Of a stretch of 64,000 bases of DNA, positions 1 through 64,000 are shown one piece after another (the stretch's first letter is position 1; each line of letters opens with the position of its first letter). Source of the stretch: Sinohyriopsis cumingii (taxonomy: Eukaryota > Mollusca > Bivalvia > Unionida > Unionidae); assembly GCA_028554795.2 (NCBI GenBank), contig JAPYKE020000263.1:1178001-1242000 (forward strand). Direction: 5' to 3'. Made by a program: the position numbers and the translations under genes. A model generated the notes under the pieces. That model was not told the DNA's origin. It ran no database searches and saw only the letters and a list, made by a program, of their open reading frames with translations.

Positions 1-382
1 ATTGCATTGTCATTATAATTTGTAACCTTGTGTTATATAGTTTATATATCAAGACTAATATTATTTGTAGTTTAACAGGTTTACTTGAATCTGATCCTTC
101 CCATGTAGCTTGCAAAAATTTAAGTAGACCCCACCTTGTTTACAAATTTGATTGAAAATTCCATTAGGATGTCAGATTATTTTCAGAAAATGGTAATTGC
201 ACATAGGTCAGGTTGGGAGGAATGTTTAGTTGTATACTTCAAAATTACTTATTCCTACCTTAACATCTCTAATCGAATAAATTAAGTTAGGTTGATGAGA
301 TTTAATATATTTATTTAAATTATCAATTGGGATTACAAATTATTCTTTGACATTAGGACAGAATCGCTACCAGGGCATTTTG

Positions 383-625
383 GCAACTGGAGGCCGACTG
401 GTCTAAAGCTATCACCGTTATGGATCACTGATATGTCTTCTCTGTCGGAGTGGGTCCATTTCTATGGATCGGCCAATGTGGGTACATGATGAACTAGATA
501 GTAGCTTCCTGTGGGTCAGTGGGTCTTTCCAGAGTCTTCCTGGGTCCTTCCTCCAACAGTTACACAGGCTACTTTGTATAGCTAATCATGCACTTAAAAT
601 GGCATTGAATCCTACCACAGCAAAA
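383..625 (+). repeat. tRNA-derived SINE (family B), diverged copy
   Basis: A diverged copy of the element at 49,745-49,986 (which is on the other strand). Shared blocks in order: the A-box-like stretch gccgactggtctaaagc, then ggatcactg, gtgggta, agtagcttc, tgggtc, ttcctgggt and cttcctccaac. The tRNA-like head is on the left, so this copy reads on the + strand. The B box is degraded. The short reading frames here are fortuitous. Confidence 0.7.
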
Positions 626-883
626 CTTCTCTTTGACTTATTATGAATTCATTCACGGATAGTTTGGATTACATCATTGTGAAACATCAAGACTGTTGGC
701 ATGTTAGAACATTCCAGATCATCGACACAGCAGCTCGTTCAAAATTAGAATACACTGGAATTTGTTCGGAGTGCTCTAGACTTGAGATAGAACGTTTAGG
801 AAATAACTACATTTTAGGAGATAAAGAAGAGACAGAGACAGACAACAAGAAAGATACGGAGGGAGCGATAGAGCGAACGGGAG

Positions 884-884
884 T

Positions 885-941
<57 letters not shown>
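884..941. repeat. (GA)n microsatellite
   Basis: Nearly pure GA dinucleotide run with a few interruptions. It gives a spurious Arg/Glu-rich reading frame. From 946 to 2860 I see nothing coding: AT-rich, non-repetitive sequence. Confidence 0.95.
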
Positions 942-944
<3 letters not shown>

Positions 945-2860
945 AAGCAACGGATGAAGGGAGAAAGATGGTTAAAGCTAAACTCTTTGTAATGATTTAG
1001 TTATTATCACTACACAAGGATTTGTGAACATTGATTATATCCACTTATTTAAGAATTATTCTATAGCCACCTTCAAATCAGCAACATGCATGAAAATCGT
1101 TGTGGATCCAATTTTAAAAATGATTTGAGGAAACATAATTTGTCAATTTCTTTGTTCGTCACGCATATTGCATAGAATCAGCTGTAATGTTTACTTAAAT
1201 AACATTTCATAAACGCCGCATGTAGGTGCAAAATTTTCGAATATAATTATTCTTTGAAGAAAAGTAATTAATATTCTCGGTAGTTAATAGCTAGAGACAA
1301 GTTCCCTTTATTTCTAAATATACACTTGTCAAAAATTGTAACAAGTTCTAGTTTCAGCAAGTAACACCTAACCACTATAAACTCCGTGGCATTGATCAAA
1401 CAGTCTCTTAAAATCTCTGAAAACTGTCAGTGTCTAACTTAAAACCTAAAGGTCAGTCAGTGCCCTATACATTCATAAATCATGTTTTCAATGTAGCTAA
1501 TAATTAAAAATATAAATATTTACCCCGTACTTGTCAAAACAGGTTTCAAAAAGTAAATATTGTTATTGTCTTCTGCTTGAAAAATGCGAGTCTGGCCTCA
1601 ACATTGACCGGAAGGTTGCAAGATATACAATTGAAGATTTTTTGTATCCAGGTATGCAGAGGAGGATTTCGGTATAATTGTATTTAGAGGTCTTGATATA
1701 TGTATTGTTGCGAGGTAGCCTTATAAATACTTGTAGAAGATAAAATGTTAGGATCTCAACACGAACCCATGTCGGTAAATTAACTCCCACAGAGCTAATG
1801 TATTTTACAGATATATACTTTCAATAAAATTTCTTGTATCTTGTGTGTGCGTGTGTCTCTCCATCTCAATTATGTGGACTTGCCCGCGGGCTAGCAACTA
1901 GCAGATTTGAAATTGCAAAAGTCGAATTCTGTTTTGTCGTGCAGTAAATGCCTGTACTATACACTTCATTTTTTAAAAACATTTCCCTGTCGTTTAAGCA
2001 TGTCTATAGCGGAAATGCCGGGGAAAATTAAATTTTGTTTTCCTGACTTTGTATTTAAAAACACTCTCACAAAATTAATGTATATACTTATACACATAGC
2101 GGTGGTATCTTGGAATATTAGATGATAGAGTACATTCCTTTCTTTCTTTCTTTAGTTGGACGAACATCGATATGGACTTTCTAAATTTATCATATAGTAC
2201 GGATGCACGTAACAGCTTGTTTAATCATCTATCTATTGTGTAATCAGTTATCAAACTCCTTTAATTATATTGTCATCAACATTGTAAAAGTTTGTTATGC
2301 ATAGTGGAATATATGTATTCATTCAAAATGTGAACATATATTATATTGCAATTTATACTTTTTTAAGTAAACATTTGAGTTAATTTTTCATTGTATTTGT
2401 TGCCTTGAAATCCATAGAGAGACATCCATTTATGACAAGAAGTTTTTATTGGATTACATGCAAATGGGAAAATTTTTTTTTTTTTTGGCACATAATCGTG
2501 TAACTAAATGTAAGAATATATCCACTGGATTACATTCATAATTTGCAATGTTGTTATTCAGTGGAAAGAATAAAAGATGGTTGCAGCCATCTATATGGAA
2601 AAGGCACCATGCGTCCCAAACCAGTGATGTGTATGACTAACTTAATATAGAATATCCTCTTATTTGGGATGTGTGAGTGCGCGCGTGTGTATCTTGACAT
2701 ACGTCTAGTTTAGTCTAGGTCACCTTACAATTGCTTGACAGTTTGGGCACCAGTAAGTGATTTTTTCCATACATTTTTGTACATTTTTCTCATGACTGTC
2801 TTTAAGGAAACCAGGTTGAAATATGTCATATATTTTGAATACTTCATCTGTTTTTTCCAG

Positions 2861-2932
2861 ATGTTGAAAAACTCAGAGGAATTGTGAAGAAGAAGCATGA
2901 TGTCTTTCAGAAAGGAACTGCTATTAGACAAG
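2861..2932 (+). CDS. candidate 72-nt internal exon, phase 1-1
   Basis: A strong polypyrimidine tract (gttttttccag) precedes an open segment, followed by AAG|gtatt. Read with one base carried in, it encodes 23 residues beginning VEKLRGIVKKKH and ending TAIRQ, basic and probably helical, with no stop. Both borders are phase 1, as in the exons at 17,759 and 21,618. I do not recognise the domain. It could be an upstream exon of the CARD-type gene at 13.8-21.7 kb or belong to a separate gene; only the sequence signals support it. From 2,933 to 5,370 I see no gene, apart from a short (TA)n at about 4,710-4,727. Confidence 0.4.
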
Positions 2933-5378
2933 GTATTAACTGCTTTAATTAAGCAATGAAATATCATTGTAAAAGTTTTGTCAAAATTTACAGTCATTCA
3001 TTTTAATGAAACCAATTTGAAAGCCACGTGGATCAACGCTCTTAGTATCGACTTTAAAAACATGTACTGAATTCAGTTTGTAGTAGTTTTATTTGATTAT
3101 GTTTATTTCTCTATAATATCACTGGTGTAGACATGTGTGTTTTAAGATTTTTTCTTATAAGCAAGACCAATCATTTTGACATGATGCACAAATTAGAGCA
3201 ATTGAATTCTAATAATTCTGTTTTTAAGAGAAGCCTACTTTATGTTCTCCGGTACTGTATAAATGCTTTCAAAAATAGTGGATCTTTATGTGAAATGTAT
3301 CTATCAGACATTTACATGAATGCAAGTTATGAAATGAGATATAATGAGCCATAATAGTGAATAAATACATTCAAGCTATTTTTTCTGTTTTCTGTTATGA
3401 AGAGAAATAATACTGAGTTGTCTAATGCTTGCATCTGATGTTAAAGGGTTTCATTGCTTATACAAAGCAATAATTTATATGAAACCTATCATTTTATCTT
3501 TATACAGCCTGAGTGTTGTATATCCACATGACTGAAATCTTAATAACATTATGCATTTATTTGCATGGAGCAATGTCAGAAGTTAATATAGACTGTTTTA
3601 ATTGTATTAAGTATATTAAGTTTGATTCATTTCACATTGGGTTATTGTGTATATCACATTCTAGTATAAAGAAAAATGACCAAACACATAATTTACACTT
3701 TTGTTGAACAGTTGTTGATCCCATATTTGTATAGTTAATTATTTACTTCAAGGTTAGTGATTTTATAAAAAAAGTAGCACAAAATCTTTTACTTTATCGT
3801 TAAATCTACCTAAACATTGATCTGGGCTTCTAAAAGTGGTATAGCAATGTATTTAAATGAACATATTTGTAAAATAGTGAGTTGTTCATTTAGTAACCAT
3901 TTATATTCATTATTGTTAAAATAATATTGTAATATAAATGTGATCAAGTGAGTATCATCGAGAAGGAAAGGAAACTCTGAATGCTGAATATAATGAAACA
4001 TTATAAATTGTAACAATGAATATACCCACCATATGTAACCAGTATGCATTAATATAGGTATTTTTATTGCTTGAAAGATCACCTAATATGTTATGATTTC
4101 TGGAATTCCTCAGTTATTCCAAGAAGTCAATCAACATTTAAATAACTTTATACATTTGAAGTGTCTTACTCACACGTGACAACACACAAACAGATGCAGT
4201 GGTTATTTGATATGCAATTCGTTTAATCCAATTTCAAGATGAATGTAGTTTCATCTGTACTGCATAATGTTAATTATCTTTTGTGAAAAGTAAGTTTCAT
4301 TGTTAGCTAATAACCCAATGAATTAAAGTCATTACAGTTTTACGTTAATGAATCCTAATTAAAGGTAGCTAGAACTTGTAACGCATCAAAAACACATGAA
4401 AAGGTTCGAAAGGTCTTAAATATAAACTGGGCATGTCAATAAGAACCATTGTTAGAGCCATTATTCAGTACTACCTAGGTTTGTGAATGTGGGCTATAAT
4501 AAAAATAACTTTTCTTTGTCCACTAGTGCTCTATGTTTGCGTATTACAAGTGTTTTCAGAAAATTCTTCCGAAATTCCGTTTGAGGTATATCTGTAAAGA
4601 TGGGATTTATCCTTTACACAGATAGTTCCCTTGATCTGGTTAATAACCATAAAATGTAATGTTTTCGTCTTTCGCAAAAGAGCAATGGCTTTTTCAGGAA
4701 CTTAGATAATATATATATATATATATACGCATTTTATTTTGCATCTTATATAAAATCTAACTGTACGATTTAGTTTGCGTCTTACGAAACATCTACCTTG
4801 TTTCTTGAAATTAGAAAAAAAAGCAAATAAGACAAAATAACACGAAATTATGGAAAACAGATTTTATGTTATTCAAAAGATAACATTTGTATAAAAGTCG
4901 CCCTTTTGCTAGTACAGGTAATACTAATGCTCTAAATCACTTTTATGTTATGTGAATAAAATCAAATAGCGCAAATAGCATAATCATTCTGTACATTTTA
5001 AATATTGTATATTTTGTAAAAGCACAATAAGCACATTGTCACAGATTACAGAGTCCGGATTTGATATAACCACAAGTAGGTAAAACGATCTACAGCGTCA
5101 CATTGTTTATTATTGAGTTATGTTTGGAACTCTTAATGCAGATAATTTGATAATTTTCTGGTAGAAATTGTGAAATAATATTTGTTCTGCAGATATTGTT
5201 TTCTATGTAGCTGATTCGTCAACAAATAATGTCAGATTTCAGAGTGATGTAATTATACAACCCATCAGTTTGAATGAGATTCATTCACTCTCATTTCTGG
5301 TAATTGCTAATTATTATATTGTGAAACATATTTTCCTTAACTTATAATGGGCGCGAAATATTTAAGGTAGCAAAAATA

Positions 5379-5381
<3 letters not shown>

Positions 5382-5433
<52 letters not shown>
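5382..5433. repeat. (TA)n microsatellite
   Basis: About 25 TA units. It is followed by a relatively GC-rich patch (5,434-5,570) that looks unlike its surroundings and may be the end of an inserted element. Confidence 0.95.
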
Positions 5434-5436
<3 letters not shown>

Positions 5437-5571
5437 CCCTTCACTTTCACTCTCAGACGGAGTCATAAATACCTGCAGACTATCGCCGCATATCGGCCAG
5501 CACGCTGATGGCATCTCCTCTGTGGAGGTGCTGGTGTCGTCTTTACTGATTGACATTTGAACAGTCAATGA

Positions 5572-5787
5572 ATGAATGAAGATCATCCATGGAGTGACCG
5601 AGACGTGATTAGTGATTTACAATCAGATACCATTACAAAAATCAGTGATCTTTATTTGGATAATAGATATAGAGACGGTACAAATAATTTTACAAATCTT
5701 GTATATTCAGTATATTTAAAAAATGTTGAGCGACGTATTCTGCAATACATTAACGACTTTACTTTATTGAAGAAGTTTGCGCACTGA
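5572..5787 (+). CDS. unrecognised 71-codon coding-like ORF
   Basis: An ATG-initiated frame with balanced, non-repetitive, soluble composition (MNEDHPWSDRDVISDLQSD at the start; ILQYINDFTLLKKF near the end) and predicted amphipathic helices. A stop codon lies immediately before the ATG, and I see no convincing splice acceptor that would fuse it to an upstream exon. The pattern of short helices and an Arg-rich segment before the last helix is loosely compatible with a death-fold module like the CARD exons at 14.2 and 17.8 kb, but this is weak. It could also be chance in a low-GC region. From 5,790 to 7,880 I see nothing else. Confidence 0.25.
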   Translation: MNEDHPWSDRDVISDLQSDTITKISDLYLDNRYRDGTNNFTNLVYSVYLKNVERRILQYINDFTLLKKFAH

Positions 5788-7879
5788 CTTAGGCAAACCT
5801 TGTTGAACTTCTCATGAACAGTGTTAATGTATCCTGCTGCTTAAACGTGAAAAGTAATCCTCAAAGGTATGGACAATTACATCCCAGATGACAGCTTCTT
5901 CTATTTATATACACAAAAACCCAGAAAACACCGAGTATAGACTTAAATGCAAACACTGTTTAGTCCTTGAACAGTAGTGAACCAGTCACGAAGCTGAAAA
6001 TGCATGTACATAACTAATGACTACTTCAGTTCTGACTTCTCGTGTAGTGTAATGTACTGGTCATTTAATGCATAAGGTTAAATTGTTCCTTCCGAGGAGG
6101 ATCTTTTATTGTCATGCTTGAGATAATAAATTTTCTTTACGTAAAACAAGGATTTAAATATTGTTCAGTTTATACTACATATCAGAACAAGACGATACTT
6201 TTTTAGTATTCCCTTTAGAAACTTAAATGGTATCGTCCTAAAAGAGGTTTGTCTTCAGCGGTTCTTCAGCAGAAATCAAAGCAGTGGCCATTGTAAGCAA
6301 TGCTATCAAATGTTGGCATCGGAAGATGATGTCAGCTTTAGTTTGGGAATTGGGAATGAGCGTTTCTAACAAACGAAGCCATCCGACTTGATGCGTTGTA
6401 CATAACAGCTCAAATCATGCTCCCATTATTAACAAAGGAGGTTAGGTAATTTTTCCAAATTAATCAGACCTCAACTTACTGCTGAAATGAATAATGTGTA
6501 AATTTTTCAAGTTTTATTTGTTCATACATTTTCGTCTCCAACATATATCTTGCATTTTGTCTCCACATATAGTGTACATCATGTTACTGAGTGCGTCGGT
6601 AGTTTTAGTTTGATGTTACCCTGGCCAAACCAATTTCGATATTTGAGCATTAAATTGAAGTTCAAATATGAATGATTGGGTGGCAGAAGTCAGCTCAAAC
6701 TTGGACTAATGCGTCTGGTAACTATCAGAACATGTGCGATATTGTTTCACTTCAGTCTGAATGCAATTCTTTTATAGTTTCTTTACGTTGATCTTTCGCT
6801 ATCTATATAGGGATTGCAATATCAGTGACTTTCATATAATAATTGACAAAGAATATTGCTCGAACGTCTTCAGAAATAATTAAATTAATGTTCATGTAAC
6901 ATACTAATGAGAGACAGTAATAAAATTAATTGTGCAAAATGTACTCGAAATAGATCTACAAGCAGTTATTTTAGTTTTTGTTTCGCTTTAAGTAGAATGC
7001 AGTAGATATGACTAAAAGAACTAGAGATAGGTGTACAGACTAAACGTCTATTTATCAAGTGGTTCATACTACTGCATACAAAACGTAATTCATGATATCC
7101 ATACAATTTATTCCGCTCAGATTGATTCATTATTGTATCATTCTGTATTTGACAGGATTTCAAACACTCGTCAAAGTAAAACTGTATAGCTTTATGGTAA
7201 TTTAATTGATAGAAAAATGGGAGTACTGATATTGATAGGTAATGTATTAGCGTAAATTCATGACATCGTAATCGAGTAATGCAAATTTAACATCCGTCAT
7301 TTTATCCATTGAGGGAAGAGGGGAGAAAAGCAATAAACGGCATCCGCATGTTAGTGCTGAGAAAGTTTAAAATTTTACTGGCACAATAGACATGATGAAT
7401 CAATCCCTTTTCTTAATCATATTGATTGCAGATGATAAGTCTTCTTCTTCTTCTCATGAAATATGGAATCCAAATGACAAGTGTATAAGTTACCATAATC
7501 AATTGGTCTTATCACTGGAAATATTTTTGTACGCGCTTCGGCAACTGTTTAAGTATTGCCTGACTGCAAAGGTTCTCATCTTTGACACCAATCCAGCAAG
7601 ATGTTTCTGGCATGAAGGAGTTTCATGACTTTGAATATGTTGTGAAGAATGTTCGACAAATGTTAGTTTCCGAAATAATGCTAAAATGATTGATAAGGCT
7701 AACGAAATGTTACATTTTTGATGCATGATATGTTGACAGTTTTAGGCAATGTTCCAAATTTAAAAAAATAATTTCACCAATTATAAATCTACACTTACAA
7801 AAATTGAAGTTTGTAAAGTAGCAAGAATATTAATACTGTGCTGGATATTATAACATCATGGTGGGAAAAAAAATGACTG

Positions 7880-7970
7880 TTCTTGCCAGTAGAGGCAAAC
7901 TCACGACCTTGATTTCAAAGTCATGTGTGTTTAACACTTTATTCACTCGGCCAGAGTAACTAGCTGAAAT
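7880..7970 (-). repeat. SINE head fragment (tRNA-like)
   Basis: On the - strand the sequence reads ggccgagtgaataaagtg, then after about 30 nt ggtcgtgagtttgcc. These correspond to diverged Pol III A and B boxes. No body or tail matching the two better SINE families here is visible, so this is a truncated or third-family copy. From 7,971 to 12,508 I see no gene, only AT-rich sequence. Confidence 0.4.
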
Positions 7971-10900
7971 GCTGTATGTCATAAACAACAAAACAGTGAT
8001 TGATATTCAAAAGCAATACATTTGCATTTTTGTTTAAATACCCAAAGATCCTGCAGCCACAAACATGTAAATGTATACTTTTAATATCTGCATCTAAATA
8101 ATTTAAGAATTGAATCTATATTGCAATTAGGTGATTGACACATAATATCCATATAACTGATTATTTTTTTCAATGATGATAAAAATCTGTTTATATATTT
8201 TCCCTAACAAGAATGAGCGAATAATTGGATATATGTCGAGACATGCACACAGAATGCCGCAAATTTATCTTAGAAATGAAAATCGCTGAACATCTAAGAT
8301 TTGTCAGTTTTTCACATTTTCATTCATATAAAAAAAGACATTGATTCATTTTATTGAAAAAAAAAATAAATACCAAACCTCTGTTGTTCTTGACGGAGTC
8401 ATAATTATAGCTGTAAAGTACAACGAGCCAGTCGCATTACATCATTTGCTGTACACACACCTTTCCCAATCTGAAACTGACAATTTGTTCGATACTAACA
8501 TTGTGTTATAGTGTTCACAATGATCATACATCTTTATTAGAGAGAATCCCTTTGCTTGAGAAAACGCATGGAAACTGTTGGCTTGCAGTATAAAAATGGA
8601 CATTATTCAGCAAGCTGTGTACATGCATATATTCAGTATACTAACGTAACCGTTACTGCGTAAGGATTATTCACGTGGTTTTTATGGAAGTGTGCATTGA
8701 GTGTTTTCTGTTTTATTGATTGTTTTTCTTAACAGAAACTAAAGTAATATGGAATTTGATTGCCGTAAGAAAGAGGATTACTTTTCATATTTAAATAGAC
8801 GGAAAAGGTTACATTGTTCCAGAGAAGCTCAACAAGGTCTCGTCAAGTCATTGCAGTTGTTTATATATCTATGAATAAACTAAAAACGTAAACCTATTTC
8901 AAATGAATTTGACGAGCCATTTTTCTACAATAAATGTATGGTAATATTAATACAGCTTGAGGTGCATTGCGACTGTTATATTATATAAAATTTGATTGGT
9001 ATTATATTTTATATAATATTTTAATGATTACTTCCACGTGATTCTGTAGACGGAACGATCTACTATCTCGGTAATGTCCATTCCAACAATTGAGCATTAA
9101 ATTACAGAAATGAATCAATCCACTCCAAGACTGATATCATTAGTAAGAATGACCATTTTCGCGCAGTAATTCACTTATTCTAGAGAGCTAACGCGCAATC
9201 GCGTTAAATTGCAATAGATAGGTTGAATGAATCATCAATTTATTTTGAAATATTTTGTGTTGCGGCTCTATATTCACAAACTTAAATAACAGAAAAGAAG
9301 CAAAATAAACAACTTTTGTAAAAATAAAGAATTAATAACCAGGTTTTAAATGAACAATATGCCAGGAATTTGCTGTATTATGAAGTTAATCCAATCTAGT
9401 CCTCACACATCTCTATGAAAGTCCTAAATGAATTAAAAATCCCTTATACATTTCAATTACAGAAATATACTTGTCCTTCAAGAAACGTGACGTTGTCTAG
9501 ATGGCATAGTTCACAAATACTTCGAACAATTTTTTAACAATGCATGAATAACATTCAATTCCAAATAATGAGCACTTTCTATCACCAACGAACAGTCCAA
9601 AACAATGTTGTTCCTCTCGAAACGTATCCAAGTACGCCAGGAACAAAATAAGTGTAAATGACTGCAGAAATCAGAATGAAATTGAATGCTTAATTTTGTC
9701 CTTATTTCCACTTCGCAATAGACCCGTTGTGACAGCATGCATTCTTGTTTAGGATGAAGTATTCATGTGGCCTAGCACAACCAACGGAAGATCACATAAT
9801 TATTTTCGAAACTTCCATATCCCACCAGTCACTAAGAAACTACGGGATAAGGGCCATTTGAAGTCTTATTATTACGACTATTATTATTAATTGTCAATAC
9901 GTAAGTAAAAATCTATATATCGATTCTACGCAATTTGCGTTCTTAACAGAGCGAGGACACTTACAGTTTATACAAAAGATATTCACTACAGTTCACAACC
10001 ATGGATACAAAGTATAAAAAGTAAATAAAATCATGTACCGGGAGTTCCAGAAAATATAGACATAACACTCTGTTAGTTAACATAGCAGCTGTTCCAGTCC
10101 TAGCCAGACAGGAAATAGGCCAGGAACCTTTTAAGGAAAACCCACGATCTCCATTCATAGGAACACATGTCTTTAGTGAATCATATGGATGAGCTGTTAA
10201 ATAAATATGTATATTTCTCGATGATTCTTGTTAAGAAATAAGTATTTGGAGCTGAATTCCAGCATAAACAATCGTGTATCGGGAAAGATATATTGCAATG
10301 TACCATGTCTTCATCTATATAATGAGAATTATTTGGTATTAAACAAACGTCAAACAAAGAGGCGAAACAGATGATACAATACGTGAATACTCTTGGTGTA
10401 TGTTATCCATCTAGTTTTGTCTTAAGAAATTCTAGAAACATTTGTGACTTTAAGTGTAGTTTTAATGCTCCGAATCTAGGAATTATGAGTAGCAAACACA
10501 ACGTACCCAATATATGTCGTTGCACAAATTAGCAAAGATTTTTATGTCTATTGTTAATGGTAACCCACTGATATATTTTTCCAAGTTAGAAATTCCATTT
10601 AAGTCATTGTCTTGAGCATCTGATGTAGACGTCAACGGCAAACACTACATTTTATTTATTATATTTATATCTATATATTTTGTAACTCATGGTACATGAT
10701 TTTGTTTATTTTTTCTTATTTAAGTTCATGGCTTTGACTTATAAAGAATATTGTCAGTTATATTCTGCATATGTGGCCTGAATCTGTTATGAGGGTAAAA
10801 TCACATAGGGTATATCGATATATGGTGACGTATGTGTTGAGAATAATTAATAATAAGTTTATTAATAAGACTTCATGACATATTTTGGTTACGTTTTCAT

Positions 10901-12502
10901 TGGCTCACCATCTTTGGAAGGATCTAGAGTAAATCAGTAACTACCCATTGTTTCGGCTAGGTCACATGCATAGATAGATGAGCAGTAGGATCCGTCACGT
11001 GGGGTATGTTATAATTTATAGTCGCAATAGAAAGCGCATATAAGGAGGAAACTGAACCATTTGATTCGTTCCGATTTTGGAGCCGTTGTCATTTCGTGTG
11101 TTCCTATTGTAAGTTTGCAGATATATTTTATGTTGTTGTTAGATATTAGTAGAGAGGACACATTTTTTAGACTGTCCAGTGGAAATAAAAAGTGCTCATT
11201 ATTTTGGACTATAAGATCATGGCACTGTTGTGAAATCTTGAAAGGAATTCTGGACAACATCATTTTTGACGTCACAATTCTTGGCTATCTAGTACATTTA
11301 TAGTTTTTAAATTTATACGGAACTTTCAATTATGTTGTACTTTCATAGAACCTTATCAGGATTCTTATTGACTCACTTCATCATATTGTAATTTCCTCTT
11401 ATATTTTCATGTATACCTATGATAATTAAATTATTTGTTAATTATTTACAAAACCTGTTGGTTTTGCTTCTTACTGCTACTTAGTTTGTGACTATTGCCG
11501 GAACTTGTCAAGTTTTACTATGCATGATTGAAGAGGCAAATCTATCAAATATTCGATATACAATTGAGGAGTTATTTAGTAAGGAAAAATTATATCTGTA
11601 ACATCTTAAATTTTTTTCAACATTTGAAAATTGTACTTCATTTAGAAAGTAGATTCATAAATACGGCCCCTCAATTTATCACAAGTACAGAATTTTCTAT
11701 TTGCTGAATGGATCTTTAAGAAGACAAATAGTTATTATGCCACCAGGCGATTGACATAGATTTAATTTAAATTATGCAGCTCAGCTTGCATGTGTACAAA
11801 CAGCAGGAAAGAATCAACAATACTTTTGTTGATTATATAAAGTTTGTTTTATTGTATCCAGGTCCTCTGATTTTTGGCTGTTACATTGTGCACTTGACGG
11901 CGAGAGACTCATAATACAATTCGTTTATTATTCACTTTATTGAAAGCAATTGATAAAACATCGGACTGCAACTGTATTATCCTGGATATATTAAATTCTA
12001 CTTGGAAAATGAAGTGTCTTTTGTGAATAAAACAACTATTCTCTTGCATTTGATCCAATAAGCTTACTTTCTCGCAATAGTATCTATTTTATCCCGCTTT
12101 TCTCATTTTTGTGCATATTTGCTTATTTACTATTTTTTAATTGTCCGTCTTATCATAATTGTTTTTAATAATTAACTAATTTTTCATTCTTCGTTCATTC
12201 GTTATTTCTTTCATATTCATTCATACGACGAAACTTTAACACACACAATGGTCTGCATTTACATTTATTTTCTCTGTATGTTCAGGACTTATGACATCGA
12301 AATCAATGTTATTAATGTTAGTCCAAATAATAGACTTTTAAAGTAATACAGGGAAGGAAACGTTTAAGGCCCAAGATTAATAATTATATTAATAAAAGCG
12401 TTTTGGAAAAATGTTGAAGATAGTGGTGAATGTCTTCATAGAAGGTCATGTTTTAGGAATTTAAGGATTTAAATCCATTAATAAAATAATAATCCTGCAT
12501 AT

Positions 12503-12508
<6 letters not shown>

Positions 12509-12549
<41 letters not shown>
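12509..12549. repeat. (CT)n microsatellite
   Basis: About 20 CT units. The flanks (12,550-13,825) contain nothing I can call. Confidence 0.95.
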
Positions 12550-13825
12550 ACGCAAAATATACTCTTCCTGGCTAGTCATGTCTTATATTTTCATCAATGA
12601 AACGTTAATACTATAATTTTTGTTTCTTGAGACGAAAATCACTTTTCACAACTAAATATAATTTCTAGCTATTAATGTGATATGCATGATTGTTTTTATA
12701 ATTATTTTACTTTCGGAAATTAATATACTAGCCATTGTTTGATACAACGACTATTATTCTAATGTAATTCATGGTCATATGACTGATATAGTATTTCTCA
12801 ATAAACCATGGAAGGCAATAGTATACAATTTTCGAAGGAAGTATGCGCTACTTGAAGTAGTAATTCTAATTATTAAGTAAATGGCCAATGCTTTATTTTG
12901 AAACATTTTTTAATATTATTGACATCAGATGAAAAACTATTCACCTCCTTTCGATAACATTTTTAAACTATGATAAATCTACTTTTTGATGTGTTCAAAA
13001 AGGACTGCCATATTTACTGCAAGTCACAATATAATTTCTCTGCACCTGCTTATATCAGTTGAATCTCTATTTTCTTTGCAGATTTGTTTATTAAAATATA
13101 TCATTTCATAAGAGACAGTTATTCAGCAATTCATTCATTAACCTGTTCTCTTCATGCGATTCAATGCAGCAATACCGCTTCAAATGGAATAAACTACATT
13201 TTACATCTTCTCATACTAAAGGCAATCAGGAGAGATACGGGGAATATCCTTGACTAAGAACATTGTGTGGTCTTCAGATTTATACGTATGGTCATATTTC
13301 AGAGGGTAGTGTAGATATTAAACTATGGCATCAAAGTGTCTTCCATATAAAAAGTTTTGTTTACAACGTGTATCATTATGGGGTAGAGCAGTTAGCAGAG
13401 GGATAATCTATCAAGTTAAGGATACGTAACAAACCTTTCTGGGAAACTTATATGTATTGCTTAATGAAGTTGTTTTGTTTATATATGTGAATATCTAGGA
13501 AACGTTTTGAACAAACGTGATTTTAAAATTATACTACGTAACCCCGAAAAGAAACAAAAGCAAGATACAACGTTCCATGTCAATAAAACCATATATTTGT
13601 AAATGAGCATGATTTGGACATTTCTAATTTTCTGAATTCTGTCATTTTGGAACCTCGTGGGCAAAATAATAGTACAGTTCATTTTGTTGCAAGCATGTTA
13701 TTCTTATTCTAAGTATATGCATTGAATTGTGGCCTATGATTATTACAGACACATAATATACATTTTGCTGACATTGACTAATCCAGTCACGAGTTCTAAT
13801 AAAGTTTTATTTGTTTTCAATACAG

Positions 13826-13853
13826 GAGAGTCAAATGCAGCCATCAGATGAAG
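13826..13853 (+). CDS. candidate 28-nt mini-exon preceding the CARD exon
   Basis: A ttgttttcaatacag acceptor, 28 open bases encoding ESQMQPSDE plus one base, then AAG|gtata. It ends in phase 1. The CARD exon at 14,211 opens only when one G is carried in, so the two are compatible (GAA G + AA TTG CTA). Short and supported only by splice signals and phase agreement. Confidence 0.4.
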
Positions 13854-14210
13854 GTATAATATGTGTTCATTAACATTATTTAAAGGCGTTCATTGATTTC
13901 ATAAGAGGGGTAGCACATATATTTGCGATACTCTTCGCCGCTGTAGATTTTATCTACTATTTACAGGTGTTATTAATAAACAAAAATTAGTTGCAAGCTA
14001 TTCTTGAAGTTTTGCAGTTGTTCTAGAAATGAAGTGCAGTTATTTTCGTCTGGATTGAAGAATTAAGGATATTAAATATATACACACATGCTGAATGAGA
14101 GATGTACATGTAAACTAGTTATAATTTTTGTATACCAGTACAACGTTGTAAACGAACACCTATTTATTATTATTATATCGTTTCATTTCAACTGAAGTCC
14201 AAAATTACAG

Positions 14211-14545
14211 AATTGCTAGTTGCAGGAATGGCAGCAGCGTTGAATTTCTCTGCTGACGAAATAAATGCAGCGTGGCAGTATATAGAGAAGTATCGGTTAG
14301 TGGAGCTGACTCCGGAACATATTTTGCCTTATCTTGAAATGCATAATATCTTTTATGCCGGAGAATACAAAGGAAAAAGAAGCCAAAAAGTAAACCAAAT
14401 TCTTAAGAGAATGAAAGACATGCTTCTAGATGCTTTTATCAATCTTCTATATGCGCTGCATGAAATCAACGAAAAAGAAATAGCTGACGAATTGATCAGT
14501 ATTATCAGAGGAAAACTAAATCCTGAAATCAAGGATATGTTTATT
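14211..14545 (+). CDS. CARD-like death-fold exon (copy 1)
   Basis: Follows a ttacag acceptor and stays open until a gtaaga donor at 14,546. The frame encodes about 110 residues. From residue about 15 to 100 there is a six-helix pattern typical of caspase-recruitment domains: a first helix (INAAWQYIEKYR), the LVELTPEHILPYLEMHNIF block, a helix with VNQILKRMKDMLLDAFINLL, and a closing LHEINEKEIADEL helix. CARDs mediate homotypic assembly in apoptotic and innate immune signalling. The family call rests on pattern and on similarity to the better match at 17,759. A phase-1 donor homologous to that of copy 2 would sit after 14,534 but reads G|at instead of G|gt; the gtaaga 12 nt on would give phase 0, which does not fit the next exon. 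The gene may be broken or differently spliced. Confidence 0.55.
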
Positions 14546-14858
14546 GTAAGATTATTTAATGAGAGCACTGCAATTAAACATTATGTGATCATAAAGAATT
14601 TCTGTAAGAAGACATATTACAGAATTTATAGAACAAAGTATAATAATGGTGGTGGGAGGAATACAAACTTGACAAATCATGTATCTGTCTCGCTTTCTTT
14701 GCTAAAGAAAATCACTCTTACCAGAAGACTGATATGTACGTATACTGTTTTAATTGGTTTGGGAAATTCAGTGATTGGTTGACCTAATTGCCTTTTAATT
14801 TGACATAAGGGTTTCTATTACCTAACCGAATCGTAAACTAACTTGACAATATTACAAG

Positions 14859-15280
14859 GCATACGTATTCTACCACTATTTAAATATATTGAACTGCAAC
14901 ATTTTGTGGAAGGCAAATTTATTTCAGGAGCAGTATCTGGCATGTCTCACTACACAGTAAAAAGTACAGTTCTAAAAGATGGAAATCCAGTTCGAGAGGT
15001 AGAAATGAAGATTGAAACGCACTTAAAGATGTCCATACAGTATTTACATTTGATTTGAGTTCATGTGTTATAAAGATTGAGATCAGTAGTGTCACCCTTT
15101 ATCTTCCGCCAATCAGCAAACATGCAAAAGATACATTGAGATGTTTCTGCATGCATGGTGGAATGAAGAACTTCGTATTGGATTTACTGAAGAAGAATGA
15201 TATTTTTGCCTCTCTCCCTGATGGTAAAATATGCATAGAAGTACAAGTACGTTGTTACGACAGAGATTCAACATCTGAAG
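14859..15280 (+). CDS. exon with two tandem copies of an unrecognised domain, frameshifted
   Basis: After a ttacaag acceptor, one frame runs to a stop at 15,058 and a second frame continues across it to a strong AAG|gtgagg donor at 15,281. The frames join sensibly if one base is gained or lost near 15,019-15,027, so I read one exon with a frameshift, phase 1 at both ends. The two halves resemble each other: HFVEGKFISGAVSGM then YTVKSTVLKDGN in the first; NFVLDLLKKNDIFASL then ICIEVQVRCYDRD in the second. Each is a hydrophobic helix, a short turn and beta strands ending in an acidic linker. I do not recognise the family. Position directly after the CARD exon suggests the same protein. The frameshift could be mutation or assembly error. 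Confidence 0.5.
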
Positions 15281-16508
15281 GTGAGGTAGAAATTCTTCAG
15301 TTCTCTTAACATTATAGTGAATGTACCAGTAAAAATTTATGAATATAGCATTTATCCAGATCATTTATATTATGGATCATATTACATTACAATAATTTCC
15401 TTTTCTCCTTCTGAAGGTCGAGAAATATCTTTCTGTTTAAACGTTACATAATCAAGGCGTTGAATTGAGAAGGTAATATGCAAGAGGCACTATAACTCCT
15501 ATTTAACTTTTATTGCCTTCTCCTATCTTGGCATAATCATTTCATTAAACGTATTAGAGAAAAGGGGCAATTGTCGTACTGGCGGCTCTCAATAATAGTA
15601 GTTGTTTTCTTCTTTTTTACTTATTTCCTAGCAAATCGTATGGTCGTATGCCCATCTCCAGGCCTTGTTCAATCGTCCGTGTTACAATGTCAACAATACA
15701 CCCTGGCAACCTATTTGATACTCCAAATTACTTCTACTTGTCATTATTGGACCATTCCTTCTCGCAAAATGATAGGTAACCTAAACCGTGGCAAATTGCC
15801 TCGGGATTTCATTTTCCGAATTCATCCATTATCTTTGCCGACCTTCACAAAGGAACTCTTAAGCAAACCGATGAAGAGTGAATTTTTATACGAGATAAGC
15901 TAGATTTCAGATTGTAAGGGGAAGTTTAGACAGTAACAAACCAAACAGCGTTTCTCCAGAACATTTATGGCTACTTTGTACAATGGTAATTGAAATCTGC
16001 GGTTGCGATGCGACAAGTACACTATTAGTCAGATGTTTATTTTCATAGACTGAATCACACAACAACAATCTTATCCCTTGAGCTTTCATTTAGAGATCAG
16101 TACGTCCGCTGTTGAGACCTTAAAGTTCCTGCATGTCACACCATAAAAATATTTGGTAAATTTGGTTTTTGGTTCATATTATGAATGACCTAACTTTCCT
16201 CACTGTGTGGTGAATAATCAACTTAGTGTCTTGCTTCTAAATGAAGTAGCTATTATAGGCTCATGTCTAAATATAAACCACGATATCCTTCCTCATTGAC
16301 TTACTATTTCAAGCATGATTTTTTATATATGCTAATGCTAACTTCAACATGCAGAGTGAGTGAGCTATATATGATATCGTAGATTCGAGCTACACATAGG
16401 TCTGTTCTGACGATTCATTCTTTCCAATGACACTACCTGGCTTCCTTCCTAAGAACAGGACATAGTCACTAGTCAACCAACAATAAATATTTACTATTTC
16501 TCCTTTAG

Positions 16509-16582
16509 ATAGATCCGCCAAGAAAAACATGATGTTACATGAGGAAACGTGGACAATGGCTTCATCAGCTTTGAAAGACTAA
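16509..16582 (+). CDS. possible short terminal exon
   Basis: A good acceptor (tatttctcctttag) is followed in phase 1 by 23 codons beginning RSAKKNMMLHEETW and a TAA stop. Phase agrees with neighbouring exons, but the segment is short and unrecognised and could be chance. The rest of 15,281-17,758 holds no feature I can support. Confidence 0.2.
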
Positions 16583-17758
16583 TCCTACCACCGATGGCAG
16601 GAATGAAAAACAATATGCAGCAAGCACTGGCCCGTTGGATAAAGAAAATTATTAAATCAGTGTAGCCTGAATCCTTACATGGCGAGGTACACTAATGAAC
16701 GTTTCAGACCATGAAATACGGGCGACCCCCATGAGAATTTCCTTCATCATAATGTCTCACTTCTGGACAAATCAGAGTCAGCTGAATGGCACACCCAGTC
16801 TGCCTTCACTAGCTTTCATTTGCTTTGCATGGCCTTGCTAATGGGAGAACTGAACATTTTTGCTTAGTGTTAGATGCACAAACAGTGAACACTCGTTATT
16901 CAAGAACGTTCAAACATTAGACGTAGACTTGAGTTAGACATTTAAGCTGGTGTCCGTTAATAAAACTTTGATTATGAGACAATGATGATGTGAATAATCC
17001 AACAGGCATCTCCCATTCACTCATTTAAACAAAGTGTCCCTCTTTGTGCTAAACTAACGTTAATAAAAATGTTTCCTTCAGGGTAGAGAATACCAACACA
17101 AGTACGATGCTCAGCATTTCCCCCTCTTATCATTTCTTCTAATATAATAATATTAGGTAACGTGGTCCGAGAAACTTAATGACATATAAGCTTTCTCCTG
17201 CGAATGTATTAGCTAATGCGTACATGAGCACAGTACTCATAACCCGTGCCACTCTTCCCCGCAATTTTAGCTAAAGTGCAAACTTGTACATCCTGGTATA
17301 ATTGTTACTACTTAGCGGATAGAATGGAGAATACACCGTTGCATAGACAGAAAGACATGTGTCGACTATTCAGATGGGATGGAAAAATAGGAGCGAACGT
17401 TATCATAATTTAATGTGATGAGTAAAGCATTATCGGAGAAACATAATTTATTAAAAGGTTTGTATTTCATAAGACAATGAATAAATTGAATTAATGTTAT
17501 GAGGAATTGAATGTTAAACTGAAATAGATATAAATTTAGTATTATACACAGTCTACTAAACATTTTGCAAGACTTTGTACTATTCATGCTTTCATCATTG
17601 TAATGTAAATAAGACAAATAATACATAATACCTTAGAGTTAAACTAACTCTGATATGGCTGAACACTTCCTTTCTCAAAAGTATTAAAACAATTTTGAAC
17701 AAAAATGATGTTTATTCATGAAAATTCTCTTTTGTTGATGTAAATAATGAAGACTTAG

Positions 17759-18109
17759 AACCGATGGCTGAAGACATGTTTTTCAATTCATTGGAAAGTT
17801 TTGAAGCTCTAAAAGAACCGCAAGTAGTCCAGAAAAATCTGCTGCTTCAATTTGGATACTTGGTGGAAGAAATCGAGCCATTACATTTTCAAAACACTTT
17901 TGTGAATAGAGGTATATGGGACAAACAGTTCTTTGACAAATTAAAAACAATTAAAGGTAGCAGAGCAAGGGCAGAACATTTCTTAAATGAAGTTTAATAT
18001 AAAGACGACACTACAGTGTTGGCTCTTGTTGATTCATTGAAGAACAATGGAAATGAAGACATTGCTTCAAGGCTTTGTTTCGATACGAAATAATCACAGG
18101 AGATTAAAG
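17759..18109 (+). pseudogene. CARD-like exon (copy 2) with in-frame stops
   Basis: Acceptor cttag at 17,758 and donor AAAG|gtaatt at 18,110 bound 351 nt, phase 1 at both ends. The frame gives a clear CARD pattern: LLLQFGYLVEEIEPLHFQN, a GIWDKQFFDKLKTIKG turn-helix, SRARAEHFLNEV, then VLALVDSLKNNGNEDIASRL. Two stop codons interrupt it: TAA at 17,995-17,997 between the fifth and sixth helices, and TAA at 18,091-18,093 after the domain. It is a paralogue of the 14.2 kb exon, with equivalent borders, and looks like a recently disabled duplicate. A minor possibility is that the first half is used as a truncated product. Confidence 0.6.
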
Positions 18110-18199
18110 GTAATTAGAATTTTGGATTTAATCTTCACGTTGGAAACCTTTGATAGTAAGTCTTTATATATATATATAAAAGTTACGATTGATAGAATA

Positions 18200-18840
18200 A
18201 AAAATGGACATTGGCAAATATGCTGCATGATGATGCAATTTGCATAAAAGTTCGATCACTTAGAGAGCAGAGAAGCAAAATAACTCATGCAGTTTAATTT
18301 AAAGATGCACATATACAATTGATATCTCACTATCAACCCTTAAGTGCTTCCCTCAATTCAATTAATTCCACTGGTAAAGGTTTTGAGGTGCTTGTCACAA
18401 AATAAACATGCGTCTGTTTTAGGTATGTAACTGTTCATACATCTGTGTAGTTCAGCTATACATTAGTTGTTGCAAAACTGAATTAAAATGGCATATTGGG
18501 CCTTTGAACAATAATTATATTGAAAGTGAATCTTGCATTTATTAAGGATATTTTAAGAATGCTTGTTTAAAATATGGATTACCTAGAAAAGATATAATGG
18601 TTGATGCATAACATGGTTCATCGTCAGATTATAATTTTGTTTGGCAAGAACTGCCTGCTGATAGCAATGATGACAATGATTTTTAAAGTTTGGATGTTTA
18701 TCAGATTTTTGGAATTGGGAAAGTGCAAATAGAAATGCCAGTGATTGAATTTGAGCCACCCAAATAATGTTGAAGTACAAGTCCGATGTACATGCTGGAT
18801 TGACAAAATAACGAACAGATGGTTTGCCGATCAAGCACAT
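18200..18840 (+). pseudogene. decayed copy of the repeated-domain exon (14.9 kb type)
   Basis: Fragments in changing frames resemble the exon at 14,859-15,280. AICIKVRSLRE is followed after a stop by FKDAHIQLISHYQPL, matching the spacing of TVKSTVLKDG and LKDVHTVFTFDLSS in the other copy. Near 18,770, gttgaagtacaagtccgatg resembles the segment encoding IEVQVRC at about 15,240. With the CARD copy just upstream this suggests the whole CARD-plus-domain module was duplicated and then decayed. The match is by eye and patchy. Confidence 0.3.
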
Positions 18841-19179
18841 ATTCAGCGGTATTTCACATCAAATACATAAACGGTATAATGCAAAAACTAATTACAGTAC
18901 AAGCAATTTAAAAGTAGGGTACCATTTTCATTTTCTGGAGACATATTTTCGATGACGGACCTTATCCTATAAAGCTATATAACACTCTACTCAGTAAAGG
19001 TTAAGGAAAATAGACTAAATAAAAACATCTAAGAAGAAATTAATAAGTACATATACTTATTTGATAAAGATATATGTATCAGAACACATAGACTATGGCA
19101 TGATGACTTAAAACCATAATACCCTAATGAAATAGATAATAATCAAAACCATATGTTGATCACGTGACAAAATCATTCA

Positions 19180-20669
19180 GTACAATGGCAAAAAATAGAA
19201 AACAGTATATTAAAGAAATGATTTCATTTTGCTAACAAGCCAAAATACATACCGGCTAAGGAAATTCTGACGTCCACGGAATTGGAAAACTGTCGGATGC
19301 CTAATTCTGAAGAAGTTCTCAGACTAAAATGTGAAGCAGTCAAAGCCTTAAGTTCAGAGAAACAACGAAAACAGAATATTATATATTAAGAAAGGGAAAC
19401 ACTTACCTGAGAGAAAAGAGATTATTCGATTCTGATACTCCCAGCAGAGGAAGGAACATCGGTTGTTGTTATTAATATGATAGGCTAAGACTAAAATCTT
19501 AGGACACTTTCGAAGGATGAAATACATATGTGAAGATAAAAATGATCCCACTAGTAATAACAAGTAAGTTCAGTGGTATTCTAAAGACACAGGACATAGA
19601 TAATAAGATCGATAAACGTTTGTACAACCATATTTATCCCAAGGTTTTATGGAGTCTCTAAGGTACACAAAGGAAACACACCCTTGCATCATATTGTATT
19701 GGGTTCTGGTACGTATCATCTGTCAAAATATCTGGCAAAAGTGTCGAGTCCTTCAGTTAGTCATGCAATGTCTCACACACAAAACACTGCGAGGACATCA
19801 CTCCAAGTAAAACAAATAGTATCCTGTGATGTGAGCGCCCGTTTTACCAGCATACCTCTTGATATGGCTCCGTTAGTCATTCAAAATAGACTCTCGAAAG
19901 ATAAAGAGTGAAACAAAAGCACTGTGTTAGTGGTAGAAGAGATACTTAGCCTCTTGAAATGGGTATTGGATACTACTTACTTTGCATATCAGAATTTTAT
20001 TCAACAAACATAAGTTTGAGTAGCAATTGGCTAGCCAGTGCCTCATATTTTGGCAAATTGTATGTGGAATAATTTTAATACAGCTGTCTTTCCACTGCAG
20101 CCCAAAATTTGGTTGCATTACACACATCATACATTCATTATTTCACCTTGATGCATGAACGCAATATTTAAGAATTTATAGAGCATCTCAACTTTAGTGA
20201 TGAAAATATCTAGTTCACTTAAGAAGCGCAAGAAGAGGAGAGATTGCGGTTTTTAGATACTAGTATTCACATTTTAGATGATTAAGGAACAAATTTTATT
20301 ATTTATCTTAAATTTACCCATATTGGCCGGTAACTGAACTTCAGCTACAACAACTGTCATGAACATAACATACCAATGGTAAGAACACTGCTGCATATGG
20401 TGAACATCATTGTTAGTGTTGAGTAAGACTACGTGAGGAAAGCAACCAAATTAAGAAAGGATTAAGTTGCAATGACTTAATGTTTTTATTTCCTGAAAAG
20501 GATCGGAGAACGGATGAGCATCATTGCAAAAAGGAGAAAGAAAATGGTAACACAAAGAGATTACAAAATGTCCGCCGAAAGCATCGAGGTAATGTGATCC
20601 ACAAATCCTTTTAACACCATCCGTTCACTTTTAGTACATCCCAAAGTCACCACTTTTTCGAATAAGAAA

Positions 20670-20735
<66 letters not shown>

Positions 20736-21120
20736 GACATTGTGATAATTTTGACGAAGTCTACACTGGTGAAATTGGTAGAAGCCTTGAAATAAGAGTT
20801 AAAGAACATTTATAAAAAACAGAGAACCCCTAACATCGGTTGGTGAACATTGCAAAGAATTGGGGCACATTATTTAGTTGAGTATATTGGTCGGGAGAAT
20901 AAAGCCCTAAGGAAAAATATGAAGCTATTGAAATCATGGACGAGTAGCCAGTGTTAAACCGTTATTCCAGATGAAACTTCCGCCATTGGACAGAAGGATA
21001 CTGTCATGTGATCAACATATGGCTGATCATATTACTGCTGTTCAGACTTAATTCCTCTGACGAAGACATTGTGATAAGGCCGAAAGCTAAGGAGTGATGA
21101 ATATTGTTTGCGACAGAAAG
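19180..21120 (+). mobile_element. Penelope-like retroelement, decayed (RT plus GIY-YIG)
   Basis: Scattered frames match the Penelope-like order: an N-terminal part (IPAKEILTSTELENC, about 19,240), a PAEEGTSVVVIN block (about 19,440), reverse-transcriptase segments starting FYGVSKVHKGNTPL (19,646) with SCDVSARFTSIPLD (about 19,824), DTTYFAYQNFIQQT (about 19,970), and RFLDTSIHILDD (about 20,250). Last come a GIY-YIG-endonuclease-like segment (EVYTGEIGRSLEIRVKEHL, about 20,750) and an AIEIMDE-type end. Numerous stops and frameshifts make it inactive. A (TA)n run splits the RT from the endonuclease part. The family was identified from remembered domain order; no target-site duplications were located. 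Confidence 0.75.
20672..20734. repeat. (TA)n microsatellite inside the Penelope-like element
   Basis: About 30 TA units between the reverse-transcriptase and endonuclease regions of the element. Confidence 0.95.
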
Positions 21121-21617
21121 ATATATGGATATTGAAATGTTATATAAATATTGAACTATGTCCTTTTCTTCTTCATCCCCTACCCCGTTTTGCTACCCCA
21201 TCTCCAAAGTTTGGTGGCAGGTTGGGAGCTCCTTCTTTTGAATAAAATCATGACAGCATCTCTGCATTAGCAGATCAGGAGGGCAATAATGATTATACAG
21301 GGACCTGAGCTAGTGCATTCACTTGTCATACTTTGCTACGTAGAAAACAATAATTAATTATAGATATACACTTTTTATATTAGCAATGGAGACTGACAGT
21401 ACGAAGGCCTATGCATGTATTTATATTTGCAAGGTCTGCAAAGAGAAATATCTTGCATTAACATATAAATAATGTTATGCAATTTAGTTTCTTATATATT
21501 TCTTCCAGCAAATAATAAGCAAGTCCATTTGAACGTGTCAGAATATTTACTGATGAAATAAACATATTAGTATTTAGTGTTTATTTCTCTATAAACCTAT
21601 ATGGGTATTTATTGCAG

Positions 21618-21728
21618 ATCAGGTAGACGATAGCTTGCTTGAGGTTGTGACTTTTTTGCCAGTAGCACCCGAGGAAGGTGATTTGAGGTCATGCCATTTG
21701 GAGATTTCCAGAGTAAAGAAAGTGGAAG
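21618..21728 (+). CDS. candidate 111-nt internal exon, phase 1-1
   Basis: Acceptor tattgcag, an open stretch of 36 codons starting QVDDSLLEVVTFLPVAPEEG and ending EISRVKKVE, then GAAG|gtaatt. Both borders are phase 1, matching the exons at 2,861 and 17,759. Composition is acidic then basic and non-repetitive, as in a linker or small beta-rich module; I do not recognise it. It lies just after the Penelope-like remnant and before the first unit of the microexon array, on the same strand as the array's splice signals. From 21,729 to 23,500 I see nothing. Confidence 0.5.
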
Positions 21729-23499
21729 GTAATTTGATATCTCCTGATGTTTCAGATCTGAATAGAAAGATTGTTCTTGAACAAAAAAATGTATATTACT
21801 AAAGTCATTAAAAAAAAAATAAGAATTTTAATGAATAAAACACCTTTTAGATCATGCAAATATTTATTCGTTTTCCCTGTTTTATAACATCTCAGAGCTA
21901 TATGTTCAGAGGATAATGTCATAATATTCTATGGCTGGTCAGATGAGGATGGAATCAAAGTCTATAATTGATATTATGCATGCTAATGTTATTTAATGTA
22001 TACATTTTTCTCTCATATATAGCGTTTCAGCTGTGTTTTGTTCTAAATGTTTAAATGTTTGTAAATTTGACAACAATAGAAAAACGGGAAGAATATACTC
22101 CATGAAGAAATTAAGTAACATTCGTGACCACATGTCTTTCCTCCCCGTAATGTGATAGTTGTTTGTGGGAACACTTGGACAATATGGTGCTTACCGACAG
22201 CAGAAAGTTCATTCCATCAAAAGAAACTTGAATCAGAGTGATACATAACAAAGTCATACTTAAAACTACTAATAATCATTTTATATTCAAACAATGCACA
22301 TTTATGGAACACACATCACATCTGAAATAGTTCTATATTATTCACCTGGTCTCTCATCTGGGAAATATTTAAATGGATCCATGGATTCCCTTCTGTTGGT
22401 CTAGTTACATCCTTATTGTCCGGCAATAAAAGTAGAAAAACCAACAATCAGTGTTTCATGTTCTAAGTTTTTCCAATGATGTCTATAAAACCTTGCGTTA
22501 ACATGAATTGGTATTACTAACAATCATTGCTTATAGAAGCCTTGAAGTAAGGTAATACGTTTGGCTTGGTTTGGTCTAGTCTATGCAGGAGAGATCAGTA
22601 GACTAATTTCAGATGTTCGTTAAACTATTGTGCTGAAGCATTATTCCAAAGTCGTTTACTTATTTGATAACTAAAGGACAAGGTATGAGAAGGACCATTT
22701 TAGTGATTTAATTGAACAATCAGCATGACCTTCATCTTTTCCTGAAATTCATGACAAACAAATGGTCCGTTATCATGCTTTTCGTTTCTATACATTTGGA
22801 TGTTGTAAGTACAGAAATAAACCTAAACATTGGGCAGCTCACTGAGGAGGTATAAGGCGGCTCCCAGCAGGGTTTCTTGTCACCCACGATAATTGTATTA
22901 TCTTAAGATGCATCCATTTTATCCCCCAAGATGTAGCTAATTTATGATCTCATTTTACAAATGAATTAATCAACATCTAGAGCTTAACAAACTTTGTGGG
23001 GTGCTTTTATAAAGATTAAAAAAGAACCATTATTTCAGGGTCAAAAGTCAATGGTCACAGTCACTGTGGCTGAAGGAAGAAAATGACTTCTGTACAGTAG
23101 CTATTGTTGTCCGTCCTTAACAATGTCAAACGCTTTACATTGCTTGCACTTAGAAAAAGAATCCTGATGTTGAGGTCAATAGGTCAGAGGCCCAATCCAT
23201 TTTCGATTGGTTACAATATATATATGGAATAAGCCCATCTTGATGGAGATCAAAAAGTTTAAACGCCAAAGTAACTATTCTTGAAAGAAGTAAAGTAGCA
23301 TCTGCACAATTATTTTCAATATCAGCACACTGGGAATATATAACTTGATGCTGGCGCGTATTTTGCATGTCATTACGCTTATAATCATTAAAAGATTTGG
23401 AGCAAGTTTTCTAAAATCGCTAAAATTTGTGCCTCACGCGAGATCAAAGTATCGAAAATATGGCATGAAACTACATTATTATTGTAATAGTTAGCAAAG

Positions 23500-24255
23500 C
23501 ATAGTGAGCGTGCAACTAACAACTAATATGAACAACATCACATATCTACTTAGGTGCATGCACGCGAGCACGCATATAAACATGCACATGTTTTCATAGA
23601 TACACACATACACATGTTGAAACAGAACCATGAAATGAAGGTCAGTATTATATCTCGACATTTTCTTTTTGTTTCTAAACATTCATAGCTATAACTTGTT
23701 GGATTGTGTAAAACTGAGAAAAAAACTGAGGTAGAAAATCTGCAGATCCTATAAAAGAAAAAAAGATCTAATTACGCTATGGATTATATAAGCTAAAATC
23801 CAAGATAACGGTAAGATTATATGTTTGCTTCCAAAATAATGTGTGCAGCAGAATGCCAGGGTTTTACCGACAAGTAACGATTCACTGAGTAATTTTAAGT
23901 CTGATTTTCTCATGTTCCTAGAAATCATTCGCAAAGTCCAGCAATATATGTAAAATGTTGTGGAAATCGTTTGCAAAAGATATTATTCATATTCCTCGTA
24001 AACTCGCTAAAAATGACAAAAAAGATAAATACATCATACAATACATATCTACATGGATACAGATAAACATGCATACTTTTATTAATACATGCATGCACAT
24101 ACCGGAACGTCCTATTCTATGGTAACAAGTTTGTAACAATACAAAATATGTAATGAAAGATAATTAGCCATATGATTGATAAGAAGATATTTAGTTTAAT
24201 ATTAGTATTAGTTCACCAATACATTTGATTTAATAGTTATTTTATAAATAAATAA
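23500..24255 (+). repeat. displaced unit of the ~1-kb microexon array
   Basis: Resembles the units at 33.6-49.1 kb in the same order: gcatgcacgc...cgcatataaacatg, a decayed splice site (triplet AAG at 23,638, donor gtcagt in place of gtaagt, acceptor AG missing), then tattatatctcgacatttt. Further on come the gaaaaaaagatctaa block, gatacagataaacatgcat, the ccggaacgtcctattct block and ttgataagaagatatttagt. It stops where a SINE begins at 24,262. The intervening 9.4 kb of mobile DNA probably separated it from the main array. Confidence 0.65.
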
Positions 24256-24261
24256 AAATCC

Positions 24262-24490
24262 CTCCGGTGGCCTAATTAGTCTGAACGTCCACTTCGGATG
24301 TGGGATGTCTCGAGTTTGAACCACGGCCGAGTCACAATAACGACTTATAAAAATGCTACTGGCAGCTGCCTCCCTTGGAGCTAGGCATTAAGAGGCTGGT
24401 GTTAGGAATGGTTGACCTGGTGTCAGGATAATGTTACTGGCTTGGACATGACGCTGCATGTCTGCGGAATGATGCCACTGTGCTGGATAC
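24262..24490 (+). repeat. tRNA-derived SINE (family A)
   Basis: Head with A-box-like ggtggcctaattagtctga and B-box-like cgagtttgaaccac, followed by ggccgagtcac, ctgcctcccttgg, cattaagaggctggtgttagg, ggtgtcaggataatgt and gcatgtctgcggaatgatgcc. The copy at 48,727-48,950 on the other strand shares all of these blocks, so this is a dispersed Pol III element and not a tRNA gene. Sequence 24,491-24,760 is not assigned. Confidence 0.8.
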
Positions 24491-24769
24491 CAGTAGTACG
24501 ATATTGCCGTTTTTGCCTTATTTTCTATTCCATGCCTTTGCTCTCCTCTAATCCCTATAGTAGAATCTTAAGAACAAAACCGTCTTCGTGCTGAAGAAGA
24601 ATGAAAACAGCTTCTCGCCTCTGCTATACCTACTGAAGCGGCTGAATCTGTCCATAAAAAGACACTAAAATCACAACCGCCTGAACTATGATGTCAGAAA
24701 CGTAGTGGAGAGACGTAAAGTCAACATGGCCAATGTCCCACCCACCTAACACCAGACAAAGACGCTCGA

Positions 24770-27080
24770 CAACTGATGAAAAATCTGATTCATGGAAAAG
24801 TAGCGGTGTTCCAAAGCTTAATTCACACTGAGGTCAAAACAGACATTGTTTTCAGCGCTCACCTGGTTATGCCGCTTAGTAGTGACAAGGAAGGATTCAA
24901 CACAATTACTCCGGGAATTCAAAGCAGTACCCGCGTAATCATGAATATCAAATATAATGAATATCAAATATACGCACGCCATGATCTTGTGGTTCGGTGT
25001 GAAGGCAAATCAGAGTAGCCAGTACTTTTTGGTGCTATGGCTCAGAGCGTTAACGCTCTAGAGAAAGTGAAGGTATTTCTCAGATCAATCAAAGTCACGG
25101 ATAAATGGATTTGGTTCGCCAGCAGACACAATTATGACGGAGGATAACATTTGTGAATTCTCCACAGCTACAAATTGCTGGATTTGTGAACAGGATCTTA
25201 CCATGTTGTATGACCACTGTCACAACACTAGCACGTACAGAGCTGCTAAACACAAAGTGTGTAATCCGCAGTTGAGAATTTACCCCAACAAAAGCAAACC
25301 TCGTGTGGTACTTCATAACCTGCGAGGTTTCGATGGCCACAAGTTGTAACTTTGAGATCAGTCTTACCTAGTAGCCTGATCCACAAGAACATGGAAATAT
25401 ACACAACGCTGGAACAAACATAGTTCATAACTTCAATACCGTTTATAAATTCGCCCCTGATGAAATCAGCGAGCAATCTGAGGTGATTGAACCTCAAAAT
25501 CATTCGTCGATATTGTCCAAGCAATACGGATCTCATCAAGAGAAAAGGTGTGTCTCAATACGAGCACCTGAATGACTGGAGCAAATTGGCTGAACCTCCT
25601 TTTTTTAGCCGATCGAAGTGTTTTATTTATCGATGTGATTCGAAGGTATTTCTGCCACTGACTATGAACATGGACATAAAGTTACGTCTTTGTTTGAGTG
25701 CCAAAACCGTGGCAACTATCACGATATTTATCTGCTCATGGATGCGTATGGACTGGGATGCATTGTTGGTCAAGGCCAAAACCAAGCTGGAATTGCTCAC
25801 GGACATTGACCAGTATCGGTTTATTACGCGATCACGTCTTGGCGAAATATCCATTTCTAGTCACCGATACGCTCGTGCCACCAACTACAACGTGTCCGGA
25901 TATAGCCTTGCTCACCCCAATACATCATTTATCTTGTCACCAATAATTTGAATGCGTGGGCCAAGATGGAACCATTGCCAGTTGGTGGATTTCAATAGAT
26001 CAATTCTACGGACATTGTTCTACAAAAAACATGTACTTTTAAGTCGACCTGGAATAACCGCAGCATTTACAAGAGCAGCTTTTTCGCTGCCAGGTACGTG
26101 GTTGTCCCCATAGCAGGTACTGATGTATTGATGTACCGAAACTAACAAGTCAGTCTTGAGTCTCTGGACCAAACACAACCATGTACAGAAGGTGCGAAGA
26201 CTCAAGTTGTACTTGCGATTGGGGATGCGTGTCACCAAGATCCATCGAGTGCTCATATTTCGACAGTAAAATGAATACGTTCCTTCGCACAAAGGCAAGT
26301 AATGATTTTTAGCATGATTATTTCAAGCTCATGAAAAATGACGTGTTTGGAAAAACCATGGAGGATCTGCGAAAACGGATCAGAGTCGATCTTGTCCTTG
26401 AAAAAAACTCAGCAAGACAGAGAAAGCTCACGGTGGATCCGGTCTTTGAGTCCAAATAAAGTATGTGATGATGTAAGTGTTGCTGATCACAGTTAAAACC
26501 AATCTATGTGGGATCATCCTTGCTGGTCTTGTCCAAGCTGGTCATGTACGAATTTTAATACGACAAGATCAAGCTCTTTACCAGGATCTGGTCAAGATGC
26601 TTTACACTGACACTTTCTTGCTGCTGATGCATATCACCACCGATGACGTGTACGTGCACATGTACAGCCAAGCTTCGCCAACGATGAGAAGATCTGAAAG
26701 AACATTCGATGTTTAGCAACGTCAACAAAAAATATTTGTTTCAACGTTCAATGATGAATGTTCGTGTAATCGGATTGAAGAGTATGTAAAACTTCGATCC
26801 AAAATGTATTCCATTGAAATCGGGGACAAAAAAACAATCAAAAGGCCAAAGGGGTTCCACAATAAATTACCAGAATGTCTTCGAGACCATCATGATTGTA
26901 CACATGGCAAATATTATCCGATCCAAGAATCATCGCATGATGTATTGATGTATACCTATGCACCAAGGTGAGTTGGTCACCGCTGAATACCAATAGATGG
27001 AGACTCCACGATGGCATCAACGCGTACTTGTTTGGTCGTCGGTCGTACGATCCCTACTGGTTAACGACATGCAAACACAA
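24770..27080 (+). pseudogene. Polinton-type family B DNA polymerase, multiply frameshifted
   Basis: Motifs of a protein-primed DNA polymerase B appear in order over 2.3 kb but in changing frames. They are an N-terminal TITPGIQSSTRVIMN segment (about 24,910), a zinc-binding-like CWICEQDLTMLYDHCH segment with a following VLHNLRGFDGHKL exonuclease-type motif (25,173-25,346), EHLNDWSKL (about 25,563), LELLTDIDQYRF (about 25,790), FGKTMEDLRKR (about 26,346), and a C-terminal LHDGINAYLFG (about 27,006). The palm motif reads YTDTF where the family has Y-x-D-T-D-S, so a catalytic aspartate is lost. At least six frame changes plus stops make it a fossil. The enzyme would have copied the element from a terminal protein primer. 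Integrase-like and PLA2-like genes lie head-on downstream on the other strand. Confidence 0.8.
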
Positions 27081-27429
27081 ATCCTGACGGAAGTTCCATG
27101 TCCGCTGAAACGACTTGCAAATTCTCTCGCACAAATGCAAGCTGGGAGAAAGAGGTCAACCAAGTGATGATGGTACCAATCGGTAACTGGCTGATTTTCT
27201 TCGAGTATAAATGCGTTGAAGATTGTTAAAGAAAACACCCACTGACCATATCAGGTCACGACGTTGTTGCCCATCTTCCAGCTCGCAGGCGCATACAAAT
27301 ACCGAACAAGCGTATGACTGAGCGTTGTAACAGTGCTGGCTGGGAAATCAATTCCTGAGTAAATGTGACGACTTCTTGGTGAATAGCATTGACTGGTTGT
27401 AGCTCCTTTGCGCGTTTGACTTCATTGTT

Positions 27430-28060
27430 CAAGCTGCTATAACGAATGTTAAGTCGTGATATTCATTCCTGAGACCGTTCTGACCTCGTGAGTAATTTCC
27501 TTGCCTACTGATTGACAAATATCCATTCCACAAGAGTATGATGAAGACACTTACTCGCTCATAGTGTTTGGTTAACAACGCCACCACAGATTCGAAACAA
27601 ATTCTTTGCCAGGATCGGCTTGTAAAAAGTATGGCCATGTGAGTGCATTTACGACACTGGCACAATAAGTTAACATCAACGTCTGACCGTATCGACATTC
27701 GTTGACGAGTATTTTATAGGTAAGTAATTGGTCGTATTGATCACGGACATGATGGCGTGGAAGAAACAACAAATCAACCCGACGAACTACATTTTGTGTT
27801 TGCACATCATATAAACCGCGCAAAACCTTTCTTGTTGTTGTTAATAAATTAGCTTCATATCTTTGTTGGCCAACCTTGCTAGAGCAATCCCAAGATTGGG
27901 ATTGGATGCAACGGTTAACTATTTCACGGCGGCTTCACCTCTGCAGGATTAAGGAGGCTTGTAGTATATTTCGGATAAGGTGTGGTTCTTTTTGTGGAAT
28001 GGTTATACTGCTTGAAGTTTTACTTTTAAAGAGCGGACCATTGACCATCGCCTCACAATG
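27430..28060 (-). pseudogene. Polinton integrase-like remnant
   Basis: Two overlapping frames on the - strand carry LQADPGKEFVSN (about 27,610) and then VALLTKHYER in another frame, matching the core region of retroviral-type (rve) integrases where a catalytic Asp precedes G-x-EF. Further upstream, SEIYYKPP (about 27,980) resembles the N-terminal segment of Polinton integrases. Several stops and frameshifts are present. The enzyme would insert the element into host DNA. The call depends partly on the neighbouring polymerase and PLA2 genes; the middle of the protein is not recognisable to me. Confidence 0.5.
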
Positions 28061-28079
28061 CAATCTTATCTGCCTCCTT

Positions 28080-28521
28080 TGACGACCCATTGTGTGATTC
28101 GGTCTCTCAATGTTGGATTAAATTTAAAGCCATGAATCAGATGCACATCTGCGTGTTGACGTCTACGAATATTAGCGGATGCATTATAAGCAAGGTCATG
28201 TCGGTAACATGCATCATCATCCCGATTTAAAGGTGCTACAAGGAGGCTTTGGCTGGTTGTGCTAATCTAGTCGCAGATCCTGTCGCGTACAATTTCACAG
28301 TAGTTGTATCCAGAACGATGCTTTTCCCCCGGATATTTACTCCCTGGTCTGCCTGGAAAATTTGTTAATGCAACCGCGGTATCACCAACGTCGGTGACAA
28401 TTTTCTTTGATCCACATCCAGTACATACTCCCGTAACCGCTGCTTGCCCATTACATGGTTGAACTCGTGTTAGATTTATGGTACTTGATTTGGCACGAGA
28501 GCTAACGCGATACGAAGACAT
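28080..28521 (-). pseudogene. phospholipase-A2-domain Polinton protein, frameshifted
   Basis: The N-terminal part (MSSYRVSSRAKSSTINLTR...) has a possible zinc knuckle (CTGCGSK) and a GRPGSKYPGEKHRSGYNYC segment, and ends at a stop at 28,267. In a shifted frame just downstream comes PLNRDDDACYRHDLAYNAS then RRRQHADVHLI. The Cys-x-x-His-Asp-x-x-Tyr motif and a later Asp are the catalytic signature of secreted and parvovirus-like phospholipase A2. In viruses such domains sit on capsid proteins. One frameshift joins the two parts. The location next to the integrase fits a Polinton. The family call is from the motif alone. Confidence 0.6.
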
Positions 28522-28854
28522 GATCGTATTATAAGAATAGACAATTGTTCAATGGTATCATGGTGAAGAAGTTCGCAGAAGCTTTTGAATGATGAATGTG
28601 AAGCTCCGCTTTCACGGTGATCGATTGATTTGCACAAGGAACGCTTAAAGGAGACTAGAAACAAAAATTTTTCTTTTATGTATGTAATTTTCTGCAAATA
28701 TTAATTGGACTGTGATGTTTATAAATTAAATATCGTAGGCGGGTAGTGATTATATTGCGCGGAAGATACCACGATTCCGTAAATTGCCGAGTTTTTCCGA
28801 GCTTTGATGAAACGACAGATCACGTGGTCCCGTGACGCAGTACTCAAATACAAA

Positions 28855-29170
28855 CATACATGGCGAGCGAGACAAGAGGAGACCAGATTGGGGTTGCTCA
28901 TTCAAAAGTTGAATATGCTTCCGAGTTATGCTCATAACTATATCTGTTAACTGTGTGTTAACAACGTGTTTAAGACCTGACAGCAGAAAAGAACAACAGT
29001 AAGAAGGTGCTCATATTTCATATTTTAGAATTTAAAAAATGCAATGTTATTTTTAAATGAATACATCTTGTGTTATGCACAAATGTGATAAGGATTAAAT
29101 GATGGTGCCCAATGTAAAAATTAAAAATTTACCATAATGCAATAAATTCATTTAAGAAGGATGTAAATGA
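28855..29170. repeat. partial duplicate of a THAP-gene exon/intron segment
   Basis: This stretch matches 32,285-32,615 in the same orientation. Shared blocks include gaggagaccaga, ttccgag/atatgctcat, gtaagaaggtgctcatatttcata, aattaaaaatttacca and caataaattcatttaagaag. It is therefore a second, non-coding copy of the start of the central THAP-gene exon plus its upstream intron. The copies differ by many substitutions and small indels. It lies just beyond the 3' end of the THAP gene. Confidence 0.75.
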
Positions 29171-29536
29171 CGTATTCATTACACAAGCTCGGACAGTTCA
29201 AGCTGGGAGAAAAACCTTCCGATTTTGGGGGTATTTCCACACCTACCGCCCGATCTCGTACTATGTCCCGAGTCTTTTGCAGAGAACTCCCTAATATTAC
29301 ATTATGTCTGCCAATTTTCATTTCTCAGAAGAAAAAACAAAAATTCAAATTCAGTGTTAAGAAATACTAATAGCAATTCAATAATATAAACATATGATTT
29401 AGAATATGTATGTATGTTCTCATCTAATGCAAAAGGTAAAATATCAGACAAACTCATTTAAATTTTCTCAAAACCATTGCACACACCACATACACACCAT
29501 ATATGGTGAAGCATCTAATATTTCCTTATTTTTAAA

Positions 29537-32500
29537 AGAAAAAGAGTTCACTGTTGTACTTTATTGTGTGTAATGGCATCAGTCTCCTTGCAGTAAATGA
29601 ATGACAAGTATTTAATCTTATCACTGTTTCTACACATTCCTGTCCCAAATGGATGAAACCTTACCTTGCTTGCATTGCAGGAAAGAAGAAATGGGTGCTT
29701 TTAGGTGCATAATGGGTCACAACACTGTGAAAGACTTCAAGTCCATATGTCTGGTGGCAGGGGGATAATTTTTCAATATCTTTAAAAGATATGGACTTTC
29801 TACAATCTCCCTTAACTTCTTGTAAGCTCTTGACCCTGAAATATAAATGATCAATGTGTTGGCAAATACAGATTTTTTTAATTCTTCAAAATTACTTTTG
29901 TACAGAGTCAAATTTGGTAATAAATTTGCTTGAAAATAAAGGATTGACAGGATTAAGCATGTTTCCCTCCCTAAAGAATGTAACATGGTTGATCATGATA
30001 AATGTTCTTGATACCCATCTGAATATGGCAGGGAGGGGGAAGAGGGTTTAGAAAATGCAAATTGGCACATTATGTGATTAATCATTTATGAAAAGGATTT
30101 CTGTGGCTATGATCCTCTTGTCAAGTTGCAGGGAAAGACAAACGTATATAATAAAAACTGTATATTCATCATTGTATGCCAAGGAGAAGTTGTACTACAT
30201 GTGAATTACTGCACCTTTTTTAATCCACTGACGAGCATCTAGTGGACCATGCTCACACTTTAGAAACTCCAAACTATGCCCTACATGGATGTCTGAAACA
30301 TGGTTAAGGATGGACCACCATTTTGCACGTTTCAGCGGGCCATTAGAACCAGAAGATGAGGCAACCCAATAAATGTGATTCACAATGGATTTAATCCAGG
30401 GTCTAATATCTCTGAATGTTTTCCTCTTTGCTGCCATCTCCAGTTTCTTTGAAACACCTATTAAATAGAATATGATAGAATTCTTGAGACTGTTGCATCT
30501 TAACTAACTACAATCCTACTCATTATCAAAAATAAATAAGTGCAAAAGTTTTTAATTGCTGAAGAGGTTCTCTTTGCTGCTGCATGCATGTACTAGCAAG
30601 TCATACTGTTTTCAAAATTGCACAGATAGAGCAGATGAGACATTAAAAAGAATTTAAAAAATAAAAATCAGTGGAAACGATCCAGTGGGAAATTATTATG
30701 AATGCATTTTACACGGATCTACATACAGAAGCTACCAATTATTTATTCAACTTTACAAATAAATTATTTTGAAACCCATATGTAAATAGCTAATATTGAT
30801 CCTTTTAAGAAATAGAAAATTTGTTTTAGTGTTTGATGGTGATTACCTTTTGCAAGATGCCATACATCAAAATAATGACTTTTGTCCTTGTGCTCTTCCT
30901 TCATGAACATTTTAACCTGGACATGGCGATCAGTGACCAAGGTGTCCACAGTAAGCCCAAATTCCTCCAAGTTATGGAGACACCTCTTCAACCCTTCTAA
31001 TTCCATGTGGAATGAATTTTTTACTTCATTAGACTGAAGAAAACAAAACCTGACGGTAAATATGTACTGGTGTTGTTGCATATTAAATCTTAGTTTCAAG
31101 TCAGTGACTGTCAATTTCAAATGCTATTATTTCAGACATGCAAATGAGAAATAGAAATGTGCATAGCTTCTGAACTTTCAGTTTCTGCGATAAAGTCATA
31201 AGTATGAAAATTTATCTGATCAGTGATCCAAGATTCTGATATATCAAAATGGGACCTTTATTACTACATGTAGTTGGCAGTGGCTGTCTTGAACTTCATT
31301 TTACAAATTTATACAGAAAAGCATGCAAGTTTAGATCCTATCCATTTGCTCTGGTTGTAATGAAAATGACCAAATGTGCAATTTAAAGAACTGATGGTAC
31401 AACTTTATTACCTGCACAAGCTTCAAGTCCAGAGTAACATTGGTGTCCAGGTCAATGACAGTATAGCTGCAATATTTTGCAGAGTGACCTGGACTGTCAC
31501 ATCTTCCTTCCCCTCCTAGAATCAACATTGATCCCTGTGCTGCTGTGATGTTGTCTGCTTGGTGAAGATCCCACAGCCTGTAAACACTTGGGATCAAATA
31601 ATTTGTCTGTAGATTGTCATATGTTCTATGACAAAATATAGGACAGTTTAATGCATGGAACAAGATGATGATCTGAGCAGCACTGTTACCTGATACTAAA
31701 ACAGCATTTGAGAGTAACAAATTGCCCAATGGCATTTTTTGGCACATATTCTGACTGTGCCATGTGGAAGTGTGACCATGACTACGTATGGAATTTACAG
31801 TTATCATAGTTCCAAGGACACTTTTGACTTGTACAATACAGACACTTTTACAATGCTGACATATTTTTAGAAGTTCAAAAAGCTTGGATTCAGAGACAAG
31901 GAAATACCTTTCATCTACTGGTTTAATGCTGCCTAATGGATCAGGATCACTTTCCATGTCTTCTACATCACGTACTTCACTCTCAGGTACATAGTCAGAA
32001 TCCTGATCTGTGTTTGAAGGCATATCTGAATCTCTTTTTCCAGGTTCATCTAAATCCAAGCAACTCTCTGGATCTTCAACTTCATTTTTATCCTTCCTCA
32101 AAATATGCAGTGGGGGCAGTTTTACTAGGCTGCACTGTATTCCAACATCTGATACACGTGCCACTGCTTGTGTGCCTTTTGACTTTACATCAGGTCTAAC
32201 CTGCACGCGCCTATTTCTACTTTTTAATATCGATTTAAAATTTGTTTGACATTGTATATGAACGCCTTTTTGTTTTTCTGGTGGAGGAGACCAGATCTGA
32301 GTTGCATATTTGAAAGTTGAATCTACTTCCGAGATATGCTCATGACTATCTGTGGAATCGTGTTTTAAAATGTGTTCAGCTTCCCTACTTTTGTCTGTTA
32401 ACAATGTGTTCAAAACCTGAAAGTAGAAAAGTACAATGGTAAGAAGGTGCTCATATTTCATAACTTGGAATTTAATAAGCAATGTCATTTTAAAATAAGT

Positions 32501-33385
32501 ACTTAAACACTGTGTGCTGTGGAAAAAATAATGATTAAGTGATGGTGTCAAAAGTTAAAATTAAAAATTTACCACCATGCAATAAATTCATTTAAGAAGC
32601 ATGAGGTTCATTCATATTATATGTAAATGGCATTCATAACCACCACCCTCCAGCACACACACACACACATACACACATACACACACACACCACCTAGGGA
32701 TAATATCTTGAAAATGTACATCCAACACTGAAACAGTAAGAGATAATATTGCATTCTGGACGAATAGACTAAAACCGAGGAGGTGTAAAAGACGTTGAGA
32801 ACGGTTTTCATCGGTCGTAACTTGAGAATTCTTCAAACAAACAAAAATATATAAAAATATATATGCAAAGCAGAACTCAGAAAGTAATCAATATAAACAT
32901 TAAAAAGATTGCATCTTCTGATTCAGTTACAGTGTATTTTACATGTATGCTACAATACAGTTAGCGTATGGACCAATCTGATACTATATACATGTCTGGT
33001 ACTAGTGTAGATAAATGTCTGTGAATGGATTGTTGCATTTTGTGGTCACTTACCTCAATTTTCTGCCTTTTTTCGTAACCCACGCGTTTAACGCTTTTCC
33101 CAGGATTTAAAATATCCAAAGGTATGTCTGGAACAGCGCCAATTTTTAATCTTGGCCTAGCATTTGCGTATCCAAGAGAAGCCATTTTTTCAGGATCCCT
33201 CTCGTAACATTCCTTTGAGAAATGTAAGGTGCACAGAGTGCTGTATGGTGTTGCTTTAAAATCAACTCGCTTGCAATAATGCATCCATGGTTTTTTATTC
33301 CTTTATCTTTTGGAAAAGAAAAAAAATGAAGTCCACAGCCTTTTCTTAGTATGCTATTACACCCAAAAGCAACTCAAAACGGCAT
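29537..33385 (-). pseudogene. THAP-domain transposase-like gene (Kolobok-like), six exons
   Basis: Exons on the - strand, each with GT/AG signals: 33,385-33,054 (THAP zinc finger), 32,416-31,412, 31,033-30,847, 30,457-30,215, 29,835-29,665 and about 29,586-29,537. Phases agree at each junction (0, 0, 1, 1, 2). The first exon has the C2CH THAP pattern: GCNS, FPKDKG, CKRVDFKATPYSTLC and HFSKECYERD. The central exon has an acidic linker and GRCDSPGHSAKY; the third has LVTDRHVQVK and HYFDVWHLAKG; the fourth has RPWIKSIVNHIYW and HGPLDARQWIKKG. These acidic motifs fit a DDE-type transposase; THAP plus such a domain is characteristic of Kolobok-like transposons, but the subfamily is my inference. 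Breaks: codon 4, where the first zinc Cys is expected, is TGA (33,374-33,376); a 1-nt shift in a six-base homopolymer near 33,291; a 1-nt deletion in the fifth exon near 29,738. Confidence 0.75.
32655..32691. repeat. (CA)n-type microsatellite in THAP intron
   Basis: Interrupted acac/atac run in the first intron of the THAP gene; a weaker counterpart lies at about 29,478-29,505 beside the duplicated segment. Confidence 0.8.
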
Positions 33386-33443
33386 TGCTCTTTACATGAA
33401 ATGAACCTAGCAACTGGCAATCTGGATGCTGGAGTCGCTACTA

Positions 33444-33451
33444 TGACGTCA
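33444..33451. promoter_or_regulatory. palindromic CRE-like site upstream of THAP gene
   Basis: A perfect TGACGTCA, the binding palindrome of CREB/ATF factors, lies 59 bp upstream of the THAP gene's ATG in a locally GC- and CpG-richer patch (33,370-33,570). The position suits a promoter of that gene. Use is not shown, and an eight-base site can occur by chance. Confidence 0.35.
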
Positions 33452-36400
33452 CTTTACGAAAATAACCGAATAGGCGTGGAAATTATGCATACGAGGTCAC
33501 GGAAACTCAGCGCCCTGAAAATACGCCAATATTTAAATACTGGCAGTATGGTCGCACATGATGCTTCAGAACAAGGTTTTACTCTACAGTGCATTTATTA
33601 TTATTGTATATTTCCACTGATTTCTAGTCTCCTTTAAACTTACCTACATCCTAACATACATACACGCATAAAACTGTCACATCATTCTTGTACACATTGA
33701 TACATTTTTCTCATAATACGTGGTGATAAGTGTAGTGCAAGACATAGAACCTTAATAGGTTTCTGATTGTTACGAATGAGTTCAGTTGAATTTTCTCCCT
33801 CTTTTTCATCCTATTCTTCACAAAACAGTATGTAAGTATTATAGCTAAACTCTGGCCAATATTTATATAACAGGCAGAACATGAGAGTAGAGGCTCTTAT
33901 TTATTTTTAATAAAAATCTTGTTTTCTGTTAAGAATAATCCTGATTAAACAAACACCTGAAGAGAACACTGCATACATGGTAAAAGAGAAAACAAAATAT
34001 ATAGTTACACTGCAAGCAATTTTAGCTTAAGTCATAGATGAGAGCCAGATGAGGAATTATAGATGACATTGAAAGAAGTGTTGTTATATTTAATTTACTT
34101 TCTTTTCTGTAACAATAGTCATATGTTTTGTTTATTTTCATTATCATCCATAAACGTAATGCTTGTATGTAAGTTTTCTGTTACATCTAGGAAATAGTAT
34201 ATGTAAAGTTAAATTTCTTATTTGATTTTTCGAAATTCTGTTTGTAATAATTTCCTATGTTTAGTACAATCAGACAGTATGTAAAGACTTTGTGAAATAT
34301 ATTGACACATTTGCAACACATAACATTCATTATTATAACAAACAAATTGAGAAGGATTAATAACCAGGAATACATAACATAATACTATTTTCATGGATAC
34401 ATGCATGCATATATACATAAACATAAATCCACATATAACTAGTCTATTTGAGCAAGTTTGATCTGATACAAAAAATGCAGTTAAATAAATACAGCCTTAC
34501 ACAAAATAATCTATTTATGATATAGGATATATCAAACACGATGATTTAATATAATTTCTCCATCGCAACACATAATATCATATTACTGTCTATATTGATA
34601 TTAATGAATATTATTGTTTTTTATTTTCATTTTCTATTCATTATATCTTTCCAAAAACAGCCCGTAAGTACTATGAATCTAATTCATTTAATTCAAACAG
34701 TATACTTTCATCAGCATGATATAAATTTGAATTTTATCTTGTACTCAATAATTTGTTTAAATTTATTGATAGAATAAGGTGTATCCAGTTATATGCAAAA
34801 GCTTTGTGTACATATAATAATCAATTTCATATTTCATTGTATCTCAATTTTGCAATTGTGTTTTAAATAATTTCCAGACATGAATGGCACTGAGCAGTAG
34901 ATGAAGACCATGTTGTGAATATATTGATTCATTTGTGTTTGTTTATCATACACAAGTTGAGCACGAGTAATTGCAAGTAATACCAAAAATACATGTGATG
35001 GATATAAGGGATCATCGCATACACATTAACATCCATTCATCGTTACAAATATACATGGGAAGAAAGATACTTGAACGTCCTAATCTATCTGAACAGTAGA
35101 TAGAAATATGATGAAAGAGGTATAACCATACATAACTGTTGAGAGTTAAGAATGCATGTATAGTTATTACTATGGAGGCTACACCAAACCAAGATGATAT
35201 AATTTCTCCCTGCAACACATCATGTCATTAGGTTTCTATTCATCTGATATTAATCACTGTTATCTTATGATTGATTTTTTTGTCGTCTTTTTCACGATAT
35301 CCTTCGCAAACCAGCGCGTAAGTATATCTCCCAGCAATGGATAATGCTTGTTTGAGACAGTTGCCTGAGAGATAGAAATTAAGAGTTGGGAATCAGTTTT
35401 TTATATAATTTCCAATACCAATCTTTTCTGTGTTAAAATGTCCCTCAGAAACAATTATTGAAGCATTCAGAAACTGTGAAAGAAGAAACAACATATACAA
35501 CTGATCAGAAATGATGGAAGCTAAAGTGATGCATTAGACTCTGATGATAATTACATTATAGATGTCCTTGATATCAATAATATGTTCCCTTTAGTTTATT
35601 TTCCTTTCGCTAACATGAGCATGCGAGACTGTTAGGCAGTAGTTTCCAACGGGTCGATGGTTCTTTTTCAGTCTCCCTTGGTTCTTCCACCACCAAATGT
35701 ATAGGCATCCGTGTATATCATATCATATACTTCAATCTGTCGCAATAATCCCAAAATATCAAGGTTTTCCTTTCTATAGCAATATACATCTCTTTAGTTT
35801 GTGTTTTCATACAAGAATATAATTTCGAGGTGTTTTACTGAATGTTATGCCAAATGCAATTATATTCATTAACAATATCCGAATCAGTCAGTGGAATCTT
35901 AAAAGTATCAAATAATTTCTCATTCTATCTTGTTTAATATTGCTTTGAAATTGTTTCTACACCTTGATGTATCTAGCGGAATATTAAGGGTTTGTTCATG
36001 TATAGTGGTTCTTCGGAAGTTTGTTTTGGATTATTTTCCGAATTTTGTTTGAAATAATTTACAAACGTTAGCGCTATGCAACAGTATATGAAGACATGAA
36101 AATATATCAATAGCTTTCTACAACATAACGCATTTGTATCCTGAGTATTGTGAGAACTATAAATCTTGTTGGATACATGCATGTACGCATCAATATACAT
36201 GGACAAGCACAATTACACATGCATGCAGATGTTGGACAATGTTAGTCTGTAAGAAGAAGTTTCCTAGATTACCTAACGTACATGTAGTAAAGGAGATATA
36301 GGTACATGTAGCTTTTGATATTAAGAAGGGATTTAGTTATTATATTATATAGATTCCACCTGACAAGTAAAACTTATAATATGTCTCCATTACAATATAA

Positions 36401-39400
36401 ATGATTTTCCTCATGTTTGCACTAATTAGTGATAACATTGTATTGATCGTTTTCTTATTTTGTGTCATATCCTTCAAAAACAGATTGTAAGTATTTTATA
36501 TAGCAACATTGTGTAATACTCACATAAGAAGTCATTAAATAGATCAAAAGAGACGAAAATCTATTTTTTATCCTCTAGTAACCATGTTTGCTATGTAAAC
36601 TAAAACGCGGGAGAAAAACAACCGAAGAAACAGTTTCCGAAACTATGAAAAAACACATCATATTTAACTGTATTGTTGACAATATAAGCCAAATGACATA
36701 TCATAATCAGATGACAAAACATATATTGACATCTTTGATAGCAATATTTCTATGTTAACGTTACTTTACTCTCTGTAACAGTATCAATATATGTAGGTGT
36801 TTTCCACTATCATCCAGCAACCTAATGTTGTTATCTTTCTCTGTCATTTATTCAAAGTTGGAAGTTTGTCATGTGAAAATAAATCAATCAGTAAAATCTA
36901 GTGAGCTTTGGATACAAGTTCGGTTTGAATTTATTTCCAAAATTATTCGTATCTATCAGAATTTGAATCCTTTGTACACGTGTTGAAATGCATATTTTCA
37001 GTTCCTTATTTCGTTTGTTTAATAATATTTTTATATTAAAAATTTGTGTTGTACGCTGCTAATGAAGACTTTGTGCTGATATATGGATACATCTGCGAAA
37101 CATACCATATATTTTCATTATAAACAAGTTGAAAACAAGTTATAAGCAGGAACAAATACCAAAGTAGATATATTGCTGGATACGTGCATTGATGCATACA
37201 CATAAATAATCATACATCATTATCTAAATACACGGAAACATATTGTATCATCATATTCTATTTAAACAAGTTATAACATATACAAGCAAATGTAATGCAA
37301 GACACATAGCCACAGAGCTTGTTGATTGTGAAGATGGAATTGAGTTGTGTCGTTAGTGAGAAGATGCCTGACAAATAAATTTGATATAATTTCTCTATTA
37401 TAAGACACATTACATTCTTTCTATTTATACTAATAATGAACGGTCGTATCATGTTACTGATTTGTTGTTCTTTATCATTATACCCTTCACAAAACAGGTA
37501 GTAAGTATTACATCTCAACATTTTATTGTACTTGCTCAAAATGCATTCACAAGACAGAAGAAACTTGGACATAATTTTATTTTTCCTCTTCGAATAACTT
37601 TTCTTTTTGTGTGTATGATCACAGCTGGGAAAGGTCTTAGAGACCAAGCAGCGTATCTAACCGTACTGCAGATTATGTAATCTAATCTTAGACATGAGTT
37701 ATGTTACAAATACATTATACATGCCTTTTTATATAAATATTGTTATTTTGAGCATATTTTCATGTCTGTGACAAGATGAATATTTTATTTTTTGTCATCC
37801 AGCATCTGAACGTTAGGATACTTTACTGATTTATATAAATTGGCAATTATATTATACCCTGTAAATATGATCCAAATCGATCAGCTGTGACTTATTTGAT
37901 GATTTGAGATTTACCTTGTTCAAACTGTGTTTAAATTTATTTTCAAAATAAGTTCTATCCAACTCGATGTTAGTGTGCACACGTGATTCAGTGTTTAATT
38001 CAATTTCTTGTTTCATTTGTGAATTTTGTTTGGAATGATGTGCAAAAATACAGTACTGTCCATGAGTATATGAAGACTGTATGAAAATATAGCGATTTCA
38101 TTCATTTGTGAAATATAAGATGCTTTTATCATAAAACAAAGTGAGAACAACAAATATCTAGGAATATATATCGATTACATATTCATGGATACATGCACTC
38201 ACGCATAAACATAAACATGTAAATACATTAAAACATACACAAACATAACAATATTGGGATATCCCAGTCGATTAGAAAGTTCGTTATAATACATTGACAC
38301 ACATATTGAAAGAGATAAATCAATATATTAGCTTATTGGTTGCTCACAGGGATTTGTTATATTGTTGCAGAGGATACATCAAATATCTGAAGTTGATATA
38401 ATTACTCTATTCCAGCGCATTATATCGTTTCTGTTTATAATGATATTAATCTGCAGTATCATTGATTTGGTATTTTCTTTTACATCCTATCATTCACAAA
38501 ACAGCGAGTAAGTATTATATCTGGACATTTTCTGATGCTTTCTCTGAACATCAATCCAAGAGACAGAAACGATAAGAAAATCAGATATTTTCTTTTTGTA
38601 ATGAACTTGTTTTGTGTGTAACGTATTCCCAAAGAGAAACCTCTGAAGAAAAACTGCAGAAACTGTGAAAGAAGAAAACAACAGATCTAACTATCCGTTA
38701 GATAACTTCAGCCAAACCATGAATGAGAGTCAGAGTACAGATAAATAATAGACACCATTCGAGGGCCAAATTGTAATATTTAATTTATTTTGTTTTGTAC
38801 AACAATTCATTACATGTTGTTTGTTTGTTGTAGTTTTTTTCGTGTTTGGTTATCATCAAGCAACGTAATATCTGCATGTTCCATTGAATTGTGTCGGCTT
38901 ACAATTACATTGCGTAAACATGGTCCGAACAAATCCGTAGACCTGTTGGGCATTGGATAATTTCATATTTTATCATGTTGTAAGTTTTTATCTTTTTGAA
39001 TATATTTACAAAATTAGTTGACTCTAGGGGAATGTGAAGGCTTTGTGTGCATATAACGATTCACCGAATAGTTCAGGTTTTTGGTTTTCTTAATATTATT
39101 TGAAATAACGTGAAATTTAAGTGTGATTCAGCTGTATATGAAGACTTTATGCAAAGTGTCGATTCATTTGTGAAACAAAACATGCATTTTCATTTTTCTG
39201 ATATTGTGTTTCTGTTCTTCATTATATTAAAAACAGGCAGTAAGTATTATACCTTGATATTTTCTAATACCTTAAGCATCCAACCAAGGCACACAATACA
39301 AAAGAATCAACTTTGATTTGTCTTTTTCAATGACACTGTTTCATGTCCAAAATAATACCCGATAAACAACTGAGGAAGAACACTGCATAACCTATGAAAG

Positions 39401-39895
39401 AGTGAACGACTGAGCTGACTGTACTGTAGACGGTGTAAGCTATGTCATTGGCACTGAGTCAGATGACAGCACTAATAATGTATTTGATATGATTAGCGTT
39501 ATGTGTAGTTTATTTTATTTTCTGTAACAAAATTAATCTCGGTATATTTCATGCAATACTATATCACTTTGCTTCATTCAAATTATGCACTGAAGTTTCA
39601 TCAGTATCAGATAATTTGTATTTTATCTTTCTGTGCAAAGTTTTGTTAGAATGTAATTCGAAAATAAATTGTGATCACCAGACTATGATTGCTTTAATGC
39701 TTGTTTAATGATCCATTGAATAATTCAATTTCTTATTTCCTTTTGAACTATCTTATAATTTTTTAATTGAGTGCCTTTTAGTTGTATATGAAGACTTTGT
39801 GCAAATATATAGACTGAGTTCAGAACACAACATTCAATTTCATTATGAACATGATTAGAAGGACTAATAACCAGGAATGCATACCAAAATACACT

Positions 39896-39896
<1 letters not shown>

Positions 39897-39927
<31 letters not shown>

Positions 39928-39954
39928 CATACATACATACATACATACATACAT
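39897..39954. repeat. (CATA)n microsatellite in array unit
   Basis: About 14 tetranucleotide units, grown from the cataaacata-type segment that every array unit has at this position. Confidence 0.95.
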
Positions 39955-42900
39955 AACGATATCGAACATCTAAGTCTATGGAGACCGGTTGTAATGCATT
40001 CAGAAATTGAGTGAAATTTTTTAACTATACATTGCTTGATGGCTGTTAGCAAGGAATCAAATTAATGTATTATACCAGATAAACCTAACAAGATTGATAT
40101 AATTTCTCAGTTACAAAACATGTTCTTGTTTAAATTGATAAGAATATCATCGTATAATTGATTTGTATTGTCCTCTGTTTGATTGTATCGCTTACAAAAC
40201 AGGTGGTAAGTATCATATCTCAACATTTTCTATGATTTGCTCTAAACTGTGATCAAACAGATGGAACAAAAGAGTGACTCTATGATTTGTGTTATTATAA
40301 TTACCTTGCATTTATGTGTTAAGTAATGAGCCAAAACGTTATAAACAAAATAATTAAATTATAATATGACAATGCAAGCTAAATCAATTGAAAGGGCTTC
40401 ATGACAGGTCATATATAACTTTGATAGCAATATTGTTTTTTAAAAATATATTTTCTTGTCTGTAGCAGCAGTAATATGTTTATTTATGTGTAATTTTCTC
40501 ACTATCATCCAGCGATTTAATTGAGGAGACTTTCACTGAATTTTATATTGCTTTGAAATTAAATCCAGCAAAACGTATCCGAATCAATAAGAACAATCTC
40601 TTCAACTTTGGATAACTTTTGTCTTGTTGTTCAAAATTTATTTTTATTTGATGCATTAGTTGAATTTACGAGACTGTTAATGCTTTCTACACATATAATG
40701 ATTCAGTGATGAATTAAATTGTTTCTTTAATTTGCTAATTTTTATTCAGATAATTTCCAAACCTTTGTTGCCATTCAGGAGTATATACGGCCTTTATGGA
40801 AAAATATAGATTTATATGTGAAATATTATGTGGATTTTCACGGTAAAATTGTAGTGTTGAATAATGAAGAAAAATACTAAATTAGATATCTTCGTGGATA
40901 CATGCATGCACGCATACGCACAAATAGGCATACATCGAAAACATGCATAAATACAAACAGATATAAAATAATTATAGTTTATGGGGACTCGATTGTTACA
41001 ATATGAACAACAAATATATTGACCGATATATAACTATTCATAGCTTATTGGTTATTTCGAAACATTTTAGTTATTTTATTTTAAAGTGTACAACTTGACA
41101 GGTAAAGATTATTGTATTATTCAATAAAGCAAATTATATCATAATGTTCCTATTTAAATTGATAGTAAGGCAACTTTATCATGTTATTAATCTCATATAT
41201 TTGTATATTTCATTAAATCCTTCAAACATAGCATGTAAGTATTATTTAAATATATTCTGATTCCTGCTTTAGCAGTCATCAAAGTGAATAAGGAGTAGAA
41301 AATCTAATTGATTTATTATTTTGCATACCGCAATTATCTGTAAAATAAAACCGGGCAAAAATTTTAAGAAACAATTGCCGAAACTGTGAAAGAAGAAACA
41401 TCTTAAACTAACTCATAGGTGAATGCTGGATGACAAATAAATTATAGACACGATCGATAGCAATAATTTGTTTAAATTATTTTCTCCTCCATAACAATGT
41501 TAATATGTTTTGTTTGTTTTTATAATCTGGCAATGAAATCTTGATATTTTTTTCTTATTTTCTCTATCAATTTGTAACTATATTAAGTAAATATGATACA
41601 ACTCAAGTAGTAGAATGCGTTCATTCGTATTATTATAGAGAATGCACCTAAAACACAGATATTTTTTTCATTACAATACAGATCTTTTTCTTTTTGTTGA
41701 TATTGATAACATATATTATTGATTTGTATTTTCTTCTGTTTCATTATCCCCCCCCCAAAAAAAAACAAAAAAAAACCACAGGCTGTAAGTATTATATCGC
41801 AATATTGTCTAGTGCTTGCCTTTTACATCCCTTTGCAATTAAAGCTAACAAGCATGATCTGAATGAATCACTTTGACCTCATGCACATTGGATAATACGA
41901 GATTTTACCTTTTTTATTCAAATTTTCTTTCAACTTTATTTTAAGATAAGGTGCATTAAACATATGTTATAAAGCTTTGTTTTAATTTTGTGATATTCGT
42001 TAGACGTAATTTCCAGAATAAAGTGCCATCTAGCAGTGTATTAAGTCTTTATGCAATTGTTAAACATGTGTATTTACATCAAGAACAAGATGAGATCGAC
42101 TAAGGACCATGGATATTTATTAAAATGCATACCTTCATTGATGACTACATGCACTCATATGCAATCATATATCCGCACATGAATATATGCATATCATTAT
42201 CGAAATATCATAGTCATTGCGATCAGATTTGTTGTAATACATTCAGCCGAATAATGTGAGTGACACGTCGCCAGATAAAGCTTATTGACTGTTAACCAAT
42301 ACATGTTTTTATTATAGTATAAACATGACAAGTACAGTTGACATAATTTCTCCATTACGACACCTTGTATCAACATTTTCCTTGTTTTACTGATAGTAAT
42401 CAGTAATATCGTATTGTTAATTTCATCTTTCTTATTTTTCATTATATTCTTCCAAACACAGTCTGTAAGTACTATGTCTTGACATTTTCTGTTGCATGCT
42501 CTAAACAGTCACCATAGTTACAGAACAATACATTAGAAAATCTAATTGTTTTCTTTCAATAATCTTGTTTTGTGTGTAAAATTATCCCGAGAAAATCGAA
42601 GAAAATTGCAGAAACATTGACAGAAGACACAAATCTAACCATAGTGTAGACGATATCATCTAGATCGTAGATAAACCGGAAGGCAAACAAAGCTAATAGC
42701 AATATTTTTATGTTTATTTTTCTGCAACAGTAATAATATGGTTTATTTTTCGTTACCCATGAATGTATTGTTAGTATTGTTCAGTGAATTTTGTACAAAC
42801 TTGTGACTAATGCTAGGAATAATGATTTAAATGAATCAGTGGAATTTCATTAGGGTTGATAGCTTGGTTTTTCTCCCTCGTTCGTTAACTTTATTTGAAT

Positions 42901-45175
42901 TTATTTCCAAAAATAATTATATCCAGCAGAATGTTAAGGCTTCGTGCACATATAATGATTCATTGTTAAATTAAATTTTATTGTAATATTTTGAGTTCCG
43001 ATTGAAATAATTTCCGAAACGTAATCCTATCCAGCAATACTTGCAGAATTTGTGCAACTGTATGAATTAGTTTATGAAATATAAGGTGTATGGTCACTAT
43101 AAACAAGTTGAAAATGGAATTCATACCAAAAATATCCATCTTCATTGATACATGCATGCGTGCATAAAAGTAAGCATAAACATTCTTCCAGACTGGATGA
43201 TATGAGGCTGTGGGAACATGTTTATGATATACAGACGTATATAGAGAAGGATATGTATCCAGATATAGCCTGTTGATTGTTAATAAGGATGTTAGTTGTA
43301 GTTATACGGGAGGCACCAAAGAAATACAGCTGATATAAGTTTGTCCTCCGCAACATATCATGTTTTTATTTATGCTCATATTAATCAGATCAGATATATC
43401 ATGTTTTTGGCTTTTATTTTTTCCTCTTTTTCATTATGATCTTCAAACAATACAACAGGTCGTAAGTATTACGTCTGGACATCTTGTAGTACTGCCTTTA
43501 AACAGTGATCTAAAAGACTGACGGAAATATTATAAAATCAGTTTTTTCAAACTTGCATATAGATTTTTTTGTGTGAAATCAACTCCAGAAAAGCATGTAT
43601 GGAAAAATATTCAAATCTGTGAAGAAAAAAAATTTAGATTTTACGATACTTTAGATCATGCATGCTATATCATAGAACACAGCCAGGTCACAAACAGATT
43701 ATAGAGTAATGGAGTATTTTAGATATAGCCATACATAGCATGGTGGTTCTTAAAAGAAGGAATTTAAGTAAAGTTGTTATAATTTCTCCATTAAAATAAA
43801 TTATATCATTTTGCTATTAATAGTGATATTTATTAGCATCATTATTTTCACTTCTTCTTTTTCATTATTTCCTTAAAAAAGCGAGTAAGTATATCTCAAC
43901 CTTTTCTTATATTTTTGATGACGGGTCATCAGTGATATAGAACAAAACAGTTGAAATGTTCTTTGATAAAACGAAACAGTATTTCGAACTATACTGTAAA
44001 TGATGTTAGCTAAAACAAAAACAAGAGTCAGATGACAAACAAATTATAATTTTCTTTAACGGCAATATTGTTAAATTTTGCTATATTTTATTTTCTGTAA
44101 CATCAATGACATGTGAAAGAAACACAAATCTGACAATACTTTAGACTTTGTAAGCCTCATTATAGAAAAGTCTGACAGCAAATTTTAGATGTGTCTGATA
44201 TCAATATGTTTAATCTATTTTTTTCCTTTCCTGAACACTTTTACCATCCTTTTTCTTAAACTCGTATTAATCAAATCTGTTAAAGAACTGTATTTTTTTT
44301 TCCTCTTTCATTATGTTCTATAAAAAAAAAAACAGTTGACAAATATATATCTGGACATTTGGTAATAATTTAAATAATGATCTAAGAGACAGAAGAAAAA
44401 AACATATATTAGAAAATCCGATTTTTATGTATGTAGAAATGCACTTTTCCTTGCTTAGCTACACGCGGGAAATTATCGAACAACCTAGTGTATGAGAACA
44501 AGTCTTCTAGAATACACATAAACAAACAAATGAAGTAAATTACCATACAAAGCTTGGTGATTCTTCAAAGAATGAATTAACTTAGACTATTAGTGAGGAT
44601 GCACAAACAAGTAAATTTGATATGATTTATCCATTAAAGTAAATTATATCATATTGCTATTAATTGTGATATTTATTAGCATCATTATTGTTACTTCTTC
44701 TTTTTCATAATTTCCTTAAAAAGCAGCAATTAAATATGAAATTTCAATTTGTATTATATTTTTATGACGGGTCATCAGGGATACCGAACAAAAGAGTTGA
44801 AATGTTCTTTGAAGAAAAAATACTGCAAATCATGTTCGCTAAAACATAAACAAGAGTCAGAAGACAAATAAATTATAATTGTCTTTAAAAGCAATATTGT
44901 TCTATTCCGCTATATTTTATTTTCTGTAACAATAATGACATTTTTTATTTTTGCATGATCATTCATCAAAATGATGTTGGAATCTTACACTGACTTTGAT
45001 ATTAATTTGTTATTATAATCAGTAAACATGACCTGACCCGAGCAGTGGAGTCCGCATGAATGAAGACGTCATATTATATGTGTACTTTTTTCGTTCACTT
45101 CATACAGACGACTATTGTGAAAGTCATATCGACATACATAGATTATTGATTGTTAATAAGGAATACAGTTATACT

Positions 45176-45178
<3 letters not shown>

Positions 45179-45241
<63 letters not shown>
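45179..45241. repeat. (TA)n microsatellite in array unit
   Basis: About 31 TA units lying 60 bp upstream of the TGG microexon site at 45,300. It gives a spurious Tyr/Ile reading frame. Confidence 0.95.
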
Positions 45242-45243
<2 letters not shown>

Positions 45244-46221
45244 CTTAGTCTTTTGTTCTTATGTACTTTTATTTTTTCATTATACCCTTCACTTAACAGT
45301 GGGTAAGTATTTTATAGCAACATTTTCGAAGGTATCCCTTAAAGAGCCATTTAAGAGACAGAACCTACGAGTAAATGATCAAACTTTTTTCATCAAATAA
45401 TGTTGGTCAGTCTCCGATAAAATAAAAATAAAAAACGAATGCCGAAAATTTGAACGAAAACACAAATCTGACTATACCTTAGACTTTGTAAGCCTTATCA
45501 TATAAACGTCTGACTACAAATTTTAGATGTGTCTGATATCAATATGTTTAATCTGTTTGTTTTCAAAAGAAGATTATAACTATTATATCTCAACATTTTC
45601 TTTTGCATGATTTAAATAGTCATCTTACTTCTAGAACATGAAATTAAAAAGTATAATTGTTTTCTTCCAATGACCCTATTTTGTGTGTAAATAATCCTTT
45701 AGAATAAAAAAACGAGGAAAAATTTCAAAAATTTTGAAAGAAGAAACATGTCTAACCGTAGTGATGATGATATAATCTAGATCATAGATAAACAAATTAT
45801 AGACTTCTTTGGTAGCAATATTTTTATATTTAGTTTATTTTTTTAGAAAAAATATTAATATGGTCATTTTATTTATTGCTACACAGCTATGCAGTATTAG
45901 TACCAGTCAGTGAATTTTGTATACGTTTGTGACTGTATCCAGGAAACATGATTTAAATGAATCGGTGGAATTTCATTAGCATTATATACCTTGGTTTCGC
46001 TATCTAATTCTTGAAATTTATTGAATCTGTTTCCAAAATAAGTTATATCGAACAGAATCTTAAGGCCTTGTGTACATATAACGATTCAATTTATGTTTTT
46101 AATTAAATTCTATTTTAATTGTTCGAGTTTGAAAAAATTTCCAAAATTGTATCCTACTTGGCAGTACTTGTCGAATCTGTGCAATTATATGATTTCATTT
46201 ATAATATGAACCGTAGATGTT

Positions 46222-46225
<4 letters not shown>

Positions 46226-46304
<79 letters not shown>
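46226..46304. repeat. (TA)n microsatellite in array unit
   Basis: About 39 TA units in a unit whose splice site (46,516) has decayed. Confidence 0.95.
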
Positions 46305-46306
<2 letters not shown>

Positions 46307-48726
46307 GAAATAGATATAGCCAGCTATAGTTAGCTGATTGGTAAGAAGGAATTTAGTTGCATTGTTAATCAGAACACAGCCAGGAAAACAAAATGTTGAT
46401 ATAATTTGTACTCTTCAAAACATACCATGTTGTTACTTATACTCATATTAATCAAATCAGTTATAGAAATGTAATTTTGTACGTTGTTCTTGTTTAATTA
46501 TGTTCTTAAAAATGGTTGGTAAATATATATCTGGACATTTTGTCATACTGCCTTTAAATAATCATCTAAGAGACAGATTTTTTTTTAATAGAAAATCCGA
46601 TTTTGATGTACATAGAAATGCACTTTTATTTGGTTACCTACACGCGGGAATGTATTGGAACATCCTAGTTTATAAGAATGAGTGTTTAAGAATACACACA
46701 AACAAACAATTGAAGTAAATTACATATAGCCATACATAGCTTGGTGATTCTTCAAAGAAGGAATTTACTTATAGTATTAGTGCGGACACACAACAAGTAA
46801 AGTTGATATAATTTATCCATTAAAGCAAAATATATCTTTTTGCTGTTACTAGTCATATTTATTTCGCTTTTGGTATTTGCATTCATCTGTTTTCATTATT
46901 TCATTCAAGAAACAGTGAAAAATGCAACTGTAGATATAACTATACTGTAAACGATTTTAGCTAGAGCGTAAACAAGAGTCAGATGACACAAATTGTAAAT
47001 ATCTTTGATATCAATATTGTTATATTTGCTTTGCTTTATTTTCTGTAATAATTATCACATTTTCAGCTTATTTTATTCATGATCATCCAGCAATATTTTA
47101 TATCGGTATCGTTCACTGACCGAAACCAATTTCTGACTATATTCAGTAAACATAATCCCAATGAGTCAGTGTAATCAACATGTATAAAACCCCACTAAAA
47201 AGCCATTTAAGAGACAGAACGTAAGAGTAAAGACTCGTACATTTTTCATCAAATATTGTTGGTTTGTTCGTAAAATTATCCCTGATAAAAAATAAATATT
47301 ACCGAAGTTGTCAAACAAGGAACAAGAAATCTGATTATACTTTATGTATGTCGTTGTCATTGATACAAATATTGTTATATTCAGGTTGTTTTTCGTTTCG
47401 TAAGAACATGAATGTATATAGTATATTTTTCGTCAAGCAACGTAATGCAAGTATTTATTTATACTGAATTGTATTATTTATATCCAGTAAAAATGTTCCA
47501 ATTCAATATACCCTCATCATTATATGATTATTTGATTAGTTATCATTTTATTAAAATTATATTTGCATTTATTAGCAAGATGTATTGTTATCTAATGGAA
47601 TGTTAAGAAATTGTGCACATATATTAATTCATTTTATAATTCAACTTTTGTTTGTAACAATTTCCAATATGTAGCGCTATCATTGGTATATGAACACTTT
47701 GTCACTCCTCATTATACTGATAATAATATTTATGTTGTGCTTCTCTTTCATAATATCCATCACAGATTAGCATGTAAGTATTATATCTCAACACTCTTTA
47801 GTATTTAAGCATAAAGCAAACAGAAAACAAAGAGTGGAAAAGCTATATATGTCCTTCAAATAACTTTGTTTTGTGTATGAAATAATCTATGAGAAAAACT
47901 GAAGAATTGGTTGCAGAAACTGAAAGAGGAAACAACCAGGTTGCAGACAACAAAAACTATTAATAATGATCAACTGCCTTTGATAGCAAATATTGTTAGG
48001 TTTAGTTTAGTTATTGTTTTCTTTTTGTAAAGTATTATGTGTTTAGTTTATCTATCATTCCAATACAACAATATAATCGATGTATATTTCACTGCAATTT
48101 ATGTATCTTGTGAACGTCATCCAAGTCATCAGTGAAATCAGATTAGCTTCGGAGAAATTCACTTTTGATCTAGTCCAAATTTTGTTTGAATGTATTTCAC
48201 AAAAAAGATGTAACCACCACAATGTGAGGACTTTGTTCAATTATAACGACTATTTGTATAATTCCATTTCTTTCTATCATTTAAGAAGTTTTTGGGAAAT
48301 AAGTTGCAAAACTGTTTGCTATCGGGCAGTAATATGAAGATATTTTGAAACTGTATCGGTCCATTTTGTAAAATATAAGCTGCAATTTCATCATAAACTG
48401 GTTAAGAACGACTATAAAGAATGCATCCATACAAACAAAACAATTTAATGGTTAAATGCATATTCACATGCACATGAACACGCATACATTATTGGAACAT
48501 CCTATTTCTATTGGAATACGCTTGTTATAATATATACAGACAAATGTAGTAAAAAATATTCAGGCAATACTTTGCTTATTGATCGCTAAGAAGGAACGTA
48601 CTATTACTATTATAGATGACACACTAAACAATTGCGGTCTGTGATGTGATTTTGATTTTTAACGTAGCTTTAACAATTTTTCAGTCATATCGCTACGATG
48701 TCTGCAATGTGGCAGTTTATAGTGAT

Positions 48727-48950
48727 GTCTAGCAATGGGGCATCATGCCGCAGACATGTAACATGATGTCCCACCCAGTCACATTATCCTGACACCATGC
48801 CGAGCAGTCCTAACACTAAGCTCTTAATGCTGAGCGCCAAGCGAGGCAACTGTTAGTACCATTTTTGTAAGTCTTTGGTATGACTCGGCCGGGGATCGAA
48901 CCCACGACCTCCCGCATCCCAGCGGTGAACAATTACGTCATCATGATCCT
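48727..48950 (-). repeat. tRNA-derived SINE (family A) inserted in last array unit
   Basis: Reverse-strand copy of the 24,262 element and better preserved. On the - strand it has the B box gtgggttcgatcccc, then ggccgagtcata, ttgcctcgcttgg, cattaagagcttagtgttagg, ggtgtcaggataatgtgac and gtctgcggcatgatgcc. The last array unit resumes on both sides, so the SINE arrived after the array formed. Sequence 49,100-49,740 has no other feature. Confidence 0.85.
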
Positions 48951-49744
48951 CTTTATATTGATATTAATCTGTAGTCTCATTATTTTTTCTGTTTCTTATT
49001 TTTCACTATATTTCTGACAAATCAAAGATTAAGTACTGTATCACGACATGTTCTAATACTTGTTCTAAACAGAAATTAAAGGGGGAGAAAACAAACAAGT
49101 AGAAAATAACACAATAGATTAGCTCTGAAAAATTTAAAGAATGTTTCATATTATTTTAAAAGTGCACGTTATATATGAAAAATTTGACTTTCTATTTTAA
49201 GGATCGTGCCTTCTTTTTGCCTTTGATATAATGCTTTTGTTATGGATACCTAAATTTGCTTGGCAGTATATTACCAGGTTGGTTCTGATTCCTGTTAAAT
49301 CCTTCACATTCTCTGCATTTTGTTGTTTGCTAGTTTTATGACCTGTCAAACTGACCAATGTGTCCAGGTCAATACCACATTAATCTGTATATATTGTCTG
49401 CATCATACTTGCTGTTTTCAGTGGTTTCTGGAGACTATCTAAAACCTTTGGAGTATACAAATTATTTGCATGGAAAACCCAGTATTTTCATCGAAATACA
49501 TTTGTGGAAGCAAATCCTCATAGTTATTATTATCGACATAGACCTTTAGATTTCTTTAAAAACTTAGTTTCAACTTTTTTATTGTGATTAATATTATAAA
49601 TTGTACGATCCGATGACTGGTTTAGGCTTCGTCGACGACTAGTCAATTCTTACTTGTACCAACAACCACATTAATTGGTGCTATGATCATTAGGGTAGAT
49701 GTATACAAGTACATGTTGCGTGCAGATATTGTGCATTTATGTTG

Positions 49745-49986
49745 TTGTTGTGGAGCTTAACGCCATTTTTCAGCACGCGATAGGCTATACATGGCGGCCA
49801 GTATTAATGGTGGAGGAAGAACCCGGGAAAATGCCGGAAAGAACCACCGACCCACGAGAAGCTACTGGCAAGCTTTCTCACATACCCACACTGGCTGAAT
49901 CCTAGACTCGAACCGCCGCAGACAGAGGCGAGATGGCAGTGATCCGTAACGAAGAGCGCTTTAGACCACTCGGCCACTCGGGGCCC
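49745..49986 (-). repeat. tRNA-derived SINE (family B), well preserved
   Basis: On the - strand the head reads ggggccccgagtggccgag then tggtctaaagcgctcttcg, with the B box ggcggttcgagtctagg. This resembles a Ser/Leu-type tRNA with a long variable arm. The body follows: ccagtgtgggtatg, gccagtagcttctcgtgggtc, ttcttcctccaccatta and a cgttaagctcc tail. A full tRNA acceptor stem is not formed, and the diverged copy at 383-625 shows it is a dispersed repeat. Confidence 0.8.
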
Positions 49987-50929
49987 CCTGTGCATTTATA
50001 GTACGTATCATTTGCAAAGCTGATAGAGGCAGGTACAATATATAATTAATAAAACAGGTTTGTGTGACAATTTCATGGGATACAATGTGCTTCATGACAT
50101 GTATTAATCAATGTATGGGAACACACTGAAGACTGATTATAAAACTGCATGAGTAGTTTATAAGTTAGTCGTTTTGTCTTCAATGAAGGTAATGAATGAG
50201 ATTAACCGATATGATGATAAGTCAAACAATCCTGAGGCACCCAGAGTTAAGACAGAAAATTTGATAGCCACTTTCTTGTGAACCACATCTCGCATATAGA
50301 TAACGAAATTATGCTGAATGCTACCTTAAAAGTACTACTTTGTACTTTTAACCTGTATTCTCGTGTATATGCCTTTCTGCTGATGAACTAAGATGTCCAG
50401 CATTCAAAACACTCGACATGCATATCACTGATCACCTACTGTAATAAGAGATAAGAAAGTAAAACTTCCATCAAGATTCAAACGCAGATCCAATAAAATA
50501 CAGCCAGGTACACAGTTGCATCATTTGTTTAGATTACGTATGATTTGGAAGAAAGAAGAGTACCTGGATTTTATCTGTCGGGTTTGTACCTTTTAAGCAT
50601 GGAAAAAGAAAAGGGGTCGGGTAAGAGATGCAGAACAGCAATAACGCAAGGGCATGCATAGTTTCGTAATTTTTGTGTAATAACAGGGCAGGATAAATTA
50701 TTTGGCATTTTGATACATGTCTGTCTTTGTATGTTTGAGACAATTTACATTTGACAATGATTTGAAACAGATACTATTCCGGTAGTGATATGTTAATACG
50801 TTAAGTACTAGCTTCTAAATTTAACCAATACTTCAAGAGGAGATATATAAATTTTGAACACGTGATAAGTGACGAAATCGATTATAGGAATGAAAATTAT
50901 GTCATCTAGCCAAGTGGGTAAATCAAAAC

Positions 50930-51110
50930 ATGAAGAAACAATACAGAACATGAGCATCGGTTGTTGGATACTGTTATATCTACAAAATGATCATTTGTTG
51001 TTGAGGGCATGGGTCCTGTTTCCGGGGAATATCTTGTGATATAACCACAGAATGAGCATTGATTATGGATTAATGGGTACTGGTACATCAACAAAATGAT
51101 CATATGCTGT
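50930..51110. repeat. imperfect two-copy direct repeat, ~115-bp period
   Basis: acagaacatgagcat...tactgttatatctacaaaatgatcat recurs as acagaatgagcat...tactggtacatcaacaaaatgatcat. The rest of 49,990-51,760 has nothing I can support. Confidence 0.55.
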
Positions 51111-51777
51111 CAGGTCTTTACATTCAAGTTAGCAGTAATCAGAAAATCCACATCGAGTAGTGCATAATACATTAGATAAAAGTATCCCTTGTGAAAACAT
51201 TATCTCAATTTAAGAAAGGATCATGCATATAAGTGAAAAACAATTTTATAAAATTATATCACTTGTTGAGACTTTTTTGAAATGCATATAATAAAAAATG
51301 ACTGAATGTATGAAGAACCACATAAACACATGTTAGGTTTAAATAAGGTGTCTTGTTCTACTATATTTGACATACAAACAAATAAGAATGTAGATATTTA
51401 GAACGTACAGTATGCTTAAATGCAGCACTTAATGAGTAATATTATGAAAATAATCACACAGGAATGAAATATCATACATATAAGAAACATTTAATAGGTA
51501 TATTTTATTTAATAGTCCATATTTTCTTATCCAGTGCACATGCATTACTATGGTGAAAAAAGCACACGCTGAAGTTTCCTTTGTGAAAATCAATCAATCA
51601 TTCAATCAACTGATATTTAGTTCTTCCTTTCTTTATTTTTCGTACTCTTGAATAAATATTTTCCATGCAAAAAATATGATAAAACGATTCGGATGACATA
51701 ATCCATATATAAGTCGATTCAGATTATACGATAAAACTAAGATTTTATGGTAATAAGGTATCGGCATTACGGAATTA

Positions 51778-52115
51778 CAATGATGTCCAAAAGACTAATT
51801 TACAAACTGGGCCAGTAAGTATTACAATGATGTCTAAAATGCTAAGGTACAGAATGGCCAGTAAGTATTTGGTTGAAAACCAAAATGCAGAGGTGTACAT
51901 TGGACAAGGAAGCATTATGATTATATCCAGAAGGCTAGTGTACAAATTTGACCAGTGAGTAGTAGAATGATGTCCAAATGTCTAAAGTACATGATAGGTC
52001 AATATGAATAAGGAAAATGTTCAAATGACTAAGGAACAGGTTGGGCCAGTACATATTCAAATGCTGACCAAAAAGGCTGTGGTAGAAATTGGGACAGTAA
52101 GTATTAGAATGATGT
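51778..52115. repeat. ~48-bp minisatellite with repeated gtaagtatt
   Basis: Six to seven diverged units of about 48 bp: gatgtccaaaagactaa, tacaaattggg, then ccagtaagtattagaat. One unit is interrupted near 51,870-51,920. Since 48 is a multiple of three, one frame yields a 16-residue protein repeat over the last units (VQMTKEQVGPVHIQ then MLTKKAVVEIGTVSIR), but it is not sustained across the array. Confidence 0.75.
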
Positions 52116-52189
52116 ATGACTTTAAGAAATATATCATTAGAAATTGTCTCATCAGTCAAATTATTGCAGGACGTCTTGAGATGAACCAC

Positions 52190-52315
52190 AGCGTCAGTCA
52201 GTCTTCAAGTACATACACTTCACACTGTCAGTCTATTCATACTGAAGGACATGCATGTTTTACACTGTCAGTCTGTCCATTTTCAAGTATATACACAAGC
52301 TTCACTCTGTGAGGC
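52190..52315. repeat. short direct repeats containing cactgtcagtct
   Basis: Three diverged units of about 42 bp with cactgtcagtct(g/a)t, ttca(a/t)... and catacac/tatacac, directly after the 48-bp minisatellite. From 52,316 to 54,694 I see no gene. Confidence 0.6.
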
Positions 52316-53577
52316 TGACACTCTTAACGTTTCAATGTATATCTATATTGGGTATTTAACTTTTGTTCATGATTACATATTGTAAGGGTTATATGTTAGC
52401 ATCATAATACAAAGCTGACTTTTTCCATGACATTATTGTAAGGTAATGATCATTTGTAAACAACATGTTTACTTGGATTTGTGTTCAGGGCATTGGTTTT
52501 TCCCTTGGAAAATCCTTGGTCTAGCTGACTTTTGTTACAAATTTCCATTAGAAATTACTTAAGCCAGGGCATTTTGTTATATCCTAAGTCAGGTGACAGT
52601 CTATATATCAAAGAAGATAGCACTAGTCATTCCCAGTTTTGGTTCAGCTTTAAAATCAGTGTTAATTGTATTCAGATATAATTTGAAAGGCATCATGTAC
52701 TAAATAATTATCCATTTTCAATTACAAAGTGAACTGCAAAGTGCTCACTGATATTTGGATTAATTCACTGCTTTGGGAATGAATTCAAAGACATTTTTGA
52801 ATATATCATAGTCATACATCGAGAATATTTCTACATTAGCTCATCCAAGACTAATGGAACATCAAAAAATTTAGTACTGGAATTCATTTCAACACTCTGT
52901 ACTTTTGGAATTGTGATAACACTTTTAGGACTATTTGGGATTTGATACATGCTACTGAAGTTTGTTTTAAATTTTCACTTTGTGTTCTAGTAAAATAAAA
53001 TATTTGTTGAACTTTACTAAACATCTTCGATTTTGCTTTGTTGTTACTTAGTTTAAGACCATAAAATCGTAACAATGTCCATGGTAGTTATCTATGTACA
53101 TATACATGCTCTTAGTAACAAGTAAACTTTTGTGGGACATTGTACTGTATTTCCTTTTTGTATACTGTACCTTACTGTACATGTATTTAAATTATCGAAG
53201 TTTCGATATACAGTAAATCAGTTTCATATGCATTCAGATTTGTAAATTTTAACAAGGGAATTATCACAGAGGCTGCTAATCATTGCAACATGACATCTGG
53301 CCTCTGTTTGGCTAACATTATTATACAAATATTATTAGGATTAACAAGACTAGCAAAATGTTTAATTGCACTAACAATTTATGACGAAGTCTTTCAAATA
53401 CTGAATCAAGTCATACCCTTTAGCTGCAAAAATGTACATGTCACTTCTTTGTATACACTGGATTTGATAATTATTTTTTTTTATAATGTAAAAGACAGAC
53501 ATTGGTATGAACAGGTCTTTGGAATAAAAGAAAAGCAGAATTTTCACAGAAAACATAATCTGACTTGGTGATCATTT

Positions 53578-53610
53578 GACTATATACTTGAAAAGTCAAA
53601 GTATATAGTC
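53578..53610. other. perfect 12-bp inverted repeat (hairpin)
   Basis: gactatatactt at 53,578-53,589 and aagtatatagtc at 53,599-53,610 are exact reverse complements around a 9-nt loop. There is no T-run or gene end beside it; significance unknown. Confidence 0.6.
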
Positions 53611-54694
53611 TTATATTAAGAGATTGCCAATTCCTGGTTGTGGATTTTATACTTATTTTTATGTAGTGTAACTGTACTTTAATACAGCCAGAAAATGTAA
53701 TTGCGTCAACCAGGGAATGTGTGGACACTTACTTGTATGTAGTCTGACTGTACTTAAATACATACTAATTAAGGAAAAAAGATACTACAACTTATTGCTA
53801 TACTGCTTACAAGGCCCATAACTTTAGTGCAAGGCCCAGAACTCCTCTACCAATGTGCTTTCAACCCCATCTGTCTTCATGGAAGTGAATTTCTTCTTAA
53901 GAGGGATGAATGGTACAACACTTGACTGTTTAGTGCAGGTAAGCTCTCAGTTCCAGTCTAAGACCCAATTTGTTTTCTTCGTATCTAAAATATGACAGAT
54001 AACAAGTTAGTGTTATCTTCATTAACTGGAAATGAAAAATAATGCAAGACAATTCAAAGAAAAACAAAGGGTAGATTGATAAAAAATAATAATAACATTA
54101 CAAGTAGGCAAATACATATACTATATGATATAGTACCATAACACGATATGCATACATACACATATAGTAACATAACATGACATGTATCCATATATATGAT
54201 ATTTTCACAGAATGTATGTAAATACACAATCTGGAGTCTGACAGTCATAATCTCACATCTAAATTGTAATTTCTGACTGATCCGCGATTAATCACTCCTG
54301 TACAATGTTGTAAAATCATGTACGACCTAGTGACGTAATTACATAGCTTACGCAATTTTTTTTAAAAAGTTAAAATAATTCGTAACAAAATTGCTTAAAG
54401 CAATGTATACACCCAAAATATGTAAATAAGCGTGTATTCGGTGTGTTTCGGTGTATTTCTGTTTTTTACCGTATTTAGTGGTTTCTAGCCGCCGGCTCCA
54501 TCGCGCTGAAACAAAAATCAGCCTGAATTAATCTAAAGTACTCTATCTTTAGCAGCTGTTAATATAGGGAAAAATAATTTTGCCAGACTAGAAAATACCA
54601 GCATCTGACAGTGCAATGGATGAGGTATCAAATATATAAAATGTAAAAAAATGTTATCGACTCTGTTCTTTACAAATTTAACTGTGAATTTCAG

Positions 54695-54819
54695 GAAGTG
54701 AAAGTGACCAAGTGGAGCTAGCAGTTTTTAGAAAGATGCACATCTGGAGTAAGGCCAAGCCGTATACTCTACAACCCACATTACATTCATCAATCATACA
54801 TCAAAATAAAGAGAATTAA
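54695..54819 (+). CDS. candidate terminal exon, phase 1
   Basis: Acceptor actgtgaatttcag, then in phase 1 an open frame of 40 codons (SESDQVELAVFRKMHIWSKA at the start) to a TAA at 54,817. Phase 0 hits a stop after eight codons, so phase 1 is needed, matching the phase-1 ends of the upstream candidate exons (21,728). It is the first plausible + strand exon beyond the microexon array. Unrecognised; no clear poly(A) signal follows closely. From 54,820 to 56,840 nothing else is supported. Confidence 0.35.
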
Positions 54820-56843
54820 AGGTTCTTTGAAAAATACTATGCAAAATATGAAACTGTTGAGCGCCACAATAGGAGACAGGACTACCTTATTGCGAATTAC
54901 CCGGATGTTCGGGACAAATAACTCGGTATATGCAAAAGGAATGATGCAAATTTTCTTGAACTTTTATTTCTGTTCTCTTTTTATGCTTTTAAAGCATAAA
55001 ATCATTAGATTATAATAATAACTGACATTCATGGAATCTATTGTATAGGTGGATAATATTGGCAGCTTGCGCACGTTTTCAACAAGTTTTCTTACTTTCA
55101 TCAAGTGATGTTATTGACATTAAAATGATATAAATGAAAATACTGAAACAATAAAAATAAGAGTAAAGCATACTGTCTTAGTTTTTAGTACATGTTAAAG
55201 AAAATAAATTGGATTCACAATAATTTTGACATCTTGTCATTATACACTTGATAACACATTTATATAGTTAATTGGAATAAGAAGTAGTTGCAATGCCGGA
55301 TTAAACTCTGTGGAGACCATTAAGCCCTTAGGCAGTCAAAATCTTGGTGTCCCCCTCGCAAATAATCTCCTGAAGTGTGATAAAGGAGAAACCTGCCAGT
55401 TATTAAATATTCATATATTCAGATATGCAAATGTCCCGCTAGAAACGATGGTTTTGATTGGTTGTACTATACATTCTCTTGGAAACAATCCCATAAACCG
55501 ACAATTCTACTTCCTGCTTCCTCTTGAATAAAAATTCGTGCGGACACCTTTCAGATTTGAGCAATAACGATTATTAATTGCTGCAAATTAGTTACCATTT
55601 TTTCATTTATATATATTCAAAAATTATCAGACATATAGGTAATTATAACTGCTGACGCTTTGATTTATTTGAGAGTTTATCTTAGTGTGCAAATTTAACA
55701 AACTAATTTGTATAGACCATAGTCACGTTACCAATTGCCAGACCAATTTGAATTTTTGTTTCAGTCTTTTATCAATTTGACTTTATTTTCTCTTTTTCTG
55801 AATGTTAAAAAATTTATTTTATATTGTACTTACATTGCTAAGTTTTTAGTTCATTTATATGTCTTAGCGTTTAAGTTTATAACTTCGTAGGTAAGAAGTT
55901 GAGCTTGCTTATTCGCATACTACTTTAGTCTGACTATTCAACCCCCTACCGATTTCAATAACGAAAACGTTTAATGTGATAAAAAGTGCACAGAACTAAG
56001 TCAACTGAATCATTGATTTATAATTTCTAACCTGACTGTGACCAGAATGGCACTAATGCTGGCATTCCCTGCACCCTTTCGTGCTTAACGGACTTTCCAT
56101 ACTAACTCGGAGCCATATTTTTCTTCACTATAGGCAAGTTTATTTCCATCAGACAACATAATGACGTAGTTCATCCTGTTCAGCAAAAATTACGTTGATT
56201 GTTTGGAATTATATCCCTTTGCGCACATTGAGATAGAAATTAAACCGCTTGTTAAATCCACGTGAAATGTAAATTTGTTGTCATTATTTTTCTTTGGTTC
56301 ATTCGACATTGTAAATATCGGAAAGCATACAACTTATGTATGTACCTATGTAGCCGTGACACACCCATTTGATGAAAATGGACTTGTCCACGAACTGGAA
56401 ATGGATGCGAGCATGTCCATCTATTACGTTGAAAACTTCCTTTAAGCATGAAACGCACAGATGGTCACGGTGTTAGTGTCACTCTACTGACACTCAGGTT
56501 AGGAAATATAAATCAATGAATGAATTGACTAAGTTCCTTGCACTTTTTATCACATTAAAAGTTTCCATTTTTTTAAATCGGTAGAGGGGTACAAACAAAC
56601 GGGTTAGTATCGTCAGACTATAGTTAAGGTATTATTAGAACTGCTAGCGTAAAGAATATACTAGAAAGTATATTCATTTGATAAGTGTTGACACGTTTGT
56701 ACCCCAAGATAGTAGTTTGTTTTCTGAAGTGTTTATGATTATCTTCCATTTCTATTACACTTGATATAGGGTGAAAAGGTCATATAATTTCATGTTTATG
56801 TCATTTCATATTCATTATATATTTTACATAGCTGCTGCATATT

Positions 56844-57066
56844 TGCCAGAATGTCCAGGATCATTTTCATTGCAGGTGATTCAGATATGAAGCAGCTCGG
56901 TGGTCTTCTAAATCTTCCCAACTTATTCCTGTTGTGCATTGCTGGTGCAAAATTGGTTGGAGATATCATCAATCTTAAATCCAATGGGTTAGATGTTGTC
57001 CTCCGAGCCTACAACCCTGACCTGCTGATTCTTCACATAGGTTCCGTGATGTTGGAAAAGATGTGA
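56844..57066 (+). CDS. small ORF, possibly a mobile-element SGNH-like fragment
   Basis: After a catatttgccag acceptor-like site an ATG opens 71 codons: MSRIIFIAGDSDMKQLGG, then LPNLFLLCIAGAKLVGDI and PDLLILHIGSVMLEKM. A GDS motif after a hydrophobic strand, and a PDLLILHIG strand, resemble the first and later blocks of SGNH-type hydrolase domains found in some invertebrate mobile elements. The usual Asn-Asp after HIG is absent (SV instead), so it would be inactive. The call is tentative. Sequence 57,067-57,438 is unassigned. Confidence 0.3.
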
Positions 57067-57438
57067 ACATATTTACAAGGTATTTTTGCTTACCAATTTT
57101 ACTTTTTTTTAAAAAAAAATTGTTATTATTTGTGCCCGATAGTTGCAGCAGAACTATTAAACATTTGTATTGTATATTTAATTTATTATATTGATCTTAC
57201 AGAGTAGAACTGGCTAGTGATGAATTCTAAATATCATCTCTAAATAGAATAAGACCAGCATAATTTTCAAGAATATTTTTGCATGTTAAGCATCGATATT
57301 GACTAGTCATCCTACAGTCTAAGACATTGACCCTAGTATTTATGTTTTGGTGTCACCTATCGGCATAATGAAAAGATAGATTTCAGAAATATCTCACACT
57401 TTTTGCAGCCCATCTCGACGCTTTCCTACAAATTAAAA

Positions 57439-58155
57439 TCATAATGTAACTACGAGCTGATTTAATATTTCAATATATTTGATGATTTCACTACGTGGTG
57501 ATGACAAATCAAAAATCTGTTCTTGGAAATTGTGCCGTAGTAGCTGTATATGTATTGTATGTTCTCGATTAATTTCTTTAAAATATTCAATAATTTGATT
57601 TAGTTTAATAAATATAACTTTTCTCAATTCTTTTTCGGGAGATAGCTCAATAAACACCCATTGAATATCGTCTTTATTTCTAAAGATAAATTCATTGCCT
57701 AACTTTTCATTTATTATTTCAAGTAATAGTTGTTTGCATGATGGATTAACATCGTGGTATGATCGTTTGTCTGTGAAATAATCAGACCTTTTCGGTTCTG
57801 GTGGTATCGGTGGTGTCGGTGGCTGAATTTCAGGCCATCCTAACACTGTTCTGATCGAACTGTGATATATATCCACGGCGTAATTGGGAGAATTTATCTC
57901 GATGACCGAAGACAGCGTTGGTTCATGAGCTGTTAGTGCTATCTTGGATTCTTTTCCTGTGATATTTTTTATTCGACTTTGTAATTGCTCATTGATTTCT
58001 TCGATTTAATAACTACCGGTTGGTATTCCAACAACGTTCCAGTCGGGTGTACCATCTTGTTTATTTTTATTTGAAAACACAAACGAATTATTTGCTGGTA
58101 ATCCACCAAAATGATTTTGATCTGATATTTGGCCAACTATGATATACTCGTAATT
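57439..58155 (-). pseudogene. Polinton capsid-associated protein (IPTGSY type), one stop
   Basis: One - strand frame is open over about 235 codons except for a single TAA at 58,007-58,009, directly after VGIPTGSY. The N-terminal part has FGGLPANNSFVFSNKNK; the centre has SVIEINSPNYAVDIYHSS then VLGWPEIQPPTPPIPPEP, a proline-rich linker; the C-terminal part is a helical domain rich in Glu and Lys. An IPTG-Y-x-IEEIN motif followed by a beta-rich segment is a recurrent feature of invertebrate Polinton structural genes in my memory of the family; its exact role is not known to me. It is one of the best preserved genes of the block and last in the transcriptional order. Confidence 0.5.
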
Positions 58156-58182
58156 GTGCTAGCGCGATCTCAGGATTCAGGA

Positions 58183-58610
58183 TTAATCTAGCTCACAGCT
58201 ATCATCGTAGTCTTTGGAGCAGTTGTATTTGTCACGAACTGTTGAAGTAGCTCTCCTGACGTTGTCAGTGATGTCATTATTTAATATATTTGTACCGTTA
58301 ATACCAGTGTAGTTGTATATTTTAATCATCTCTGAAAAGTCGAAATCAGATATAATTCCATCACTGAGACTTGCTGATAACAACGAAGATAACTTCGAGT
58401 TTGTTGTTTTCGCTGTATGTAATTTTATCGGATAACTTTTCATTCGTGCAAGTACATAATTTTTTGCAATAATATTGAAAACACCAGCAATTGTTGTTAT
58501 AATTGAAATACAGATTGTCACAGCTACTGATGCAATCATTGTCATTGCAGATAATAACACACCGGTTTCAGGAACAACAGGGGGTGCTGAATAAACAATT
58601 ACGTCAACGA
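58183..58610 (-). pseudogene. Polinton membrane-associated protein
   Basis: A frame of about 140 codons, with an Ala/Pro stretch (YSAPPVVPETGVLLSAM), a hydrophobic transmembrane-like segment (about MIASVAVTICISIITTIAG), a basic HTAKTTNSKL region and an acidic SLSDGIISDFDFSEMIKIY segment. The arrangement (hydrophobic segment, then a small-residue/LS-rich helix and an 'IS-D-F' acidic motif) recurs in Polinton-associated proteins. No start ATG is in frame near the upstream border, so the 5' end is uncertain. Its neighbours are structural genes on the same strand. Confidence 0.4.
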
Positions 58611-58653
58611 TAACTAGTCATCGTCGATATTTTTTAATTTTTATCGTGTATTT

Positions 58654-58752
58654 TTAGATGATATTTTTCAGCGATGTTTGCCATTCACGTGCTTGATTGT
58701 ACCTGTAATGTTGCGATGCAACATCATTTTGAACGTCGATTAAGGTACTCAT
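58654..58752 (-). CDS. small ORF, 32 aa, in the Polinton structural block
   Basis: An intact frame from ATG (58,752) to TAA encoding MSTLIDVQNDVASQHYRYNQ and a further twelve residues ending SLKNII. It starts just 6 bp beyond the stop of the fibre-like gene on the same strand, as expected for compact viral-type packing. Unrecognised. Confidence 0.4.
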   Translation of the reverse strand: MSTLIDVQNDVASQHYRYNQAREWQTSLKNII

Positions 58753-58758
58753 TATATT

Positions 58759-59781
58759 TTACGCAGTAAACAATTGAGGTGTTTCAGCTACAAATTCCAA
58801 ACACCACCAATAAGATGTTGCGATTGAGTTCTTATCAGCTGCTTCCAGAATAAATTCTTCTTCGGTTCCTTTATTTAATATGATAGTCACAACCCCGGAA
58901 AACGTGTCGGTGGAATGTCGCCATGGATACTTTGTAAATATTTAAAATTTTGCAGCACTGAACACAGACAGCCTATACACATCATTAACTGTTGAGGTAT
59001 ATTTGATAGTTTTATTCTGCTGTGACCATGTTTCGAATCCAGATGATACTGTGTATACGATGTTGATAATATGCCAGGGAGTTATTCCGTGTGGAATTTT
59101 AATCAAATTAATTTTATTAAAGATCTCGGGAATTTCCCTTACGATATCTTGCTGTGCTTGTTTGATCATATCAATATTCGTCTTGATACCGGAGAGTTTT
59201 GTGTGAACGGTGAGCGGATTGCCGAAAACATCCTCTGCGGTTTCACTAATTTTTCTAAAAATTTCTACTTAGATTTATAAACGCGTTTACGTGAACATCA
59301 TACTCGGCCCGCAACGTGGATAGTTTACCATCTACAGTGTTGTAGTTAACGTCAACATATCTTTTGTTGCTGCGTCTTCGTCGGATGTTGGATCTCTTAA
59401 AACAACTATCTTGTTTCCGTTCATGCTGAGTACACCTGTTATTGTGTCACCGGTATTTTTTTAGTTATTAGCAACACGTTTTGCAATTTCATCTCTGATG
59501 GTTGTAAAGGATATACTTGAGCCTTTGATTTTTCCGCTATGAGTGAACACAGGGATGTTACCCGGAATAGCCCCAATAACCCTATGAACTATTTCATGCC
59601 ATTTGATATCGCTCATTAGTTTTCCGTATCGGTCTTGAAAAATAACAACCTCATCTGGGTCTATCCCGTAGAGAGTCAAAAGATTATCAATCTCATCTTT
59701 GGTCGCATATTTTGATAAATCCACATCGCCACGTTTTTTACTTTTACTCGTACTGAGAGATCTTCCGTAAATATCAACCAT
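58759..59781 (-). pseudogene. fibre-like structural protein, stops and frameshifts
   Basis: Read from the ATG at 59,781: a basic N-terminus (MVDIYGRSLSTSKSKKRGDV), LSKYATKDEIDNLL, then SDIKWHEIVHRVIG and FTHSGKIKGSSISF. After a stop at 59,461-59,463 comes GDTITGVLSMNGNKIVVL with RDPTSDEDAATK and a YVDVN end, the pattern of repeated segments in phage and viral tail-fibre-like proteins. At least two frame changes follow (about 59,285-59,370), then a helical segment, a stop at 58,942-58,944 and a beta-rich C-terminal domain with YPWRHSTDTFSGVVTI to the TAA at 58,759. It presumably attached the particle to cells. Its ATG overlaps the stop region of the protease gene. The fibre call is by motif only. 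Confidence 0.5.
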
Positions 59782-60197
59782 TATTCTTCAGGGGTTTGTT
59801 TAGTTTATCCGTGGTATAATCGTGCAAGACTTTGTGAGGAGGTTCGGTTGATTTTAATAACGCGTCAAGATCATTAATTAATTCACGGCAACATATTGGT
59901 GGATCAGTTAATGTTTGTGTTTGTAGCGTTGAGTACCAGACTGGAATTCGAGGAGTACATCGTACTCTATGTAAGTATTTTAGAAATTCAAGCTCGGTGC
60001 TAACCCATACGAATCGAAATAAACAATTCCACGTGGATGTATCGCGTAAGCAACCCAGTGACCATCGCTGTTATCGAGATTAATAATTCCAGTTTCTGGA
60101 TTATTCAGTTCACGCGGTAACTGCTCTCTCATAAATACACCTCTGAATTTTTTATATTCAATTGTTTAGCGGCATCGAGTAAATCAAAATTCGACAT
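59774..60197 (-). pseudogene. adenain-like cysteine protease (Polinton PRO), frameshifted
   Basis: From ATG at 60,197 the frame encodes MSNFDLLDAAKQLNIKNFRG, then SDGHWVAYAIHPRG and VYFDSYGLAPS. A 1-nt shift near 59,990 moves the rest, with LEFLKYLHRVRCTPRIPVWY and a final Gln...CCREL segment, into another frame. The His of GHW, the Asp of YFDS, a later Gln and a Cys are in the order of the catalytic residues of the adenovirus-type maturation protease (C5/Ulp1-like). Length (about 140 residues) is short for the family. Such proteases cleave capsid precursors and are a hallmark gene of Polintons. The stop overlaps the start of the fibre-like gene. Confidence 0.65.
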
Positions 60198-60217
60198 CGG
60201 TAAGACACTCTGTGTTA

Positions 60218-60701
60218 TCAACGACGTTTGGGGTACCATGAGAGTGGAGTTCCTGGTAGTCTTAGACCCTTTCCGTACCACGAAGGCGGAGTTCCCGGTA
60301 ATCTTAAACCAGATCCCTTTTTTATATCCTTTTCCTGCTGATTTTTTAATGCCATTCCAGCAGCTGTTCCAACAGCACCTAACGCAACTGCTTTTGCTAC
60401 GTATGGAGCATGAGCAGCTATTAACGCTGGTATTGCTCCAAGAAGTGGGAAGATACCAACTGTTTTAACCATATCTTTAATGTCACTCGGAGAAAGAACA
60501 AGTTGAGCTCCAGTTTTTTGATTTCAGTGCTTTATTGAAGTGTTTGATCTGATTTTTGGTTAGTGACAGTTTATTTGGGCCACCACTAGAAATCTAATCT
60601 TGTTTTAACGTTGTTTGTGTTCCACAGTATTTTGTTGAATTTGATTGAAGTTTCTTGACCTAACCTGGAGTCAGAGTTACGTTAACATGACTGTATGACA
60701 T
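60218..60701 (-). pseudogene. pVI/pX-like minor capsid protein, with stops
   Basis: From ATG at 60,701: MSYSHVNVTLTPG, a stop, a segment rich in Thr/Lys, a second stop, then LSLTKNQIKHFNKAL. After a 1-nt shift comes a LSPSDIKDMVKTVG segment leading into a hydrophobic helix (FPLLGAIPALIAAHAPYV) and a Gly/Ala-rich region. It ends with a Gly-Leu-Arg-Leu-Pro-Gly-Thr-Pro segment present twice (GLRLPGTPPSWYG; GLRLPGTPLSWYP) and a basic tail. The 'LTK-Q-I...K' pair followed by an amphipathic hydrophobic helix and a Gly-rich basic end is characteristic of a Polinton protein compared with adenovirus pVI/pX. Role inferred by analogy only: membrane-active or core-associated minor capsid protein. Confidence 0.6.
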
Positions 60702-60736
60702 TTTATGATAAATACTTGTGTTTCTAAATAACACGA

Positions 60737-62087
60737 TTAAAGATTTTCTACTGGTGCATCAACGACTCTCACTCGAAGGCTGCCGCCTTCAAGTAACATT
60801 GCTTTGTCACTTAGTATAACCGCGATTACTCTGTAATTAACACCACCACCTGTATAATGTTGTTTTGAGATGTATATCAACAACAGATTGTTTGGATAAA
60901 TCAAGATGATCCAGCAAAAAGTAATAAATCGGATATAGAGTTCTGAAATCATGTTGTGATATTTGCAAACTGGTATCCACAATTTAATCAAGTACCATGA
61001 ATGGCATCAAACGATGATATACACGTCCTATAATATTTTTTTCATAATTAAGTTGTATATTTTCTGTTGGTTTTTGTTGTCCGTTTATTCGCAAAGAAAT
61101 ATATGTGATACCTAGTTTATCAAATATCATATGAGTACGTTCTTTATTATTTAAATGATCATAGTTCTGAAACGCAAAAAAAATAATCCGCGGTGCAGAA
61201 ACACCTTGTTGTGATGCTACATGCCATGTAAACTGACGGTCAGTATCACTTTGTATACTATCCGTGCTTGTTGTCAACCATGACAACAAGGAGTTACCAC
61301 CTGTGTCCATGAAAGAAAGTATTTTTTGTTCTTCTGCGATCGTTGGAGTCGTCACCGGCATCCACAAGGAAAATTTTGTTAATACTACTTTACCAGCACT
61401 GCCAGAAGGTCTCCAGATTGTATCGTTATCATCAACCTTTCTTACAAAAACAACCGTGTGTCTAGCTCCAAAAATAACTTTCCTAACATTCCTACAAAAT
61501 CCTAAAATATGCGATAATTGAATTGTACATGGAAAACTTCTATTACCTCCTGGTAACATATTTTTACGCGCTGCAAATCCCAAGTTGAAATTTGGATTAG
61601 AACCATGAACTACTGGCGCCACATCAGCGTCAGTGTTTCCTGCAAAATTTCTTGGTCGTCTTATATTATACGGATTCTCATCGGGGTGACCAGTATTATC
61701 TTTTACAAAACATCATTGTCTTGTATAACATCTGAATATCTTGCCAATCCTTTTATTGAAGTAGCAATGTCGACATCTTTCTGAATTTATTCAATATTTT
61801 TTCCATCAATTATATATGTGACGCTATCAAACAATGCCATAATACCATTGTAGGCAAAACCAACTTGTACTGCATCTGCGTAATTAGCATCGTTTGTTCT
61901 TACAATTGTACCTTCAGCCTCAATAAAAACCTCAGCGGGTAGACAATATCTGCTTGTGTCATGAACATGTAGTTCAATTCATCCACGTTGTTCTGGTAAT
62001 CGTGCGTCATAAGAAATAAATCTGATAATCACGTAGAGACTCATCTTTAAGGACAGGTGCTTCCATGTCAAATGCTGTGTCGGACAT
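60737..62087 (-). pseudogene. Polinton major capsid protein (double jelly roll), broken
   Basis: Starts MSDTAFDMEAPVLKDESL at 62,087. Successive segments in changing frames follow: RTNDANYADAVQVGFAYNGI with a DGKNIE stop, an open central part of 212 codons (60,984-61,622) with PCTIQLSHILGFC, AGKVVLTKFSLWMPVT and FTWHVASQQGVSAPRIIFF, then DTSLQISQHDFRTLYP and YRVIAVILSDKAMLLEGG to the TAA at 60,737. This order matches the double-jelly-roll hexon-like capsid protein of Polintons/adintoviruses (about 440-450 codons here). Two or three frameshifts and two stops are visible. It is the key structural gene, so the element was virus-like. Neighbours are the pVI/pX-like gene downstream and a basic minor protein upstream. 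Confidence 0.7.
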
Positions 62088-62189
62088 GCACTTGAACATC
62101 TTATTATAATTGTTTCCGTCTAACACGTTGATTACCGCGTTCAGAAAATTCCGATTCCTGATATTACACTTGAAATATTATTCCATGGT

Positions 62190-62530
62190 TCACCGAGTTC
62201 CTTGATCTGCTAACGCCGCCAGTTTTTGATTTGTAGCTTGATTTATTATTTTGCTGACGTCTGCGGGCATAATTTCAGTTCTTGGTAGTTTTACTGATGG
62301 TTGTGATTTTCGTCGCATTAATCGTGCTATTATATCTTTGATCGCCGAGAACGCCTTATCAGCAACATTGATAAATGCACCAGGAGCTTTTTCACGAACA
62401 ACATCAATAGCTTTCATCGATAATTGTTTTGCAACATGCGTTACGTTTGGAACTAACCTTCTAAATAATCCCTGAACAACATCACCAAGTCCATCTCCGT
62501 AAGTTGCTCTGTAGATTGGTAATCATGAGT
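62190..62530 (-). pseudogene. basic minor structural protein of the Polinton block
   Basis: A frame with YRATYGDGLGDVVQGLFRR near its start (about 62,510), VPNVTHVAKQLSMKAIDVV, KAPGAFINVADKAFSAIKDI and a basic RLMRRKSQ region, ending at 62,190. The Y-G-G-G-D-x-x-x-G-x-x-R-x-x-x-P opening followed by Ala/Lys helices and a basic segment is typical of small Polinton structural proteins encoded next to the capsid gene. No in-frame ATG precedes the first segment, so the start is lost or upstream. Confidence 0.45.
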
Positions 62531-62644
62531 TTACTGCTCTGACCGGTACGGATTTACGATGATCATTGTGTACGATCATCTTATTTTATTTACCATTTAT
62601 CTAATCATGGTGACAACTAGTCACTATAATCATCAATGAGTTCA

Positions 62645-62916
62645 TCAATAAGTGATACCACGTTGGAATAATCGCCGACAAGTATCAGCTGCTTCACTGG
62701 TTATTTCTGGTGGGTTATTTCCGGCACGTTTTCCACCTATGAGAACTTCTAACCGTGACACGTCATTGATGATATTATCAGGACAGACATAATTATTTCC
62801 CAGACCACTTCCGGTTGCTCCTTCCCTTGTTGTTTTCTTAAATAGTCTTAAGGGTGATGTTTCTTTTTTTTTTTGATTTTTTTAAGTAGCTTTTCAGACC
62901 TTTTAAGTTCCGACAT
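62645..62916 (-). pseudogene. small Polinton-associated protein, frameshifted in an A run
   Basis: MSELKRSEKLLKKIKK leads into an 11-base A run where the frame slips. The continuing frame has TREGATGSGLGNNYVCP, a NDVSRLEVLIGGKRAGNNPP segment and EAADTCRRLFQRG before the stop. The RL-x-VLIG...RAGN-x-P segment recurs in Polinton-associated proteins in my memory; its function is unknown to me. Confidence 0.45.
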
Positions 62917-62929
62917 CAACATTTGCTGC

Positions 62930-63700
62930 GGTGAAAAAGATTGTTGTTGTTCTATTTGTTACTGCGGTGGAGAAAGTTGATAAGAAGGTTCCTGCTGGGA
63001 GAATTGTTGTTGTTGAAGTTGTTTATGCGTCTCTCTATAAAGTCTTTGTACTTCTTCATCAAGACTTCTGTAAATCATCATATCTGACTTGTTTTCTTTT
63101 TTCTTCTATATACGCGATATATCTATTTAATATGATTATCATCACTTACAATTTCATATTCAGGTTTTAAAATATCAGATGTATTAAATATACTAATCAA
63201 TATTTTTCAGGTATTTTTTCTCTTTTCGCATTTCTAATATCTTCAACAACACCTTCGTTAAATTTTGTAATCAGTTCTATGTTTTGTTATTGATTTAGAT
63301 GCAAGTTCTTTTTTCACGTCGGTAACTTCAGTACGAATTTTACCAATATCTTCAAGTATTTCTTCACCAACGGATGGAGGTTGAGCTGCAGTTATAGCAG
63401 TTGGAAGATCTCGTAAACTCATTTTTTTTTTGTTTTCCTAGTTCTCGCTGCTATTTTTTCAGTTTGTTTTGCGTTTTGTTTTGATACTGGAAGAAGATCT
63501 TCCTTGATTACAGCTGTAACTTTTTCAGTAGCTGCAGTCACGGGTTTAAATAACTTTTAGTGTCTTCTTCGTATTCAACTTGTGCTTGCTGCTGCGCTTA
63601 TAGGTATTCTCTAAAAGAATCTCAGACAGGATGAAAGTTTTTTGATTGCTTCTAATCGTTCTCGGGATAACCGGGCAGTATGAGATTCCGGATGTACCAT
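62930..63700 (-). pseudogene. decayed coiled-coil-rich protein at block edge
   Basis: Starts MVHPESHTARLSRERLEAIK at 63,700 and continues in broken frames rich in Lys, Glu and Gln (KVTAVIKEDLLPVSKQNAKQ, VVEDIRNAKREKIPEKY, IAYIEEKRKQVRYDDLQKS), consistent with a long helical or coiled-coil protein with many stops. Same strand and spacing as the other structural genes. Sequence 63,701-64,000 has no feature I can support; no terminal inverted repeat of the element was found, so it probably continues beyond the window. Confidence 0.35.
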
Positions 63701-64000
63701 TATTTATTAAAGCATATTGATTTAATTACAGCAACATGGGAGGTGCGACCTGAAATTGATTTGTTTTTGTAATGTAATTGCTTGCGAAGAGTTTTTCTGT
63801 ACTAATAACGTTGACTAACCCCCAAGAGGGAAACTATTTGAGGATCTCTCGGACAGAACCCTCAATGTAGTTAGTTATTTCGATTTTTAAAGTTATTAAT
63901 CCCTTTTTCAGCAAGGCTTATTTCGATTTTGGACGCTTCTACAAAATTATCTGTTCACCCCCACCCCCTGCTGCTAGATGCGGGTAAATCAATTATACCA

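Follow-up and report, generated by a model that had tools for sequence, protein, structure and literature searches.

Array of AG-NNN-GTAAGTA sites in the window

The window, by which we mean the whole 64-kb stretch of Sinohyriopsis cumingii contig JAPYKE020000263.1 (C263) that was analysed, carries on its + strand about 21 diverged units in tandem. Each resembles an intron and, where intact, holds a single AG-NNN-GTAAGTA site. The features are as follows:

33634..49106, + strand: tandem array, ~21 diverged units, apparently truncated (profile blocks; sister-copy alignment)
33827..33838, + strand: putative microexon site 1, TAT (motif scan)
34659..34670, + strand: putative microexon site 2, CCC, TCC in copy B (motif scan, sister copies)
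35313..35324, + strand: putative microexon site 3, CGC (motif scan)
36482..36493, + strand: putative microexon site 4, ATT (motif scan)
37496..37507, + strand: putative microexon site 5, GTA (motif scan)
38503..38514, + strand: putative microexon site 6, CGA (motif scan)
39235..39246, + strand: putative microexon site 7, GCA (motif scan)
40201..40212, + strand: putative microexon site 8, GTG (motif scan)
41230..41241, + strand: putative microexon site 9, CAT (motif scan)
41780..41791, + strand: putative microexon site 10, GCT (motif scan)
42460..42471, + strand: putative microexon site 11, TCT, ACT in copy C (motif scan, sister copies)
43457..43468, + strand: putative microexon site 12, GTC, GTT in copy C (motif scan, sister copies)
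43880..43891, + strand: putative microexon site 13, CGA (motif scan)
44331..44342, + strand: decayed site, AG retained, donor ACAAATA (unit profile)
44725..44740, + strand: decayed site, donor TTAAATA (unit profile)
45298..45309, + strand: putative microexon site 14, TGG, GGG in copies B and C (motif scan, sister copies)
45573..45584, + strand: decayed site, donor ATAACTA (unit profile)
46511..46526, + strand: decayed site, acceptor AG gone, donor GTAAATA (unit profile)
47769..47780, + strand: putative microexon site 15, CAT (motif scan)
49022..49037, + strand: decayed site, AG gone, donor TTAAGTA (unit profile)
54695..54816, + strand: only remaining downstream exon candidate, unproven

A scan of the whole window gave 15 matches to AG-NNN-GTAAGTA on the + strand, all between 33,827 and 47,769, and none on the - strand or outside the array; GTAAGTA as such occurs 22 times on the + strand and twice on the - strand. 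An earlier note on this DNA had described 15 sites with AG, exactly three bases and GTAAGTA, in about 21 units of 1.2 kb to a few hundred bases, and our results agree with it: the form was found in 15/15 sites, the downstream-block profile returned 21 units, and neighbouring sites, intact and decayed taken together, lie 275-1,257 bases apart. The site is intact in 15 of these units and lacking in six, as counted with unit profiles which were built from blocks without the motif yet trained on the 15 motif-bearing units, and the motif was altered in all five sites that could be read among the six. AG and GTAAGTA reach 2.00 bits at the 15 sites by construction, as the sites were picked by the motif, and the three middle columns hold 0.22, 0.01 and 0.11 bits. 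The triplets are richer in G+C (24/45) than the local sequence (29%; binomial 5.5e-4). Homology to a sister copy (L056) ends at window position 33,634 while the array of that copy continues about 9 kb further upstream with seven more sites of the same form, and the array of the window therefore looks truncated.

Spread and fixed spacing across the genome

Exact matches to a strict core of the site numbered 85 + 188 + 111 + 75 = 459 in the 2.9-Gb genome, with none for the reversed controls, and were clustered on C6, C10, C12, C16, C101 and the window's own contig C263. This is an undercount, because only 3 of the 15 window sites fit the strict core. The individual matches considered below are 360 of the 459, those with initial T and C being complete, those with A reaching to the start of C16 and those with G to C263:2.12 Mb. 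When the spacer was left free from 0 to 20 nt, it was exactly 3 nt in 100/100 matches listed (172 in the genome; reversed control 0). In fetched DNA a profile search gave 118 sites with AG 0-9 nt before GTAAGT, and AG stood exactly 3 nt before it in 117 of them, in a set drawn from about 30 loci that were fetched for fitting the motif search and include sister copies which are not independent; 39 further matches to the same array-site profile, which was trained on motif-bearing sites and so favours the motif, lacked the AG/GTAAGT pair. Arrays sharing this 3-nt spacing are only 65-76% alike. The window, the free-spacer matches and the fetched DNA all show the splice-site consensus expected at both ends of a short exon of constant length, as in microexons, which are exons of <=30 nt included in mRNA by splicing. 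Rfam and tRNA searches gave no matches, the molluscan haemocyanin model PF14830 had none in this genome or in 14 control genomes and so carries no information on the taxon, and no report of tandem 3-nt exon arrays was found in the open-access literature, which is not proof of absence.

An untranscribed satellite without function would account for tandem arrays, which have periods of up to ~3.68 kb, and for the decay of units in the window. We consider it highly improbable, as in the window a unit's site is either perfect or decayed, a single spacing is common to 117/118 sites across such diverged arrays, and a hypervariable triplet (see below) stands beside constant signals.

The junctions of insertion-sequence circles consist of abutted ends separated by a short spacer, and a head-to-tail mobile element with abutted ends and a 3-bp spacer could look like a pair of splice sites by coincidence. 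In alignments between the C10 and window arrays (40 rows listed), similarity is confined to about -195 to +55 relative to the site, as if unit ends were conserved, and changes of two or three bases at low flank divergence would follow if every new junction received its own 3-bp spacer. However, of 58 matches to a probe of one 1.5-kb unit, 57 fell within strict-site loci (the 58th, C263:136,568, was not checked), no plainly dispersed copy was seen among the matches (best 40 of 126 candidates scored), and by eye the two ends of a unit do not form inverted repeats. Such an element would also leave to coincidence a pyrimidine tract, AG and perfect donor in the right order, and would not predict triplets that are G+C-richer than their surroundings, without NAG and nearly without stops. 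We regard this explanation as very unlikely.

Content and rapid change of the triplet

No stop codon occurs among the 459 strict matches, since the 85 T-initial ones, listed in full, include none. The 101 array-triplet combinations, compiled by hand like the codon tables from listings and fetched loci, cover all 20 amino acids and contain one stop, with 4.7 expected for uniform triplets (P 0.047) and 8.2 at local composition (P 0.0019). No NAG occurs in these combinations (P 0.0015 for uniform triplets), which is what a requirement for the first AG as acceptor would predict. Against avoidance of stops count a column shuffle, which gave P = 0.07 for no stops in the first 96 combinations, and a TAA at one intact-form site in L056. 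Codon pairs separated by a single step differ at positions 1, 2 and 3 in 37, 20 and 37 cases, which gives third positions no preference over first ones, and the least variable base is N2 across arrays (103 combinations, two triplets counted twice) and N3 in the young array. These position patterns do not settle the reading frame.

The triplet evolves much more rapidly than the sequence around it. Among 25 units of the young array (mean diversity 0.06) its columns rank 1, 4 and 5 of 1,764 for diversity, the units having been chosen by the fixed motif around the triplet so that the constancy of those neighbours is not evidence. Pairs of units had different triplets in 0/11 cases at flank divergence below 0.2%, 3/12 at 0.2-1%, 8/26 at 1-2%, 52/55 at 2-4% and 57/60 at 4-6%. 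Across three sister copies (14 sites, the first of the 15 being omitted; upstream of the array only copy B was read) NNN was variable at 4/42 positions vs 249/13,540 in the remainder (Fisher 0.0076). Between two copies 5-6% apart, the triplets were unchanged at 3/3 sites, which counts against fast change.

It had also been proposed that AG and donor are conserved beyond the rate of the unit. Their invariance is in large part uninformative, because it is built into the choice of sites, and only the three-copy comparison is free of this; there AG and donor showed 0/126 changes vs 1.8% elsewhere, which by itself does not reach significance (Fisher 0.18).

Stations for recursive splicing, or decoys for the splicing machinery, at which the three bases would be irrelevant and not kept in, or not translated from, mRNA, would fit the juxtaposed AG and GT, which resembles known ratchet points. 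But a neutral spacer should change at the rate of its flanks, not ~10-20 times faster, and should not avoid NAG and stops, and we find this explanation quite unlikely.

Flanking sequence and a proposed stepwise splicing model

The comparisons of array flanks described below, as far as their matches were listed, revealed no host exon and no gene model with constant exons. Both flanking exons proposed in the earlier note fell short. The upstream one, at 21,728 (candidate 21,614-21,730), was rejected as its sole genome match is itself and it lies beyond the apparent array break at 33,634. The downstream one at 54,695 is common to all three copies but has an in-frame TAA in 3/3; it is open only in phase 1 and would hence split the triplets over two codons. 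Neither of its two pieces had a Pfam match, nor the second a PDB match. Nucleotide comparison of flanks between arrays gave, among the matches listed, unit sequence, repeats and a virus-like element, and tblastn of flank ORFs gave about 90 listed matches, all from queries upstream of the C16 array. A 5' element shared by C16 and C6:150.9 was rejected as part of a host since it is an interspersed repeat with at least 40 genome matches (best 40 of 882 candidates scored, all 40 matching).

A CARD-like gene lies upstream of the window array at 14.2-18 kb on the same strand, and those of its exon ends which can be read by eye are in phase 1. The family has 33 CARD-exon and 43 second-exon genome matches, itself included; the C16 array has one relative some 100 kb upstream of it, and none was found at the C6, C10 and C12 arrays among the matches listed. 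A protein search with the CARD-like exon gave 106 candidates, none at E <= 0.001. Being found in about 2 of 9 array neighbourhoods, which is suggestive only, this gene was not accepted as the host.

We argue that the intact units probably carry real one-codon exons, for which stepwise (recursive) splicing is the likely route. In each unit, a pyrimidine-rich acceptor with a terminal AG would be followed by three exon bases and then by the near-perfect donor GTAAGTA. As acceptor and donor are too near for simultaneous use, splicing is likely to go step by step, in the manner of recursive splice sites. Joining of the upstream exon to AG|NNN would recreate a donor at NNN|GTAAGTA, from which splicing would proceed either to a distant exon or to the AG|NNN that comes next. 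Each step would add 3 nt, keeping the frame whatever the number of stations used; a stretch of residues would be spelled out by some or all of the stations, and skipping would vary it. What we infer from the sequence is that splicing takes place at these sites, that each triplet serves as a codon and that stations act in series rather than singly. The one-codon exons of the earlier note are consistent with the 3-nt spacing in diverged arrays, the fast triplet, the rare stops and the absence of NAG, while its exclusive use and flanking exons found no support.

In mutually exclusive use, the array would be one station giving one residue per mRNA, as in Dscam. Dscam exons are longer than 100 nt, tandemly duplicated and mutually exclusive. 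The arrays likewise have tandemly duplicated putative exons of variable content, and the triplets of each array are restricted to related residues, which would suit one protein position. Unlike in Dscam-type clusters, where a selector mechanism is described (PMC6071210), the putative exons are of 3 nt, and docking-type complementarity to the 15 units did not exceed control (flank maxima 271 and 300 vs control maxima 357 and 296) in a test which is weak because the true upstream flank lies outside the window. There was also no consensus RNA structure in 17 sequences, whose alignment is partly mis-registered. Long runs of identical codons, such as one of 19 consecutive ATG stations, do not look like selected diversity and would add nothing under exclusive use. 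Among the forms that real one-codon exons could take, we consider this one unlikely.

The exons of schistosome micro-exon genes (MEGs) measure 6-36 nt, longer than one codon, in genes of ordinary size, and a ratchet point leaves nothing in the mRNA. MEGs have a coding region of very small symmetrical exons (PMC4350168), and the putative exons here are likewise tiny, symmetrical (3 nt) and numerous, so that any skipping would keep the frame; unlike MEGs, they lie in repeats of ~0.7-2.9 kb in clusters of up to ~1 Mb, for which no constant-exon gene model was found. Single 3-nt microexons are known from mouse Ncam and Drosophila troponin T (as cited in PMC8042270), and as in these a putative one-codon exon between ordinary splice sites would add one residue; here, in contrast, there are hundreds in tandem arrays with a hypervariable codon. 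Recursive splicing proceeds through ratchet points or RS-exons (PMC6224609), and in Drosophila ratchet points are tied to very long introns (PMC13149111). The stations resemble them in having acceptor and strong donor side by side, which would serve stepwise removal of a long intron. Both signals occur, yet without adjoining: between them, in place of a zero-length exon, stand 3 nt of fast-changing sequence, which each station would leave behind; by analogy, the stations would work like recursive splice sites, and we do not count them as members.

If spliced, these sites would provide one-codon exons in bulk, hundreds per genome, each preserving the frame by its very length and each with a codon that ranks among the most rapidly changing positions of the repeat, and would test whether and how the spliceosome handles sites 3 nt apart in series. 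They would join Dscam clusters and micro-exon genes as a source of protein diversity, and would suggest that aligners and gene finders unable to place 3-nt exons have hidden such genes. Should RNA confirm them, they would be a new way to vary or write protein one residue at a time.

Tentatively, there may be genes that write part of a protein at one codon per exon, from very long transcripts spliced station by station. The order of codons in an array would then be the sequence of a low-complexity or variable segment, one residue per station, and skipping together with rapid turnover of single codons would let a single locus produce a very large repertoire, all in frame. In array-order strings, which omit stations that deviate from the strict core, C6 has a run of 89 strict stations with only Ser, Thr, Pro, Ala, Asn, Val and Ile, C12 has a run of 52 that are mostly Ala/Ser, and the runs of C10 and C263 are rich in Gly/His/Cys.

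Sites and units of the array and their relatives in the genome

A motif search of the whole window found AG-NNN-GTAAGTA 15 times, on the + strand only, from 33,827 to 47,769 and nowhere else, which bears out the 15 sites of exact 3-nt spacing reported in the earlier note (15/15). These sites, or stations, are embedded in a diverged tandem repeat and have in common a tract rich in pyrimidines, a short A-rich run that closes with AG, the NNN triplet and GTAAGTA; the NNN columns carry almost no information and are higher in G+C than their surroundings. Profiles of the unit were made from the blocks on both sides of the motif, and the downstream-block profile, which excluded the motif itself but was trained on the same 15 units, recovered 21 units (about 21 had been claimed), 15 with an intact site and 6 without. 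The motif was altered in all five of the decayed units with a readable site (six decayed units in all).

The window belongs to contig C263 (2.63 Mb), in an assembly of 2.9 Gb. Near-identical copies of its array (its two sister copies) lie on C263 at about 0.23 and 2.12 Mb, and relatives 65-76% alike occur in a ~1-Mb cluster on contig C12. When the genome was scanned for the core and the spacer was allowed to vary from 0 to 20 nt, there were 172 matches, against none for the reversed control; the spacer was exactly 3 nt in 100/100 of the matches listed. The strict core, the exact-match motif TTCACAAAACAG-NNN-GTAAGTA, was found 459 times (by first base of the triplet: T 85, A 188, G 111, C 75), with no reversed-control match for any of the four first bases, and since just 3/15 window sites fit it, the real number of stations is above 459. 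Among 360 places listed, strict-core clusters were observed at C6:71.03-71.11 and 150.84-150.94 Mb, C10:82.0-83.6, 111.6-111.7, 118.4 and 118.97-119.08 Mb, C12:58.2-59.3 Mb, C16:79.6-79.7 Mb, C101:2.16 Mb and several stretches of C263, each on one strand, the sole exception being C263 site 521,062. On selected loci the core profile found 118 sites at which an AG precedes GTAAGT by 0-9 nt, and at 117 of these an AG precedes it by exactly 3 nt, although these are not independent tests, many loci having been chosen by motif or being near-copies; 39 additional hits had no AG/GTAAGT pair.

At C10:82.02-83.61 Mb of the host genome (G000) a small station cluster is present five times on one strand, with ~320-480 kb between copies, a layout resembling the tandem duplication of some large gene or block; two of the five copies, when compared, were 94-95% identical.

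Content and rate of change of the triplets

None of the 85 T-starting strict matches, a complete listing, is a stop, and therefore all 459 strict matches are free of stops. Compiled from match listings and sequences of selected loci, 96 array-triplet combinations from 12 arrays comprised 49 distinct triplets that would encode all 20 amino acids, with no stop and no NAG; a column shuffle gave a probability of 0.07 for zero stops. A further stretch of L056, the DNA of sister copy B, added five new combinations, one of them TAA in an intact-form site, so that stops amount to 1/101 vs 4.7 expected under uniform (P 0.047) or 8.2 under local composition (P 0.0019). This scarcity of stops favours reading the putative exon as one codon, but the codon-position patterns of triplet variation were mixed. 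As a NAG triplet would put a second AG directly at the donor, the lack of such triplets points to the first AG as the true acceptor. The TAA at L056 position 121 (C263:2.107 Mb) is the sole stop triplet found in an intact-form station.

Read in array order, 89 strict stations on C6 would encode nothing but S, T, P, A, N, V and I, 52 on C12 mostly A and S, plus Y, K and D, 41 on C10 M, H, G, C, I and F, and 32 on C263 (A-starting stations excluded) G, H, C and R. This restriction is partly due to shared descent of units. At C10:119,031,293-119,083,037, 19 successive strict stations are all ATG and recur every ~2,875 bases, apparently a recent amplification.

Few parts of the unit change as fast as the triplet. 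In a young array (C10 and C263, 25 units, mean diversity 0.06) its columns rank 1st, 4th and 5th of 1,764 for diversity. Sorted by flank divergence, unit pairs had different triplets in 0/11 cases (below 0.2%), 3/12 (0.2-1%), 8/26 (1-2%), 52/55 (2-4%) and 57/60 (4-6%), which puts the rate of change of the triplet at roughly 10-20 times that of the flanks. When the window array is compared with both sister copies, 4/42 triplet positions vary vs 249/13,540 other positions (Fisher 0.0076), and 13/413 in the 30 bases preceding AG. AG and donor, which the earlier note held to be unusually constant, changed at 0/126 positions, which taken alone is not significant (0.18). As a counter-case, 3/3 triplets were unchanged between two C10:82 array copies about 5-6% apart.

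Proposed splicing and known systems

Judged from sequence, the triplets are probably real, spliced one-codon exons. With just 3 nt between them, acceptor and donor can hardly both be bound at once. Recursive splicing (PMC6224609, PMC13149111) proceeds by steps and so avoids this conflict. The stations would be spliced stepwise in the same manner, three bases being retained per step, and the frame would be preserved for any number of steps. Within the one-codon-exon reading we prefer such serial use over the mutually exclusive use proposed earlier, because serial use requires no extra device and exclusive use would; in the array flanks examined, the true upstream flank lying outside the window, docking-type complementarity was nowhere above controls.

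The literature describes one-codon microexons as single exons (PMC8042270), whereas here hundreds of putative ones stand in tandem arrays, and schistosome MEGs as genes made from small symmetrical exons (PMC4350168). In the open-access literature searched, we found no report of one-codon exons standing by the hundred in tandem arrays, with the codon hypervariable. Since the component parts are already known, the novelty lies in the arrangement, a tandem array of putative one-codon exons.

Flanking candidates and neighbouring elements

Upstream, downstream, CARD-family and shared-flank candidates were examined and the host gene was not found among them. The upstream exon proposed at 21,728 was rejected: it has no second genome copy, and homology to sister copy B breaks off at 33,634, beyond which that copy continues with 7 more intact-form sites. 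The sole downstream candidate (54,695) is open in phase 1, which counts against the one-codon frame; all three copies share it, but each carries an in-frame TAA (3/3) and no Pfam match was obtained. A CARD-bearing gene family (roughly 30-40 genome matches) lies upstream of both the window array and the C16 array, and a relative on C16 matches PF00619 at 1.8e-5; the family's conserved ~125-residue exon had no Pfam match, and no members were seen at the remaining arrays among the matches listed. Sequence common to the upstream sides of two arrays proved to be a dispersed repeat and was rejected as a host exon.

Elements neighbouring the array in the window
14,228-18,100, +: broken CARD-family member with a CARD exon and the conserved ~125-residue exon
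30,195-33,373, -: transposase-like reading frames, presumably of THAP-domain/P-element type, with their end near 33,634, the apparent 5' break of the array
48,720-48,919 and 24,296-24,495: short repeat in two inverted copies, 78% alike, which we take to resemble a tRNA-derived bivalve family, a hint of a molluscan genome
51,774-52,115: 47-bp tandem repeat, 7.3 copies, containing three GTAAGTA
about 56,800-63,000, -: Polinton-type, virus-like mobile element; one reading frame matches the Pfam DJR-like capsid domain (2e-17)

Sequence related to the virus-like element is also present near the C16 and C6:71.01 arrays.
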